Shown here: piece by piece, positions 1 to 64,000 of the stretch
Layout of the letters: each line of letters begins with the position of its first letter
Numbering within the stretch: the stretch's first letter is position 1
Source: Roseovarius halotolerans
GTDB taxonomy: Bacteria > Pseudomonadota > Alphaproteobacteria > Rhodobacterales > Rhodobacteraceae
NCBI RefSeq assembly: GCF_900172255.1
Contig: NZ_FWFU01000001.1
Span: 1-64,000, forward strand
Direction: 5' to 3'
Length of the DNA stretch: 64,000 nucleotides
Made by a program: the position numbers and the translations under genes
Notes under the pieces: generated by a model
Told to the model about the DNA's origin: nothing
The model's input: the letters and a program-made list of their open reading frames with translations, nothing else
The model's database searches: none

Positions 1-1
1 C

Positions 2-124
2 GACAACGTGTCCTTCGAGGTCGAGCTGATCGCGCCGATCGCCATGGAAGACGGCCTGCGCTTCGCCATCCGCGAAGGCGGCCGCACCGTCGGCGCCGGC
101 GTCGTCTCCAAGATCATCGAGTGA
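2..124 (+). CDS. tuf: Elongation factor Tu, 3' end only
   Basis: The first 40 codons translate to the C-terminal domain of EF-Tu, ending in [14 protein letters not shown] before TGA, which is diagnostic of bacterial EF-Tu domain 3. The protein delivers aminoacyl-tRNA to the ribosome as a GTP complex. The 5' part lies left of the window. The position a few kilobases from tRNA-Trp, secE and nusG fits the usual tufB neighbourhood, although about 4 kb of unrelated genes separate them here. A strong terminator follows. Confidence 0.95.
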
Positions 125-147
125 TCGACGCGCATATCTGATTGCAG

Positions 148-179
148 GGGCGCCCTTTCGGGGGCGCCCTTTTTCTTTG
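148..179 (+). terminator. Rho-independent terminator after tuf
   Basis: An 8-bp GC stem (GGGCGCCC at 148-155 and again at 162-169, a self-complementary sequence) is followed by a T-rich tract at 170-179. It closes the tuf transcription unit. Confidence 0.9.
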
Positions 180-289
180 CGCGCCGCGCAATTCCCCGCG
201 CCCGCCTGGGCGTGAGGCGCCGCGGGCACGCCATAATTGTGGCCAAATGATCTTGTAGATACCGCCGCGATCCAGATGGAGGTATGCCC

Positions 290-766
290 ATGGTACGAGT
301 CGCAGATGATCCCGGCGCCACGCTCGGCTGGGTCGGTTTCGCCACGGGTGCGGCCGCGCTCATCCTGACAATCGTGATTTTCTGGTCCGGCCCTTTCGCC
401 CCGCAGCAAAGCGCGGGCGTCGGTCTGGGCGAACTTGCAGCCGAGATCGCCAAATCCGCTGCCCGGTCGGTCGCAGGTCAGCCACAGCCCGAACCGGTGG
501 CCGCCACCCGCAATATCGACGACTATCTCTCGATCGGGGTCGGCCTTCTGGCGGGGCTCGCCATCGTCCTCGGCGTCGCCGCGTTCATCCGTCACGAACG
601 CAGGCGCGTGGCGCTTTCCGGGGTCACGCTGGGTGGGCTTGCGGTGGGCTTCCAGCTTTTTGCCTGGGTCGTGATGCTCATTGTCGGCGCGATCGTGATT
701 TCGACTTTGATCTACTCGCTCCGCGACACGTTCGGGGACATCTTCGGCGGATTGTCCGATCTCTGA
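290..766 (+). CDS. Small multi-pass membrane protein of unknown function
   Basis: The protein has 158 residues with one hydrophobic segment near the N-terminus ([19 protein letters not shown]), a second around residues 80-100 and a third around 120-140, joined by a proline/glutamine-rich loop. This is the general layout of DUF4190-like small membrane proteins, but no catalytic motif is visible. The ATG at 290 is preferred to the one at 284 because the Shine-Dalgarno-like TGGAGG at 277-282 lies 7 nt upstream of 290 and only 1 nt upstream of 284. It appears monocistronic. Confidence 0.6.
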
Positions 767-924
767 ACCCGGCCTGTGACGGACGAGAAAGGGCTGCACC
801 CGGTCCTGCAGCGTCATGCGCATGGCCGGTATCTGCTTGCTTGTGCGCGCCGAGACTGGTCACTTTCGGACCTCATCATCCGTGCGGCCTCGTATCGTGT
901 CTCGCGCGCGGCTAGACTGTCTTC

Positions 925-1485
925 ATGCTCGACTTTGACACATGCAACGCGGCGCGGTTGAGGCGCGATCCTGCATTCGACGGAAAGTTCTTCACGGCTG
1001 TCCGCACGACGGGTATCTATTGCCGCCCGGTCTGCCCGGTGAAGCATCCGCATACCGAGAATGTCGGCTATTACCCGACCGCCGCCGCGGCCGAGCGGGC
1101 GGGCTATCGCCCTTGCCTTCGATGCCGGCCAGAAACGGCACCGTTCTGCGCGGCGTGGAACGGCACCCGGACCACAGTAGAGCGGGCATTGAAGCTGATC
1201 GAGAATGGTGCGCTGGATACAGGTTCGGTGGCTGAGCTGGCCGATCGTCTGGGTGTCGGTGCGAGACACCTGTCACGCCTCTTTTCCGATCATGTCGGCG
1301 CATCGCCGCTTCAGACCGCCCAGACCATGCGGATCGGACGGGCAAAGCGTCTTCTGGACGACACCACGCTGTCGATCACGGAGATCGCGTTCAAGGCCGG
1401 CTTTGGCAGCGTCCGGCGGTTCAATTCCGCCTTCCTGAAACTCTACGGGCGGTCACCCTCGACGATCCGAAGGCCAAGGCAATGA
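925..1485 (+). CDS. AdaA-like methylphosphotriester-responsive AraC regulator
   Basis: The N-terminal half matches the Ada metal-binding domain: Cys pairs in TTGIYCRPVCPVKHP and YRPCLRCRPE form the four-Cys zinc site that accepts methyl groups from DNA phosphotriesters in Ada. The C-terminal half (residues about 80-183) is an AraC-type double helix-turn-helix ending FNSAFLKLYGRSPS. The methyltransferase domain of full-length Ada is absent and is supplied by the next gene, whose ATG overlaps this gene's TGA. Inferred role: methylation-responsive activator of the downstream repair gene, as in Bacillus AdaA/AdaB. Length is 186 aa. Confidence 0.88.
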   Translation: MLDFDTCNAARLRRDPAFDGKFFTAVRTTGIYCRPVCPVKHPHTENVGYYPTAAAAERAGYRPCLRCRPETAPFCAAWNGTRTTVERALKLIENGALDTGSVAELADRLGVGARHLSRLFSDHVGASPLQTAQTMRIGRAKRLLDDTTLSITEIAFKAGFGSVRRFNSAFLKLYGRSPSTIRRPRQ

Positions 1486-1964
1486 ATGGATTGCGCTACA
1501 CCCATGTCGAAAGCCCGGTCGGGGATCTTCTGGTGGCAGGCACGGAAGAGGCGCTGCACTTTCTGAGTTTTCCGACCGGGCACAAGGCGTTCCGTCCGCG
1601 CCCGGAATGGCGGCGCGACGATGCGCCGTTTCAAGAGGTCCGGCGGCAGCTTGACGCATATTTCGCGGGCGACCTTCGCAGGTTCGAGCTTGCTCTGCAC
1701 CTGTCGGGCACGGAGTTCCAGAACAGTGTCTGGCGCTCTCTGGCCGATATTCCCTTCGGGCAAACGCGGAGCTATGGCGAGATCGCACGCAGCGTCGGTC
1801 GTCCGAAAGCGAGCCGTGCTGTCGGGGCGGCGAACGGGAGCAATCCGCTTCCGATCATTCTGCCCTGTCATCGCGTGATCGGAGCGGGCGGATCACTGAC
1901 CGGATTCGGGGGCGGTCTTGCCGTGAAGGCGTTCTTGTTGCGCCATGAGGGCGTGCTTGTGTGA
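1482..1964 (+). CDS. ogt: Methylated-DNA-protein-cysteine methyltransferase
   Basis: This suicide repair enzyme transfers the methyl group from O6-methylguanine to an active-site cysteine. The signature LPCHRVIGAGG is present, with the acceptor Cys at about residue 129, and the DNA-binding segment FGQTRSYGEIA lies before it. The 160-aa length is normal for Ogt/AdaB. The start overlaps the AdaA-like gene by 4 nt (ATGA), implying translational coupling, so the pair is a split Ada. Confidence 0.92.
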   Translation: MNGLRYTHVESPVGDLLVAGTEEALHFLSFPTGHKAFRPRPEWRRDDAPFQEVRRQLDAYFAGDLRRFELALHLSGTEFQNSVWRSLADIPFGQTRSYGEIARSVGRPKASRAVGAANGSNPLPIILPCHRVIGAGGSLTGFGGGLAVKAFLLRHEGVLV

Positions 1965-2315
1965 TGGCTCGATGCCGAAGAGGGCCAACGTCGCCAGCTG
2001 CAGGCGGACGGCAACGCGTTGGCTTTCGGAGGACATTCCTTTCCGGCCTGTGAGGCTGGTTCCTGTGCGACCGGGTCAATCGGTCGCAAGGGGGAAGGCG
2101 CCCGCTGGCCGGTTTTCACATGCAGAAACCGGCAGGTGAGCCGCCCCGAACCGCGCGGGAAAACATCGGGATTCCCGATGCAAAACAATGGCAAGCGGTA
2201 TGTTTCTGCGCTTGCGAAATCGTACTCTGCATACGATGGTATTCAGCTAAGTTATTGATATATTGACTTTTTTCCGAAATCCCGCACCCTTGGATGGTTC
2301 AAGGGAGAGGCATTT
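1965..2315. other. 351-bp gene-free region with a candidate operator
   Basis: I see no credible gene here. The right half is AT-rich (TTATTGATATATTGACTTTTTT around 2250-2275) and presumably holds the promoter of the hydratase gene. An inverted repeat ATCGTA-N7-TACGAT occupies 2219-2237. Confidence 0.5.
2219..2237. promoter_or_regulatory. Inverted repeat, candidate operator of the hydratase/CoA-isomerase unit
   Basis: Perfect 6-bp arms ATCGTA (2219-2224) and TACGAT (2232-2237) lie about 80 bp upstream of the next start codon. The repeat contains TGCATAC, a heptamer that recurs at 25508-25514 and, inverted, at 25571-25577 in the divergent regulatory region near a GntR-family gene. The function is inferred from position only. 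Confidence 0.35.
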
Positions 2316-3176
2316 ATGGACAAGCTCAATGTTGGCGCATGGGAAGGGCGCGCGGAATGTCATCATGGTGTTCTGAGCGAGGCCCAGGCGGCGCAGGTCC
2401 ACGCCACGCTTGGTGTGCCGGGCACGGCGGCACCGCGCGAGGGCGAGGCGATGGCGCCGCTCTGGCACTGGTGCGCGTTCAACCCGACAGTGCCGCAGGA
2501 GGAACTGGCACGCGACGGGCATCCCGCGCCGGGTGGCTTTCTGCCGCCGTTGCGCCTTCAGCGGCGGATGTGGGCCAGCGGCAGTCTGACCTTCGGTGCG
2601 CCGTTGCGGGTGGGCGAGCGGCTGACGCGGCATTCCTTTATCAGCCGGGTCGCCGAGAAGGAGGGCAAGACCGGGCCGATGGTGATGGTGTCGGTCGATC
2701 ACCGCATTCACGGCGAGCGCGGGCTGGCGATCGAGGAGCGCCAGCATATCGTCTATCTGGACATTCCGGACAGATTCCGCCCGCCTGCCACCCGTCCGCT
2801 GCCCCGAACCCCGGCGCTGCATGAGCGGATCGCCTTGAGCGAGGCGCTGCTGTTTCGCTACTCGGCGCTGACCTTCAATGCGCATCGCATTCATTACGAC
2901 CTGCCCTATGCGCAGGGTGTCGAACATTACCCCGGCCTTGTCGTCCATGCCCCGCTCCAGGCAAGCTGGCTGATCCGGGCGGCGAGCGCCCACAAGGGCC
3001 GCCCGCCGCGCCATTTCGATTTTCGCGCCGTGCATCCGGTTTTCCTGAGCCCCGGCGAAAGCCGCTCCCTCGAGATCATGGGCGACGAGGATGAGAGCGG
3101 CGCGCTGAACCTTTGCAGCGGGCAACAGGGGCACCAGGGCATGCAGGCCACCGCCATCTGGGAGGAAACGGTATGA
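2316..3176 (+). CDS. meh: Mesaconyl-C4-CoA hydratase-like MaoC/FAS1-type dehydratase
   Basis: This 286-aa protein has the N-terminal FAS1-like dehydratase region with the LQRRMWASGSLTF stretch and a C-terminal hot-dog hydratase motif YSALTFNAHRIHYD, which corresponds to the Y-x5-N-x-H-x-IHxD hydratase-2 signature. In the 3-hydroxypropionate cycle such an enzyme hydrates mesaconyl-C4-CoA to citramalyl-CoA. The assignment is strengthened by the downstream gene, which overlaps by 4 nt and resembles the preceding enzyme of the same route. A strong Shine-Dalgarno (AAGGGAGAGG, 2301-2310) supports the start. A generic HTD2-like dehydratase remains possible. Confidence 0.75.
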   Translation: MDKLNVGAWEGRAECHHGVLSEAQAAQVHATLGVPGTAAPREGEAMAPLWHWCAFNPTVPQEELARDGHPAPGGFLPPLRLQRRMWASGSLTFGAPLRVGERLTRHSFISRVAEKEGKTGPMVMVSVDHRIHGERGLAIEERQHIVYLDIPDRFRPPATRPLPRTPALHERIALSEALLFRYSALTFNAHRIHYDLPYAQGVEHYPGLVVHAPLQASWLIRAASAHKGRPPRHFDFRAVHPVFLSPGESRSLEIMGDEDESGALNLCSGQQGHQGMQATAIWEETV

Positions 3177-4411
3177 ACAGGATGTTGAACGGAATGCGCG
3201 TGGTCGAGGGATCGGCCTTTGTGGCGGTGCCGCTGGCGGGGATGACGCTGGCGCAGATGGGTGCCGAGGTCATCCGCTTCGATCGGATCGAAGGCGGGCT
3301 CGATGCGGGGCGCTGGCCATTGGCGCCATCGGGGCAAAGCCTGTTCTGGGCGGGGCTCAACAAGGGCAAGAAATCCATCGCCGTCGATATGCGCAGCCCC
3401 GAGGGGCAGGCGCTGGTGACGCGGATCATCACCGCCTCGGGCAAGGATGCGGGAATGTTTCTGACCAATCTGCGGGTGCGCGGCTGGATGGATCACGAGA
3501 CGCTGAGCCAGCACCGGCGCGACCTGATCATGGTCACGCTGATGGGTGACAGGCAGGGCCGCCCGCAGGTGGATTACACGGTCAACCCGGCGCTGGGCAT
3601 TCCCGACATGACCGGCCCCGAGGGCCATGATGCACCGGTGGCCGCGGCGCTGCCGGCCTGGGATCTGATAGCGGGCAACATGGTGGTCTCGTCTCTCCTG
3701 GCTGCCGAGCGACACCGGCTGCGCCACGGCGAGGGGCAGGAGGTGGAGATTGCCCTGAAGGACGTGGCGGCGGCGACGATCGGCCATCTGGGGATGATCG
3801 GCGATGCAGTGGTGAACGGGCCCGAGCGCACCAAGGCGGGCAATGCGCTTTATGGCGCATATGGCCAGGATTTCATCTGTGCCTGCGGACGCCGGGTGAT
3901 GGTGATCGGGCTGACAGGTCGGCAATGGGCGGGGCTGGTGAAGGCCACCGGAAGCGGCGAGGCGATGGAGGCGCTGGCGCGGCAAAGCGGGCGCGATCTG
4001 CGTGACGAGGGCGTGCGCTGGGATTTGCGCCACGAGATCACCGCGATCCTGCGCCCCTGGTTCGCGGCGCGACGGGTCGAGGATTTCGCCGAGGAGTTCG
4101 AGACGCGCGGCCTGACATGGTCGGTTTTCCGAAGCGTGAAACAGGCGCTGCGGGAAGATCCCGATCTGAGCGAGGCGAACCCGATGTTCTCGATGCTGGA
4201 TCAGCCGGGGCTTGGGCGTTTTCCGGTGCCGGGGCATCCGGGGGCGTTTTCTGCGCGACCGCGCATCAGGCCCGAGCCGGCCCCGGCGCTGGGCCAGCAT
4301 ACCGAGGAAATCCTGGGCGATGTGGCGCGGCTGAGCGATACCGAGATCGCGCAGCTTTTCGACAAGGGCGTCGTGCAGAGCCCGCGCCATGCGGCCCGGT
4401 CGGCGGCCTGA
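3173..4411 (+). CDS. mct: 2-methylfumaryl-CoA isomerase-like class III CoA transferase
   Basis: This 412-aa protein is a CaiB/BaiF-family CoA transferase. The N-terminus (MRVVEGSAFVAVPLAGMTLAQ, then FWAGLNKGKKSIAVD) matches from memory the mesaconyl-CoA C1-C4 isomerase of Chloroflexus better than formyl- or succinyl-CoA transferases; VNPALGIPDMTGP and PAWDLIAGNM also agree. The reaction would be intramolecular transfer of CoA from the C1 to the C4 carboxylate of mesaconate. The start at 3173 overlaps the hydratase stop (ATGA). A general CoA transferase with another substrate cannot be excluded. Confidence 0.78.
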   Translation: MNRMLNGMRVVEGSAFVAVPLAGMTLAQMGAEVIRFDRIEGGLDAGRWPLAPSGQSLFWAGLNKGKKSIAVDMRSPEGQALVTRIITASGKDAGMFLTNLRVRGWMDHETLSQHRRDLIMVTLMGDRQGRPQVDYTVNPALGIPDMTGPEGHDAPVAAALPAWDLIAGNMVVSSLLAAERHRLRHGEGQEVEIALKDVAAATIGHLGMIGDAVVNGPERTKAGNALYGAYGQDFICACGRRVMVIGLTGRQWAGLVKATGSGEAMEALARQSGRDLRDEGVRWDLRHEITAILRPWFAARRVEDFAEEFETRGLTWSVFRSVKQALREDPDLSEANPMFSMLDQPGLGRFPVPGHPGAFSARPRIRPEPAPALGQHTEEILGDVARLSDTEIAQLFDKGVVQSPRHAARSAA

Positions 4412-4507
4412 ACCGGAGCAGGGCAAGAAGATTGGCCGATGCGATGGAAAAACGCGCCAAGGCGGCTTGATTCCCGTCAAGCGATGGCGTAATCCCGCGC
4501 TTGGCGT

Positions 4508-4583
4508 AGGGGTATAGCTCAGCTGGTAGAGCGACGGTCTCCAAAACCGTAGGTCGCGGGTTCGAGCCCTGCTGCCCCTGCCA
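4508..4583 (+). tRNA. tRNA-Trp (CCA)
   Basis: A 76-nt cloverleaf. The acceptor arms AGGGGTA (4508-4514) and TGCCCCT (4573-4579) pair, the D arm contains AGCTCAGCTGGTAGAGC, the anticodon loop is CTCCAAA giving anticodon CCA, the T arm contains GGTTCGAGCC, and an encoded CCA ends at 4583. Its place upstream of secE-nusG is conserved in proteobacteria. Confidence 0.97.
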
Positions 4584-4793
4584 ACCACCTTCCATGACAT
4601 GAAGAACCGCCGCAACCGGTCCGCCGCAAGGATGGGCCTTCTTGCTGTGAGCGCTTCGGGCGCGCGCCACGTATTCGCCGCAGTCGTGCCGCATTGCTGC
4701 CACGGTTCGGCCTTAGAGATGACGTGAATGCCGCCGGTCGGGATGCCGGGGGCGTTTTTCTGCGTGGGGGCGTGGAATTGAATGCGAGCTGTC

Positions 4794-5417
4794 ATGAGCG
4801 AAAACCCGACATATCGCGGCGATGAACGGCCGCGGACTGCGCAAGGCGTGCCCGGCGCGCGTGCTGCGGGCGTCGATGCGCCCGATACTGCGCGCGACAT
4901 GGTCCGCAAGGTCATGCAGGAAGGGGAGCGCCCGGTGCGCCACAAGCGGCTGCCGACACTGGCGCCGGCTGAGCCCGCACCTGCGCCGAGTCCGGCCGGG
5001 GCCGCCGCGCCGATGCACAATGCCGCGCAGCGTCGGCGCCTTATGCCGCGCAGGAAGCATGTCTGGCTTCTGGCGCTTGCGCTGGTGATGGTCTGGAAGC
5101 CGCTCCTGTTGCCGCTCATCGTGCTGGTGACGTTCTGGATCGGGCTGATCTGTTACCTGACGCTGGGCCATGAGCGGTCCGCGGCGGGCGCGGCGCGGAT
5201 CTGGTCGGGCTATGAGAGGCGCTGGCCTGCGCGGGCCGCGCGGGCGCGCCGCAGGGCCGACGGGTTTGCGCTCTGGTGGGATCGTGTGCTGGACCGGCTG
5301 CCCGAAAGATGGGCGGCGCGTCTGGCAATGCCGGACCTTTCAGGTGACGCACCGGGCCTGCCCGATGATGCGCCCGACCCGTTCGAGAGGCTTGCCGCGC
5401 GCAACCGCGAATGTTGA
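4794..5417 (+). CDS. Hypothetical membrane-anchored protein upstream of secE
   Basis: I do not recognise the family. With the start at 4794 (MSENPTYRG) it has 207 residues. It has a Pro/Ala-rich polar N-terminal third, a basic stretch RRRLMPRRKH, and two close hydrophobic segments (VWLLALALVMVWK and LLLPLIVLVTFWIGLICYL). An Arg/Trp-rich C-terminal region with probable amphipathic helices follows. It lies between tRNA-Trp and secE. An ATG at 4782 is an alternative start. Confidence 0.6.
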   Translation: MSENPTYRGDERPRTAQGVPGARAAGVDAPDTARDMVRKVMQEGERPVRHKRLPTLAPAEPAPAPSPAGAAAPMHNAAQRRRLMPRRKHVWLLALALVMVWKPLLLPLIVLVTFWIGLICYLTLGHERSAAGAARIWSGYERRWPARAARARRRADGFALWWDRVLDRLPERWAARLAMPDLSGDAPGLPDDAPDPFERLAARNREC

Positions 5418-5511
5418 GGCGCAGGGCCGGGGGGCGTCAGGGGCCTTGAATTCGCGCGCATGGCCGCGTATGTCGCCGTTCAAGCGATCAAACGAGAGAA
5501 GAACAGCGCCC

Positions 5512-5709
5512 ATGGCACGCACCAATCCGCTCCAATTCATTCAGCAGGTCCGCGCAGAGGTGGCCAAGGTGGTCTGGCCGACGCGCCGCGAGGTGCTGCT
5601 GACCACGGTGATGGTCCTGATCATGGCGGCGCTGACGGCCGTATTCTTTGCGCTGGTCGATCTGGGCATTCGCAGTGGCTTGCAGGGTATCCTGTCGATG
5701 TTCGGCTGA
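5512..5709 (+). CDS. secE: Preprotein translocase subunit SecE
   Basis: This 65-aa single-membrane-span SecE of the alphaproteobacterial short type begins MARTNPLQFIQQVRAEVAKV. The conserved amphipathic cytosolic helix with VVWPTRREVL precedes one transmembrane segment (MVLIMAALTAVFFALVDLGI). It clamps SecY in the inner membrane translocon. NusG follows after 190 nt, the canonical secE-nusG arrangement. Confidence 0.95.
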   Translation: MARTNPLQFIQQVRAEVAKVVWPTRREVLLTTVMVLIMAALTAVFFALVDLGIRSGLQGILSMFG

Positions 5710-5899
5710 AACCAAGAAAATCCCGCACTGGCCCTTGAATCCAAGGGCGATCGCGGGTAATTGGCTGCACACTCCGAGACATGGCGCGCGGCGAATCAGG
5801 TTGCGCGCCGATTTTTGTTTCGGGGACTTTGGGCGAAAGCCCCGGAAATGAAAGACTTTCGGCCTGTCGCGGCCGGCAAACGACAAGGGCATCTCTAAT

Positions 5900-6433
5900 A
5901 TGGCGAAGCGGTGGTACTCGGTCAGTGTTCTCTCGAATTTCGAGAAGAAAATCGCCGAGCAGATCAGACAATCCGTAGCCGAGCAGAATCTCGAAGAGGA
6001 TATCGACGAGGTTCTGGTGCCCACCGAAGAGGTGATCGAGGTGCGTCGCGGCAAGAAGGTGACGGCAGAGCGCCGCTTCATGCCGGGTTATGTGCTGGTG
6101 CATATGGAGATGTCGGACAAGGGCTATCACCTGATCAACTCGATCAACCGCGTGACTGGCTTTCTTGGCCCGCAGGGCCGCCCGATGCCGATGCGCGATG
6201 CCGAGGTGAACACGATCCTGAACCGCGTCCAGGAGGGCGAGGATTCGCCGCGCACCCTCATCCATTTCGAGGTGGGCGAGAAGGTCAAGGTCAACGACGG
6301 CCCGTTCGAGGATTTCGACGGCATGGTCGAGGAAGTGGACGAAGACAACCAGCGCCTCAAGGTGACGGTGTCGATCTTTGGCCGGGAAACCCCGGTGGAA
6401 CTGGAATTCACGCAGGTCACCAAGCAGGCCTGA
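5900..6433 (+). CDS. nusG: Transcription termination/antitermination factor NusG
   Basis: This 177-aa protein begins [21 protein letters not shown]. The NGN domain includes [14 protein letters not shown] and the VTGFLG segment, and the C-terminal KOW domain includes [19 protein letters not shown]. NusG couples RNA polymerase to Rho and to the ribosome through S10. It is followed by the L11 operon about 100 nt downstream. Confidence 0.97.
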
Positions 6434-6539
6434 CGTGTGAACCGTGGGAGGCGAGGGTGCCGCGGCATCCGGACCGGACCACACGACTGAGACCCCGAAG
6501 GGCGCGCCCGGAGGGGAGTTGGAAAGAAGGAGAGGCCAG

Positions 6540-6965
6540 ATGGCCAAGAAACTCGCAGGCAAGATGAAGCTGCAAGTGCCCGCAGGTCAGGCGAACCCGT
6601 CCCCCCCTGTGGGTCCGGCGCTGGGTCAGCGCGGCATCAACATCATGGAATTCTGCAAGGCGTTCAACGCCAAGACGCAGGACATGGAGCCCGGTGCCCC
6701 GTGCCCGACGCTGATCACCTATTATCAGGACAAGTCCTTTGAAATGGACATCAAGACGCCGCCGGCGTCCTATTACCTGAAAAAGGCCGCCAAGCTGAAA
6801 TCCGGCGGCAAGACGCCGGGCCGCGACACCGCGGGCAGCGTCAGCACCAAGCAGGTGCGCGAGATCGCGGAAGCGAAGTGGAAAGACCTGAACGCGAACG
6901 ATATCGAAGCCGCGATGAAGATCATCCTCGGCAGCGCGCGCTCAATGGGCATCGAGGTGAAGTAA
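6540..6965 (+). CDS. rplK: 50S ribosomal protein L11
   Basis: The 141-aa product contains [20 protein letters not shown], the signature proline-rich N-terminal domain, and an RNA-binding C-terminal domain. It forms the GTPase-associated centre with 23S rRNA. The ATG at 6540 follows a GGAGAGGCC Shine-Dalgarno region. The L1 gene begins 1 nt after its stop codon. Confidence 0.98.
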
Positions 6966-6966
6966 G

Positions 6967-7665
6967 ATGGCAAAGCTTGGAAAACGTATCCGCGCCGCCC
7001 GTGAAGCATTCGCCGGCAAGGAAGAATTGAGCGTCGAAGAGGCCGTGGCCCTGATCAAGGCCAACGCCAAGGCCAAGTTCGACGAGACCATCGAGATCTC
7101 GATGAACCTGGGTGTCGATCCGCGCCACGCCGACCAGATGGTCCGCGGCGTCGTCGGCCTGCCCAACGGCACCGGCAAGGACGTGCGCGTCGCCGTGTTC
7201 GCCCGTGGCGCCAAGGCCGAAGAAGCCGAGGCCGCAGGGGCCGACATCGTCGGTGCCGAGGATCTGATGGAAACCGTGCAGAGCGGCAAGATCGATTTCG
7301 ATCGCTGCATCGCCACGCCGGACATGATGCCGATCGTCGGTCGCCTGGGCAAGGTTCTTGGCCCGCGCAACCTGATGCCGAACCCCAAGGTCGGCACGGT
7401 CACCATGGACGTGGCCGAGGCGGTCAAGAACGCCAAGGGCGGCGAAGTGCAGTTCAAGGCCGAGAAAGCCGGTGTGGTTCACGCCGGTGTCGGCAAGGCG
7501 TCCTTTGATGAAGGCAAGCTGGTCGAGAACGTGCGCGCCTTCGTGGCCGCCGTGTCCAAGGCCAAGCCGGCCGGTGCAAAGGGCACCTACATGAAGAAGA
7601 TCTCGCTGACCTCGACAATGGGGCCGGGCGTGAGCGTCGACGTGAACAACGCCGCGGCGGAATGA
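6967..7665 (+). CDS. rplA: 50S ribosomal protein L1
   Basis: The 232-aa protein has the L1 signature around [20 protein letters not shown] and the typical N-terminal [12 protein letters not shown]1 binds the mobile L1 stalk of 23S rRNA and in other bacteria represses its own rplKA mRNA. It starts 1 nt after rplK, so the two are cotranscribed. Confidence 0.98.
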
Positions 7666-7679
7666 GATGAGAATTTGCA

Positions 7680-7915
7680 CCGGCCCTTCGGGGCCGGGGC
7701 GAATGGCGGGGCCGTTTTCCGGCACCGTCCTGTCCGAGATGGAGGGTTGGGCGAACGCCCTATAATTCCTTCCTGAGATGGGGAACGAGATGAGATTCAG
7801 CGAAGGCCGTTGCCTTCGGGTGATCTTTGGCTCGGGACCCTGACTTTGGACCCGAACGGCGGGGTAACCCGCCAAAACTGAGCCGGGGGGAAACCCCCCA
7901 AACTGGAGTGAAACT
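7680..7915 (+). promoter_or_regulatory. rplJ leader with L10-type stem-loops
   Basis: The gap between rplA and rplJ is 250 nt. It contains a hairpin around 7681-7698 (CCGGCCC-TTC-GGGGCCGG). Close to the rplJ start lie two stacked stem-loops: GGCGGG/CCCGCC (7858-7863, 7868-7873, loop GTAA) and GGGGGG/CCCCCC (7885-7890, 7894-7899). The position and form match the autoregulatory L10(L7/L12) mRNA leader. A CCTATAATTC stretch at about 7759-7768 could be a -10 element of an internal promoter. Confidence 0.6.
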
Positions 7916-8434
7916 GTGGATAGAGCCCAGAAAGAGAAAGTGGTCGAGGAACTCGGCCAGATCTTCGAAAGCTCTGGCGTCGTAGTGGTAGCCCACTACG
8001 CGGGTCTGACAGTTGCCGAGATGCAGGATCTTCGAGCGCGCGCCCGCGCGGCCGAGGCATCCGTTCGCGTCGCCAAGAACAGGCTCGCCAAGATCGCCCT
8101 TGAGGGCAAGCCGTGCGAAAGCATTGCTGGCTTCCTTTCGGGTATGACCGTTCTGACCTATTCCGAAGACCCTGTGTCCGCCGCCAAGGTGGCAGAGGGT
8201 TTCGCCAAGGACCACTCGAAATTCGAGATCCTGGGCGGCGCAATGGGAACGGACGCTCTGGACCGTGCCGGTGTCAAAGCCGTGTCCGACATGCCTTCGC
8301 GCGAAGAGCTTCTTGCTCAGATCGCCGGTATGCTGGGCGCACCCGCTTCGAACATCGCCGGTGCAATTGGCGCACCTGCTTCGAACATCGCGAGCATCCT
8401 TTCGACCATCGAAGAGAAGGCCGAAGCCGCGTAA
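7916..8434 (+). CDS. rplJ: 50S ribosomal protein L10
   Basis: This 172-aa stalk-base protein begins with a GTG codon ([14 protein letters not shown]) preceded by CTGGAG. It has the conserved [17 protein letters not shown] and [12 protein letters not shown] segments, and a C-terminal helix ([16 protein letters not shown]) that carries L7/L12 dimers. It binds 23S rRNA next to L11. L7/L12 follows 75 nt downstream. Confidence 0.97.
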
Positions 8435-8509
8435 GCAAGGCAACTGGAATATCCGCGTATGGGTCCAGGCCCGACGTTGGAACACATCTTAAATGGAAAG
8501 AGCTGAACA

Positions 8510-8890
8510 ATGGCTGATCTGAAAAAACTTGCTGAAGAGATCGTTGGACTGACGCTTCTCGAAGCACAAGAACTGAAAACCATCCTGAAAGACGAATACG
8601 GCATCGAGCCCGCCGCTGGCGGCGCTGTGATGATGGCTGGCCCGGCTGGCGACGCTGGCGGTGCAGAAGCCGAAGAGCAGACCGAATTCGACGTCATCCT
8701 GAAATCGGCAGGCGCCTCCAAGATCAACGTGATCAAGGAAGTCCGCGCGATCACCGGTCTGGGCCTGAAAGAAGCCAAAGACCTGGTCGAAGCCGGTGGC
8801 AAGGCCGTCAAGGAAGGCGTTTCGAAGGACGAAGCCGAAGAGCTGAAGACGAAGCTCGAAGAAGCTGGCGCCGAGATCGAACTCAAGTAA
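8510..8890 (+). CDS. rplL: 50S ribosomal protein L7/L12
   Basis: This 126-aa acidic protein begins [20 protein letters not shown], has an Ala/Gly hinge, and has the C-terminal factor-binding domain [20 protein letters not shown] with [12 protein letters not shown]. It recruits translational GTPases to the ribosome as multimers on L10. A long hairpin follows before rpoB. Confidence 0.98.
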
Positions 8891-8925
8891 TCGGCGTTCC
8901 GGGCTGAGCCCGGTTGAAAACATGT

Positions 8926-8953
8926 GGCTGGGTCCGGAATTCCGGGCCCAGCC
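8926..8953 (+). terminator. rplL-rpoB intergenic attenuator hairpin
   Basis: A 12-bp stem with one G-U pair (GGCTGGGTCCGG, loop AATT, CCGGGCCCAGCC) lies 36 nt after rplL without a following U tract. Its location corresponds to the partial terminator that reduces rpoBC expression relative to ribosomal proteins in other proteobacteria. Confidence 0.6.
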
Positions 8954-9131
8954 GAACCTATCTTAGCAAGGCCCTGAGGATGCAGGGTTTTTCTAAGGCG
9001 AGGTTCTAGCGATCGGGAGGCCTCTGGTGGGACAGAGGCCGGGAATGGATCGCACCCGCCATCTCGAAAGGCCGTGCTGCTGGAGCCCGACAGCAGGTGC
9101 GGCCGGTGAGAAACGAAAGGTGACCAGACAC

Positions 9132-13271
<4,140 letters not shown>

Positions 13272-13325
13272 CGGCGGGTCCCCCCGCCGTCCCCATCCCC
13301 TCTGCCAGCCTTCAAGGATTTGAAC

Positions 13326-17570
<4,245 letters not shown>

Positions 17571-17595
17571 ACCAGGCGCTTAGCGCAACTGATGG

Positions 17596-17634
17596 AAAGG
17601 CCCCGCTGTCGTAACAGCGGGGCCTTTCGCTTTT
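17596..17634 (+). terminator. Terminator of the rpoBC operon
   Basis: A perfect 14-bp stem (AAAGGCCCCGCTGT at 17596-17609 with ACAGCGGGGCCTTT at 17614-17627, loop CGTA) is followed by CGCTTTT. Confidence 0.92.
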
Positions 17635-17695
17635 GAGGGGGCTGGCGGGCGGAGCACACAAAAACCCTTGCAATCATGGGCAAGAGCGACAATCG

Positions 17696-19435
17696 ATGGA
17701 TATGCGCCGCTTGCATGCCCTTCTTGCCCTTCTGGCCGTGGCCGTGGTGACGACATCCATTTTCTGGGTGTCGCTCAGCTATTTCCAATCCGAAGAGCGG
17801 ACCAAGGCCCAAGGCCGCCTGTCGCTGTTTCGCAGCACCGTTCTGGCCGAACTGGAGCGGTTCTCGCACCTGACCTATGTGCTGGCGCGCGATCCTTTCG
17901 TGATCGAGACCGCCCAAGGCGCGGGCACCGAGGGGCTGAACCGCCGTTTCGCCGCCTTCGCACGCCAATCGGGGCTGGATGCGATCTATCTGATGCGGCG
18001 CGACGGGCTGACGATTGCGGCTTCCAACAGCGGCCAGCCGGGCAGTTTCGTCGGGCAGGACTATTCGTTCCGGCCCTATTACCTCGATGCCATTGCCGGG
18101 CAGCAGGGCCGTTTCTACGGGATCGGCGCGACCACCGGGCTGCCGGGCTATTTCATCGCCGACGCGGTGCGCGATGGCGCGGGCGCGGTGATCGGGGTGG
18201 TGGCGATCAAGCTCGATCTGTCCAAGCTGGAAGCCAGCTGGAGCGAGGCGGGCGAACAGGTGTTCCTGGCCAACCGGGCCGGGGTGGTGTTGCTGTCATC
18301 GACGCCCGAGTGGCGATATCGCGCATTGCGCGCGCTGTCGCCGGACCAGCAGCAGGCGATCCGCCGGTCGCGACAGTTCCCCGGCCAGCCACTGGAACCG
18401 CTGGACTGGACCCCGCTTGAAGGGGCGCGGGCGCAGATTGGCGGTGTGCCGCGGATTCACCTGACCGCGAACGATTTGCCGCATGGCTGGGAGCTGCATT
18501 ACTTCGCCAGCGATGACCGGGCCGTGGCGCGCAGCCTGCTGGTTGCGGCGGTGGTGCCAATCCTGGCGGCGCTGGTGCTGATCTTCTCGCAATTGCGCCG
18601 CACGAACCGGATCGGCGCGGCGCTGCAACGCTCGGTCGCGGAAGAGGCGCAGCTGCGGCAGGCCAACGAACGGCTTGCCGTCGAGATCGAAGAGCGCAAG
18701 CTGGCAGAACGCCAGCTCAAGCGCACTCAGGGCGAGCTGGAGCGCGCCAGCCGCCTGGCGGCGCTGGGCCAGCTGGCGGCCTCGGTGACGCATGAACTGG
18801 GGCAGCCGTTGGCGGCGATCCGCAACCACTTGGCGGCCGCAGAGATGAGCAACGGCATCTCGCAAAAGGTCGCGCCGCGGATATCGGCGCTGGTCGACCG
18901 GATGGAGGGCATTACGCGGCAGCTCAAGTTCTTCGCCCGCACCGATAACGAGGGGTTCCGGGAAGTCGATCTGCGTCAGGCGATGCAGGCCGCGCTGGAA
19001 CTGATCGAGCCGAATATCCAGCAGGTCGAGGCCGAGGTGACGCTGGAGGCGCCGGACGAACCTGTTGTGGTGCGCGGCGATCAGCTGCGGCTGGAACAGG
19101 TGATGACGAACCTGTTGCGCAACGCGATGGACGCGCTGGACGACAGCAACGAACGCCGCCTTCTGGTCAGGATCGGCATGGCCGCGCGAACCGGGTGGTT
19201 CGAGCTGCGGGACAGCGGTCACGGGCTTGGCGATGCGACGCTGTCGGATTTGCAGGAGCCGTTCTTTACAACGCGCGAAAGCGGGCGCGGGATGGGGCTG
19301 GGCCTTGCGATTTCGGGTAATATCGTCAAGGAACATCACGGCCGGATCACGGCGCGCAATGCGCAGGCGGGCGGCGCCGTGTTCCGGGTGGAGATCCCGC
19401 TGGCCCATGCCGAGGAAGAGGAAGCCGCTGAATGA
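17696..19435 (+). CDS. dctB: C4-dicarboxylate sensor histidine kinase DctB-like
   Basis: This 579-aa membrane kinase has an N-terminal transmembrane helix (LLALLAVAVVTTSIFWVSLS) and a periplasmic double-PAS/dCache-like sensor (residues about 40-280). A second membrane helix (LLVAAVVPILAALVLIF) and a coiled coil follow, then HisKA with H-box ASVTHELGQPLAA (His about 366) and an ATPase domain with GMGLGLAISGNIVKEHHG. DctB senses C4-dicarboxylates and phosphorylates DctD. It overlaps the next gene by 4 nt and sits upstream of a TRAP operon. The ligand is inferred only. Confidence 0.85.
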   Translation: MDMRRLHALLALLAVAVVTTSIFWVSLSYFQSEERTKAQGRLSLFRSTVLAELERFSHLTYVLARDPFVIETAQGAGTEGLNRRFAAFARQSGLDAIYLMRRDGLTIAASNSGQPGSFVGQDYSFRPYYLDAIAGQQGRFYGIGATTGLPGYFIADAVRDGAGAVIGVVAIKLDLSKLEASWSEAGEQVFLANRAGVVLLSSTPEWRYRALRALSPDQQQAIRRSRQFPGQPLEPLDWTPLEGARAQIGGVPRIHLTANDLPHGWELHYFASDDRAVARSLLVAAVVPILAALVLIFSQLRRTNRIGAALQRSVAEEAQLRQANERLAVEIEERKLAERQLKRTQGELERASRLAALGQLAASVTHELGQPLAAIRNHLAAAEMSNGISQKVAPRISALVDRMEGITRQLKFFARTDNEGFREVDLRQAMQAALELIEPNIQQVEAEVTLEAPDEPVVVRGDQLRLEQVMTNLLRNAMDALDDSNERRLLVRIGMAARTGWFELRDSGHGLGDATLSDLQEPFFTTRESGRGMGLGLAISGNIVKEHHGRITARNAQAGGAVFRVEIPLAHAEEEEAAE

Positions 19436-20772
19436 ACCGGGCTCAGACACGCAGTATTCTTCTGGTCGATGACGACAGGTCCATGCGCGAGTCCCTTGTC
19501 GAGCTGATGGAGGCCGATGGCTGGCGGGTCGAGGCGGTGGCGCGCGCCGAACGGGTGGCTGACCGCCTGGGCGCGTTCCAGCCTGACGTGATCTTGTCGG
19601 ATGTGCGGATGCCCGGGATGTCGGGGCTCGATCTGCTGGCGGGCCTTGTGCCGGGCATATCGCCGCCCCTGGTGCTGATTTCGGCGCATGGCGATATTCC
19701 GATGGCGGTGAAGGCGATGCAGGATGGCGCCTACAGTTTCGTCGAAAAGCCCTATGAGCCGCGCCGCTTGCTGACGATTCTGCGCCACGCAGCCGACCAG
19801 CACCACATGAGGCAAAGCAACGAGCGCCTCAAGGCGCGGCTGCTGCGGTTGTCGGGGCTTGACCGTGTGCTCCTGGGCGAGGCCGCCGAGATCCGCGCGC
19901 TGCGCGAGGATATCCTGGACCTTGCCGAGAGCGACGCCCCGGTCCTGATCGCGGGGGAAACCGGCACCGGCAAGGAGTTGGTCGCGCGCGCGCTTCACGA
20001 TCTGTCCGAGCATAGCGACGGGCCGTTCCTGGCGCTCAATTGCGCGGCGCTTTCGCCCGAGAGTTTCGCCGCCGAGATGTTTGGCGGCATGGACGGACAG
20101 GGCGGGCGGCTCTTGTCGGTGGATGGCGGCACGCTGTTTCTTGACGAGGTCTGTTCATGCCCGCTGGAGGTGCAGGCCAAGCTGCTGCGCGTCATCGAGG
20201 ACAAGCAGATTCTGCCCGGCGATGGCAGCGCGCCGGTTCCGGTGGCTTTCCGGGTGGTATCGGCCACCAACGAGGACCCGGAACAGGCTGTCGCCGAAGG
20301 GCGGCTGCGTCAGGATCTGCTGTTTCGCATCAACACCATGATGCTGAACTTGCCCACCCTGCGCCAGCGCCGCGACGATCTGGTCCTGCTGCTGACCCAT
20401 TTCACCGAGGAGCTTGGCCGCGTCCACGAGGCCGCCCCGCCGCCGCTTGGCCAGGACGACATTGCCGCGCTGATGGCGCATGACTGGCCGGGCAATGTGC
20501 GTGAGCTGCGCAATGTCGCCGAACGCCGGGTGCTGGCGGCGCGCCGTGGCGGTGGCTCGGTCGCGCAGGCGCTGCGCACCGACCCCTTGCAGGATGATGT
20601 GCCCGACACCCTGCGCGAAGCGGTCGCAGCCTTTGAGCGCGAACTGATCGGCAAGGCGATCAAGGCCCATGAGGGGCGCATGGACGCGGTGGCCGAAGCG
20701 CTGGGTATCGGGCGGCGCACGCTCAACGAAAAGATCGTGAAACTGGCGCTCGACAAGGAGGCGCTGCTTTAG
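19432..20772 (+). CDS. dctD: DctD-like response regulator with AAA+ domain lacking GAFTGA
   Basis: This 446-aa NtrC-family protein has a receiver domain (phospho-acceptor Asp about 57 in LSDVRMPG, Lys in VEKPY), an AAA+ domain with Walker A GETGTGKE and Walker B GGTLFLDEV, an arginine-finger region NVRELRNVAERR, and a C-terminal Fis-type helix-turn-helix (ALGIGRRTLNEKI). The loop that should carry GAFTGA, the sigma-54 contact, is missing: MFGGMDGQGGRLLSVDGG runs straight into Walker B. It may therefore act without sigma-54. It is paired with DctB. Confidence 0.85.
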   Translation: MNRAQTRSILLVDDDRSMRESLVELMEADGWRVEAVARAERVADRLGAFQPDVILSDVRMPGMSGLDLLAGLVPGISPPLVLISAHGDIPMAVKAMQDGAYSFVEKPYEPRRLLTILRHAADQHHMRQSNERLKARLLRLSGLDRVLLGEAAEIRALREDILDLAESDAPVLIAGETGTGKELVARALHDLSEHSDGPFLALNCAALSPESFAAEMFGGMDGQGGRLLSVDGGTLFLDEVCSCPLEVQAKLLRVIEDKQILPGDGSAPVPVAFRVVSATNEDPEQAVAEGRLRQDLLFRINTMMLNLPTLRQRRDDLVLLLTHFTEELGRVHEAAPPPLGQDDIAALMAHDWPGNVRELRNVAERRVLAARRGGGSVAQALRTDPLQDDVPDTLREAVAAFERELIGKAIKAHEGRMDAVAEALGIGRRTLNEKIVKLALDKEALL

Positions 20773-20818
20773 CCTGCGGAAATCCGCAGGCTGAGCACAG
20801 TTGGGCACGCGGTTTTCT
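20771..20818 (+). promoter_or_regulatory. Hairpin and degenerate sigma-54-like site before dctP
   Basis: A perfect 10-bp inverted repeat (AGCCTGCGGA at 20771-20780, TCCGCAGGCT at 20783-20792) overlaps the dctD stop. It is followed at 20803-20818 by GGGCACG-N4-TTTCT, which resembles the sigma-54 consensus TGGCACG-N4-TTGCW but lacks the GC of the -12 element. Either a decayed sigma-54 promoter or coincidence. Confidence 0.35.
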
Positions 20819-20889
20819 TCCTTGGCGAATGGAGCGGTTTTCCCGATACTTCCCGCATCATATCCGCATGTATTTTGGGAGGAGAGACC

Positions 20890-21906
20890 ATGCAGAAGAT
20901 TCTTGGCCGTGTGGCCGTGGCCGCGATCAGCCTTGCTTTCGCCACCGAGGCGATGGCGACGGAATGGAACGTTTCGCTTTGGGGCAAGCGCCGCGCGTTC
21001 ACCGAAAACACCGAAAAGCTGGCCGAGCTTGTGGCCGAAAAGACCAACGGTGAATTCACCCTCAACATCAGCTATGGCGGCCTGTCCAACAACCGCGAGA
21101 ACCTGGACGGGATCAGCATCGGCGCTTTCGAGATGGCGCAGTTCTGTGCCGGATATCACCGCGACAAGAACCCCTCGATCACCGTATTGGAACTGCCGTT
21201 CCTGGGTGTCGAAACGCTGGAGCAGGAACGCGAGCTGTCGATGGCGCTTTATGAGCATCCTGCCGTCAAGGAAGATCTGGCGCGCTGGAATGCCACGCTG
21301 CTGATGCCTTCGCCGATGCCGCAATACAACCTCGTGGGTCTTGGCGACGCGCCCCGCACGCTTGATGATTTCGCAGGTCTGAGCGTGCGCGCGACCGGCG
21401 GTATCGGCGAGGCGATGGAGGCCGTCGACGCGGTGCCGACCTCGATGTCGGCGACCGAAGTGCGCCAGGCCTTGGATAGCGGCGTGATTTCCGCCGCCGC
21501 CTTTGCGCCGCATGCGCACATGGCCTTCGGCACCATCGAGAATGCCAAGTGGTGGACGACCAACCTCAATCCCGGCACGGTGAATTGCCCGGTGGTCGCC
21601 AATACCGACGCGCTTGAGGCATTGCCCGATGCGCATCGCGAGGCGCTGATGAGCTCGATCGACGAGGCGCTGGATTACTACGTGGATTTCTACACCAACA
21701 ACACGATGGAAGCCTGGGGTCCGGCGTTGGACGAGCGCGGCATCGAGCGGATCAGCTATGACGCGGATGCGCTGGCCGCTTTTGAAGATGCAGTTGCCGG
21801 ACCCGCAGCCGAGGCTTGGGTCGAGGACATGAGCGCGCGCGGTTTGCCCGCACAGGAGCTTTATGACTTCGCCACCGGCAAGCTGGCCGAGCTCAAGGGC
21901 AAGTGA
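20890..21906 (+). CDS. dctP: TRAP transporter solute-binding protein
   Basis: This 338-aa periplasmic protein has a signal peptide (MQKILGRVAVAAISLAFATEAMA, given without the mature part) with likely cleavage at AMA/TE. It has the DctP fold, including an arginine in LSVRATGG that in TRAP receptors binds the substrate carboxylate. The ATG at 20890 has GGGAGGAGAG just upstream. It captures an organic acid and feeds DctQM. The substrate is not evident; C4-dicarboxylate is a guess from the neighbouring dctBD. Confidence 0.88.
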   Translation: MQKILGRVAVAAISLAFATEAMATEWNVSLWGKRRAFTENTEKLAELVAEKTNGEFTLNISYGGLSNNRENLDGISIGAFEMAQFCAGYHRDKNPSITVLELPFLGVETLEQERELSMALYEHPAVKEDLARWNATLLMPSPMPQYNLVGLGDAPRTLDDFAGLSVRATGGIGEAMEAVDAVPTSMSATEVRQALDSGVISAAAFAPHAHMAFGTIENAKWWTTNLNPGTVNCPVVANTDALEALPDAHREALMSSIDEALDYYVDFYTNNTMEAWGPALDERGIERISYDADALAAFEDAVAGPAAEAWVEDMSARGLPAQELYDFATGKLAELKGK

Positions 21907-21998
21907 GCCCCGCAAGCTGACGAAAAGACCCGCCGCACCCGGCACATGCTCGCGGTGCGGCGGACCCATCAATTCCGATAGCAATCAAGGGGGCAGAC

Positions 21999-22658
21999 AT
22001 GGCAGGCGCCGCATCTGTTCTGTCCGATTCCAGCCGTCTCAGCCGGATCGACCGAAGCCTTTACCGTATCGAGCGCATCCTGGCGCTGCTGAGTGGGCTG
22101 GCCGTTTTTGGCCTGATGTTCCTGGCAGTCTTCTCGGTTGGCGGACGCAATTTCTTCAATCAACCGCTGCCCGGGTATGTCGACTGGATCGAACAGGCCA
22201 TGCCGCTGATCGCGGTGATGGGGATCTCGTATGTGCAGCGTGATGGTGGGCATATCCGCATGGATATCGTCGTGGGTGTGCTCAAGGGGCGCACGCTTTA
22301 TGTGGTCGAGTTCCTGACTACGCTGGCGGTATTGGTGCTGATGGCGCTGCTGGTCTGGGGAAGCTGGGCGCATTTCGGCCGCAGTTTCGACTGGGGTGCG
22401 CCGCTCTGGAGCCGGGACAGCTCGATGGATATCGCGCTGCCGCTCTGGCCTGCGAAACTATTGGTGCCGGTGGCCTTCGCGGTGATGTGCCTGCGTCTTG
22501 TGCTGCAGCTCTGGGGTTATGCGCGCGCGTTTATCTATGGGTTGTCGCAGCCGATCGGCGTGCCGCTGGTGCTGGATGCGGCGGCGGTGGCGGCCCATGA
22601 GGCCGAGCATGTCGGCGGCTTTGGTGACACCAACGACAGCGACGAGAGGGGCGCGTGA
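21999..22658 (+). CDS. dctQ: TRAP transporter small permease subunit
   Basis: This 219-aa protein has four predicted transmembrane helices (starting around ILALLSGLAVFGLMFLAVFS) and the conserved WIEQAMPLIAVMGISYVQRDGGHIRMD pattern of DctQ proteins (given here as a landmark of the family). It forms the membrane complex with DctM. Its stop overlaps the DctM start by one base. The polar C-terminal tail is longer than usual. Confidence 0.87.
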   Translation: MAGAASVLSDSSRLSRIDRSLYRIERILALLSGLAVFGLMFLAVFSVGGRNFFNQPLPGYVDWIEQAMPLIAVMGISYVQRDGGHIRMDIVVGVLKGRTLYVVEFLTTLAVLVLMALLVWGSWAHFGRSFDWGAPLWSRDSSMDIALPLWPAKLLVPVAFAVMCLRLVLQLWGYARAFIYGLSQPIGVPLVLDAAAVAAHEAEHVGGFGDTNDSDERGA

Positions 22659-24058
22659 TGGAACCCATCGATATCGGCCTTGCGGTGACTGCGGGCTTGC
22701 TTGTCTTTGTCGTGCTGGGGATGCGCGTGGCCTTTGCCGCGGGTCTGGCCGGGCTGGTCGGGCTGATCTGGATATTCTGGTCCAAGAAGGGCTACGCGCC
22801 CGAGGAATTCGGCTGGGCGCTGACCGTGGCCGCCAAGACCGCCGGGCAGGTGCCACATTCAAAGGTCAGTTCGCAGGCGCTGAGCCTTATCCCGACCTTC
22901 ATCCTGATCGGGTATCTCGCCTATTACGCCGGGCTGACGCGCGCCCTGTTCGAGGCGGCCAAGCGATGGATCGCCTGGGTGCCTGGCGGCCTGGCGGTGT
23001 CGACTGTCTTTGCCACCGCGGGTTTCGCGGCGGTCTCGGGCGCGAGTGTGGCGACCTCGGCGGTCTTTGCGCGCATCGCCATCCCCGAGATGCTGGCCAT
23101 CGGCTATAACAAGAAATTCGCCGCCGGCGTCGTGGCGGCGGGCGGCACGCTGGCCAGCCTGATCCCGCCCTCGACGATCCTCGTGATCTACGCGATCATC
23201 GTCGAGCAGGATGTCGGGATGCTTCTGCTGGCCGGGTTCATCCCGGGTGCATTCTCGGCGCTGGTCTATGCGGCACTGATCATCTTCATGGCGCTGACGA
23301 TCAAGGGTTTCGGCCCGCCGGTCAGTGGCTTCACATGGCGCGAAAGGCTGGTGGCACTGCCGCCCGCGCTGCCGATCCTGCTGGTCGTGGTGACGATCAT
23401 CTTCTTCGTCTACAACCCCTTTGGCGGCGATGCCTGGGGCACCCCGACCGAGGGTGGTGCGATCGGCGCCTTCATCGTCTTCCTTATGGCGGTATGGCGC
23501 GGGATGCGCCTGACCGAACTGAAGGATGCGCTGCTGGAGACCGCCAAGCTGAGCGTGATGATCTTCACGATCATCTGGGGCGTGCTGATCTATGTGCGCT
23601 TCCTCGGCTTTGCCGATCTGCCGGGGGCCTTTGCGGACTGGATCACTTCGTTGACCATGTCGCCGATGGTGATCCTGGTTTGCATCCTGCTGGCCTATGC
23701 CGTGCTGGGCATGTTCATGGACGCAATCGGTATGCTGTTGCTGACGTTGCCCGTTGTCTATCCGGCGGTCATGGCCCTGAATGGCGGGCCGATGGTCAGC
23801 GCCGAGGATGCAGCCTTTGGCATGTCGGGACCGATGTGCGCGATCTGGTTCGGGATCCTGGTGGTCAAGATGGCCGAGTTCTGCCTGATCACGCCGCCTA
23901 TCGGGCTGAACTGTTTCGTTGTCGCCGGGGTGCGCCCGGACCTGAGCGTGCAGGACGTGTTCAAGGGCGTGATGCCGTTTTTCATCGCTGACGGGATCAC
24001 CATTGCGCTGCTGGTCGCCTTCCCGGCCATTGTGCTCTGGCTGCCCAGCCTGGCCTGA
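22658..24058 (+). CDS. dctM: TRAP transporter large permease subunit
   Basis: This 466-aa protein has about 12 hydrophobic segments, including the GAVSGASVATSAV-like region and ASLIPPSTILVIYAIIVEQ, diagnostic of DctM. It catalyses sodium-driven solute symport with DctP and DctQ. The ATG at 22658 follows GAGAGGGGCG. A strong inverted repeat follows, shared with the convergent regulator gene. Confidence 0.9.
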   Translation: MEPIDIGLAVTAGLLVFVVLGMRVAFAAGLAGLVGLIWIFWSKKGYAPEEFGWALTVAAKTAGQVPHSKVSSQALSLIPTFILIGYLAYYAGLTRALFEAAKRWIAWVPGGLAVSTVFATAGFAAVSGASVATSAVFARIAIPEMLAIGYNKKFAAGVVAAGGTLASLIPPSTILVIYAIIVEQDVGMLLLAGFIPGAFSALVYAALIIFMALTIKGFGPPVSGFTWRERLVALPPALPILLVVVTIIFFVYNPFGGDAWGTPTEGGAIGAFIVFLMAVWRGMRLTELKDALLETAKLSVMIFTIIWGVLIYVRFLGFADLPGAFADWITSLTMSPMVILVCILLAYAVLGMFMDAIGMLLLTLPVVYPAVMALNGGPMVSAEDAAFGMSGPMCAIWFGILVVKMAEFCLITPPIGLNCFVVAGVRPDLSVQDVFKGVMPFFIADGITIALLVAFPAIVLWLPSLA

Positions 24059-24066
24059 CCCTGAAT

Positions 24067-24091
24067 TGACCGGGCCGTCACGGCCCGGTCA
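24067..24091. terminator. Bidirectional hairpin between convergent dctM and the GntR gene
   Basis: A perfect 11-bp stem TGACCGGGCCG (24067-24077) and CGGCCCGGTCA (24081-24091) with a 3-nt loop. It overlaps the last codons of the leftward GntR-family gene. There is no long T tract on either side. Confidence 0.6.
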
Positions 24092-24734
24092 GGATATGGC
24101 GCTCGATACGCGCAAAGCCATAGCCGATATGGACCCGCTGTATATGGCCGATGGCGGCCACGTCACCGGAATCGAGCGCGCGGCCCACCTCGCGCAGTTC
24201 GCTGACCAGTGCCTCGGCCACCTCTGCACCCAAGGCATGCCCGAGACGGTGCCAGGTGCTGGCAGCCTGGTAATAGGTCTGCCACCAGAAGGCCCGCAGG
24301 GACTGGTTGCCGATCAGATCGGCGATGAGCCCGTGCAGGCGATGATTGATCTCGATGTAACGGCCCGGATCGAACGCCCCGTGCAGCACCAGCGCCGCTT
24401 CGAGAAGTTCGTCGCAAAGGCGACGGTGCTCGTCGGTGATGGTGCGAGGCGACATCGTCCCGATCAGCGGCGCCAGTTCCAGCCGCATGGCATAGACCTG
24501 CCTGATCGCTTCCGGGCTCAGTGCCATGACCACGCTGCCCACACCATTGCGGGTTTCGACCAGCCCAAGATGGCTGATCCGGCTGATCGCATCGCGCACC
24601 GGCGTTCGGCTGACGTTGAACTCCCCGGCAAGCTCGGCCTCCTTGAGTTGCGTGCCGGGCGGCGTTTCCAGAAAGCAGATGCGGCGCAGGATTTCGTCCT
24701 GGATGATTTCAACGATGCTCTTGTCGTCTTGCAT
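24078..24734 (-). CDS. GntR-family (FadR/FCD subfamily) regulator
   Basis: This 218-aa protein has an N-terminal winged helix (LKEAELAGEFNVSRTPVRDAI) and a C-terminal all-helical FCD ligand domain with acid/His metal-binding positions (MRLELAPLIG, HRLHGLIADL, HIQRVH). The start MQDDKSIVE at 24734 is chosen because the winged-helix domain begins directly after it. It lies 19 nt downstream of the racemase-superfamily gene and is read with it. It probably controls this island and perhaps the TRAP genes. Confidence 0.85.
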   Translation of the reverse strand: MQDDKSIVEIIQDEILRRICFLETPPGTQLKEAELAGEFNVSRTPVRDAISRISHLGLVETRNGVGSVVMALSPEAIRQVYAMRLELAPLIGTMSPRTITDEHRRLCDELLEAALVLHGAFDPGRYIEINHRLHGLIADLIGNQSLRAFWWQTYYQAASTWHRLGHALGAEVAEALVSELREVGRALDSGDVAAIGHIQRVHIGYGFARIERHILTGP

Positions 24735-24753
24735 GATCGTTTTTCCAGCCGGT

Positions 24754-25518
24754 TCAGTGTTCGCGCAGCAGGCGTCCATGACCGGCGATCCGGTCGTCGA
24801 TACCCGCAAGGCGCAGGACGTCCCAGATCATCGCCTGGTTCGAGCAGATCACCGGTTTGCCGAGTCGCTGTTCAAGCGCATCGACGATCTCGAGGCTGCG
24901 CAGCGCACCGCAACTGATGAACAGCGCATCGGCGTCGGGTTGATCCACGCGGGCGGCGAATTCGGCGATGAAACCGGGCCGCAGGCGGATCATGTCGCTG
25001 TCACGTTCAAGGTTCAGCCCCTGGATGTCGAGAACTTCGAACCCCGCCGCCTGCATGTAACGAACCTCCGCCTGATTGATCTCGTCCAGATAGGGGGTGG
25101 CCACGACGATCTTTTGCGCCCCGAGGGCACGTAGTGCGCGCATCACCGCGGTGATGAGGCTGGTGGCCTTCGCATCGGGTGCGCCGATGGCCAGTTCGCG
25201 CATCACGCGGGACTCTCCGATCACCAGGCTGCCGGACGTGCAGGCATAGCAGATCACATCAAGGCTGCCATCGGGCAGCAGCGTGGCGGCGGCGCGCGCA
25301 AGATCTCCGGCATGGGCGTCAAACGCGGCAAGGGTGATCGTATCGGGAATGAAGGCGCGGGTGAAATGCATGCCCACACCCTCGGGACAGAGGCGCATCA
25401 TGTCGTCCTCGATTGTCTGCTCGGTGGCAAGCAGCACGAAACCGATCTTGGCGCGATAATGTCGGCCGCGGCCAAAAGCCTCGGTGAGGTCGACATTCTG
25501 ACTTAGGTGCATACACAT
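24754..25518 (-). CDS. Maleate isomerase / arylmalonate decarboxylase-like protein
   Basis: This 254-aa member of the Asp/Glu racemase superfamily has one cysteine in DVICYACTSGSLVIGESRV and a second in ALFISCGALRSLEIVDAL, the two-cysteine arrangement of maleate cis-trans isomerases; KPVICSNQAMIWDVLR is also typical. The N-terminus RAKIGFVLLATEQTIEDDM matches the family start. The ATG at 25518 (alternative 25512) lies inside an inverted repeat that may be an operator. Maleate isomerisation or decarboxylation of a malonate derivative is inferred. Confidence 0.72.
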   Translation of the reverse strand: MCMHLSQNVDLTEAFGRGRHYRAKIGFVLLATEQTIEDDMMRLCPEGVGMHFTRAFIPDTITLAAFDAHAGDLARAAATLLPDGSLDVICYACTSGSLVIGESRVMRELAIGAPDAKATSLITAVMRALRALGAQKIVVATPYLDEINQAEVRYMQAAGFEVLDIQGLNLERDSDMIRLRPGFIAEFAARVDQPDADALFISCGALRSLEIVDALEQRLGKPVICSNQAMIWDVLRLAGIDDRIAGHGRLLREH

Positions 25519-25577
25519 ATGCGATCATTCCCGAAAATTTACGATGTTTATGCCGCTTGACGGTCAATCTGTATGCA
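25508..25577. promoter_or_regulatory. Divergent control region with TGCATAC repeats
   Basis: TGCATA-CACA-TATGCG (25508-25523) forms an inverted repeat at the start of the leftward gene. GTATGCA at 25571-25577 is the same heptamer inverted. They lie between the leftward racemase-GntR unit and the rightward M24/C-N hydrolase unit and are candidate sites for the GntR protein. Confidence 0.4.
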
Positions 25578-25644
25578 GCTTAGCTGGTCAAGTCGGGAAT
25601 CGCCAGTGTGAATTGCTCCTCTGGCTGGCATGAAGGGTGTTGAT

Positions 25645-26802
25645 ATGCTGAACGAGGCAAAAGCGCGCTGCGTCGCGTTACAGGCCATGATGGCCGCGCG
25701 CGGGATCGACCGGGCGGTCTTCACCGATGAAAGCTCGATCGCCTATCTGGCCGGGTTCTGGGGCTATCTCGGGATCGAGTTCGGCCGCCCCACCATGCTG
25801 ATCGTCGGTGCGCAGGATGCCCCGGTGATCGTCACGCCGCTGATGGAATCCGAAATGGTCGGCGCGATGACATGGGTCGAGGACCTGCGTGTCTGGGAGG
25901 ATTTCGGCCCGCGCGGTTGGGGGCGGGTGCTGTCGGAGGTGCTGGGCGAGTCGCCCGGAGCGATCTGGATCGAGCGCAATACTGTCCCGGCGCTGGTGCG
26001 CAACTTTCTCGACGATACCTATCCGGGCGTCGCGCTCAGGGATATCTCGCCGGTCCTGGGCGAGATGCGAGTGATCAAGAGCCCCTTCGAGATCGGTGTG
26101 ATGAAACAGGCCGGTCAGATCGCCGGGGCCATGATGCAGGCGGCGCATGACTCGCTTGGCGAAGGTGCGACGGAGTATGAATCCGCGCTGGCGGTGATCG
26201 AGGCGGGGTCGCGCAAGGCGGCCGGTTTCCTGACCGACAAGGGCTGGGACAGGTTCGTTTCGCCCATGATCCACAACCTCCAAATCGTGCAAAGCGGGCG
26301 CGACACCGCGATGGTGCATCGTCGCGCCAGTGTGCGGGCCTATCGGCGGCGCGACCCGGTCTATTTCTGTTTTTGCAACATGGCCCAGTTCAAGCAATAC
26401 AAGCTGGGGTTCGACCGGATGTTCCATATTGGCGAGGTCGATGCGCGTGATCGCGAGGTCCAGGAGGCTGCCATCGACGCCCAGCAGGCCGCCATCGCTG
26501 CGATCCGTCCCGGTGTTCTGGCCGAAGATGTCGCCGAGGCCGCGAACGAGGTCTATCGCGAACGCGGGTTCAAGACGGGTTACCGCACCGGACGCTCGAT
26601 CGGGGTCGCCTATCTGGAGGCACCCGAGCTCAAGGCCGGCGACAAGACCGTTCTGCAACCCGGCATGACCTTTGCGGTGGATGGCGGCATTTCGGTCGAT
26701 GGAGAGACGGCAGGGCGTATCGGGGATTCCATTGTGGTGACGCCGCAGGGCGCGGAATACATCACCGATTATCCGCGGACGATCCTGCTGAGCAAAGGAT
26801 GA
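25645..26802 (+). CDS. Creatinase-like M24 family protein
   Basis: This 385-aa protein has the creatinase N-terminal domain followed by a pita-bread domain. In metal-dependent M24 peptidases the ligand motifs include GDxxxxD and GHGIG; here the equivalents appear as RRDPVYFCFCNM and TGRSIGVAYLEAP, so most metal ligands look lost. This resembles creatinase and ectoine-hydrolase (DoeA)-type members, which split C-N bonds without dinuclear metal. The start at 25645 has GAAGGG 8 nt upstream. It is followed 4 nt later by a C-N hydrolase. Confidence 0.75.
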   Translation: MLNEAKARCVALQAMMAARGIDRAVFTDESSIAYLAGFWGYLGIEFGRPTMLIVGAQDAPVIVTPLMESEMVGAMTWVEDLRVWEDFGPRGWGRVLSEVLGESPGAIWIERNTVPALVRNFLDDTYPGVALRDISPVLGEMRVIKSPFEIGVMKQAGQIAGAMMQAAHDSLGEGATEYESALAVIEAGSRKAAGFLTDKGWDRFVSPMIHNLQIVQSGRDTAMVHRRASVRAYRRRDPVYFCFCNMAQFKQYKLGFDRMFHIGEVDARDREVQEAAIDAQQAAIAAIRPGVLAEDVAEAANEVYRERGFKTGYRTGRSIGVAYLEAPELKAGDKTVLQPGMTFAVDGGISVDGETAGRIGDSIVVTPQGAEYITDYPRTILLSKG

Positions 26803-26806
26803 CGCG

Positions 26807-27604
26807 ATGAGCGATCCCTTGAACCTTGCGTTGTTGCAGTCGCCCGCGGATCTGGACGGGCCGGCGGCGCGGCTGGAATGGCTGGAGGCCCGGCTTGAGG
26901 AACTGGGACCGGCGTCGCCTGACCTCGTGGTCCTGCCCGAGCTTTTCCAATGCGGTTACAACGTCGGGGCGCGGCTGGGTGCGGCGGGCGAACCGCGCGA
27001 CGGTCCATTTGCGAAGGCGGTCGCGGAACTGGCCCGCGGGCAGGACACCGCCATCGTCTATGGCTGCGCCGAGCGTGATGGCGACGTGCTTTACAATGCG
27101 GCGCTGGCCTTTGGCCGTGACGGGCGGATGCTGGGTCATCATCGCAAGCTGCTCTTGCCCCCCGGTTTCGAGGGCGATCATTTCGCACCCGGTGAGGGGT
27201 CGGCCTTGTTCGCAATTGGCGCGTTCAAGGTGGCGTTGCTGGTCTGCTATGATGTCGAATTCCCAGAGACGGTGCGCCATGTGGCGGTGGCGGGCGCCGA
27301 TCTTGTGGTCGTGCCCACGGCGCTTTCGGATCAATGGCCGCTGGTCGCCGACAAGCTGGTTCCGGTCCGCGCCTTCGAGAACGGCGTTTTCCTGGCCTAT
27401 TGCAATCACTCCGGCACCGAGAACGGCCTGACCTATCATGGCGGCAGTTGCATCGTTGCGCCCGATGGCGCCGATCTGGCACGCGCGGGCGCCGGGCCGC
27501 AAAGCCTGAGCGCGACGCTGAATCATGCCGCCGTCGCCCGCGCAAGGGCGCGTCTGCCCTACCATCGGGACCGCGCAGCGCTGCCTTGGGTCGCCGGAGG
27601 CTGA
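26807..27604 (+). CDS. Carbon-nitrogen hydrolase (nitrilase superfamily)
   Basis: This 265-aa enzyme carries the catalytic triad of the superfamily: Glu in LVVLPELFQCGY, Lys in GHHRKLLLP, and Cys about 147 in VCYDVEFPE. Such enzymes hydrolyse amides, carbamoyl groups or nitriles. It starts 4 nt after the creatinase-like gene, so the two probably act on one nitrogenous substrate, with the imported compound unknown. Confidence 0.85.
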   Translation: MSDPLNLALLQSPADLDGPAARLEWLEARLEELGPASPDLVVLPELFQCGYNVGARLGAAGEPRDGPFAKAVAELARGQDTAIVYGCAERDGDVLYNAALAFGRDGRMLGHHRKLLLPPGFEGDHFAPGEGSALFAIGAFKVALLVCYDVEFPETVRHVAVAGADLVVVPTALSDQWPLVADKLVPVRAFENGVFLAYCNHSGTENGLTYHGGSCIVAPDGADLARAGAGPQSLSATLNHAAVARARARLPYHRDRAALPWVAGG

Positions 27605-27611
27605 TACCCCG

Positions 27612-28064
27612 TCAGGGCAGGCGCCGGGCGGCGGCGTAGCGCGCGACGAAGGCGCTGTCGCCGGGGCTGGCGAGAAGGCCGATGGCCTGCTGCGCGCTGG
27701 CCCAGATCACGCTGTGGCCTGCTTCGGTCGGGGCCGATAGCGCGCGCACGGGCGTGGCGACGAAGATCGTGCAGATCTTCTCGGCCCAGAGATCGTATTC
27801 GGGCATATAGGCAAACCGGCGATAGACCCCCAGCCGCCGCACGTCCGCGATCCGCCAGCCGGTTTCCTCGCGCACCTCGCGGTGCAAGGCCTGCAAGGGC
27901 GACTCGCCGGGGTCGATACCGCCGCCGGGAAGCTGTATTTCGGGGCTTGGCTCTTCCTGATGGGTCAGCAGCAAGCCCGAGTCGCCTGGCAGGATCGCAT
28001 AGACGCCTGGCCGGGGGCGGTAGGCGATGCCGGGGCGCGGGGTGTCTCCAAATCTGGGGGTCAT
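27612..28064 (-). CDS. Nudix hydrolase
   Basis: This 150-aa protein contains a full Nudix box, GGGIDPGESPLQALHREV continuing REETGW, which binds Mg and cleaves nucleoside diphosphate-linked substrates. It is the last gene of the leftward molybdenum hydroxylase unit, 2 nt after the MoaD/ThiS-like gene, and converges on the C-N hydrolase. The substrate is unknown. Confidence 0.88.
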   Translation of the reverse strand: MTPRFGDTPRPGIAYRPRPGVYAILPGDSGLLLTHQEEPSPEIQLPGGGIDPGESPLQALHREVREETGWRIADVRRLGVYRRFAYMPEYDLWAEKICTIFVATPVRALSAPTEAGHSVIWASAQQAIGLLASPGDSAFVARYAAARRLP

Positions 28065-28066
28065 GC

Positions 28067-28312
28067 CTATCCGCCTTTCAGCCGCGCCAGTAGCACCACT
28101 TCGCTATCCTCCTGGATCGGTGTGAACCAGCTGTCGTTGTAGATGCGCCCGTCGATGGCGACCGAAACGCCGCGTTCAAGCTGGGGTTTGAGCGCGGGGT
28201 AACGGGCGGCCAGCCCGTCGAGGAGTTCGCGCAGGGTGGAGGCGTCGATCTCGACTTCGGTCTGATCGCCGGTCGCCGTCGCGAGCGAACCCCAGATCGT
28301 GACCTGAACCAT
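28067..28312 (-). CDS. MoaD/ThiS-like sulfur-carrier protein
   Basis: This 81-aa beta-grasp protein ends in Gly-Gly (LLARLKGG), the tail that is activated as a thiocarboxylate in MoaD and ThiS. It sits 17 nt downstream of the molybdenum hydroxylase large subunit, suggesting a role in cofactor sulfur supply for this enzyme, which is inference from context. Confidence 0.75.
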   Translation of the reverse strand: MVQVTIWGSLATATGDQTEVEIDASTLRELLDGLAARYPALKPQLERGVSVAIDGRIYNDSWFTPIQEDSEVVLLARLKGG

Positions 28313-28329
28313 TGCCCGCGCCCCCGCCG

Positions 28330-30576
28330 TCAGCGCGCCTGGATCGCCGCCAGAACCTTGGGCGGCGACATGGGAAGGTCGCTCATGCGCGTACCGGTCG
28401 CGGCCGAGACCGCGTTGGCAATTGCGGCCAGCGGCGGCACGATCGAGGTTTCCCCCACCCCGCGCACGCCATAGGGGTGGCCGGGGTTGGGAATTTCGAG
28501 GATCACCGCGTCGATCATCGGCAGGTCCGAGGCCACCGGGATGCGATAGTCGAGGAAACCCGCGTTCTGAAGAATGCCGTTGTCGTCATAGATATATTCC
28601 TCGTTCAGCGCCCAGCCGATACCTTGCACCGCGCCGCCCTGGAACTGGCCCTCGACATAGGAGGGATGCACCGCCTTGCCCGCGTCCTGGAACACCGTGT
28701 AGCGCAGGATCGTGACAGCACCGGTGTCGGGGTCGACTTCGGTATCGACCATATGGGTGGCAAAGCTGACGCCCGCGCCTTCGGCATTGATCTCGTAGTG
28801 ACCGGCAATCGGCCCGCCGGTATTGGAGGCGATGGCCGCGATGTCTGCCAGGGTCATGGGGGGATGTTCACCCGCATTGGGGCCAGAGGGCCGCGCAGCG
28901 CCGTCTTCCCAGATGACGGCCTCCTCGTCGATGCCCCAGACCTGAGCCGCGCGTTTGCACATCTCGCGTTTGGCGGCGCGGGCGGCCTCGATGGTGGCAA
29001 GGCCCACGGCAAAGGTCACGCGGCTGCCGTCGGTCACCTCGTTCTGCCCGAGTGACCCTGTATCTGCGATCACCGTGCGCACCTTGTCATAGGGGATGCC
29101 CAGTTCCTCGGCAGCCATCATCGACATCGACGCGCGCGACCCGCCGATATCGGGGTTGCCTTCGGACAGGTTCACCGTGCCGTCCGGCGTGATGTTGAGG
29201 CTCACGCAGGTATCGCCGCCGAAATTGAACCAGAAACCACATGCGACCCCGCGCCCCTGATTTGGGCCAAGCGGTGCGGACCAATGCGGGTGGTCCCGGG
29301 CGGTGCGCAGCGTCGCCTCGAGGCCGATGGCGGGATAGGTCGGCCCATAGGAGGCCCGCGTGCCCTCGCGCGCGGCATTCTTCAGGCGCACTTCGAGCGG
29401 GTCGAGGCCCAGATCGCGCGCCAGTTCGTCGATCGCGCTTTCGACGGCAAAGGCGGCCATCGGTGCGCCGGGCGCGCGATAGGCAGCCGCCTTGGGCCGG
29501 TTGGTGACCACGTCCCAGCCGATCGTGCGGACGTTCTCTAGATCATAGGGCGCAAAGGCCGACATGGCGCCCATGTCGACTGGCGCGCCGGGATAGGCGC
29601 CGCCCTGATAGCGCAGCTCGGCGAAACCGGCGGTGATGCGTCCATCGCTGGTCATGCCGAGCCGAATGTCGACAGAGCTCGATGAGGTCGGGCCGGTGGC
29701 GCGCAGAACCTCGGCGCGGCTCATCACCATCTTGACCGGGCGACCGGTCTTTTTCGCCAGCATCAGCGCGACCGGTTCAAGGAACACGGTGGTCTTGCCG
29801 CCAAAGCCGCCGCCGATTTCGGAAGCGGTGACGCGCAGCTGGCCCTGCGTGATCCCCAGGATCGCCGCGCAGGTGTTGCGAACCATGTAATGGCCCTGCG
29901 TGCAGCACCACAGGTCGGCCTGCCCATCCGCCCCCATCGAGGCGAGGCATGCATGGGGTTCGATATAGCCCTGATGCGTGGCTTCGGTGCGATAGCTGCG
30001 CTCGAGCACCCGGTCGGCCTGAGCGAGGCCAGCCTCGATATCGCCGTGGCCAAAGGCGTGGCGCGCCATGACATTGGGCGAATGGCCGTCCGGCACGGTC
30101 TCGTTGGCCCGCCCCTCGTGCAGCGCGGGCGCATCCACCGCCATCGCCGCGTCAACGTCGGTGACATGGGGCAGGGGCTCGTATTCGACCTTGATCAGTT
30201 TCAGCGCCTGACGCGCCACGGCAGCCGAAGACGCCGCGACGGCGGCAACGGCATGGCCGTCATAAAGCGCCTTCTCGCCAGCCATGCAATTGTCGAGGAT
30301 ATCGGCCACATCCTCGCCTGGCGCGGGGAAATCGGCGCGCGTGACCACGGCGTGAACGCCGCTCAGCGCTTCTGCGGCGGAGCTGTCGATCGACTTGATG
30401 CGGGCATGGGCATGGGGGCTGCGCAGCACCCGCCCCACCAGCATCCCCGGCGCCGACATGTCGGCGCCAAAGCGTGCCCGCCCGGTCACCTTGTCGATCC
30501 CGTCGGGGCGCGCTGGACGCGTGCCGATGATCTTGAATTCGCGCGGCGCGGTGCCGGTCTTGCGGTCCAGTGCCAT
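28330..30576 (-). CDS. Molybdenum hydroxylase large subunit (xanthine dehydrogenase family)
   Basis: This 748-aa protein has the aldehyde oxidase/xanthine dehydrogenase a/b hammerhead N-terminal domain and the molybdopterin-binding domain (IGGGFGGKT). The catalytic Glu is at about 709 in GVRGVGETSIVPP. It hydroxylates a carbon next to a ring nitrogen or an aldehyde. The CoxL-type active-site loop with Cys is not evident, so CO oxidation is unlikely. It overlaps the small-subunit gene by one base. Confidence 0.88.
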   Translation of the reverse strand: MALDRKTGTAPREFKIIGTRPARPDGIDKVTGRARFGADMSAPGMLVGRVLRSPHAHARIKSIDSSAAEALSGVHAVVTRADFPAPGEDVADILDNCMAGEKALYDGHAVAAVAASSAAVARQALKLIKVEYEPLPHVTDVDAAMAVDAPALHEGRANETVPDGHSPNVMARHAFGHGDIEAGLAQADRVLERSYRTEATHQGYIEPHACLASMGADGQADLWCCTQGHYMVRNTCAAILGITQGQLRVTASEIGGGFGGKTTVFLEPVALMLAKKTGRPVKMVMSRAEVLRATGPTSSSSVDIRLGMTSDGRITAGFAELRYQGGAYPGAPVDMGAMSAFAPYDLENVRTIGWDVVTNRPKAAAYRAPGAPMAAFAVESAIDELARDLGLDPLEVRLKNAAREGTRASYGPTYPAIGLEATLRTARDHPHWSAPLGPNQGRGVACGFWFNFGGDTCVSLNITPDGTVNLSEGNPDIGGSRASMSMMAAEELGIPYDKVRTVIADTGSLGQNEVTDGSRVTFAVGLATIEAARAAKREMCKRAAQVWGIDEEAVIWEDGAARPSGPNAGEHPPMTLADIAAIASNTGGPIAGHYEINAEGAGVSFATHMVDTEVDPDTGAVTILRYTVFQDAGKAVHPSYVEGQFQGGAVQGIGWALNEEYIYDDNGILQNAGFLDYRIPVASDLPMIDAVILEIPNPGHPYGVRGVGETSIVPPLAAIANAVSAATGTRMSDLPMSPPKVLAAIQAR

Positions 30577-31055
30577 CAGGATGCCTCCCGCATGTCCTTG
30601 GCCGCGTCCATAACGGCGCGGATGATCTTGTCATAGCCGGTGCAGCGGCAGAGGTTCCCCGCCAGCCAATAGCGGGTTTCCTCTTCGGTCGGGTCGGGGT
30701 TGCGCTCGAGCAGCGATTTCGCCGCCACGAGGATTCCCGGCGTGCAGATGCCGCATTGCAGAGCGGCATGTTCGATGAACTTGCGTTGCAGCGGGTGCAG
30801 CGTCTCGCCATCGGCCATGCCTTCGATAGTGGCGATCTCGCGTCCCTCGGCCTCGGCCCCCAGCATCAGGCAGGAACAGACCAGCCGCCCCTCTACGGTG
30901 ACGGAACAGGCGCCGCAATCCCCGGTGCCGCAGCCCTCTTTCGAGCCGGTCATCCCGAGCCGGTCGCGAAGAACGTCAAGCAGGGTCTCGCCCGGATCGC
31001 AGAGGAAATCGACCGGATCGCCGTTGATCGTTGTGGTGACGTGAATCTTGCTCAT
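30576..31055 (-). CDS. Molybdenum hydroxylase 2Fe-2S small subunit
   Basis: This 159-aa protein has a plant-type ferredoxin cluster motif (GCGTGDCGACSV) and a second C-terminal cluster motif pair (QCGICTPG and NLCRCTGY). It transfers electrons from the molybdenum centre to the FAD subunit. It is translationally coupled to both neighbours. Confidence 0.93.
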   Translation of the reverse strand: MSKIHVTTTINGDPVDFLCDPGETLLDVLRDRLGMTGSKEGCGTGDCGACSVTVEGRLVCSCLMLGAEAEGREIATIEGMADGETLHPLQRKFIEHAALQCGICTPGILVAAKSLLERNPDPTEEETRYWLAGNLCRCTGYDKIIRAVMDAAKDMREAS

Positions 31056-31918
31056 GACGCGCCTCCCGCGCGGGTTTTCGCGATGCTGGCAGCTCGGCGC
31101 GCCAGCACGCCGGCCACATGGGTGCGGAACGCGACGGTGCCGCGCTTGTCGTCGATCGGGCTGGCCGCATCCGAGCAGGCCGCTGCCAGCGCATCAAGCG
31201 CCGCATCGTCCACCTCCGTGCCGACCAGCGCCCCGGCGCCCGCCTCGACCAGCATGACCACCGGTCCCACCGCCCCCAGCGAGACCCGCGCCGAGATGCA
31301 GATGCCCGCGCCGTCCAGCGTCAGCGCGACGCCGCAGCCGACCACCGCGATGTCCATCTCGCTGCGCGGGGTAAAGCGCAGATAGGCGTCGCCGCCGCCT
31401 TCGGGGCGGGGCGGAAGATAAATCGAGGTGATGAACTCGGCCTTGCCCAGCGATGTGCGGCCTGGTCCGGTCGGTACTTCGGAGACGGGAATGTCGCGTG
31501 CGCCATCCGGCCCCGCGATCCGCGCCATCGCCCCGGCGGCGACCATCGCGGGCACGCTGTCGGCAGCGGGCGAGGCGTTGCAGAGATTTCCCGCCAGCGT
31601 GGCACGGCCCTGAATCTGGGTCGAGCCGATCAGGTTCATCGCCTCGACCACACCCGGCCAGTCGGCCACCAGCGCCGGATGCTCGCCCATTTCCGCGCCC
31701 GACACGGCGGCCCCGATGCGCCAGCCGCCCGCTTCGGGCGTGATCGTGCGCAGCTCTTCTATACGCTTGATGTCGAGAATGCTCTCGGGTTCGTCCCCCA
31801 TTTCCGAGCGCAGCCGCACCAGAAGATCGGTGCCCCCGGCAAGAATCTGGCAGTTTCCGTTGCCTGCGGCCAGAAGGCGCAGGGCGTCATCGACGCTGGT
31901 GGGGGCATGATACTGCAT
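31052..31918 (-). CDS. Molybdenum hydroxylase FAD-binding medium subunit
   Basis: This 288-aa protein of the CoxM/PCMH-type FAD family has the flavin-binding motifs ILAGGTDLLVRLRSEMG and TLAGNLCNASPAADS. It is the first gene of the leftward operon medium-small-large-MoaD-Nudix, with a 4-nt overlap to the small subunit. The promoter should lie just right of 31918. Confidence 0.92.
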   Translation of the reverse strand: MQYHAPTSVDDALRLLAAGNGNCQILAGGTDLLVRLRSEMGDEPESILDIKRIEELRTITPEAGGWRIGAAVSGAEMGEHPALVADWPGVVEAMNLIGSTQIQGRATLAGNLCNASPAADSVPAMVAAGAMARIAGPDGARDIPVSEVPTGPGRTSLGKAEFITSIYLPPRPEGGGDAYLRFTPRSEMDIAVVGCGVALTLDGAGICISARVSLGAVGPVVMLVEAGAGALVGTEVDDAALDALAAACSDAASPIDDKRGTVAFRTHVAGVLARRAASIAKTRAGGAS

Positions 31919-32073
31919 GTGGCGAATCCCGTGGGGCTTGGCTGGCTACCTCTATCACAGGGGTAAATGGCCACGGATTCAACCCAAATCCACCGCGAAA
32001 TCCCGGCTTCGCGGTCAGCGCGACGTTGTGCTTGACCCTCAACGCGCCTTGAAATATCCGTCGGAGTCGCTGA

Positions 32074-32147
32074 GCGGGCGTTGTGTAATGGTAAGACCCT
32101 TGCCTTCCAAGCAAGAGATGCGGGTTCGATTCCCGCCGCCCGCTCCA
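32074..32147 (+). tRNA. tRNA-Gly (TCC)
   Basis: A 74-nt cloverleaf with acceptor arms GCGGGCG (32074-32080) and CGCCCGC (32137-32143), anticodon stem CTTGC/GCAAG with loop CTTCCAA giving anticodon TCC, a T arm with GGTTCGATTCC, and CCA encoded at 32145-32147. Confidence 0.96.
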
Positions 32148-32274
32148 TCGATTTTCCTGCCGTTTCCCTTTGCCGGTTTTCCCTGTTAATCCGGGCTGCG
32201 GCACAACTGTCCCTTGACCCTGCCGCCCTGCATGGCCAAGAACCGTGACCGAACGGGACGAAGGAAAGCGGAAT

Positions 32275-34071
32275 ATGGTGCGCAAGGCAGAGAATGGCGC
32301 AGACATGATCGAGCGCGACAAGTCTAAGGATGTCGGCGCGCTGGCCGAGTTGTGGCCCTTCATGAAACCCTACAAGATGCTGGCCGGTGCCGCTGTTCTG
32401 GCGCTGATGCTGACTGCGACCGTGTCGCTGGTGCTGCCGATGGCGGTGCGCCGGGTGGTGGACAATTTCGGCGCCGAGGATGGCGCGTTGCTCAATCGCT
32501 ATTTCATGGCGGCGCTGGCCATTGCCGGCTTGCTGGCGATCGGCACTGGGCTGCGCTACGCGCTGGTCACGCGGTTGGGCGAACGCGTCGTCGCCGATAT
32601 CCGCAAGGCCGTGTTCGACCGCGTCATCGGCATGAGTCCCGCCTTTTTCGAGGGGATCATGACCGGCGAAGTCCTGAGCCGGATCACCACCGATACCACG
32701 CTGATCCTGTCGGTGATCGGCTCGTCCGTGTCGATCGCGCTGCGCAATATCCTGATTTTCATCGGCGGTCTCGTGCTGATGCTGATCACCTCGGCCAAGC
32801 TGACGGGGCTTGTGCTGTTGATCGTGCCGCTGGTGATCGTGCCGATCCTGACGATGGGGCGCAAGCTGCGCAAGCTGAGCCGCGTCAATCAGGACTGGAT
32901 CGCCAACAGTTCGGGCAATGCCGCCGAGGCGCTGCAATCGGTGCAGACTGTTCAGGCCTTCACCCATGAAACCGCCAGCCGCGCGCGGTTCGCCGATGTG
33001 ACCGAGGAAAGCTACGAGGCCGCCCGCCGCCGCATCAGGACACGCGCGGCGATGACCGTGATCGTGATCTTTCTCGTGTTCACCGGGGTTGTCGGGGTGC
33101 TGTGGATCGGTGCCAATGATGTGCGCGGCGGCGACATGACCGCCGGGATGCTGGTGCAGTTCGTTATCTACTCGGTGATGGTCGCCGGGGCGGTCGCGGC
33201 GCTGTCCGAGATCTATGGCGAGTTGCAGCGCGCTGCGGGCGCGACGGAAAGGCTTGTTGAACTGCTGCGCACCAATGATCATGTCCGCGACCCGGAGAAC
33301 CCCGTGGCGCTGGCGCGCCCGGTGCGCGGCGAGATCGGCTTTCACGAGGTGAGTTTCGCCTATCCCTCGCGCCCGGACACCCCGGCGCTGGACGGGTTCG
33401 ACCTGACTGTCGCACCGGGTGAGACCATTGCCCTTGTCGGTCCTTCGGGCGCGGGCAAGACCAGCGTGATCCAGATGATCCTGCGCTTCTACGATCCCAG
33501 GTCAGGGCAGATCACGCTCGACGGTATCGCGCTCGATCAGATGGCGCGGCAGGACTTCCGCAAGGAACTGGCGCTGGTGCCGCAGGACCCGGCGATCTTC
33601 GCCGCCTCGGCGCGCGAGAACATCCGCTTCGGCCGCCTTGATGCAACCGACGCCGAGGTCGAAGAGGCCGCCCGCGCCGCCGCCGCGCATGATTTCATCA
33701 CCGCGCTGCCCGACGGCTATGACACCTATGTCGGCGAGCGCGGGGTGATGCTCTCGGGTGGGCAGAAACAGCGCATCGCTATTGCCCGCGCTATCCTGCG
33801 CGACGCGCCGGTTCTATTGCTGGACGAGGCGACATCGGCGCTCGACGCAGAAAGCGAACGCGCCGTGCAGACCGCTGTCGAAACGATGGCGCGCAGCCGC
33901 ACCACGATCATTGTCGCGCATCGCCTGGCGACGGTAAAAAAGGCCGACCGGATCGTCGTCATGGATCAGGGCCGGATCGTGGCGCAAGGCACCCATGACG
34001 CGCTGGTCGCCGAAGGTGGGCTTTATGCGCGCCTTGCGCGGTTGCAATTCACCGATGGTGAAGCGGCCTGA
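32275..34071 (+). CDS. ABC exporter half-transporter (MsbA/LmrA type)
   Basis: This 598-aa protein has an N-terminal six-helix membrane domain and a C-terminal nucleotide-binding domain with Walker A GPSGAGKTS, signature LSGGQKQR and Walker B VLLLDEATSALD. It functions as a homodimeric exporter of lipids or drugs; the substrate is unknown. The ATG at 32275 follows AAGGAAA (32261-32267). The GTG at 32245 is less likely. Confidence 0.9.
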   Translation: MVRKAENGADMIERDKSKDVGALAELWPFMKPYKMLAGAAVLALMLTATVSLVLPMAVRRVVDNFGAEDGALLNRYFMAALAIAGLLAIGTGLRYALVTRLGERVVADIRKAVFDRVIGMSPAFFEGIMTGEVLSRITTDTTLILSVIGSSVSIALRNILIFIGGLVLMLITSAKLTGLVLLIVPLVIVPILTMGRKLRKLSRVNQDWIANSSGNAAEALQSVQTVQAFTHETASRARFADVTEESYEAARRRIRTRAAMTVIVIFLVFTGVVGVLWIGANDVRGGDMTAGMLVQFVIYSVMVAGAVAALSEIYGELQRAAGATERLVELLRTNDHVRDPENPVALARPVRGEIGFHEVSFAYPSRPDTPALDGFDLTVAPGETIALVGPSGAGKTSVIQMILRFYDPRSGQITLDGIALDQMARQDFRKELALVPQDPAIFAASARENIRFGRLDATDAEVEEAARAAAAHDFITALPDGYDTYVGERGVMLSGGQKQRIAIARAILRDAPVLLLDEATSALDAESERAVQTAVETMARSRTTIIVAHRLATVKKADRIVVMDQGRIVAQGTHDALVAEGGLYARLARLQFTDGEAA

Positions 34072-34142
34072 GCCAGTTTCCCCTTGCTTTGACGGGCGAT
34101 GCCGCAATGATACGGCATCGTTTCTGTAATCGGAGAGTAAGA

Positions 34143-34571
34143 ATGGGTCTTTGGAGCTTCATGAAGGATACAGGCAAGTCGCTGTTTGGCAGCGATGAGC
34201 CGAGCACCGACAAGGTGCAAAAGGAAATCGCCGATCTTGGTCTCGATGCCGAAGGGCTCGACATCGTCGTCGAAGGCGATGTGGTCAAGGTCTCGGGCAC
34301 GGCCGCCTCGCAGGAGACCAAGGAAAAGATCATCATGGCGGTGGGCAACCTTTCCGGTATCTCCGGGGTCGAAGACAATGCCGGCGGCGATGATCCGGTG
34401 TTCCATGAGGTCCAGAAGGGCGACACGCTCTGGAAGATCGCCGAAAAGACTCTGGGCAACGGCGCGGCCTATGAAAAGATCTTCGAGGCCAACCGTCCGA
34501 TGCTGAGCCATCCCGACAAGATCTATCCCGGCCAGCAGCTTCGCATCCCGCAAGAGGGCACGATGGCCTGA
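34143..34571 (+). CDS. BON-LysM domain protein (YgaU/Kbp-like)
   Basis: This 142-aa protein has an N-terminal BON domain (LDIVVEGDVVKVSGTAASQE) and a C-terminal LysM domain (HEVQKGDTLWKIAEKTLGNG to YPGQQLRIP). This order and size match E. coli YgaU (Kbp), a potassium-binding cytoplasmic protein. There is no signal peptide. A terminator follows directly. Confidence 0.85.
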   Translation: MGLWSFMKDTGKSLFGSDEPSTDKVQKEIADLGLDAEGLDIVVEGDVVKVSGTAASQETKEKIIMAVGNLSGISGVEDNAGGDDPVFHEVQKGDTLWKIAEKTLGNGAAYEKIFEANRPMLSHPDKIYPGQQLRIPQEGTMA

Positions 34572-34601
34572 TCCCATCGGAGGGTCGACGGCGCAAAGCG
34601 G

Positions 34602-34629
34602 CCTCGCCCGGATCGGGCGGGGTCTTTTT
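34602..34629 (+). terminator. Rho-independent terminator
   Basis: A 9-bp stem CCTCGCCCG (34602-34610) / CGGGCGGGG (34614-34622) with a GAT loop is followed by TCTTTTT. Confidence 0.9.
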
Positions 34630-34709
34630 CATGCGGGCGTTTACAGGCGCCGCGGCGGGCGTTAGCAGAGGATCGGTATTTCAGGTCGCTGGACCGGGGA
34701 GATTGACCG

Positions 34710-35594
34710 ATGAAGATTGCCACCGCCGCCTATCCGCTGGACCCGCTTCAGGACTGGGCCGCCTATCAAAAGAAGCTGAACGCCTGGGTCGCTGAGGCCG
34801 CGGGGCAGGGGGCCGAACTGCTGCTTTTCCCCGAATATGGCGCGATGGAACTCGCCATGCTGGACGGGCCCGAGGCTGCCGCCGATCTGGAAGGGTCGGC
34901 CCATGCGGTGTCGCGCTGGCTGGCACAGGTGGATGAACTGCACAGTGACCTCGCGGTCAAGCATGGCGTGCATATCTGCGCCGCCTCTGCGCCGGTCTTT
35001 GACGACAGCCTGGGGCAACGCCCGGTCAATCGCGCGCGTCTCTTCACGCCGCTGGGCGGTTGCGGCGTGCAGGACAAGCAGATCATGACCCGATTCGAGC
35101 GCGAGGAATGGGATGTCGTGCCCGGCGGGCCTCTGACCCTGTTTGACACCGCATTGGGGCGTATCGGCATCCTGATCTGCTATGATTGCGAATTTCCGCT
35201 GCTGGCGCGGGCCATGTCCGATGCCGAGCTGATCCTCGTGCCCTCCTGCACCGAGGCGCATGCAGGGTATTCGCGCGTGCGCATCGGCGCGATGGCGCGC
35301 GCGCTGGAAAACCAGTGTGTGACGGCAATGGCTTCGACTGTGGGGGCAGCCGCCTGGTGCCCTCCAGTCGATGAAAATACCGGAATGGGCGGCGTTTTCG
35401 GCCCCCCTGACACCGGTTTTCCGTCAAGCGGCGTCATCGCCGAAGGGCGGCTTGACCAGCCGGGCTGGACCTATGGCGAGGCCGACATGCGGGCCGTGGC
35501 CAATGTGCGCAGCGATGGCGTGGTGCTCAACCGCACCCATTGGGAGGAGCAGCCCGCCCGCATCGCCAAAGCCACAAACCAGCGCTTGCGTTGA
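34710..35594 (+). CDS. Carbon-nitrogen hydrolase (nitrilase superfamily)
   Basis: This 294-aa protein carries catalytic Glu in LLLFPEYGAME, Lys in DKQIMTRFE and Cys about 157 in LICYDCEFP. It differs from the first C-N hydrolase in the window and belongs to a different subgroup. The substrate is not evident. It appears monocistronic between two terminators or promoters. Confidence 0.85.
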   Translation: MKIATAAYPLDPLQDWAAYQKKLNAWVAEAAGQGAELLLFPEYGAMELAMLDGPEAAADLEGSAHAVSRWLAQVDELHSDLAVKHGVHICAASAPVFDDSLGQRPVNRARLFTPLGGCGVQDKQIMTRFEREEWDVVPGGPLTLFDTALGRIGILICYDCEFPLLARAMSDAELILVPSCTEAHAGYSRVRIGAMARALENQCVTAMASTVGAAAWCPPVDENTGMGGVFGPPDTGFPSSGVIAEGRLDQPGWTYGEADMRAVANVRSDGVVLNRTHWEEQPARIAKATNQRLR

Positions 35595-35676
35595 TTATCC
35601 GCTTGAAAAACACGCGGAATAGGCCCATTTAATGCGCGTTCCACATATAGGTGGATCGCGCAATGAAGGAGAAACC

Positions 35677-35895
35677 ATGGCCAAGGAAGATACGCTCGAA
35701 TTTCCCGGTGTCGTGAAGGAACTCCTGCCTAACGCGACGTTTCGGGTCGAGCTTGAAAACGGCCATGAAATCATCGCGCATACGGCAGGCAAGATGCGCA
35801 AGAACCGCATTCGCGTTCTTGCAGGCGACAAGGTGCAGGTCGAAATGACCCCCTACGATCTGACCAAGGGTCGGATCAACTACCGATTCAAGTAA
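35677..35895 (+). CDS. infA: Translation initiation factor IF-1
   Basis: The 72-aa OB-fold protein begins [20 protein letters not shown] and ends [13 protein letters not shown]. It blocks the ribosomal A site during initiation. The start follows AAGGAGAA. It heads the infA-maf-RNase-yacG string. Confidence 0.98.
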
Positions 35896-35953
35896 GCGCC
35901 ATGTCCGGATGCGTCGTCAGAACGGCCGGTTCCCCGGCCGGATACGGGCGCAT

Positions 35954-36541
35954 ATGAGCCGGCCGCGCCTGATACTCGGCTCCGGCAGCCCGCGCCGGCG
36001 CGAACTTCTGGCGCAGATCGGAATCGTGGCAGATGAGATCCGCCCGCCCGAAATAGACGAAACACCCCGCAAGACCGAATTGCCGCGCCCCTACTGCGTC
36101 CGTATGGCACGTGAAAAGGCGCTGGCGGTGCGGGCCGGGGCGGATGACATGGTTCTGTCGGCGGATACCACCGTTGCGCTGGGCCGCCGCATCCTCGGCA
36201 AGCCGCGCGATGCAGGCGAGGCCGCGCAGTTCATGCTGGCGATGTCGGGACGCCGCCACAAGGTTGTCACGGCCGTCGCCGTGCGCCGCGGAACTCGGAT
36301 ATGGGAGCGTGACGTGGTCACGACAGTCAAGATGAAACGCCTCTCAGATGAAGAGCTGAATGCCTATCTCGCCACCGGCGACTGGCAGGGCAAGGCGGGC
36401 GGTTACGGCATCCAGGGGCCTGCCGGCGCCTTGATCCCGTGGATTCAAGGGTCGTTCACCGCCGTCGTGGGCCTGCCACTCGCCGAAGCGGCGGGGCTGC
36501 TGCAGGCGGCGGGTTATCCGGTTTACCGGGGGTGCGCATGA
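35954..36541 (+). CDS. maf: Maf-like nucleoside triphosphate pyrophosphatase
   Basis: This 195-aa protein starts with the Maf signature [14 protein letters not shown] and has ADTTVAL and [10 protein letters not shown]. Maf proteins hydrolyse non-canonical or modified NTPs. Its stop overlaps the RNase start by 4 nt. Confidence 0.92.
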
Positions 36542-37563
36542 AGGGGCGGTTGATCGCGCTCGATCACTTCGAGGCGGCCGAAGCGGCGGCGCTGATGGTC
36601 GACGGGCGGCTCGAGGATCTGTTCATCGACAGCGATGCGCCGCGTCCCGGCGCCATCTACCGCGCCATCGCCGACCGCCCGGTCAAGGGGCAGGGCGGCA
36701 TGTTCCTGCGCACGCCCGACGGCCCGGCCTTTCTGCGCCAGGTGAAAGGGCTCAGCCCCGGCCGCCCGATCCTCGTGCAGGTGACAGGCCATCCCGAACC
36801 CGGCAAGGCGCTGCCAGTGACGGCCAAGATCCTGTTCAAGAGCCGCTACGCCATCGTCACCCCCGGCGCGCGCGGGCTCAATGTCTCGCGCAGCATTCGC
36901 GACGACGACCGCCGCGATGCGCTGCTCGCCATCGCCCATGCAGAGATGGGTGAAAGCGACATGGGACTCATCCTGCGCTCTTCCTGTGCCGACGCCGATG
37001 ATGCAGAGATCGCTGAGGACATCCGCGCCATGCATGACATGGCCGTGACCGTGATGGGCGACGCACAGGGTGACAGCGCCGAGAAGCTGACCGAAGGCGA
37101 TGGCCCGCATGTCCTGGCCTGGCGTGAATGGATCGGCGAGGGCGCACTCGAAACGGCGCCGGGCTGCTTTGGCGATCATGGGGTGCTTGACGAAGTCGAC
37201 GCGCTGCGCAGCCCCGAAGCGACCCTGCCGGGCGGTGCCTCGATGGCGATCGAGCCCACCCGCGCGCTGGTGGCGGTGGATGTGAATACCGGTGGCGATA
37301 CCTCGCCCGCGGCGGGACTGAAGGCCAATATCGCCGCCGCACGGGACCTGCCGCGCCAATTGCGCCTGCGCGGTCTTGGCGGGCAGATCGTGATCGACCT
37401 CGCCCCCATGAGCAAGAAGGACCGCCGGCAGTTCGAGACGACCCTGCGCGCCGCCTTCAAGTCCGATATCGTGGAAACCGCGCTGGTCGGCTGGACGCCG
37501 CTCGGCCATTTCGAACTGCAACGCAAACGTGACCGGATTGCACTGAAAGAGAGACTGCGATGA
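36538..37563 (+). CDS. Short ribonuclease E/G family protein
   Basis: This 341-aa protein has the RNase E/G catalytic core: [15 protein letters not shown] and [11 protein letters not shown] supply the two metal-binding Asp residues, and [10 protein letters not shown] is conserved. It lacks the C-terminal zinc-link and scaffold regions of RNase E and is shorter than E. coli RNase G. Such short forms linked to maf and yacG are common in alphaproteobacteria. Confidence 0.85.
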
Positions 37564-37742
37564 GCTGCCCGATCTGCGGCAAGACGACCGACAAACGCTT
37601 TCGCCCGTTCTGTTCCAAGCGCTGCGCCGATGTGGACCTCGGCAAATGGCTCGACGGCGATTACGCGCTGCCCTCGAACGATCCCGAGGATATCGAAAAG
37701 GCCCTGGAAGAAGTGGACAGGGAACGCGCCAAACCCCATTGA
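37560..37742 (+). CDS. yacG: DNA gyrase inhibitor YacG (zinc protein)
   Basis: This 60-aa protein has a four-Cys zinc site (CPICGK, FCSKRC) and KWLDGDYALP, typical of YacG, which binds GyrB. It overlaps the RNase gene by 4 nt. Confidence 0.93.
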   Translation: MSCPICGKTTDKRFRPFCSKRCADVDLGKWLDGDYALPSNDPEDIEKALEEVDRERAKPH

Positions 37743-37821
37743 AAAATTTGCGCGATCCCTCTGGACAGCCCGCGCGCGCTCGCCTAAGACACCCGCACCC
37801 GAACGCAATCGCGTTCCCCGT

Positions 37822-37896
37822 GCCCGGGTAGCTCAGGGGTAGAGCAGTGGATTGAAAATCCTCGTGTCGGTGGTTCGATTCCGCCCCCGGGCACCA
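37822..37896 (+). tRNA. tRNA-Phe (GAA), probable prophage attachment site
   Basis: A 75-nt cloverleaf with acceptor GCCCGGG (37822-37828) / CCCGGGC (37886-37892), anticodon loop TTGAAAA giving GAA, T arm GGTTCGATTCC, and encoded CCA at 37894-37896. The anticodon stem GTGGA/TCCTC has one T-T mismatch. Phage genes begin right after it, so its 3' end is the likely left attachment site. Confidence 0.93.
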
Positions 37897-37954
37897 TTAT
37901 TTTTCCTCGAAAAACAGACAGAGCCTTGAAAATAAGGTGTTTGGATTGCTGCTC

Positions 37955-37998
37955 GGAAAAAGTGCCTGGTTTTGCTACACAAAACGCTACGCACTTTG
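37955..37998 (-). terminator. Terminator of the leftmost early operon
   Basis: On the minus strand, nested stems AAAGTGC/GCACTTT (37991-37997 with 37959-37965) and GTTTTG/CAAAAC (37980-37985 with 37969-37974) are followed by a short T run. It lies at the stop of the leftward gene ending at 37987. Confidence 0.6.
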
Positions 37999-38319
37999 CT
38001 CCACATTTGCAAGAAATGCGAGGCGCTCGTGGGCGGATCGGAATAGAGATCCATCCCAGGTATCAATGCCCTGACATGCAACCGCCGCATTTTCTACATC
38101 GATGTCCGCGCGCTCCCATACTTCACATGTGAAATCTTCCGGTCCGAGAGCAAGAAGGGCTTTTCGTGAAAGCCCGTCGCTTCCATCGGATAGCAACGGC
38201 ACCTCGGACTCATCGAGATATGCCGCGAAAACCTCCGAGCTTACATCGATGACAACATTCATCCAATCAAAATTCGGCGCGTCAGTCACTGCGCGTCGGA
38301 TCAAGTCAGTGATCTTCAT
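37987..38319 (-). CDS. Phage hypothetical protein
   Basis: I do not recognise this 110-aa acidic protein (MKITDLIRRAVTDAPNFDW). No membrane segment, signal or metal motif is seen. Its start shares one base with the stop of the upstream gene (TGATG), so it is the last gene of a leftward operon starting at 39309. The true start is at 38319, with GGGAGG upstream. Confidence 0.7.
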   Translation of the reverse strand: MKITDLIRRAVTDAPNFDWMNVVIDVSSEVFAAYLDESEVPLLSDGSDGLSRKALLALGPEDFTCEVWERADIDVENAAVACQGIDTWDGSLFRSAHERLAFLANVEQSA

Positions 38320-38516
38320 CACGCACCTCCCTTCACATTCGCCGTTGCCGCGTCGACCAACTCGCTCATCCTGCGGTCGAGCTCTTCGATATCGACGCCA
38401 TCTTCTCGCAACTCCTCCTCGATCTCGGCGTCTGTCATGGTGAAAAGGTCTTCGACCAGCTCGTCTTCGAGGCGCCGCAATCCGCGGACGCGCCTGATGT
38501 CTTCTTCGTGGGTCAT
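38319..38516 (-). CDS. Small acidic phage protein
   Basis: This 65-aa highly charged, probably helical protein (RRLEDELVEDLFTMTDAEI) is of unknown function. It overlaps the upstream gene by 4 nt (ATGA) and the downstream gene by 1 nt. GGAGGCAC precedes the start. Confidence 0.68.
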   Translation of the reverse strand: MTHEEDIRRVRGLRRLEDELVEDLFTMTDAEIEEELREDGVDIEELDRRMSELVDAATANVKGGA

Positions 38517-39094
38517 TGTGCCTCCTTTCTCGGACCGCCCTTCGGGGTTCGATCCGCAACTGCGGCCATCATCGACATGCGCTGATGCGCTGAAAGCTTG
38601 GCCCACACCTCGTCGATCGTTCCTGGATCAAAGTCCTTCTTGGGGATCAACGAGACTGTGAAGCGGCCAGCATCCATGCCAATCGTTTCGCGTCGCTTCA
38701 CGAAGACCCTGACTCGAATTGTGCCTGGATCTTCTCCTGGACATACCGGTGCGATGAGAAGATCGCGCTGCCCATTTCTGTTTTCCGTACTGACTTCATA
38801 GATCGGCACATCGCTATGCCGACAAACGCGCTTCCGGAAATCATCCTCAAGTAAAGCCGAGGGCAACCATTCTTTCGCGAGGCGGTTTTCACCCTTGGTA
38901 TTCAATGTAGGATGGTTGACAGGGCGGATTGAAGTCCGGATCGGCTCCAGCTCATAGTTCGAGACTGAAAAGAGCGGTGAAGCATCGAATGTCACGCGAT
39001 TCAAAGGCGCTTTGCTCATCTCACGGATGGCTTTACGCTCCGCCTTGATTGCAGCGCACTCCCTATTCCTGCGTATTTGCCTGGATGTGGTCAT
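38513..39094 (-). CDS. Phage hypothetical protein
   Basis: This 193-aa protein begins with a basic segment (MTTSRQIRRNRECAAIKAER) and then a mixed alpha/beta region. No family is recognised. It is embedded in a run of overlapping genes, with 4-nt overlaps on both sides, which supports it as real. Confidence 0.7.
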   Translation of the reverse strand: MTTSRQIRRNRECAAIKAERKAIREMSKAPLNRVTFDASPLFSVSNYELEPIRTSIRPVNHPTLNTKGENRLAKEWLPSALLEDDFRKRVCRHSDVPIYEVSTENRNGQRDLLIAPVCPGEDPGTIRVRVFVKRRETIGMDAGRFTVSLIPKKDFDPGTIDEVWAKLSAHQRMSMMAAVADRTPKGGPRKEAQ

Positions 39095-39309
39095 TCTGCA
39101 CCGCCTTCCTCTTCGAACATGTCGAAGATCACGTCATCGGCCATCTGATACTTTCCCGGATATGATGTGTCGTCGAAGATCACCTCTTTCCCGTTGTGCT
39201 GCATTCGAACCGCAGGAGAACCACAGCACCCACAACCGTCGATCGACATCTTGATGCCGGCTGCCCGCAGGATCTTCTTTGCTTCTTCGATCTGGTCTTT
39301 ATCGCTCAT
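39091..39309 (-). CDS. Small Cys-containing phage protein
   Basis: This 72-aa protein has a GCGCCGSP motif (three close Cys) and an acidic C-terminus (MFEEEGGAE). It is the first gene of the leftward operon 39309-37987. The start MSDKDQIEEA has GAGGAGATC upstream. A promoter-like module shared with three other early leaders precedes it. Confidence 0.68.
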   Translation of the reverse strand: MSDKDQIEEAKKILRAAGIKMSIDGCGCCGSPAVRMQHNGKEVIFDDTSYPGKYQMADDVIFDMFEEEGGAE

Positions 39310-39332
39310 TGTCGATCTCCTCTTCTCAACTG

Positions 39333-39388
39333 AAAGGGAGATACGCCCCGGGATATACACAACCAAACGCCCGCCAAATTTTTTTCAA
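39333..39388 (-). promoter_or_regulatory. Early promoter module A
   Basis: Read leftward: TTGAAAAAAATT, then CGTTTGG (39363-39369 complement), then GGGGCGTATCT (-10-like TATCT at 39339-39343). The order and spacing match module C at 46533-46588 base for base in these boxes, with looser matches at 44374-44446 and 40864-40915. Confidence 0.55.
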
Positions 39389-39723
39389 TGAGTTTCGAAA
39401 TCGAACGCGGAGAACTATATCCTTGATATCCGCCCTCGAGCGGGACAGGCTCGCCGGCGCCTGAGTCAAGACCGGCAGAAATACCGCCTCGAGCGTTTGC
39501 GTCACCTGGTCCGATACCGTGCGTGCCAGGTCAAAGACGGCAAAGAGGATGCCAGAATCGGATGGCATGACCGGGTTCGCTCCGGTCCGTATCGACCCTG
39601 ATTATGCCCCAGGGTCGTTAAATATGGAGCCGGGAATTGACCCGGTGGGTCCGCGCCGCGCCCTGACCTGGGCCACCTGGTAAGCTGGAAAAACAGGTTG
39701 ATCCTGGTAGCGGCAGGATGAAA
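39389..39723. other. 335-bp gene-free region
   Basis: No convincing gene in either direction. A leftward reading frame (39326-39568) overlaps promoter module A and has no ribosome binding site. Several short GC hairpins, such as ACCGG/CCGGT near 39570-39586, are present. A small RNA cannot be excluded. Confidence 0.4.
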
Positions 39724-39750
39724 TGAAAAGGGCGGCCCTGGTGGCCGCCC
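39724..39750 (-). terminator. Terminator of the gene at 39759-40379
   Basis: An 8-bp stem GGGCGGCC (39743-39750 complement) / GGCCGCCC (39730-39737 complement) with a 5-nt loop is followed leftward by TTTTCATTT. Confidence 0.8.
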
Positions 39751-39758
39751 TCTTTCTT

Positions 39759-40379
39759 CTACCGACACATCCCCCGATCTCGAGACCGACGCACGACCCG
39801 GACGCGCTGCGAATTTTCTCGATCGCGCTCGCCGTTCGCGAATTCTCCAGAAAACTGCATCATGGCATTTTCATATGCGCAGACCCCAGACTCGTGCAGT
39901 TCCCGCGCTTCAGACACCAATGCCGTCGACACATCAGAAGCATGCGCGGCGCGGCGATGCGCAGACATCTCAACTGATCCCATTTCCGCTATCGCTTCCT
40001 TGCGGCCTGCATCGTTCAGTCCTACCTGCCGCGCTGGGTGCCGCAGTTCGCGGCCGCTGACGGCTTCGAATGCGCGCTGGAAGTCCCGTGCCTTCCGGAT
40101 CTGGACCTCAAGAAGACTCGCGTTCGGAGAGTCTTTGAACTCATGCGCACCTGGCTCTCGCGCCGCGCGCGCAAGGGCTGTCAGAAATATGCCCGGCCAG
40201 GCCGACGATTTCTCGCGACGCGTCCAGCCGTATCTTGCCGAATTATCACTCAAAGAGCGGCGTGCATTGTCATAGATTGAGGGTCCGTACGTCGATTTGA
40301 AAGTTGAAGCCGGACGATCGGGTACTGGACGGACCGCGCCGAGATCTTCAAATTCTGCGTCCAAAATTTCGTCTGTCAT
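39759..40379 (-). CDS. Phage hypothetical protein
   Basis: This 206-aa Arg/Ala-rich, mostly helical protein (MTDEILDAEFEDLGAVRPVP) is not recognised. It ends just before a terminator. It is probably cotranscribed with the gene starting at 40808. Confidence 0.65.
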   Translation of the reverse strand: MTDEILDAEFEDLGAVRPVPDRPASTFKSTYGPSIYDNARRSLSDNSARYGWTRREKSSAWPGIFLTALARAAREPGAHEFKDSPNASLLEVQIRKARDFQRAFEAVSGRELRHPARQVGLNDAGRKEAIAEMGSVEMSAHRRAAHASDVSTALVSEARELHESGVCAYENAMMQFSGEFANGERDRENSQRVRVVRRSRDRGMCR

Positions 40380-40436
40380 GTCTGTCTCTCCGTGAAAGTC
40401 CGCCCGGCGGGGAGGCGGAGAGGGGTGTGTTGCTGT

Positions 40437-40808
40437 TCAGGACACGATTTTAGCGCGGCGATCCATCTCTCGACGGAAATCCTTCAAGTCAGTTTCGCAA
40501 CTGCGGATGATGCGGCGCGCAAGCCAGCCGTCTTCTCCGTCCAGCTTCGGTGTCCAGTGTTCAATGGCGGCTTCTGCGTCCGAGATGCCCTTAAAAAGAT
40601 CGTCATCCGACGCGGCGCGCAACTCGATGTGACGCTCGACGAGACGGATGTTGTCCTCGACAACATACTCAAGCGGTCCGCCTGCCTGTCGCTGCCAGTT
40701 CGACAGTTCTTCCTGCATCTGCTCGTCCGTCATCGCGTCGAGATCGGAATCCTCGAGGATCGGGCAAACGCCGGCGCCGAATGCGTCTTCATATGATGCT
40801 TGTTTCAT
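40437..40808 (-). CDS. Phage hypothetical protein
   Basis: This 123-aa acidic protein (MKQASYEDAFGAGVCPILED) is of unknown function. The start at 40808 has AGGAGAAAG just upstream; an in-frame codon at 40886 would place the promoter region inside the gene. It is transcribed leftward away from the restriction-modification cassette. Confidence 0.68.
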   Translation of the reverse strand: MKQASYEDAFGAGVCPILEDSDLDAMTDEQMQEELSNWQRQAGGPLEYVVEDNIRLVERHIELRAASDDDLFKGISDAEAAIEHWTPKLDGEDGWLARRIIRSCETDLKDFRREMDRRAKIVS

Positions 40809-40863
40809 AGTCTTTCTCCTGGTGCCGATCGGCGGCGGCGTGTTGTGTGTGCCGATGACAGGG

Positions 40864-40915
40864 AAATAGACACAGACCCCCGACACTCAAGCGCAGGTGT
40901 TCACTGTTTGTTTCA
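40864..40915 (-). promoter_or_regulatory. Early promoter module D with shared 18-bp operator
   Basis: Leftward: the 18-mer TGAAACAAACAGTGAACA (complement of 40898-40915), CGCTTGA, and a TATTT -10-like box (40864-40868 complement). The 18-mer recurs with one change at 44427-44444. The region lies between divergent genes, so it may also control the restriction-modification genes. Confidence 0.5.
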
Positions 40916-41028
40916 GTTTGCCATCACATATTACACTTTCATTTTGTCTCGATTCGGCATGGAAAAATTGATTGGGATGCTGCAGTATGGTCGCAACAAA
41001 AAGTAGCGACATCATATCAGGCAACAAT

Positions 41029-42201
41029 ATGTGGAATTGGGACCAGGGCAGGCTCGACTATTTTCAGTTCGACAATCTGAAAAAGATTGCCAAGTTCGCT
41101 CTCCACGAAGACCTTCGATTGACTGACAGAAGCGACTTAGTCGCAGCTACTGGACTGCCATTCCTTCCAAACGATGATCGATACCCACCATGGCGAAACT
41201 ACAGCCGTGTGTTCAAGCTATCGCTGATCTGTGCGCAGAAGGGCAAAGGGTCAGAGCCGACCCAGATTGCAAAGCTTTTGGCATCCGACGGCGCGATCAC
41301 CACCGATGAGTATTTCCATTTCCTCGCGCAAGCAACCACGGACCCGTCTCCAGCTCTTACAGGGTGGGACAACACTGTCGAGTTGCGATATCCGCTCCTC
41401 TTCTCGCTCAGGTTCATGTTGGCGCGCGCTGCCATTGGCCTGGGAACAACCGATATATCCCAGGTTGTCGCGTCCTATGAAGCTTCTGGTTTCACCGGCG
41501 ATGAGGATCAGTCGGAGTTCATTGAGTTAATCAACTCGAACTTGAACATGGCTCAAGTGCCGCGACAAGCCGCCGAGAGCATCCAAGTAATAGCCCAGAT
41601 TTCCTATCTATCTCTGGATAAACGGACTCTGACCGTGTCTCTATCGCAAGAAGACGCATTGAACCTGTTCGAGCAAATATCCCCGATAGGCGGGGAGCCT
41701 CTTAGCAACGGGGCAGATGAGGTCTTCAGGCTGACAGACCTTTTCCAATCGTCGATCGATGAGCTTGAGCTGGAATATGACACGACTGTCCTTAGCGATG
41801 TCGAAGACGCAGGATTCTCCGGGGATACGGCCTTCTCAGAGGGCAAAAAGATCCGAAAAACTCACCTGGTCATAGAACGAAATGGGAAGATCCGAGAGGA
41901 GTTCTTCAAAGCTAATCCTTCTGCCGTTTGTGATATGTGTGCAATGGACACAGCAAATGCATACCCTTGGGTAGACAGAGTTCTTGACGTTCACCATTTG
42001 TTGCCGCTTTGTTCGGGGGCGAGGACATCCAAGGACGGCACTTTGCTCGATGACCTTGTTGCGCTGTGTCCGACTTGCCATAGAGCGGTCCATCGATACT
42101 ACGACAAGTGGCTTAAAGACTCTGGTAAAAAAGACTTCGTTGATGCCGAAGAAGCCAAGATTGTTTACGAAGAGGCAAGACACAAACACAGGGCGATGTA
42201 A
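41029..42201 (+). CDS. HNH-family restriction endonuclease-like protein
   Basis: This 390-aa protein has a C-terminal HNH nuclease domain: CDMCAMDT, VLDVHHLLPLCSG and LVALCPTCHRAVHRY give the His-Asn/His metal site plus a two-pair Cys zinc knuckle. The N-terminus MWNWDQGRLDYFQFDNLKKI is typical of HNH restriction enzymes linked to methylases. ATGs at 40987 and 41029 are both possible; 41029 is chosen for that conserved start. Codon use is more AT-rich than in neighbours. The partner methylase follows 2 nt downstream. Confidence 0.75.
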   Translation: MWNWDQGRLDYFQFDNLKKIAKFALHEDLRLTDRSDLVAATGLPFLPNDDRYPPWRNYSRVFKLSLICAQKGKGSEPTQIAKLLASDGAITTDEYFHFLAQATTDPSPALTGWDNTVELRYPLLFSLRFMLARAAIGLGTTDISQVVASYEASGFTGDEDQSEFIELINSNLNMAQVPRQAAESIQVIAQISYLSLDKRTLTVSLSQEDALNLFEQISPIGGEPLSNGADEVFRLTDLFQSSIDELELEYDTTVLSDVEDAGFSGDTAFSEGKKIRKTHLVIERNGKIREEFFKANPSAVCDMCAMDTANAYPWVDRVLDVHHLLPLCSGARTSKDGTLLDDLVALCPTCHRAVHRYYDKWLKDSGKKDFVDAEEAKIVYEEARHKHRAM

Positions 42202-42203
42202 AA

Positions 42204-43409
42204 ATGCTGAAGAAAAATCCGAATTCGATCACCCCTGAAGATCTTTATTCGATTCAGTCGACACTTCTACAAAGCAGTGGCGAAAAGGAAGTCATCGAGT
42301 CTGTAATGGCAAATGAAGGTTGGACCATAGATGACTTGGTCTATGAGAAAAGCCGTGCGCTGACATGGAAAGGCGCAAAGCCTGCCACATTGAAGTCTTT
42401 CAAGAAGAGAGGAAAAGGAGTTCCTCTTGTTTCTTTTTTTACTGGATGCGGTGGAATGGATTTGGGATTTGAAGCAGTCGGGTTCGAGAACAAGGCGGCT
42501 TTCGAGTTCAATGAAATTTTCTGCAAAACTCTTCGCGTGAACCGCCCGAAGTGGAACATCTTTGGTCCGCCAACGCATAATGGAGATGTTTCGAAGACGA
42601 AAGAAATCGTGGAGCAACTCACTCCAATTATCTCAAAACCGTTTGATGGCGTCTTCGTGGGCGGCCCACCATGTCAGCCTTTTTCTATCGCCGCGAACCA
42701 AAGGTTTTCGAAGTCAGGAGAAAATTTCAAACGCGTTGGATTCCAGCATGCCCAGAACGGCAATCTACTCTTCGACTTCGTAGACCTTGTTGTGCATTTT
42801 AGACCTGCTGTTTTCGTCATCGAAAACGTTCCTGGTCTTCGTGATCTCGACGGTGGAAAGCAGCTCGGAGAGGCTATTCGTACGCTTCAAGCGGAAGGGT
42901 ACAATGTTGAGGAACCTGAGGTTTGGGATGCAGCAGATTACGGCATCCCGCAGTATCGGCAACGCATGTTCGTTGTTGGGGGCAGAAAGGAAGGCCTGTT
43001 CGAAATGCCTTCAAAGCGTGAACACGTCGGCTGCGGTAGTGTGTTGAATGACCTCCCAGGCGAGGATGCTTTGAACCATGAGACGCGCAATCACTATGTG
43101 CAGTCTATCAAACGGTATCGGGTCCTGGACTACGGAAAGCGAGATCAGCTCGGGCGCGTCGATCGACTAACACCAACGAGACCATCCAAGACTGTGATTG
43201 CTGGCGGAACCAACGGCGGAGGCAGATCGCATTTGCACCCGGAGATTCCGCGGACACTGAGTGTTCGTGAGTGTGCGAGACTTCAGACTTTCCCAGACAA
43301 CTACAAATTCATCGGCCCGAATGCCCGACAGTTTACCCAGGTCGGCAATGCGGTTCCACCTGTCCTTGCAGCGACGCTGGCCTCGCAGATCGCCAAAGCG
43401 TATTTCTAA
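42204..43409 (+). CDS. DNA (cytosine-5-)-methyltransferase
   Basis: This 401-aa m5C methylase has motif I (SFFTGCGGMDLGFEA), motif IV with catalytic Cys about 157 (GGPPCQPFS), motif VI (FVIENVPG), motif VIII (YRQRMFVVGG) and motif X (QVGNAVPPVLAA). It modifies cytosine C5 at an unknown site and pairs with the upstream HNH nuclease as a type II restriction-modification system. An N-terminal extension of about 70 residues precedes motif I. Base composition is clearly lower in GC than the host. Confidence 0.93.
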   Translation: MLKKNPNSITPEDLYSIQSTLLQSSGEKEVIESVMANEGWTIDDLVYEKSRALTWKGAKPATLKSFKKRGKGVPLVSFFTGCGGMDLGFEAVGFENKAAFEFNEIFCKTLRVNRPKWNIFGPPTHNGDVSKTKEIVEQLTPIISKPFDGVFVGGPPCQPFSIAANQRFSKSGENFKRVGFQHAQNGNLLFDFVDLVVHFRPAVFVIENVPGLRDLDGGKQLGEAIRTLQAEGYNVEEPEVWDAADYGIPQYRQRMFVVGGRKEGLFEMPSKREHVGCGSVLNDLPGEDALNHETRNHYVQSIKRYRVLDYGKRDQLGRVDRLTPTRPSKTVIAGGTNGGGRSHLHPEIPRTLSVRECARLQTFPDNYKFIGPNARQFTQVGNAVPPVLAATLASQIAKAYF

Positions 43410-43411
43410 AG

Positions 43412-43436
43412 AAAAACCCCGGCGTCTCCGCCGGGG
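43412..43436. terminator. Bidirectional terminator between the methylase and ssb
   Basis: Stem CCCCGGC (43417-43423) / GCCGGGG (43430-43436). The A run at 43412-43416 gives a T tail on the minus strand, so it best serves the leftward ssb transcript. Confidence 0.8.
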
Positions 43437-43535
43437 CTCTATCCCTGTCAATCGCTACACTCGCCGCCGGAAAGCGGCACGGCTCACGATAAACTTAGGC
43501 CGGGACAGCCCACACACAGCCGTTGCGCAACCCGT

Positions 43536-43976
43536 TCAGAACGGGATTTCGTCGTCGTGGTCCTTGCCGGCGGTCGCGGCGGCCGGCGCCGGGCTGGTCG
43601 TCTGACCGCCGCCTTCGCTCTTCCCTCCCAGGAGTGTCAACTCGCCGTTGAACGGCCGCAGCACGACCTCGGCGACATAGCGCTCCTGGCCCGTGGAGTC
43701 CTTGTCGGTCCACTTGCGGGTCTCCAGCTGGCCTTCCAGGTAGACCTTCGAGCCCTTCTTGAGGTAATTCTTCGCGACGGTCACCAGGCTCGGGTTGAAG
43801 ATGGCGACGCGGTGCCACTCGGTGCGCTCGCGGCGCTCGCCGGACTGCTTGTCCTTCCAGGTTTCGGAGGTCGCGACCGACATGTTCACGACTTCACCGC
43901 CGTTATCGAAGGACTTCACCTCGGGGTCGCGGACCAGGTTGCCGATGAGGATGACTTTGTTCACTGATCCTGCCAT
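43536..43976 (-). CDS. ssb: Single-stranded DNA-binding protein
   Basis: This 146-aa OB-fold protein begins MAGSVNKVILIGNLVRDPEV and ends with the acidic partner-binding tip DDEIPF. It binds ssDNA as a tetramer during phage replication and recombination. It is the last gene of the leftward early block that includes the exonuclease. Confidence 0.96.
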   Translation of the reverse strand: MAGSVNKVILIGNLVRDPEVKSFDNGGEVVNMSVATSETWKDKQSGERRERTEWHRVAIFNPSLVTVAKNYLKKGSKVYLEGQLETRKWTDKDSTGQERYVAEVVLRPFNGELTLLGGKSEGGGQTTSPAPAAATAGKDHDDEIPF

Positions 43977-44071
43977 GGGATATTCCTTTTCATTTGATGG
44001 CTGCTTGTCGCGCCGCTCACAATGAAGCGGCAGGAGAAGCAGCCGGGCGGGGTCGGCGCCCGGCGTGGTGG

Positions 44072-44323
44072 TCAGGCGGCCTCGGCCTCTGCTTCGGCTT
44101 CGATCAAGTTTTCGAGAACTCCGCGGATCTCCTCAGCGGTCGGAACGTGACCGAAATCATGAAATGTCCCGTCTCCGTGACCCGCTTCGATATCAACGAT
44201 ATCCTCATCCGCGTCATAGACAGCGGTGATAGCCTCGCCGTCTTCTTCTGCGAGCACCCCTGCAATGAAGTCGATATCGGCGGCGGTGAGCGAGCGGGCG
44301 ATGATGTCTTGAATATTTGTCAT
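44072..44323 (-). CDS. Small acidic phage protein
   Basis: This 83-aa protein (MTNIQDIIARSLTAADIDFI) is rich in Asp/Glu and ends EAEAEAEAA. It is not recognised. CTGGAGAAAAG upstream of the ATG at 44323 decides the start. It follows promoter module B, so it may be transcribed separately with ssb. Confidence 0.68.
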   Translation of the reverse strand: MTNIQDIIARSLTAADIDFIAGVLAEEDGEAITAVYDADEDIVDIEAGHGDGTFHDFGHVPTAEEIRGVLENLIEAEAEAEAA

Positions 44324-44373
44324 AGTCTTTTCTCCAGTTTGCCGGGCAGCGTCCGGCGGTTGTGTGTTGCTAC

Positions 44374-44446
44374 TGAAAAGGAAATACTCCCGGCGAAGCG
44401 CATTCAAAACGCTCCGCCCATTTTTTTGTTCACGGTTTGTTTCAAT
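44374..44446 (-). promoter_or_regulatory. Early promoter module B with shared 18-bp operator
   Basis: Leftward: TGAAACAAACCGTGAACA (complement of 44427-44444), an A run, CGTTTTGA (44404-44411 complement region) and GGGAGTATTT (-10-like at 44382-44386). Compare modules A, C and D. Confidence 0.5.
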
Positions 44447-44447
44447 A

Positions 44448-44666
44448 TTATTTCGAGATCACGGACCCGCCGCTGGGCAACGCTGGCATTGCTGAAACGG
44501 TCGGGTCATCCACGTCGCCTCGGAGCCAGCCGATATTGACTGGTTGATAGCCTGAGCCGCTTGCAATAACCCGCCTCTCGCCCGTGATCTCATTCTCTTG
44601 ATAGGCGTTGACGCCGGTATCATGCACCGTGCGCCATGCCCTTGCGATTTTGATGCGGCGAAGCAT
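44448..44666 (-). CDS. Small phage protein
   Basis: This 72-aa protein (MLRRIKIARAWRTVHDTGVN) starts at the base where the upstream gene's stop begins, so it is translationally coupled. The motif YQENEITGERR resembles small phage proteins of unknown role. No domain recognised. Confidence 0.65.
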   Translation of the reverse strand: MLRRIKIARAWRTVHDTGVNAYQENEITGERRVIASGSGYQPVNIGWLRGDVDDPTVSAMPALPSGGSVISK

Positions 44667-45298
44667 TAATCGTCACCCCCGAGTGCTTCGTTCAAGTCAT
44701 CCGCCGCGGCGTTCGGGTCGTTCTCTCGGTGTTCCTGGGCGGCTTGTTCGACTTGCTGCAGCTGCGTCAAAAGATCGTCGCCGAGGTCTGCCTTGTCATC
44801 GTCCGACAGCTTCGCCCAGGCGTCCGCGACAGACATCTCCTGGCCCTCAGCGACTTCAAAAAGACGGGCGCGGATCTTGTCTGCGCGGGTCTCCGTTTTC
44901 AAGTTCAGAGGCTCGATCGTGACGCCGACTTTCTTCCCGCGCGTCTTCGTAAGCATGAGCGTTCTGGACTTCGACAGCCCTTCCATGTGACTCACGCGGA
45001 TACCGCCGACCGCGACGCCAGCCCAGGTCACCGTCTCATCGTTGTAGATTGTGCAGTGCAGGCCAATCCACTTCGCGGCATTCGGCCCCCAGACCGCCGC
45101 CAGGACGCGCAGTGCGCTCTTGGCGGGCTTCCAGGGCTTGCCGTCGTCGCCGTAAAAATACACGCTCACGGGCTGCTCTCCGCCGGTGTTCTTCACGTCG
45201 CGGATCCGGATCGTGCGCGGTCCGGTGAGAAGATCGTCCGCGTTGAGCTGGTCGCTCTTCGGCCGGATCGCTTGTGTGATGTCGATTGCTTTGGTCAT
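44666..45298 (-). CDS. Phage recombination-region protein of unknown function
   Basis: This 210-aa protein (MTKAIDITQAIRPKSDQLNA) has a conserved-looking core (FYGDDGKPWKPAKSALRVL, then WIGLHCTIYNDETVTWAG) and an acidic C-terminal tail (NEALGGDD). It overlaps the exonuclease gene by 4 nt, the place where RecT/Erf annealases often occur. I see no RecT or Erf motif, so annealing function is only a contextual possibility. Confidence 0.7.
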   Translation of the reverse strand: MTKAIDITQAIRPKSDQLNADDLLTGPRTIRIRDVKNTGGEQPVSVYFYGDDGKPWKPAKSALRVLAAVWGPNAAKWIGLHCTIYNDETVTWAGVAVGGIRVSHMEGLSKSRTLMLTKTRGKKVGVTIEPLNLKTETRADKIRARLFEVAEGQEMSVADAWAKLSDDDKADLGDDLLTQLQQVEQAAQEHRENDPNAAADDLNEALGGDD

Positions 45299-46308
45299 TG
45301 CACGAATACTCCTTGTTCGTCTTCCATTTCTTCCTGGCGGAGGCGCCAAGCGGGTAGCCCGATCGGCTTGATGTCCCGCGAATACCCGGGCCAGTCATCG
45401 CGACCGATGGCATCTGCCAGCGCGCTCAGATCCTCGCGGATTTCGCGGCGGCCGATCTCCATGCTTTCGGGCTCAAGAACGTAAACGGCCGTGAGATACG
45501 GGGCCTTTTTTTCGATCGCGCCGAAGACGAAGTGACGCGGCACTTCGAGACCTTCGGGCAGCGGTTCATCGCCCTGTTCGATCGCCTTCCGCAGGCCGTC
45601 GAGATAGAATGGCGCCTGGACATAGTACCGAAACTTCTCGATTGAACGCTCGAAGGAATGCTCCCGCGCATCGTCTGTTGTCTTGAGATCGAAGACCACA
45701 TCACCAACCCACCAGTCCGGACGGCATCGGCACAGAAGGCCCGTCTCTTCATCGATCCAGTATGCCGACAGCTCGGCCTTGCCACGGGGGTTGGTCAGCA
45801 GCTTTCGTATCCGCGGATGCTCTCTCACGGCATCACGCATCCCGACGACATCGCGCCACTGGGCCGGGGTCAGGATGGTCTTTCCGTCGGCCTCTTCGGC
45901 GTGCATTGCCTTGAGGTCATCGAGGATTTGCACGCCCGGATCGGCTTCGCGGAGGCGTTCGATGAGTTCATCTTTCCGCCCTGAAATTTTCAGGCCGTGA
46001 TCTTTCAAGCGCGCTTTTATCTCGTCCGTCGTTGCAAGCGCATCCGGCCATTCCGAGGCGTCAAACGGCAGCGCGTATTCCTTTTCAAATTCGTCAGGTT
46101 CGAGCGCCGCGCAGTGGGTCGCACTGCCGAGCAACATGGCCGCGGTTTCCTCGCGCTCATCGGTGCTATCCTGAGCGTGCTTGAAATGAGCCAGAGACCG
46201 GCGAACGAGGTCCAGCGTGGACTTCGATTTGCCCGGCCCGCCGTGGTAGTCTGCGTTCGATTTGCCGGCGAAAATGCCGAGCGGGTGGTCTTGGGTGCCT
46301 GTATTCAT
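45295..46308 (-). CDS. PD-(D/E)XK exonuclease (RecE/DUF3799-like) with embedded SAP motif
   Basis: This 337-aa protein has the nuclease core AELSAYWIDEETGLLCRCRP, then D and VFDLKTTDD giving the D-x-K catalytic pair, and a QAPFY motif as in YqaJ/RecE-type exonucleases. An insertion at about residues 95-123 (LKDHGLKISGRKDELIERLR) matches the SAP DNA-binding motif. It should digest duplex ends for recombination. It overlaps both neighbours by 4 nt. Confidence 0.82.
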   Translation of the reverse strand: MNTGTQDHPLGIFAGKSNADYHGGPGKSKSTLDLVRRSLAHFKHAQDSTDEREETAAMLLGSATHCAALEPDEFEKEYALPFDASEWPDALATTDEIKARLKDHGLKISGRKDELIERLREADPGVQILDDLKAMHAEEADGKTILTPAQWRDVVGMRDAVREHPRIRKLLTNPRGKAELSAYWIDEETGLLCRCRPDWWVGDVVFDLKTTDDAREHSFERSIEKFRYYVQAPFYLDGLRKAIEQGDEPLPEGLEVPRHFVFGAIEKKAPYLTAVYVLEPESMEIGRREIREDLSALADAIGRDDWPGYSRDIKPIGLPAWRLRQEEMEDEQGVFVQ

Positions 46309-46508
46309 GGACCTACTCCGTACTGTGTTTTCTTGATCGAAACCGCGCTCTCCGCGATCTCAAGTTCTGTGTTCGCCCGCGTCAATTTCTCGACCGCTTC
46401 TTCGCGCTCAAGTATCGCAAGCTCGTAATCGACAACCGCAATGCCGAGATCCCGCCATTCATCGAGCGGCATAATTTCGTGCAGGAAAAAAAGGTCTCGG
46501 AGTCTCAT
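46305..46508 (-). CDS. Small coiled-coil phage protein
   Basis: This 67-aa protein (MRLRDLFFLHEIMPLDEWRD) has a long predicted helix (LEREEAVEKLTRANTELEIA). It is the first gene of the leftward exonuclease operon and overlaps the next gene by 4 nt. An alternative ATG lies at 46520. No clear Shine-Dalgarno is visible. Confidence 0.6.
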   Translation of the reverse strand: MRLRDLFFLHEIMPLDEWRDLGIAVVDYELAILEREEAVEKLTRANTELEIAESAVSIKKTQYGVGP

Positions 46509-46532
46509 TGTCGGTCTCATTTGTTGCGTCTG

Positions 46533-46588
46533 ATATTCAGATACGCCCCGCACCCGGCCGCTCAAAACGGCCGGGCAATTTTTTTCAG
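46533..46588 (-). promoter_or_regulatory. Early promoter module C
   Basis: Leftward: CTGAAAAAAATT, CGTTTTGA (46563-46569 complement region) and GGGGCGTATCT with -10-like TATCT at 46539-46543. In these boxes it matches module A at identical distances. Confidence 0.55.
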
Positions 46589-47131
46589 ATCGCGTCTTTG
46601 AGATGCTGCTGATGCTCGTCGCGACCGACGAATTGAGGCGGAAACATGTGCGCGAGATCTCTTGGTACCGTCTTTTTCGCTGCGATAATGTCGTGTGTAT
46701 TTCATTTTGAAACCTCGTGTTTTGTTTGACATTTTCGAGGTTGTTATCTTGTTTTTTATCAGGAAGCCGGGTTCGGAAGATTTCTCGTAAGTGCATGAGT
46801 ATGCATGACTCTTTTCTGCACTGGGAAAGCCCGCGGCAGGCGCACAGGGAGAGGTTTGGAGAGGGGCAGGTGACGCCCTTCTCCGGGAGCAGTCAGGGGG
46901 TCTGGGGGTGGAGTGCAGAACGACGCACACCCGGTCTGGGAATGGGGTCCAGGGGAAAGGGGCGGCGCGCTCTTTCACCGGTCATGGGGGTCCAGGGGGA
47001 GATCGAAGTCTCCACCGGTGGGTCCAGGGTGAAACCCTGGCGAACGGGGCATCCTGAACGCAGCCCGAAGGGGCGCAGTGCAGGTTGCTTAGTGAGTATC
47101 CACACCGCACCGCATGGGAGCGGCGAATGGA
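46589..47131. other. Gene-free region upstream of the relaxase, possible transfer or replication site
   Basis: No convincing gene. It contains an inverted repeat AACCTCG/CGAGGTT (46711-46717, 46736-46742) around TTGACA; a nested hairpin GTGCA...TGCAC (46791-46821); and three GGGTCCAGGG repeats (46944-47029). This is where an oriT would lie relative to a MobV gene, but no nick site is proven. Confidence 0.45.
46944..47029. repeat. Three direct GGGTCCAGGG repeats
   Basis: Copies lie within 46944-46955, 46986-46999 and 47020-47029. A fourth, inverted copy (CCCTGGACCC) is at 56483-56492, just downstream of the first late promoter candidate. Confidence 0.6.
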
Positions 47132-47164
47132 TTGGGGCCCCACCTCCCTGAAAAGGAGCCCCAA
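47132..47164 (+). promoter_or_regulatory. Hairpin over the relaxase ribosome binding site
   Basis: TTGGGGC (47132-47138) pairs with GCCCCAA (47158-47164); inside, CTCC (47144-47147) can pair with the Shine-Dalgarno GGAG (47155-47158). The ATG follows at 47167, so translation could be restrained. Confidence 0.5.
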
Positions 47165-47166
47165 CG

Positions 47167-48330
47167 ATGACACAGAAGCACCCCCTCGTATTCGGTATGC
47201 GCGCGATTTGGCCAGGCCAGCTCTCGCGCGTGGAAATGCACCAGACTCGAACAGGCGGAGACCTGTCACATATTCGCCCAGGCAGGACGCACCTCAATCA
47301 ATTTTTGATCGGTGGTCCTGATTGGCGCGAGCAGCTCGAGGAAGACATCCGGCGCGCATCAGAACTCAATTTCAGGCACGCATATTCGGCGCGCCGCTGG
47401 ACCCGAAAGCGCAAAAAAGAGGCCGCCGAGATTCGGCGCAACGGGCCGCAGGATCCGTGGAAAAGAGATCGTGCAGAAGGGCCGTTGCGGGAGTTCATTT
47501 TCACCGCCAACAAGAAGCATTTTGAGGGCGACACTCCGGGCTTCTCGGACGTAGAACGAGAGGATGTTTTTCGCCGTTGCTTCATGCGTGCTGCGAGAGA
47601 TCAATTCGGAGATGCGTGCGTTGCAGCGTGGGAAGACCATGACGAAGAGGGCTATCATATCCACGGCGTTTTGGCGCCGTGGGTTGTGTCAAAAAGCAAG
47701 CAAGCCGGGAAACAGCGACGCATCGAGCCGTCTTCAATTCCGGTCGTAAAGAACTACGAAGCCGGGCACGATATCTTTGCAGAATATTTCGGGCCGGCAG
47801 GCCTCGTTCGCGGTGAGAAGAGAGCCGAAAGGCGCCGGGAAGCATTCGAGGCCGAGGGCAAATCTGAACTGCCGGCGGAGAATACTTCTTGCCACGACTG
47901 GAGGGCAGAAGAGGCTGTCCGTCTCCACGAGAAGCGGAAGAAAGCTGCGAAAGCATGGGCCGCAGCGAAGAAAAAAGAGAAGGCAGCGAGGGAGGCGGAG
48001 GCCAGGGCGAAGGCCATTTCAGAACAGAACCGGGCGGCCGAGGCCAGGCGCGAGAAAAAACACCAGGCACGCGTCGCAGCAGTCGAAAAACGAGAAGCCC
48101 TGGCGGCCGAAAAAGAGCGCGCCCAGGCCGCCCGCGCCCAGGATCTCGACCGACGCGAGCGCGGTTTGGTCGAGACGCTGAAAGCGTTCATTCCGCTCGC
48201 GGAACAGATCCGGGAGGCCGCGCGAAAAGTGGGACTGACAGGACATCCACTTGTGCAGTCCGGCCTCGATGCCGTCGAGAAAATGCGCGACATGATCGGA
48301 CGGATCGGCGGGCATCAGCGGACGCGGTGA
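47167..48330 (+). CDS. MobV-type (Pre/Mob) relaxase-like protein
   Basis: This 387-aa protein aligns by motif with MobM of pMV158: His25 in SRVEMHQTR (equivalent to the nucleophilic His22), HIRPGRTHLNQFL (equivalent to NINPSRSHLNYEL), REFIFTANKKHF, and the metal triad region DHDEEGYHIHGVLAP with His164 and His166. The C-terminal 130 residues are a charged coiled coil. MobV proteins nick oriT for conjugative mobilisation; inside a phage element it could initiate rolling-circle replication or transfer. The helicase follows 72 nt later. Confidence 0.78.
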   Translation: MTQKHPLVFGMRAIWPGQLSRVEMHQTRTGGDLSHIRPGRTHLNQFLIGGPDWREQLEEDIRRASELNFRHAYSARRWTRKRKKEAAEIRRNGPQDPWKRDRAEGPLREFIFTANKKHFEGDTPGFSDVEREDVFRRCFMRAARDQFGDACVAAWEDHDEEGYHIHGVLAPWVVSKSKQAGKQRRIEPSSIPVVKNYEAGHDIFAEYFGPAGLVRGEKRAERRREAFEAEGKSELPAENTSCHDWRAEEAVRLHEKRKKAAKAWAAAKKKEKAAREAEARAKAISEQNRAAEARREKKHQARVAAVEKREALAAEKERAQAARAQDLDRRERGLVETLKAFIPLAEQIREAARKVGLTGHPLVQSGLDAVEKMRDMIGRIGGHQRTR

Positions 48331-48402
48331 CAGCCCGGGCGTCATTTCCTGGGTATGTCTATCTCTCAACCGTTGACGCGGCAAAAGACCGATATAATCG
48401 GT

Positions 48403-49815
48403 ATGCCGTCGCTCAGAAAATATCAGTCCGAAGACGTCGACACGCTGCGCGAAACACTTCGCGGCGGCGCCAAAAAAGTGCTTTTCGAAGCCTCTGTCGG
48501 ATATGGAAAGTCGGTTGTCATCGAGCACCTGGCCGCCGCGTATTCTGCGGCTGGGCGGAAAGTTTGGGTTCTGTCGAACAGGTCGGCGGTTGTGAGTCAG
48601 TTGCGCGATCGGGCGGGTGATTTACCTGTCGTCGAGGTCATGACAGTGCAAGCGGCGGATCGCCGCCGGGAACGTCTGGCGGCCGATCCTGCCGCGCTAA
48701 TTCTTGTCGATGAAGTGCATATGGGTGGCGCGGCGGCGCAGTATCGACGCGTGCTTGATTGCGCCCCCGATGCGGTTGCAATCGGCTTCACGGGCACACC
48801 CAGGCCGGAGACTTTCGAGGTCTTCAATGCGCATGTCCAGGGCCGCGGCGCGGCCTGGCTGACAGAGAAAGGTTTTCTGGCGCCGCTGCGATATGTGTGC
48901 CCAGACCCGCTTGACTTGTCCGGCGTCCGCGTGAAGCGCGGCGAATATGACGAAGCGCAGGTCATGCAGGCTCTTCAAGACCGAAAAATATATTCCGATG
49001 CGATCAAGTCATACGAAAAATACGGGCACCTGGGGCCGACACTCGGGTTCTGTGTAAATGTCCAGCACGCCGAAGATACCGCGACCGAGTTCCGCGCCAC
49101 CGGACACCCTTGCGAAGTTCTGACGGGTAAGGATAGCGACGATGAGGTCGAGCGCAAAATCGGAATCCTGGCGGACGGCGGACTCGTTTTTTCAGTCGAC
49201 AAAGTGAGCGCCGGTTTCGACCTTCCCGATCTCCGAGTTCTGCTATCGCTGCGCCCAACCGCCTCCGAGCAGCTCTGGGTCCAACAACTCGGTCGCGTCG
49301 CCAGGGCTAAGGCTGACGGCGGCGCCGGTCTGGTCGTCGATCATGTCGGAAACACGCTACGCCTGGGCACGCTGACCGAGACGCGGGACTGGAGAAATCC
49401 TGAAGAGCGGAAATCCCAGGAGAAAACGGAAGATGGTCAGGCGCTGTCGATCCGACAGTGCGATGAATGCATGTCGGTCTTTCCGTCTGGCCCGTCAAAA
49501 TGTCCAATGTGCGATGCAGTCCTGGGCAAGGACACCAGGATCCCGAAGGCCGAGGCGGTGCGCCTGAGAGAGCTTGAGGAAGAGGAAATCCGCAAGCAAC
49601 GGGAGCGCGCAAAGGCAGTCCGTTCCAGGGCGGGCATGGGCATCAAGCAGCGCACCGGGTTTCTCGCGGGCTCCAAGAAATGGCGCTGGCCCGAGGCCAG
49701 GGCCGAGGCGATCCGGGTGGTGTCGAAGAGAAGGGATGAAGCGATCCAGGCCGGCGACACAGAAGTCGCCGCCTTTCTTGCGTCCGATCTCCAGTCGAAT
49801 GGCGTGCAGATATGA
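48403..49815 (+). CDS. SF2 DEAD/DEAH-type helicase
   Basis: This 470-aa helicase begins MPSLRKYQSEDVDTLRETLR, with Walker A SVGYGKSVV, Walker B LVDEVHMG, motif III GFTGTP, and motif VI QQLGRVARA. A C-terminal zinc-like CDECMSVF-CPMC pair follows. It is a phage replication/recombination helicase of the UvsW/RadD-like type. An in-frame ATG at 48355 is possible. It overlaps the VRR-NUC gene by 4 nt. Confidence 0.9.
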   Translation: MPSLRKYQSEDVDTLRETLRGGAKKVLFEASVGYGKSVVIEHLAAAYSAAGRKVWVLSNRSAVVSQLRDRAGDLPVVEVMTVQAADRRRERLAADPAALILVDEVHMGGAAAQYRRVLDCAPDAVAIGFTGTPRPETFEVFNAHVQGRGAAWLTEKGFLAPLRYVCPDPLDLSGVRVKRGEYDEAQVMQALQDRKIYSDAIKSYEKYGHLGPTLGFCVNVQHAEDTATEFRATGHPCEVLTGKDSDDEVERKIGILADGGLVFSVDKVSAGFDLPDLRVLLSLRPTASEQLWVQQLGRVARAKADGGAGLVVDHVGNTLRLGTLTETRDWRNPEERKSQEKTEDGQALSIRQCDECMSVFPSGPSKCPMCDAVLGKDTRIPKAEAVRLRELEEEEIRKQRERAKAVRSRAGMGIKQRTGFLAGSKKWRWPEARAEAIRVVSKRRDEAIQAGDTEVAAFLASDLQSNGVQI

Positions 49816-50162
49816 GCAACACCGAAACCGACATCCACAATCGCATCCTGGTTGCACTTTCCCGCGAGTTCCATCCCAGGGGCATCTTTTGGCGACAGAA
49901 CGCCGGGAAAATCCGCAGCGACCGCGGAGCATGGGTCAGCCTGGGGCCGACCGGCATATCCGATATTGTCGGAGTTCTCGACGGGAGATCAGTATTCGTC
50001 GAAGTGAAGACCGCGACCGGCAAGCAGCGAAAGGCGCAGAAATCATTCCAGGTCGCGGTTGAAAAGGCCGGTGGGATTTACATCATTGCGCGGTCGCCGG
50101 AGGATGCGATCTCGCAGGTCTACCCCAGCGCTCACGACAGACTGGCGGCTTCTTCCGCCTGA
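49812..50162 (+). CDS. VRR-NUC domain nuclease
   Basis: This 116-aa protein consists of a VRR-NUC (PD-(D/E)XK) domain: ISDIVGVLDGRSVFVEVKTATGK gives the D and E-x-K residues (quoted in part), and Gln/Lys in KAQKSFQVAVEKAGG follow. Such stand-alone proteins act as Holliday-junction or flap nucleases in phages. Its 3' end overlaps the convergent small gene by 31 bp. Confidence 0.88.
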   Translation: MSNTETDIHNRILVALSREFHPRGIFWRQNAGKIRSDRGAWVSLGPTGISDIVGVLDGRSVFVEVKTATGKQRKAQKSFQVAVEKAGGIYIIARSPEDAISQVYPSAHDRLAASSA

Positions 50163-50362
50163 TCGACAACCCCAGACGCCAGCGCAATCTCTTCGACAAC
50201 ATCGCACCCGGACGCCAAATTTTTCGTCACGCGATCATAACTTATCATCTCATCGCCGTAAAACATCATGACAATCCGCCCGCCTGCATGGAGACGAATG
50301 CGATCCGGTCCGGCTTTGAATTTTGCGATCCATTTCATTCGTTCGTGTGCTGAAATCGTCAT
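50132..50362 (-). CDS. Small phage protein coupled to the sigma factor
   Basis: This 76-aa protein (MTISAHERMKWIAKFKAGPD) is of unknown function. It starts in a 4-nt overlap with the sigma gene's stop and is thus coexpressed with it; an anti-sigma or accessory role is possible but there is no motif evidence. It overlaps the VRR-NUC gene tail to tail. Confidence 0.65.
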   Translation of the reverse strand: MTISAHERMKWIAKFKAGPDRIRLHAGGRIVMMFYGDEMISYDRVTKNLASGCDVVEEIALASGVVDQAEEAASLS

Positions 50363-51144
50363 ATCAGATCTCCGAGCTCAAGGCCCTTCTGCTCAAGTTC
50401 AAACCGAATATGTCGCATCGCCTCTCTGTGAATTTGAGTGACTCGGGTCCGAGAAACATTGAATTCCTCTGCGAGCTCATCGAAAGATCGGGGCGGGTCT
50501 GTAAGTCGAGTCGAAATTACATGACGCTCGCGAGCATCAAGCCCGCTCATTGCAGACTTCAGTGCAGACAATACACGCGGCTTGTCGACTTCTTGCTCGA
50601 TCGATCCGACCGTCTTGTCTTCGAACTGCCGGAAATTCTCATCATCTTCGGAATCCTGGACATCGAAAGGAACGCAATTTCGAATAGAGAGAGCCTCTGC
50701 AGCATGGGAGGGAGTGACGCCGATATCGCGCGCCGCAAGATCCAGAGCCATAGACGGACTCCATCCCTCGGACTCATATTTCTGCTTTTTTGAAGACAGA
50801 TGAAATCGCATCTGCTTCTCTTTTCGGCTTTTCGGCACATACAGAATTGAATTCGCGCTGTGCATGTACTCGTCGAGTCGACGCACAATACGATATGAGC
50901 AAATCGCGGGTATAGAGCCGCACTCGACGTCCGGATCGAAACGCTCGAGTCCCTCAAGCATTCCAACCCGACCCTCAGACTTCAAATCACTCATTGAAAA
51001 AGGACCGTTTCTGTATTTCGAGGCGATCTTCACGACAAGACCCTCAAGGGACTCCGCAAGCTCTGCATGAGACCGCCGACATCCAGTCTCACGCCACTTT
51101 TTCCACAGCGCGAGCTGTCGCTCTTTTAGATTCGTCTTTGACAC
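50359..51144 (-). CDS. Phage-encoded sigma-70 family factor
   Basis: This 261-aa protein has sigma region 2 (FSMSDLKSEGRVGMLEGLER, FDPDVECGSIPAICSYRIVR) at about residues 30-98. A linker resembling region 3 (SMALDLAARDIGVTPSHAAE) follows, then region 4 (LDARERHVISTRL and FDELAEEFNVSRTRVTQIHR) at about 195-250. Region 1.1 is absent, and the length is like RpoH or FliA. The RpoH box is not evident. It starts with GTG at 51144, preceded by GGGGAGGTAGAA, which is part of a long inverted repeat. It probably redirects host RNA polymerase to phage promoters. Confidence 0.88.
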   Translation of the reverse strand: MSKTNLKERQLALWKKWRETGCRRSHAELAESLEGLVVKIASKYRNGPFSMSDLKSEGRVGMLEGLERFDPDVECGSIPAICSYRIVRRLDEYMHSANSILYVPKSRKEKQMRFHLSSKKQKYESEGWSPSMALDLAARDIGVTPSHAAEALSIRNCVPFDVQDSEDDENFRQFEDKTVGSIEQEVDKPRVLSALKSAMSGLDARERHVISTRLTDPPRSFDELAEEFNVSRTRVTQIHREAMRHIRFELEQKGLELGDLI

Positions 51145-51146
51145 TT

Positions 51147-51192
51147 CTACCTCCCCAAGTTCATGAATTGTTCTTGTTCACTTGGGAGGTAG
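51147..51192 (-). promoter_or_regulatory. Stem sequestering the sigma-factor ribosome binding site
   Basis: On the minus strand CTACCTCCCAAGT (end of the HNH gene, 51180-51192) pairs with ACTTGGGGAGGTAG (51147-51160) containing the Shine-Dalgarno GGGGAGG. Thirteen pairs form with one bulged base and a 19-nt loop holding the HNH stop codon. Confidence 0.7.
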
Positions 51193-51640
51193 TTCCGGTT
51201 GCATTCGGACCGAAATGACGGCCCAGTTTTTTCTCGAAGCAGCCCTTGTAGCCGTTTTTCCGCCGCTGTCTGTCTCTCTCGCACTGCTTGCAGTTGCCGC
51301 GGGTCAGTCGGACGCCGTCTCGATACCGTTTCGTCGGGAAATCCGATTCTGGAGATGCGACACCGCAGGTCGTGCAGCGTTTCCACCATGCGCCGGACGG
51401 GTCTTTCCAGTGGCCGCAGTGTTCGCGTTTGTGGTCTCCGGGGAGCAGTGCCGCCAGGTTCCATAGCTTGTTGTTCTGTCTGTTTTCGTCGCGGTGATGG
51501 ATCTGGAAGCCGTCTGGGATGGGCCCATTCGCGCACTGCCAGACATGCCTGTGCTCGCCCACAATCCGGCCGTCGGAGAGTTTCAGTTGCGGGTATCCAT
51601 CCGACCCGATCCAGCGCTCTATGACTCGATGCTTTGACAT
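51161..51640 (-). CDS. HNH (homing-type) endonuclease
   Basis: This 159-aa protein has an HNH core: IVGEHRHVWQCANGPIPDGF, then HHRDENRQNNKLWNLAAL. A downstream zinc-ribbon-like part has CTTCGVASPESDF and NCKQCERDRQRRK. Free-standing HNH genes of this size are common phage homing endonucleases. It lies between a terminator and the sigma gene, and its stop is inside the stem that hides the sigma gene's ribosome binding site. No good Shine-Dalgarno is seen before ATG 51640. Confidence 0.88.
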   Translation of the reverse strand: MSKHRVIERWIGSDGYPQLKLSDGRIVGEHRHVWQCANGPIPDGFQIHHRDENRQNNKLWNLAALLPGDHKREHCGHWKDPSGAWWKRCTTCGVASPESDFPTKRYRDGVRLTRGNCKQCERDRQRRKNGYKGCFEKKLGRHFGPNATGTTSQVNKNNS

Positions 51641-51674
51641 ACATGGGAGGTCGCGCCCGGGTCAGGATCTCGCA

Positions 51675-51704
51675 CAAAAAAAAGACCCCGGCGCTGGGCC
51701 GGGG
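51675..51704 (-). terminator. Terminator of the D5-helicase operon
   Basis: Minus strand stem CCCCGGC/GCCGGGG (51698-51704 and 51686-51692) is followed by TC and an eight-T run (complement of 51675-51683 region). Confidence 0.9.
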
Positions 51705-51750
51705 CAAGTTCAACAGGTTCGCCAGGGTTACCCGCCTGGCCGGGATTTGT

Positions 51751-54027
51751 TCAGGACTTTCCTCCTGAAATCAGGTTCATAGGGTGGTCGAGGTCGTGAG
51801 CGTTCGGTCGCTTGCCGTCCAGATATGCTTTTCCGTGTGCATTCAGAGCGATCCCGCGGCGGATTACCGTTCCTCCTGGTTTCTCGCGCTTGAGCTTTTT
51901 CTCATCGAGGATCGCACCGAATGCTTTTGTGCTGACAGGATTGCCGGCGGCGTTGTGGTCGAGATACGCGCAGTAGGCTTTGTAGAGATTGCCGTGAGCG
52001 CAGAATGTCTTTGAGTTGATCTCGCAGCACTGCTCGAAGAAATCGCCGGTGGGGTCTGTCTCGACCTGGTAGCGATTGATGCGATCGGAGACCGCCGCAG
52101 GTTCCTCTCCGAGGCTCTGCTCGGCATACCACTCTACGGCGCCGCGAACGGCCCACGCAAGGATGCCGGCACGTTCAGACCGCAGCCTGTTCTTGACGCC
52201 GATGTCTTTCGGCTTGGAGACGCCCGCGACATAGTTCTTGTCGCCGGGATTGGCGTAGCTGTTGGGAAAGTTGATGACTTTCACCCGGCGCCAGATCGCG
52301 TCGCCTTGGCTATGAATGTTCGGCAGGTCATTGGTGTCCATTACGATCTTACCGACGGGGAGGAAGGAAATCATGCTCTGATATTTCTTTGCGGCGGTCA
52401 CGGTGCCCTGGCCGCTGAAATGCTTAAGCCGGGCTTCATCAAGGACGTCGCTCGGGTCGCCCTCGGATGCGTGAATGAGACGGGCGCCGCGAAGATTTGC
52501 AAGAACTTCATCGGTGCCGCCGTTGTTGAATGATCCGCGCTGCTTCATGAGATAGTCCTTCGAGATCGTGGTCACATAGTCGCCAAGGATCTCTTCAAAT
52601 GTCAGCGTCAGGACGCCCTTACCGTTCGACCCGGTGCCGTCGAGAAAAAGGAACTTCTGCTCATCTGTCTCGCCGGTCAGGATGTAGCCCATCCATCGCT
52701 GGATGTAGCGGATCGTGTCGGCGTCGCCGTTGAAAATGTCGTTGAGGAAGGACAGCCATTCCGGGCATTCGGCTTTCTGGTCGTAATGCGTCTTGCAGGT
52801 CTTCGATATCATCAGCTCCTGCGACGGTGCTACCAATTCACCGGTGCGGAGATTGACGGCGCCGTTGCGGACCCCGAGCATCGCATTATCGGCGTCGAGA
52901 TCATTTGCGGAGGCTTGCATATGTGACCGGGCGAGCTTCGAGATCGCCGCGATACTCTTCTGGCTCTGGCTCGTTTTCGCCCACCCCGCCAGCTCTTCGA
53001 CAGAAAAGCGCACGGCCTCTGGATCCTCGACACGGCCATCGCCGCGCTTGTCACCCTCGCGCATGACCTGAGCCTCTTTCTTGCTCATGGGCAGATACTT
53101 GACGAGATCTGGAGCATACTGATGCAGAACGCGGGCGGTCGTGAGGTCGCGGGCGACAGAACGGGCCGTTTCCTGTGCGACGCGATCGAGTGATCCGCCC
53201 TGCGGGTCGGCGAGCCAGCGGACGCCAGTCCATGCCATCACGCCCACACCATCCACATCGAGAACCTTGTCGCCATACTTCACAAGCATCCGCTCAGCAT
53301 TGCCAAGGTCGGTGCGCTCTGCGTCGAGCAGGCACCAGATGTCGGCGGCGGTGATGCCCTCGGCAGCAGAAGCCAGACCCGCGAAAACGCGGTCATCGTG
53401 CGCGGCGCGGTCTTCCTCGATATCGCTCACGACCTCATGGCTTGCCTGCGCCTTCTTCGATGCGAGAACATCGGCCTGATCCACCCACCGATGTTTCACA
53501 GACTTCTCTCCGAGACCTTCCGTCAGTTCTTCAAACTCACGATCGGACATAAGCGCCACTTGCTCAAAAGAGGTAATCCCGGCATTGCGCAGGGTCTTCT
53601 CGACCGCGCCCGTGATGCCGCCGATGTCGGTCAGCTTGTCGTTGTCCTGATCTTCTTCCGGCTCACCCGGATCCACCTCTTCCGGCGCCATAGCCGCAGC
53701 CGCATCTACGGCAGCCTTGCGCCAGCCGCCTGTCTTAGCACGCTTCGACAGCCCTTTCTTCACGCCGTCCAGCGCATCGTCGGTTGCCTCGGACAGGTCA
53801 TGGAAGGTGCGAATGCCTGCAGCCTTGAGCTTATCGTCGAGGGCTGGTCCGATACCCTTGAGGGCGGTCAGGTCGTCTTCATCTTCTGGATCGTCTGCGC
53901 ACTGCTCTTCATTGCCGTCGGGCGCAGGAGCCTCGGCGCCACCGCCGACGGCCTGCTCGCGGATATTCTGCGCCACTTCTTCATAGCGGGCGACACGGGT
54001 GCGGAGGATTTTGATGTGCTTACGCAT
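51751..54027 (-). CDS. D5-type replicative helicase (P4-primase C-terminal family) with HhH domains
   Basis: This 758-aa protein has a C-terminal SF3/D5 helicase: D5N-like region, Walker A FLDGTGSNGKGVL at about residue 465, IHASEGDPSD, and sensor region IVMDTNDLPNI. The N-terminal 190 residues hold two helix-hairpin-helix-like repeats (LTALKGIGPALDDKLKAAGI and LTDIGGITGAVEKTLRNAGI) in acidic linkers. No DnaG or archaeo-eukaryotic primase motif is recognised. It should unwind the phage origin. The upstream small gene and dyad region support a replication module. Confidence 0.85.
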   Translation of the reverse strand: MRKHIKILRTRVARYEEVAQNIREQAVGGGAEAPAPDGNEEQCADDPEDEDDLTALKGIGPALDDKLKAAGIRTFHDLSEATDDALDGVKKGLSKRAKTGGWRKAAVDAAAAMAPEEVDPGEPEEDQDNDKLTDIGGITGAVEKTLRNAGITSFEQVALMSDREFEELTEGLGEKSVKHRWVDQADVLASKKAQASHEVVSDIEEDRAAHDDRVFAGLASAAEGITAADIWCLLDAERTDLGNAERMLVKYGDKVLDVDGVGVMAWTGVRWLADPQGGSLDRVAQETARSVARDLTTARVLHQYAPDLVKYLPMSKKEAQVMREGDKRGDGRVEDPEAVRFSVEELAGWAKTSQSQKSIAAISKLARSHMQASANDLDADNAMLGVRNGAVNLRTGELVAPSQELMISKTCKTHYDQKAECPEWLSFLNDIFNGDADTIRYIQRWMGYILTGETDEQKFLFLDGTGSNGKGVLTLTFEEILGDYVTTISKDYLMKQRGSFNNGGTDEVLANLRGARLIHASEGDPSDVLDEARLKHFSGQGTVTAAKKYQSMISFLPVGKIVMDTNDLPNIHSQGDAIWRRVKVINFPNSYANPGDKNYVAGVSKPKDIGVKNRLRSERAGILAWAVRGAVEWYAEQSLGEEPAAVSDRINRYQVETDPTGDFFEQCCEINSKTFCAHGNLYKAYCAYLDHNAAGNPVSTKAFGAILDEKKLKREKPGGTVIRRGIALNAHGKAYLDGKRPNAHDLDHPMNLISGGKS

Positions 54028-54096
54028 TTTGAATACCTGTTGTGATAGTGTTTTTGATTGCTGCTCGAAGCAGGTAGTGACGAAGATGGGGCCCGT

Positions 54097-54393
54097 TCAA
54101 ACGGATCGGACGAAAATCGCGCCGTTTCCGTCGCAGTGCTCAAGAATGCAGAATGCATGCGGCTTTACGAACGACGGAAGACTTGGGATATCGGTCCCGG
54201 CCACGACATGTGTCACTCCAGAAACGCGCACGAGGGCGATGCGCTGGCCCTCGAGGGTCTTACCGACTGAGCGTCGAGCAATCGAATGGCGCTTGGCATA
54301 AGTTCCTTCTGCATCAGCCAGGGCGGACTTGTAAGCGATCTGGGTCGTTGTTCCGAGGTAGCTTGGCTTCTTCATCGTCTTGGTCATGTTCAT
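54097..54393 (-). CDS. Small phage protein upstream of the replicative helicase
   Basis: This 98-aa basic protein (MNMTKTMKKPSYLGTTTQIA) is of unknown function. It is 69 nt upstream of the helicase gene in the same direction and next to the dyad region. A short Cys-containing C-terminal half (FCILEHCDGNGAIFVRSV) is seen. Confidence 0.6.
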   Translation of the reverse strand: MNMTKTMKKPSYLGTTTQIAYKSALADAEGTYAKRHSIARRSVGKTLEGQRIALVRVSGVTHVVAGTDIPSLPSFVKPHAFCILEHCDGNGAIFVRSV

Positions 54394-54425
54394 GCTCCGT
54401 TCTCATCTGGATTGGAAATTGTTCC

Positions 54426-54751
54426 TATGACGATCTGAACCAAGCGAGAAAACTAACTTTCTTACAAGCATTTGAAAAACAGACATAAAAACAGGGCGTC
54501 TATGACGATATGACGATTGACGGTTTTCCCAGAGAGGTCTCCATGAGGTGTGTGTGTAATTAACTTTTCGGGGTATATGATATTATCGTAATTCCTCCCG
54601 CGTACGCGGGGGAAATAAAGGCATATCATACTAAAACTTAATTCTTGCTATGCTTCATGGGAAGGTCTCTGGAAAAACACCGGATCGTCATATCGTCATA
54701 GCTGATTGCGAAAAGTTGCCGATTTTCCAGGGACTTCCGGCGTATGACGAT
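54426..54751. repeat. Six TATGACGAT boxes (iteron-like)
   Basis: Plus-strand copies lie at 54426-54434, 54501-54509, 54509-54517 and 54743-54751; minus-strand copies at 54684-54692 and 54692-54700. Two pairs overlap by one base. They surround and form the ends of the 202-bp dyad. Confidence 0.85.
54500..54701. repeat. 202-bp nested dyad, candidate replication origin or operator
   Basis: Perfect 18-bp outer arms CTATGACGATATGACGAT (54500-54517) and ATCGTCATATCGTCATAG (54684-54701) are centred at 54600.5. Many inner positions also pair on the same axis: TTTT-CCAGAGA (54524-54535 with 54666-54677), CCATGA (54541-54546 with 54655-54660), and TAATTAACTTTT (54557-54568 with 54633-54644). A central palindrome CCCGCGTACGCGGG lies at 54597-54610. 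The flanks are AT-rich. Confidence 0.8.
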
Positions 54752-54842
54752 TTTCCCGATCGTAATGGATCGTCTTGGATTTCGCTTCTGATCCACTGAA
54801 AAGGCCAATCTCCCTCCTGAACAGGAAAGGGAGCAAGGTCAG

Positions 54843-55184
54843 ATGAAAGACATACAGACAGCAGTATCGCGCAACCTTGCGTTGGTCGCGGCATATCTCG
54901 ACGTTCGATTTGAGTATGCTGCGCCGGTTGTTGTTATGACGAACGCCCAGCCTCACAGACTATCAGACGCATATCTCGCGACGCTCATGGTGGATTATTG
55001 CGACAAGGTGCGGTTCTCGGGACCAGTCGTGAAAGAAGCGGCGCGTTGCTTATACCGCTTGGGGTATCGTGTCAGGTTCTTCGAAGGAGAACCAGCGCGA
55101 GATCTTCTTGTCGGTCGTGCGCGCGATCTTTCTGCGCATGAGCGGCTGGAGGCCATCGCGCATTTTGCGCGCGCACGTTGCTGA
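54843..55184 (+). CDS. Phage hypothetical protein
   Basis: This 113-aa protein (MKDIQTAVSRNLALVAAYLD) has mixed helix and strand. The context next to the candidate origin is the only clue. AAGGGAGCAAGG precedes the ATG. Its TGA abuts the stop of the convergent gene with no gap. Confidence 0.65.
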   Translation: MKDIQTAVSRNLALVAAYLDVRFEYAAPVVVMTNAQPHRLSDAYLATLMVDYCDKVRFSGPVVKEAARCLYRLGYRVRFFEGEPARDLLVGRARDLSAHERLEAIAHFARARC

Positions 55185-55700
55185 CTATCGCTCGCAGACC
55201 TCGGCCGCTTGCCAGGTTGCTTCCACTTCAACAACGCCTAAAGCCGATGCTTTCGCGCGGATTGTCTGTGGTCGAGCGCGCATGGTGCAGAGGCCGTCGA
55301 TGGCGGCTTGCATGGCCTCTACAATTTTATCTTGGATGTCTTCGGCGGAGTAATAAGCAAGCATCGAGGATTGACTGAACTCGCCGTTGATAAACGGTGG
55401 CGCGAACTCGATTGGCGGGCCGCCGTCACGTGGGACCGCAAGATATATCGTCACCCCAGGCGCCGGGTTACGCGTATACAGTGAGAACTCGTCGGCGCCA
55501 GACAGGCTTGCAGAGGCTTCGTCGGCTGACCAGCCTTGGCTCGACAAGATGTCGACGATCTCGCCCTCAGACATCACGCCCTCGACGTTCCAGGTTCGAC
55601 TTTCGATACCCTGCTCAATCGCGTGAATGATCTCTTGAGCTGGGGCGGCCGCAAATGATGCCGCAAGCATTGCGACTGCCAGGGAAAATGTCTTGAGCAT
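55185..55700 (-). CDS. Secreted protein of unknown function
   Basis: This 171-aa protein has a clear signal peptide (MLKTFSLAVAMLAASFAAAPAQ) with cleavage after APA or AQ. The mature part is acidic and has two Cys (GLCTM, EVCER) that could form a disulfide. It is the only exported protein in this part of the prophage and is read against its neighbours, like a lysogenic conversion (moron) gene. GAGGTATCTTC precedes the start. Confidence 0.75.
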   Translation of the reverse strand: MLKTFSLAVAMLAASFAAAPAQEIIHAIEQGIESRTWNVEGVMSEGEIVDILSSQGWSADEASASLSGADEFSLYTRNPAPGVTIYLAVPRDGGPPIEFAPPFINGEFSQSSMLAYYSAEDIQDKIVEAMQAAIDGLCTMRARPQTIRAKASALGVVEVEATWQAAEVCER

Positions 55701-55824
55701 GAAGATACCTCTCGTTCACGCGAGGAGGCTATCAGGTTTTTCCATTTTTTCGAGTGTGTCGTTTTGGCGGCCATCTTCCGGGGCGTAAATCCCTTAGAGA
55801 AACAGACAAACACGGGAGAGTGTT

Positions 55825-56394
55825 ATGAAAGATATGGTGAAACTGAAGCGGGCGGATCTTGAGCAGGTCTTGCGTGATGCGTTGCGTCTTGGGGCGCAGG
55901 GACACGGCGTCAAGCATAAGCGCCTGGTCCAGGGATTAATGGAAGAGGCCGATGGGAAGGCAATCCCGATGAATGAGATGGAACGCGAGCGTGGCGAGAT
56001 CTTCGAGTCCGCAGTCGAGCGCCGCATTTGCTCTCGCATTGGACTTCCACATTGGATCGTGACCGGCGATGTGTCCGGCATCTCAGATCGCGTCGCGCGT
56101 CATAGCATCAAGCTGGCGCGGAAAAATGTGAACTCTATATTTGACCGGGCAGAGAGGCAGCTCAAGCCAATTGGAGAGCGCGCCGAAGAGGAGGTCAGCT
56201 GCGGCGACGATGACTGCTGTCCGAGTTTGCCGGCGGATATCATTGCCATGACTGAGGCTTCACGCCGATCTCATCTTCTTGATAAAATCACCGGACTGCC
56301 AGGCTTTTGTGATTATGAAGAGGAGGGTCTGGATCGCCTTCACTCACTCACAACCGCCCAGCTCGAGCAAGTCATCCGCCTCGCCAAGCCCTGA
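55825..56394 (+). CDS. Phage hypothetical protein
   Basis: This 189-aa largely helical protein (MKDMVKLKRADLEQVLRDAL) has a CGDDDCCP motif near residue 130, which could bind metal. GGGAGAG upstream supports the start. It is followed by a strong terminator, so it is the last rightward gene before the late operon. Function unknown. Confidence 0.68.
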   Translation: MKDMVKLKRADLEQVLRDALRLGAQGHGVKHKRLVQGLMEEADGKAIPMNEMERERGEIFESAVERRICSRIGLPHWIVTGDVSGISDRVARHSIKLARKNVNSIFDRAERQLKPIGERAEEEVSCGDDDCCPSLPADIIAMTEASRRSHLLDKITGLPGFCDYEEEGLDRLHSLTTAQLEQVIRLAKP

Positions 56395-56402
56395 CCCACA
56401 GA

Positions 56403-56431
56403 CCCCGGCCACCGCGCCGGGGTTTTTCTTT
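56403..56431 (+). terminator. Terminator before the late operon
   Basis: Stem CCCCGGC (56403-56409) / GCCGGGG (56416-56422) is followed by TTTTTCTTT. Late transcription must therefore restart downstream. Confidence 0.92.
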
Positions 56432-56434
56432 GAC

Positions 56435-56461
56435 CGAACCGCGCATTTAGGACCGATATTC
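56435..56461 (+). promoter_or_regulatory. Candidate phage late promoter P1
   Basis: CGAACCGCGCATTT followed by AGGACCGATATTC, 27 bp. It shares CGAAC and GGACCGATATTC at identical spacing with P2 (59220) and P3 (61171). It sits 4 bp after a terminator and upstream of the terminase genes. Confidence 0.65.
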
Positions 56462-56634
56462 AACACAGTAAGCCCCTGGGGACCCTGGACCCCCGGGGTG
56501 TTGTTATGCAGGGGGGCGAGTGGCCGTTATTTTCCTCTGTGAACAAATTTTAGAAACGCGTTTCGGTTCGCATTGACGGCAATCCGCAAACCAATGGCAA
56601 GCAAATAACCCAATGAAAGCAAGGCTTAGGCAAG

Positions 56635-57222
56635 GTGTCATCTAAAGACGAAGAAGCGACGAAACCGAAGCTCCTCTGGGGCACGCAGGACATGGCTGCG
56701 TTTCTCGGTGTGAGCGATCGTCGCCTGCAGCAACTTGTCGATGAGGGCGTTGCGGTTCGTGAAGCCAGGGGGAAATACAATGCCCTTGAAACGATCTCTA
56801 ACTACCTGGCGCTTATGCGAGATGGTGGTGGCGGAGAGGTGGTCGATGACAAGGCCGCGCTTGTAAAAGAGCAAAGGCGCTGGACAAAGATCCGGGCCGA
56901 CAAGGATGCCGCTGCCCTGGCTATTCTGCACGGCGAGATCGTGATGATCGAAGACGCCTGTGCTCTTCTGGCTGAAGAGGCCGGATCCGTTCGGGCGGCG
57001 CTCGAGGGCGAAGAGAACCAGCTTGTCGACAAGTTTTCCGGAAGGATACTTGAGCCCGCAGAAGTTGCCATCGAATTGAGAGCGTCGCGCGAGAGAGCGT
57101 TCAAGCACGTCACACTCGACACGGATAATCCGCGTCGCCCGGTCACGAAAGAAGTTCCGCAAGAGTTCCTCAATGACGATACAGACATCGAGCACCCAGT
57201 TCCGGGAGGCGATGCGGAATAA
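56635..57222 (+). CDS. Terminase small subunit
   Basis: This 195-aa protein has an N-terminal helix-turn-helix of the Nu1/gp1 type (TQDMAAFLGVSDRRLQQLVD), a long helical middle, and an acidic C-terminal tail. It recognises phage DNA for packaging. It starts with GTG (MSSKDEEATKPKLLW) after AAGG. It overlaps the large subunit by 11 nt. Confidence 0.85.
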   Translation: MSSKDEEATKPKLLWGTQDMAAFLGVSDRRLQQLVDEGVAVREARGKYNALETISNYLALMRDGGGGEVVDDKAALVKEQRRWTKIRADKDAAALAILHGEIVMIEDACALLAEEAGSVRAALEGEENQLVDKFSGRILEPAEVAIELRASRERAFKHVTLDTDNPRRPVTKEVPQEFLNDDTDIEHPVPGGDAE

Positions 57223-59215
57223 CGCCCGAGGTAGGTTCCGCGACGTCACCAGGAAGCTTTTCGCCGCTCCCCTGCAGATGACAGGGAGCGAGTATGCCGA
57301 CGAATTCGGCGTGCTTATTGATGGCGGCAAGGTGCAAAAGTGGAGGACATACCCTCTCCAGAAAGAGATACTCGACGCGTTCGCTGACACGACGATTCCA
57401 GAGGTTGCGGTGATGAAGTCGGCGCGGATGGGGATCTCCGAATGCTTGAACCACGAGGTCCAGCGCCGCATTCATATTGAGCCGTGCGCGATCGGCATGT
57501 ATCGCCCGAAGGAGGCGGACGCTGAGCGCTATATGGAGAAGCGCTTCGATCCAAGGTCGCGTGCCGTTCCTGAGGTCAAGGAGCTTCTGTTCCTGTCATC
57601 TTCTGGCAAGAGGAAAGAAAAACGGACCGAGCGCGCATTCAGGAACGGCGCCTCGCTAATGGTTCTCGGTGCCGAGTCCGAAGATAACTTTCGGGATCAC
57701 ACGCTCAAGTTTATTGCGTTGGACGAACTCGACGCCTTGGGATTCGCGCCCACGAAAGGCGGCGGCAACAAGTACGACATGGCACGCCGCCGTGGATATC
57801 AGTTCTGGGACTCGAAGGTTGTTGCGATCTCGACTCCGAAGGCGCCGGCAGAGGAGGGCGGTCGGATCCATGCTCTATTCCTCGAGAGCGATCAGCGGCA
57901 CTACTATGTCCCGTGTCCACATTGTGGCCATGAGTTCACGCCGGTCTGGGGAGATGCCGAAAATCCTGGCGGAATGAAATGGGATGACGCTGATCCCACG
58001 AAAGTTTGGTATGAGTGCCCCGAGAATGGCTGCGTGATCGAGCACCACGATAAGAAGGGAATGGTGGAGCGCGGCCGATGGGTCCCTCACAAGCCTGAGG
58101 TCAAGAGTCGTCGCGGATACTACCTGAACCAGATCATCTCCTTTGCTCCAAAAGCATCCTGGCAAGCGATGGTGGCGGAGTGGTTGGAGGCGTGCCGAAC
58201 AGGCGCGGCGCAGATCCAGTCTTTCAAGAACGAGGTTCTGGGACTTCCATTCAGCACCGCCGCCGCCACAGAGACCGCAGACGAAGAGACCCTCTATCAA
58301 GCGGTGACGGACCTTGGCGATGCCGAGGTTCCGGCATGGGCGAAGGCCTTGGTGTGGGGTGTCGACCGGCAGAAGGGCGGCGCCGATTGGAGCGAGTCAT
58401 ATCTCGAAGCTGCGCTATGGGCTTTTGGTCCTGGTCGCCGGCCCTTTCAGGTTGGGCATTGGGTGCTCGATGAGTTTCCGCAGACCGATAGACGATGCTG
58501 GGATGAGCTTGAGAGACTTGCAACCAGGACGTTCATTGACACGAATGGAAGGCCGCGCAAAGCGGACGGCTTGGGCATCGACCATAACGGTGGGCTTACC
58601 CAGACCGTGAACGACTGGGTGCGGCGTATGCGCAAGATCCCCGGCCGGAAGTATTGGTTTGCTTTGAATGGCGAGTCGAAGGGAAACGGTAAGCGCGGGA
58701 AATCCATCTGGCCCCGCACCTCATCGAAGCGCGGGGAGTTCCTCTACACTGTCGATGTTGACCTGGCTAAGGACGAGATTGCGGAGTGGTTGTCGTCCGG
58801 TTTTATCGAGTTCAATTCCAACTCGATCGAGGGTTCTGTCTGTCTTTCTGATGCGGATGAGTTGGAGCGTTTCGTGAAACGAATGCTCTCAGAAAAGCGG
58901 TATCCCGTCCCTGGCGGCGGGACGAAATGGGTGGGTCCGAAAGGAAGGGGCCGCGATGGCAATGAGCCTTTCGATTGCTTCGTGTATGCAACGATCTTGA
59001 CATACGCGATGGAAAACCTCCCAGGCGGGCTTCGCTGGCGCCGGGCATTTGCTCCAGACAATCGCCTTCCTTCTTCCCCTGATCAGGAAGATGCGTCCCT
59101 CTCAGAACGTGCTGCAGCTACGGCGCCGCGTGAGCAATCTGAGACTGCGTCCACTCAAGAGCCAGCCAAGACGACAGCTCCTAAGCCGGGGCTCATAAGA
59201 ATCAGCAGGTTCTAA
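57212..59215 (+). CDS. Terminase large subunit (GpA family)
   Basis: This 667-aa packaging motor has a Walker A-like VMKSARMGISE and Walker B KFIALDELDAL. A zinc-type CPHCGHEF...CPENGC segment follows, then a C-terminal nuclease part (WGVDRQKGG, LGIDHNGG, NEPFDCFVYA). It translocates DNA into the prohead and cuts cos ends in lambda. The ATG at 57212 has GGGAGG 6 nt upstream and lies inside the small-subunit 3' end; 57173 lacks such a site. Confidence 0.95.
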   Translation: MRNNARGRFRDVTRKLFAAPLQMTGSEYADEFGVLIDGGKVQKWRTYPLQKEILDAFADTTIPEVAVMKSARMGISECLNHEVQRRIHIEPCAIGMYRPKEADAERYMEKRFDPRSRAVPEVKELLFLSSSGKRKEKRTERAFRNGASLMVLGAESEDNFRDHTLKFIALDELDALGFAPTKGGGNKYDMARRRGYQFWDSKVVAISTPKAPAEEGGRIHALFLESDQRHYYVPCPHCGHEFTPVWGDAENPGGMKWDDADPTKVWYECPENGCVIEHHDKKGMVERGRWVPHKPEVKSRRGYYLNQIISFAPKASWQAMVAEWLEACRTGAAQIQSFKNEVLGLPFSTAAATETADEETLYQAVTDLGDAEVPAWAKALVWGVDRQKGGADWSESYLEAALWAFGPGRRPFQVGHWVLDEFPQTDRRCWDELERLATRTFIDTNGRPRKADGLGIDHNGGLTQTVNDWVRRMRKIPGRKYWFALNGESKGNGKRGKSIWPRTSSKRGEFLYTVDVDLAKDEIAEWLSSGFIEFNSNSIEGSVCLSDADELERFVKRMLSEKRYPVPGGGTKWVGPKGRGRDGNEPFDCFVYATILTYAMENLPGGLRWRRAFAPDNRLPSSPDQEDASLSERAAATAPREQSETASTQEPAKTTAPKPGLIRISRF

Positions 59216-59219
59216 CGAA

Positions 59220-59246
59220 CGAACAGCCAGGGCGGGACCGATATTC
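59220..59246 (+). promoter_or_regulatory. Candidate phage late promoter P2
   Basis: CGAACAGCCAGGGC followed by GGGACCGATATTC, 27 bp, between the large terminase and the gpW gene. The preceding bases give CGAACGAAC, as also at P3. Confidence 0.62.
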
Positions 59247-59273
59247 CAAGAGAACCCAAGGAGTATCCCGCCC

Positions 59274-59531
59274 GTGGCTGTCTACGATTCCCAGAGCTTC
59301 ACCCTCGAAGACTTGCGCGCAATGCGGAAGCGCATCCTGGAGCAGCGTGCTAAGGGTGTCTCGTCCTGGTCCTACAACGGGCAGTCTTTCACATACAGCT
59401 CGCCCGACGCGATGATGCGTGTTGCCGACGAGATCACTCGAGAGATCCGTCACCGCATGGCCGACGATCTTGGACTCCAACCAGTGGATTTGAATGGGCC
59501 GATTATCACGCGGCCCCTGGCAGGAAGTTGA
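59274..59531 (+). CDS. gpW-like head-tail joining protein
   Basis: This 85-aa protein (MAVYDSQSFTLEDLRAMRKR) matches the size and pattern of lambda gpW, including a beta-hairpin with SWSYNGQSFTYSS. gpW closes the portal after packaging and builds the tail connector. It starts with GTG at 59274 after AAGGAG. Portal follows 1 nt later. Confidence 0.8.
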   Translation: MAVYDSQSFTLEDLRAMRKRILEQRAKGVSSWSYNGQSFTYSSPDAMMRVADEITREIRHRMADDLGLQPVDLNGPIITRPLAGS

Positions 59532-59532
59532 C

Positions 59533-61152
59533 ATGAAAGAAGCAATCTCTGAGGCCGCACCGACGGAAACCAAGCGCGCCCCGGGCGTGCGTCAGAATGT
59601 GTCTTATATTCCGGCCGTTCACAACGCGGCGGATCTCGTGCGCGAGGCGCGCATGGATTACAGCTTTGGGGAAATCCTTCGAGATCGAAACGATATTCCG
59701 ACAGGATCGGGCGAGGCTATCGTCTCCGCACTGACACGTGCCCATCCGCAGATCACGCGCATGGTTCGATACGCCACGCGGATGAACGGTCTGGCTGCGC
59801 GTCCTGGCGATGTCACGGCTACAATGGTCATCGGCAAAGGGATGGCGCCGGCGTGCCAGGATGAGAAACTCATGCGACTCTACAATCGCTGGGCAAAGCG
59901 GTGTGGGGCTGAAGGTCTCGGCGATATGCGTTTCGTCCAGGAGCTTGCCTGGCGCGAGTATTTCAACGTCGGTGAGTGCTTCGTTTACATGAGGCGCCGT
60001 CGCCAAAGCGGTGGCCAGGATCTTCCTGTTGGCCTTCAGCTTCAAGTTATGCCGACAGAAATGGTGCCTACTGAGCTGCCTTTCCTGACCGGCGACAACA
60101 TCCGCGCCGGTCAAGTCCTGAGCAATCTCCGCGAGACAACCGCCTACTATGTCTACAAGCATCACCCGGGCGACAGATCGAACCTGGTGGCAGCATCCGC
60201 GAAAGAGGTGGTTCGCGTTTCATCGAGACTGATCCTGCATGTCATGCGTCAGCGCGAAGCTGGCGCACTGCGCGGTGAAAGCGCACTTGCCCGGTCCTTG
60301 GTCGATATTCACGATTTCAAGAAATACCTGAATGCTGAGATGGTCAGGAAGATCCTTTCGGCGAACATCGCGTATTGGGTGGAGCTTCCAGATCTCACAG
60401 AGGAGGAGAAGGAGCGTCTCGCAGACGTATTCTTCGATCCTTCGAGCGGAAAATACGTCGACAGCGACGGCAATGAGGTCGAGCCTCCGAAGAAGAACAC
60501 CGTAGAGGCACCCAAAGAGGGGTCTGTTGCGTCGCTACCGCCGGGCGCCAAGATCAACATGACTGCGCCGGCGGAGTCGGGAAACAGCTTTAGCCCTTTC
60601 CTGCGTCAGATTGCTCTGCAGCTCTCCGCGTCTCTCAACATCCCCGTCGAGTATCTCCTGCTCGACATGGCGGGCGTCCAGGACCGGATCTACAAGGGCA
60701 TCAGTCAGCAGTTCGAGCGTCAGGTTGAAATGTGGCGCGCAGACTTCGCGGCCATGTTCCTCAATCCGGTTTGGAATGCGTTCGTCAAACTTGCGGTGGA
60801 AGAGGGCAAGTGGACGCCACCTGAAGGCACGACATTGGAGGATTGGCTCGATGTCGATTGGGTCGGTCAACCGTTCCCCAATCTTCACCGCGCACAGGAG
60901 GTCTCCTCCTGGCAGGAGGAGGTCGAGGCGGGCTTCTGCACACGCTCCGACATTATCCGCCGACAAGGCGATGACCCCGAACGCGTCCGGAAAGAGCGTC
61001 TCGCAGATCTCGTGTCGGATATCCGTGCGGGTTTGTCCGAGCCTCCAATGCATTGGACGGACGAAGATGTCGCCGAGAATGTTGGATGGGATCAAGCCAA
61101 AATCGACGCCTGGCGAAAACGCAGCCGTCCGACAGTCTCAGCTACCCGATAA
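59533..61152 (+). CDS. Portal protein (lambda gpB family)
   Basis: This 539-aa protein is a lambda-type portal: the N-terminal MDYSFGEILRDRNDIPTGSG, a middle LQVMPTEMVPTELP, and the conserved IPVEYLLLDMAGVQDRIYKG core. Twelve copies form the DNA channel at one capsid vertex. The ATG at 59533 has AGGAAG upstream. Confidence 0.93.
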   Translation: MKEAISEAAPTETKRAPGVRQNVSYIPAVHNAADLVREARMDYSFGEILRDRNDIPTGSGEAIVSALTRAHPQITRMVRYATRMNGLAARPGDVTATMVIGKGMAPACQDEKLMRLYNRWAKRCGAEGLGDMRFVQELAWREYFNVGECFVYMRRRRQSGGQDLPVGLQLQVMPTEMVPTELPFLTGDNIRAGQVLSNLRETTAYYVYKHHPGDRSNLVAASAKEVVRVSSRLILHVMRQREAGALRGESALARSLVDIHDFKKYLNAEMVRKILSANIAYWVELPDLTEEEKERLADVFFDPSSGKYVDSDGNEVEPPKKNTVEAPKEGSVASLPPGAKINMTAPAESGNSFSPFLRQIALQLSASLNIPVEYLLLDMAGVQDRIYKGISQQFERQVEMWRADFAAMFLNPVWNAFVKLAVEEGKWTPPEGTTLEDWLDVDWVGQPFPNLHRAQEVSSWQEEVEAGFCTRSDIIRRQGDDPERVRKERLADLVSDIRAGLSEPPMHWTDEDVAENVGWDQAKIDAWRKRSRPTVSATR

Positions 61153-61170
61153 AATCGAAGATTAATCGAA

Positions 61171-61197
61171 CGAACCGCCAATGCGGGACCGATATTC
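61171..61197 (+). promoter_or_regulatory. Candidate phage late promoter P3
   Basis: CGAACCGCCAATGC followed by GGGACCGATATTC, 27 bp, ending 20 bp before the protease ATG. It differs from P2 mainly in the variable centre. Confidence 0.63.
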
Positions 61198-61217
61198 CCC
61201 ACAGAAAGGATTTACTG

Positions 61218-62231
61218 ATGGCTAAAGAGATCACAACTCCGGATCCCGTCGCGCTCTACGCAACTCAAGCAGTGCGCAGGGTTGGCTCCGTCGTTGCAGA
61301 CATGAGCGAGGATATCCCGACTATCCGGATCTCTGGTCCGATGTATTCCGACATGCAGGGCTCTTCGAGAGACTTCATGGAAGCTCATGACAGTCTGAAA
61401 TCGCTTGGCGCAAAAGAAGCTCGCCTGGAGATCAACTCCGGCGGCGGATCCATCACTGAGGGCATTGCGATCTACGATGCAATCGCTGCCTCGGACATTG
61501 AGTTCGACTGCTTCATCTTCGGGATCTGCGCCAGCGCCGCCACTCTTCCCGCGATGTCTTGCCGGTCGATCACTATCGCAAAGAACGCCAGACTTATGAT
61601 CCACGAGGCTCGCTCTGGATCATACGGAACCGCTGACGATCTCGAAGAGGTCGCGGCTTGGCTGCGTCGGATGAACGACACTGCGATCGCCGCATATGTC
61701 GCACGCACCGGGCGCACGGAAGAGGATATCCGAGCCTTGGCAAAAGAAGAGACCTGGTATCACAGCGGCCAGGATGCCGTAGATGCAGGCTTCGCCGATC
61801 GGGTTCTCGATGTCGAGGCCGTCGCAGAGGTCTCCGAGGCCGAGCTCCGCGCGTTCGACAACGCCCCGGAAGATCTTCGTGAGGCGGTGGTTGCTGCCGA
61901 TGAGGGTGCTTCGGACGCCGATACTCAGGACGATACCGTTTCTGATGATGAAGGAGCCGGAGGCGATGATACTTCCGCTTCGGAGGTGAACGCGGACGAT
62001 GACGCAAATGGCGACGCTCCTGAAGGCGAAGGCAGCACCGCCCCCGATGCAGATGCAAACGCAAACGAGAACAACGGCGATCCCCTGATCGCCGACATGA
62101 ATGCCGACTCTGGAGAGGAGTCGGTTGTGACTGCCCGCCCAGCCGAGCCGGCGCAGTCTCAAGATGCGAAAGGCCCGTCCCCCTGGGGGCAGCGGATCGC
62201 CGAAATGAACGCCGGATTCGGCAAATTCTAA
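61218..62231 (+). CDS. ClpP-like head maturation protease with acidic scaffold-like tail
   Basis: This 337-aa protein has residues about 1-215 forming a ClpP/S49-type serine protease: INSGGGSITEGIAIYDAI, catalytic Ser in FGICASAATLPAM and His in ARLMIHEARSGS. The last 120 residues are low-complexity, rich in Asp, Glu, Ala and Asn, ending WGQRIAEMNAGFGKF. In lambda, gpC carries the scaffold Nu3 as its C-terminus, so this tail probably serves as internal scaffold. AAAGGA precedes ATG 61218. Confidence 0.88.
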   Translation: MAKEITTPDPVALYATQAVRRVGSVVADMSEDIPTIRISGPMYSDMQGSSRDFMEAHDSLKSLGAKEARLEINSGGGSITEGIAIYDAIAASDIEFDCFIFGICASAATLPAMSCRSITIAKNARLMIHEARSGSYGTADDLEEVAAWLRRMNDTAIAAYVARTGRTEEDIRALAKEETWYHSGQDAVDAGFADRVLDVEAVAEVSEAELRAFDNAPEDLREAVVAADEGASDADTQDDTVSDDEGAGGDDTSASEVNADDDANGDAPEGEGSTAPDADANANENNGDPLIADMNADSGEESVVTARPAEPAQSQDAKGPSPWGQRIAEMNAGFGKF

Positions 62232-62242
62232 GAGGATAAGAT

Positions 62243-63241
62243 ATGTTCAACGCTGACGACTGGACCCTCCAGACACTGACTGCGGGCGTCAACAAGACCC
62301 CCTTCGTCGAAACCACCCTTTCGCGGTTCTTCCGCACGGGTCGCCTTCGCACGACCACGGCAATGATCGAGCGCGGCTCGACCGGTCTCGAGCTGATCGA
62401 CCCGGTTGCCCGCGGCACTGTCCCGGCCGCAACCTCGAACGCCGGTCTTTCCCGCGCCCAGTTCACGATCTCCAGCGTCAAGCTGGCTGATGTTGTGAAC
62501 ATCACCGCAGACAAGGTCCAGGACCTTCGTGCGTTTGGTGAAGAAGACATCGCCGAGACTTACCAGACCGTTCTCGACCAAGAGACCGGGACTGTTCGCC
62601 GTTGGATCGAAAACACGCACGAGAACCTCCGCTTCGGCACCGTAAAGGGTGTTCAGTATGCAAAGGATGGCGTGACCGAGATCTTCAACTTCTACACAGC
62701 CGCCGGTGTTGCTGCTCCTGCTGATGTGGACATCAACTTCTCGACCGCCTCGCGGGCCGAGTTGATGGATTTCTACGCCGACCATGAAGACCACGTTCGC
62801 ACGGGTCTTGGTGCTGATGCAGATGCTGCCCAGGCCGTGATGTATATCTACGGCAAGCGCGCATGGCGCCGCTTCCGCACCTCCGATCCGGTTGCTGAGC
62901 TCTATGAGCGCTACCAGGACGGTTCCGTGAACCGCGAAGGCGCTCTTGGCCAGCGTCGGCCCTTCGAGCTCTTCGATGCGATGCACATGCCCTACTACGG
63001 CGCGAGCATCGGTGAAGACGAATGGCGTGCTGTTCCTGTCGGTGTTCCGAACCTGTTCAAGACGGACTTCACTCCGCTCGACAACCCGGAGACGGCAAAC
63101 ACCCTCGGCGTTCCGCTCTACGCGACGCCAGAACGCGCTGAGTTCGGCAAGGGCTACAAGGTCGAACTGGCCTCTCTGCCCATCCACTATGTCACGCGCC
63201 CTGAGTGCTTGATCGGTGGGTCGAACATCGAGCCGGTCTAA
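62243..63241 (+). CDS. Major capsid protein (lambda gpE family)
   Basis: This 332-aa protein (MFNADDWTLQTLTAGVNKTP) matches phage major capsid protein E: TPFVETTLSRFFRTGRLRTT near the N-terminus, DQETGTVRRWIENTHENLRF in the middle, and LASLPIHYVTRPECLIGGSN at the end. It forms the icosahedral shell. No separate decoration protein (gpD) gene lies upstream. A terminator follows. Confidence 0.95.
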   Translation: MFNADDWTLQTLTAGVNKTPFVETTLSRFFRTGRLRTTTAMIERGSTGLELIDPVARGTVPAATSNAGLSRAQFTISSVKLADVVNITADKVQDLRAFGEEDIAETYQTVLDQETGTVRRWIENTHENLRFGTVKGVQYAKDGVTEIFNFYTAAGVAAPADVDINFSTASRAELMDFYADHEDHVRTGLGADADAAQAVMYIYGKRAWRRFRTSDPVAELYERYQDGSVNREGALGQRRPFELFDAMHMPYYGASIGEDEWRAVPVGVPNLFKTDFTPLDNPETANTLGVPLYATPERAEFGKGYKVELASLPIHYVTRPECLIGGSNIEPV

Positions 63242-63267
63242 GGCCCGACCCTTGACCCCGCCAACAG

Positions 63268-63300
63268 CCCCGCCCCATCACCGGGGCGGGGTTTTTCTTT
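63268..63300 (+). terminator. Terminator after the capsid gene
   Basis: A 9-bp stem CCCCGCCCC (63268-63276) / GGGGCGGGG (63283-63291) is followed by TTTTTCTTT. It may limit transcription of downstream tail genes relative to capsid. Confidence 0.92.
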
Positions 63301-63310
63301 GGAGCCCTGG

Positions 63311-63883
63311 ATGACCATCGCTGAAGACTTTCTCGACGCCATGTGCCCCGTTTCCGCGACATACTCGCGGGGCGTGGATACGGCCGATCTGCGCGTCGCA
63401 ATCCAGGAATCCGACAAGGCATTTCGTACCAGCCGGCGTGACCAGCTCATCGCGTCGGATTGCTCAGGCGTCATCCTGAAAAACGCCTTGGTGCGCCGCG
63501 GTGGCCGCCTGACGCTGACGGATGGCACGGAATACCGCATCGACCGGGTGATGAATAGCGGCGTGCCTGGCCTGTCAGACCTCGCCCTGGTGCGCCTGAA
63601 CGGCGTCGCCATGCCGGTCTATGACGCGAGCCAGGAAATCCCGCTTGATGCAACGGTGACGCTCGATGGGGTCGAGATCCCCGCGCATGTGAACCCGTCC
63701 GTGGAGGTCGAAGAGATCGGCGATGACGGCAGCCGTGTGGTCGTATCCAGGATCATGGTCGCCATCCGCGCCACAGATGCTACAGGCGCGAAGCCAGGAT
63801 CTGTGGTTGTTGTCGACGGCGAGGCCAGGCGCGCCGCCAGGGTGATGAACGACGGCCTGGGAATGGTGAAGGTGCTGGTATGA
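63311..63883 (+). CDS. Phage head-tail region protein of unknown function
   Basis: This 190-aa protein (MTIAEDFLDAMCPVSATYSR) is rich in beta strands. The location after capsid suggests a head-tail connector or tail-attachment role, but I recognise no motif. GGAG at 63301-63304 supports ATG 63311. It overlaps the next gene by 4 nt. Confidence 0.7.
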   Translation: MTIAEDFLDAMCPVSATYSRGVDTADLRVAIQESDKAFRTSRRDQLIASDCSGVILKNALVRRGGRLTLTDGTEYRIDRVMNSGVPGLSDLALVRLNGVAMPVYDASQEIPLDATVTLDGVEIPAHVNPSVEVEEIGDDGSRVVVSRIMVAIRATDATGAKPGSVVVVDGEARRAARVMNDGLGMVKVLV

Positions 63884-64000
63884 GTTTGAAGGGGTGGGAT
63901 CCGAACATCTTCGTGAAAGACTATGAGCGCGACTTGCTCAATGCGCGCAAGCGTGCCGGCCGAAAAGTCGGACGAAAGATTGCGACAAAGGCCAAGCGCG
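63880..64000 (+). CDS. Phage protein, 5' end only (possible minor tail protein)
   Basis: Forty codons are visible (MSLKGWDPNIFVKDYERDLL, then a basic helix NARKRAGRKVGRKIATKAKR) before the window ends. The start overlaps the upstream stop (ATGA). The position fits the gpZ-like tail-completion protein of lambda-like phages, which is inference. Confidence 0.6.
   Translation, partial: MSLKGWDPNIFVKDYERDLLNARKRAGRKVGRKIATKAKR

Follow-up and report, generated by a model that had tools for sequence, protein, structure and literature searches.

Short repeated sites ahead of late genes in a prophage of Roseovarius halotolerans (phage A) are probably late promoters at which host RNA polymerase acts together with a sigma factor that the phage itself encodes. 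That they are promoters of some kind is very likely. Sites of the same design were found in four related phages (B, C, D and E), giving 26 sites (A 6, B 7, C 5, D 4 and E 4), all of which lie on the late-gene strand. The window, that is, the whole stretch of DNA that was analysed, comprises the first 64,000 nucleotides of contig NZ_FWFU01000001.1 and contains three of the six sites of phage A.

At these three places, 56435–56461, 59220–59246 and 61171–61197, the sequence-only reading had noted CGAAC and GGACCGATATTC at a constant distance. The claimed spacing, CGAAC-N10-GGACCGATATTC, holds exactly at all three, and none of 100 shuffled windows gave three matches when up to three mismatches were permitted. 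The sites are intergenic, as had been claimed, and lie on the plus strand 5' of the genes for the terminase small subunit (terS, 56635–57222, followed by the large subunit at 57173–59215), the head-tail adaptor (59274–59531, followed by the portal protein at 59494–61152) and the Clp-type head maturation protease (61218–62231, followed by the major capsid protein at 62243–63241). A cos-like stretch separates site 1 from terS.

In late promoter 1, the −10-like box GGACCGATATTC occupies 56450–56461 (−17 to −6), the predicted start is the A at 56467, and the upstream, −35-like element TGACCG covers 56431–56436 (−36 to −31). Promoter 2, 5' of the head-tail adaptor gene, has its box at 59235–59246, a predicted start at the G at 59252 and the upstream element CGAACG at 59216–59221. 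Promoter 3, 5' of the protease and capsid genes, has its box at 61186–61197, a predicted start at the A at 61203 and CGAACG again at 61167–61172. The boxes of promoters 2 and 3 have counterparts in all four other phages.

An intrinsic terminator on the plus strand (56400–56431; −18.9 kcal/mol, with 0 of 200 shuffles as stable) stands directly 5' of promoter 1, and its T run overlaps the first base of the promoter 1 upstream element. A strong terminator directly upstream of site 1 had been claimed and is there; its end at about 56431 leaves three bases before CGAAC, rather than the four proposed. Folding points to a second strong plus-strand terminator 3' of the capsid gene, at 63266–63298. Immediately after box 1, the conserved non-coding stretch 56462–56530 (plus strand; about 60 bp) is near-identical in phages A and B, and pieces resembling it, recognised by eye, stand 5' of terS in C and E. 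This cos-like stretch is probably the cos site of the phage.

Exact copies of GGACCGATATTC number seven in the 3.7-Mb host genome, and six of them lie in the late region of the prophage, all on the plus strand. Three start in the window (56450, 59235 and 61186) and three further along the contig (65484, 71941 and 74553), where the predicted starts are 65501, 71958 and 74570. The seventh is found on another contig, within an opposite-strand ORF that we take, by eye, to encode aspartyl-tRNA synthetase, and it has neither C at −32, G at −31 nor the purine. At four of the six prophage sites CGAAC also stands, or stands instead, 14 bases 5' of the box.

The related phages were reached by several routes. 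Phage B, a 36,922-bp contig probably from Roseovarius sp. A-2, carries seven exact boxes on one strand; it was first reached by scanning IMG/VR with the N14 pattern, which yielded A itself and B, and the sigma and TerL searches reach it too. Phage C, a prophage of Tabrizicola soli, came from a terminase search of reference genomes and contains GGACCGATATCC five times; one further GGACCGATATCC occurs in the T. soli genome outside the prophage. Phage D came from a terminase search of the family and has three copies of CGACCGATATTC and one of TGACCGATATTC. Phage E was found by a portal scan of viral contigs, and the first box pattern fails there. Its boxes are GGACTGATATCT, present three times in the repeat listing, and GGACAGATATAT, present once and matched by a pattern drawn from the repeats; this pattern was composed only after the repeats had been seen. 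The box of E is altered, yet it stands at unchanged gene boundaries.

The TerL scan of viral contigs retained the best 80 of 556 confirmed matches. Genomes of the family (394), the order (390) and the genus (84), in overlapping draws, were searched for TerL at E <= 1e-120, and the 394 family genomes also for the portal at E <= 1e-90; between them these searches yielded A, B and D and no other phage of this kind. A sigma scan gave 53 loci; among the 52 besides A, only that of B had any of eight other phage proteins. Sigma matches in two genomes, G031 (31% identity) and G013 (24%), were accompanied by no GGACCGATATTC in the stretches taken, and the G031 protein is 82–88% identical to three other RpoH-like matches of its genus.

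We aligned the sites on the −10-like box alone, using the 22 plus-strand matches to GACCGATAT[CT]C in A to D plus the four sites of E, and numbered as +1 the sixth base after the 12-mer, which places the box at −17 to −6 and the upstream element at −36 to −31. Position −32 is C at 26 of 26 sites and −31 is G at 25 of 26, counts that overstate the independent evidence because sites at matching gene boundaries share descent and the 26 are not independent events. At +1 a purine was found at every site (22 A and 4 G). This position first stood out in A and B (12 A, 1 G), and all 13 sites from the other three phages then conformed to it (10 A, 3 G). In 5000 jittered controls, which do not preserve descent, the best column outside the box reached at most 20 of 26. 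An order-3 Markov model predicted 0.057, 0.033, 0.008 and 0.026 matches per strand in A, B, C and D, against the 6, 7, 5 and 4 observed; together with the shuffles, this rules out a chance origin of the sites. Taken together, the fixed box, the C and G at −32 and −31 and the purine at +1 amount to the geometry of a promoter.

On the opposite strand there was one match in A and none in B, C, D or E. This minus-strand match, GGACCGATATCC at 54186–54197, lies about 160 bp 5' of the primase, HNH and sigma genes of phage A; it shares the C at −32, yet its −31 base is A and its +1 base is C. It was left out of the counts; adding it would give C at −32 in 27 of 27, G at −31 in 25 of 27 and a purine in 26 of 27. 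The site is possibly a weak feedback promoter or a product of chance; as a candidate for autoregulation of the sigma genes it is a poor fit to the promoter pattern.

The 27-bp unit with CGAAC ten bases from the box did not survive as the conserved form. It fits just four of the 26 sites in the five phages (three in A, one in B) and was rejected as a functional unit. CGAAC at a distance of 14 bases fits seven (four in A, three in B), and two sites fit both spacings. What is general in the original CGAAC is its first two letters, the CG at −32/−31. A56450 (56435–56461) and B30409 (L039:10410–10421) have CGAAC at N10 and none at N14; at both, the CG is retained and the remainder of CGAAC lies four bases further 3'. 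The upstream element varies among the phages: A and B have CGAACG (seven of 13 sites), C has CGTGCG (four of five), D has TGACCG (three of four) and E has TGCCCG or CGCCCG.

The placement of the sites follows gene boundaries. Sites 5' of the adaptor, protease and major tail genes are present in all five phages. A site 5' of terS and the cos-like stretch is present in A, B and E (the same box in B, a variant box in E), whereas no box that fits the pattern precedes terS in C or D. A, B, C and D each have a site 5' of the endolysin gene, which the E sequence examined does not reach; the endolysin was identified by direct matches in A, C and D, and in B as the homologue of that of A. B and C have a site 5' of the helicase gene, and A has no exact box 5' of its helicase. 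Sites 71941 of A and 27677 of B, which lie within the end of a conserved tail-region gene, are less sure.

At 19 of the 26 sites the predicted leader measures 13–29 nt (for three of them by eye, the mechanical ORF start lying further upstream), and at the other seven it measures 0, 5, 104, 104, 131, 156 and 168 nt. The promoter reading is thus strongly supported by a fixed −10-like box, the upstream CG, a fixed purine and start codons 13–29 nt behind it at most sites. In phage B (L038:5380–5397) the predicted +1 falls on the A of the helicase ATG, and the helicase message is possibly leaderless.

The window also encodes the candidate reader of these sites. The product of 50359–51144 (minus strand; 261 aa) had been assigned to the sigma-70 family, and Pfam regions 2 and 4 were both matched above cut-off. 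Its nearest models are those of RpoH. All five phages with sites have a gene of the sigma-70 superfamily: against TIGR02937 (NCBIfam; cut-off 42.9 bits) the proteins scored 63.7 (A), 90.6 (B), 61.8 (C), 66.2 (D) and 60.9 (E). Both Pfam regions exceeded cut-off in A, B and E; in C, region 4 did so and region 2 reached 18.3 bits, below the required 24; the D protein matched region 2 together with an ECF model and gave no match to region 4 as such. Sigma-32 was the best NCBIfam model for A, B and E, RpoS for C and an ECF or superfamily model for D. None passed the RpoH equivalog TIGR02392 (cut-off 323.1 bits), the scores being 100.3, 114.3, 44.4, 26.5 and 58.7 for A to E. The best PDB sequence match of the A protein was RpoH (8hkc_E). 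Its structure model had a mean pLDDT of 78 and a pTM of 0.43, and the best Foldseek matches included E. coli sigma-32 (E 1.2e-8) with TM-scores of about 0.35; overall confidence in the model is low, and its domain arrangement is provisional.

The sigma proteins of A, B, C and E measure 255–268 aa, and their genes lie on the strand opposite the late genes. Adjacent to the sigma gene are HNH and primase genes in A and B, and in C a gene of a helicase family; in A, the HNH endonuclease gene (51161–51640) stands 5' of it and a D5-type primase gene (51751–54027) is on the same minus strand. Phage D has a shorter protein of 186 aa and a two-domain type, encoded on the late strand, among late genes and directly 5' of the endolysin gene; no second sigma was found in the D sequence examined. 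In an unrooted tree, the sigmas of A, C and E stood apart from other viral sigmas and from those RpoH-like proteins that we labelled chromosomal ourselves, with B in between (supports 89–93).

The boxes are better conserved than the sigmas, and change in one is not matched by change in the other. The boxes of A and B are identical although their sigmas share only about 25% identity, A and E have different boxes with sigmas 36% identical, and D has an almost unchanged box and a non-orthologous type of sigma. It is conceivable, if less likely than not, that within a single lineage of temperate phages the late −10 box stayed nearly fixed while the sigmas reading it drifted apart to about 25% identity, D having exchanged its sigma for a non-orthologous one of two domains that reads almost the same box.

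Sigma genes and boxes also occurred together in a wider set of 83 TerL-related loci, in which C and B had both a sigma match and boxes. The other 81, more distant relatives, had no sigma match, and none had two boxes on one strand; since 32 of these loci are under 10 kb and 49 are at least 10 kb, including 23 of at least 20 kb, many could hide a sigma gene. A lone GACCGATAT[CT]C was present in three of the 81. One distant TerL relative, IMGVR_UViG_3300010052_000153 (L062), has three copies of ACCGATAT on one strand and no sigma match in the stretch examined.

From this co-occurrence we infer that the sites depend on the phage sigma. The link is drawn from four observations: a sigma gene in five of five phages, neither a sigma match nor a repeated box in the more distant loci, no housekeeping-type promoter scored at the three window sites and no RpoH-type TTG. 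The claim of a sigma-dependent late switch is supported, strongly in its promoter component, for which the 26 sites of the five phages speak, and by inference in its sigma component.

An alternative that we consider unlikely is that a host sigma (RpoH, the housekeeping factor or another) reads the late promoters, maybe with a phage activator, and that the phage sigma does something else. Conservation of the −10 box despite non-conserved phage sigmas would suit such an arrangement, as would the different type of sigma in phage D. Among known systems, RpoH (sigma-32) is one of the closest: its −10 element, CCCCATNT, resembles the late box, and sigma-32 models are the best match of three of the phage proteins. 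All the phage sigmas fall far under the equivalog cut-offs, and the best model for C is RpoS. Promoters of RpoHI and RpoHII in R. sphaeroides have a conserved TTG at −36 to −34 that is important for activity (PMC3441632). At −35 our 26 sites carry either G (21) or A (5), so this TTG is absent from all of them, which disfavours host RpoH as the reader.

Nor do the three window sites look like host housekeeping promoters, in agreement with the sequence-only reading. A scan for TTGACA-like and TATAAT-like hexamers 16–18 nt apart gave four matches in 50000–64000, against 4.9 in shuffles, and none scored at the three window sites. Within the host's own genome the N14 form, with one mismatch permitted, occurred solely at four prophage sites, which also argues against a host sigma. 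Family-wide, the same search matched 12 of 394 genomes, namely this one, with its four exact sites, and 11 others with one-mismatch matches at 12 places; backwards-read controls gave scattered single matches likewise. Finally, the ORFs of A with matches in B, C and D included no identified regulator besides the sigma, which speaks against a shared phage activator, many of these ORFs being without assigned function; gp55825 of A had a match in B only.

Far less probable is that the sites are operators of the stoperator kind, at which a repressor bound in the lysogen blocks transcription. Stoperators are short, repeated, asymmetric, mostly intergenic and set in one orientation, a form that our sites share, but the fixed purine at +1, the fixed upstream CG and the 13–29 nt leaders at 19 of 26 sites suit a promoter better. 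Least probable of all is a box acting in RNA or in packaging, for example in antitermination or terminase binding: site 1 does lie directly 5' of the cos-like stretch, but sites also occur far from cos, the box would be outside the transcript if the starts are as predicted, and the fold of 56462–56545 is unremarkable, 48 of 200 shuffles being as stable.

We therefore return to late promoters read with the phage sigma, for which sequence comparison suggests the following course, with transcription starts, operon structure and timing all as predicted. Induction would lead to transcription of the leftward genes, including those for primase, HNH protein and sigma. The phage sigma would then associate with the RNA polymerase of the host and guide it to some six promoters across the rightward late region, ahead of terS/cos, the adaptor, the protease and capsid genes, the major tail protein, a later tail-region gene and the endolysin (an amidase). 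Each promoter would consist of an upstream element with CG at −32/−31, the extended −10 box GGACCGATATTC, five bases and a start purine.

Phage late sigmas are already known, and so is a sigma-like control factor in a defective prophage. T4 and SPO1 are lytic phages, and T4 late promoters have no −35 element and require the sliding clamp. In contrast, phage A looks temperate (it has an integrase-like gene, recognised by eye) and its sites have an upstream element. The likeness lies in a phage-encoded sigma that would act on late genes with host polymerase, as T4 gp55 and SPO1 gp34 do (PMC9429907). Xpf of the defective prophage PBSX of B. subtilis is described as a positive control factor that resembles a sigma and contains sigma2 and sigma4 (PMC10141391). 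The sigma of D is similar to Xpf in size, whereas those of A, B, C and E are longer.

Late control in temperate phages is usually framed as Q-type antitermination or as the work of activators. The TerL and portal relatives of phage A include proteins annotated as lambda-like, and the comparison with lambda Q concerns late-gene control in a temperate phage in both cases; lambda uses one promoter and read-through, whereas phage A has several promoter-like sites instead of a single late promoter. In searches of the open-licence literature we recognised no report of these phages, nor of a set of such late promoters in any temperate lambda-like phage from this family of bacteria.

Two further features of the window were observed. 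Near the left prophage end, at 40972–43409, a protein with a weak HNH/restriction match is followed by a C5 cytosine methyltransferase, possibly forming a restriction-modification pair. Very long overlapping ORFs occupy both strands at 9006–17420, among them a minus-strand ORF of 2804 aa without a Pfam match.

If the proposed control is correct, a lambda-like temperate lineage uses its own sigma and a clear set of promoters for its virion and lysis genes. Four of the five known members were found in genomes of Tabrizicola, of Roseovarius or of the family to which the window belongs. The predictions for start sites, regulon and sigma are precise to the base, and the five natural pairs of sigma and promoter would offer a view on how the two change jointly, or fail to do so.
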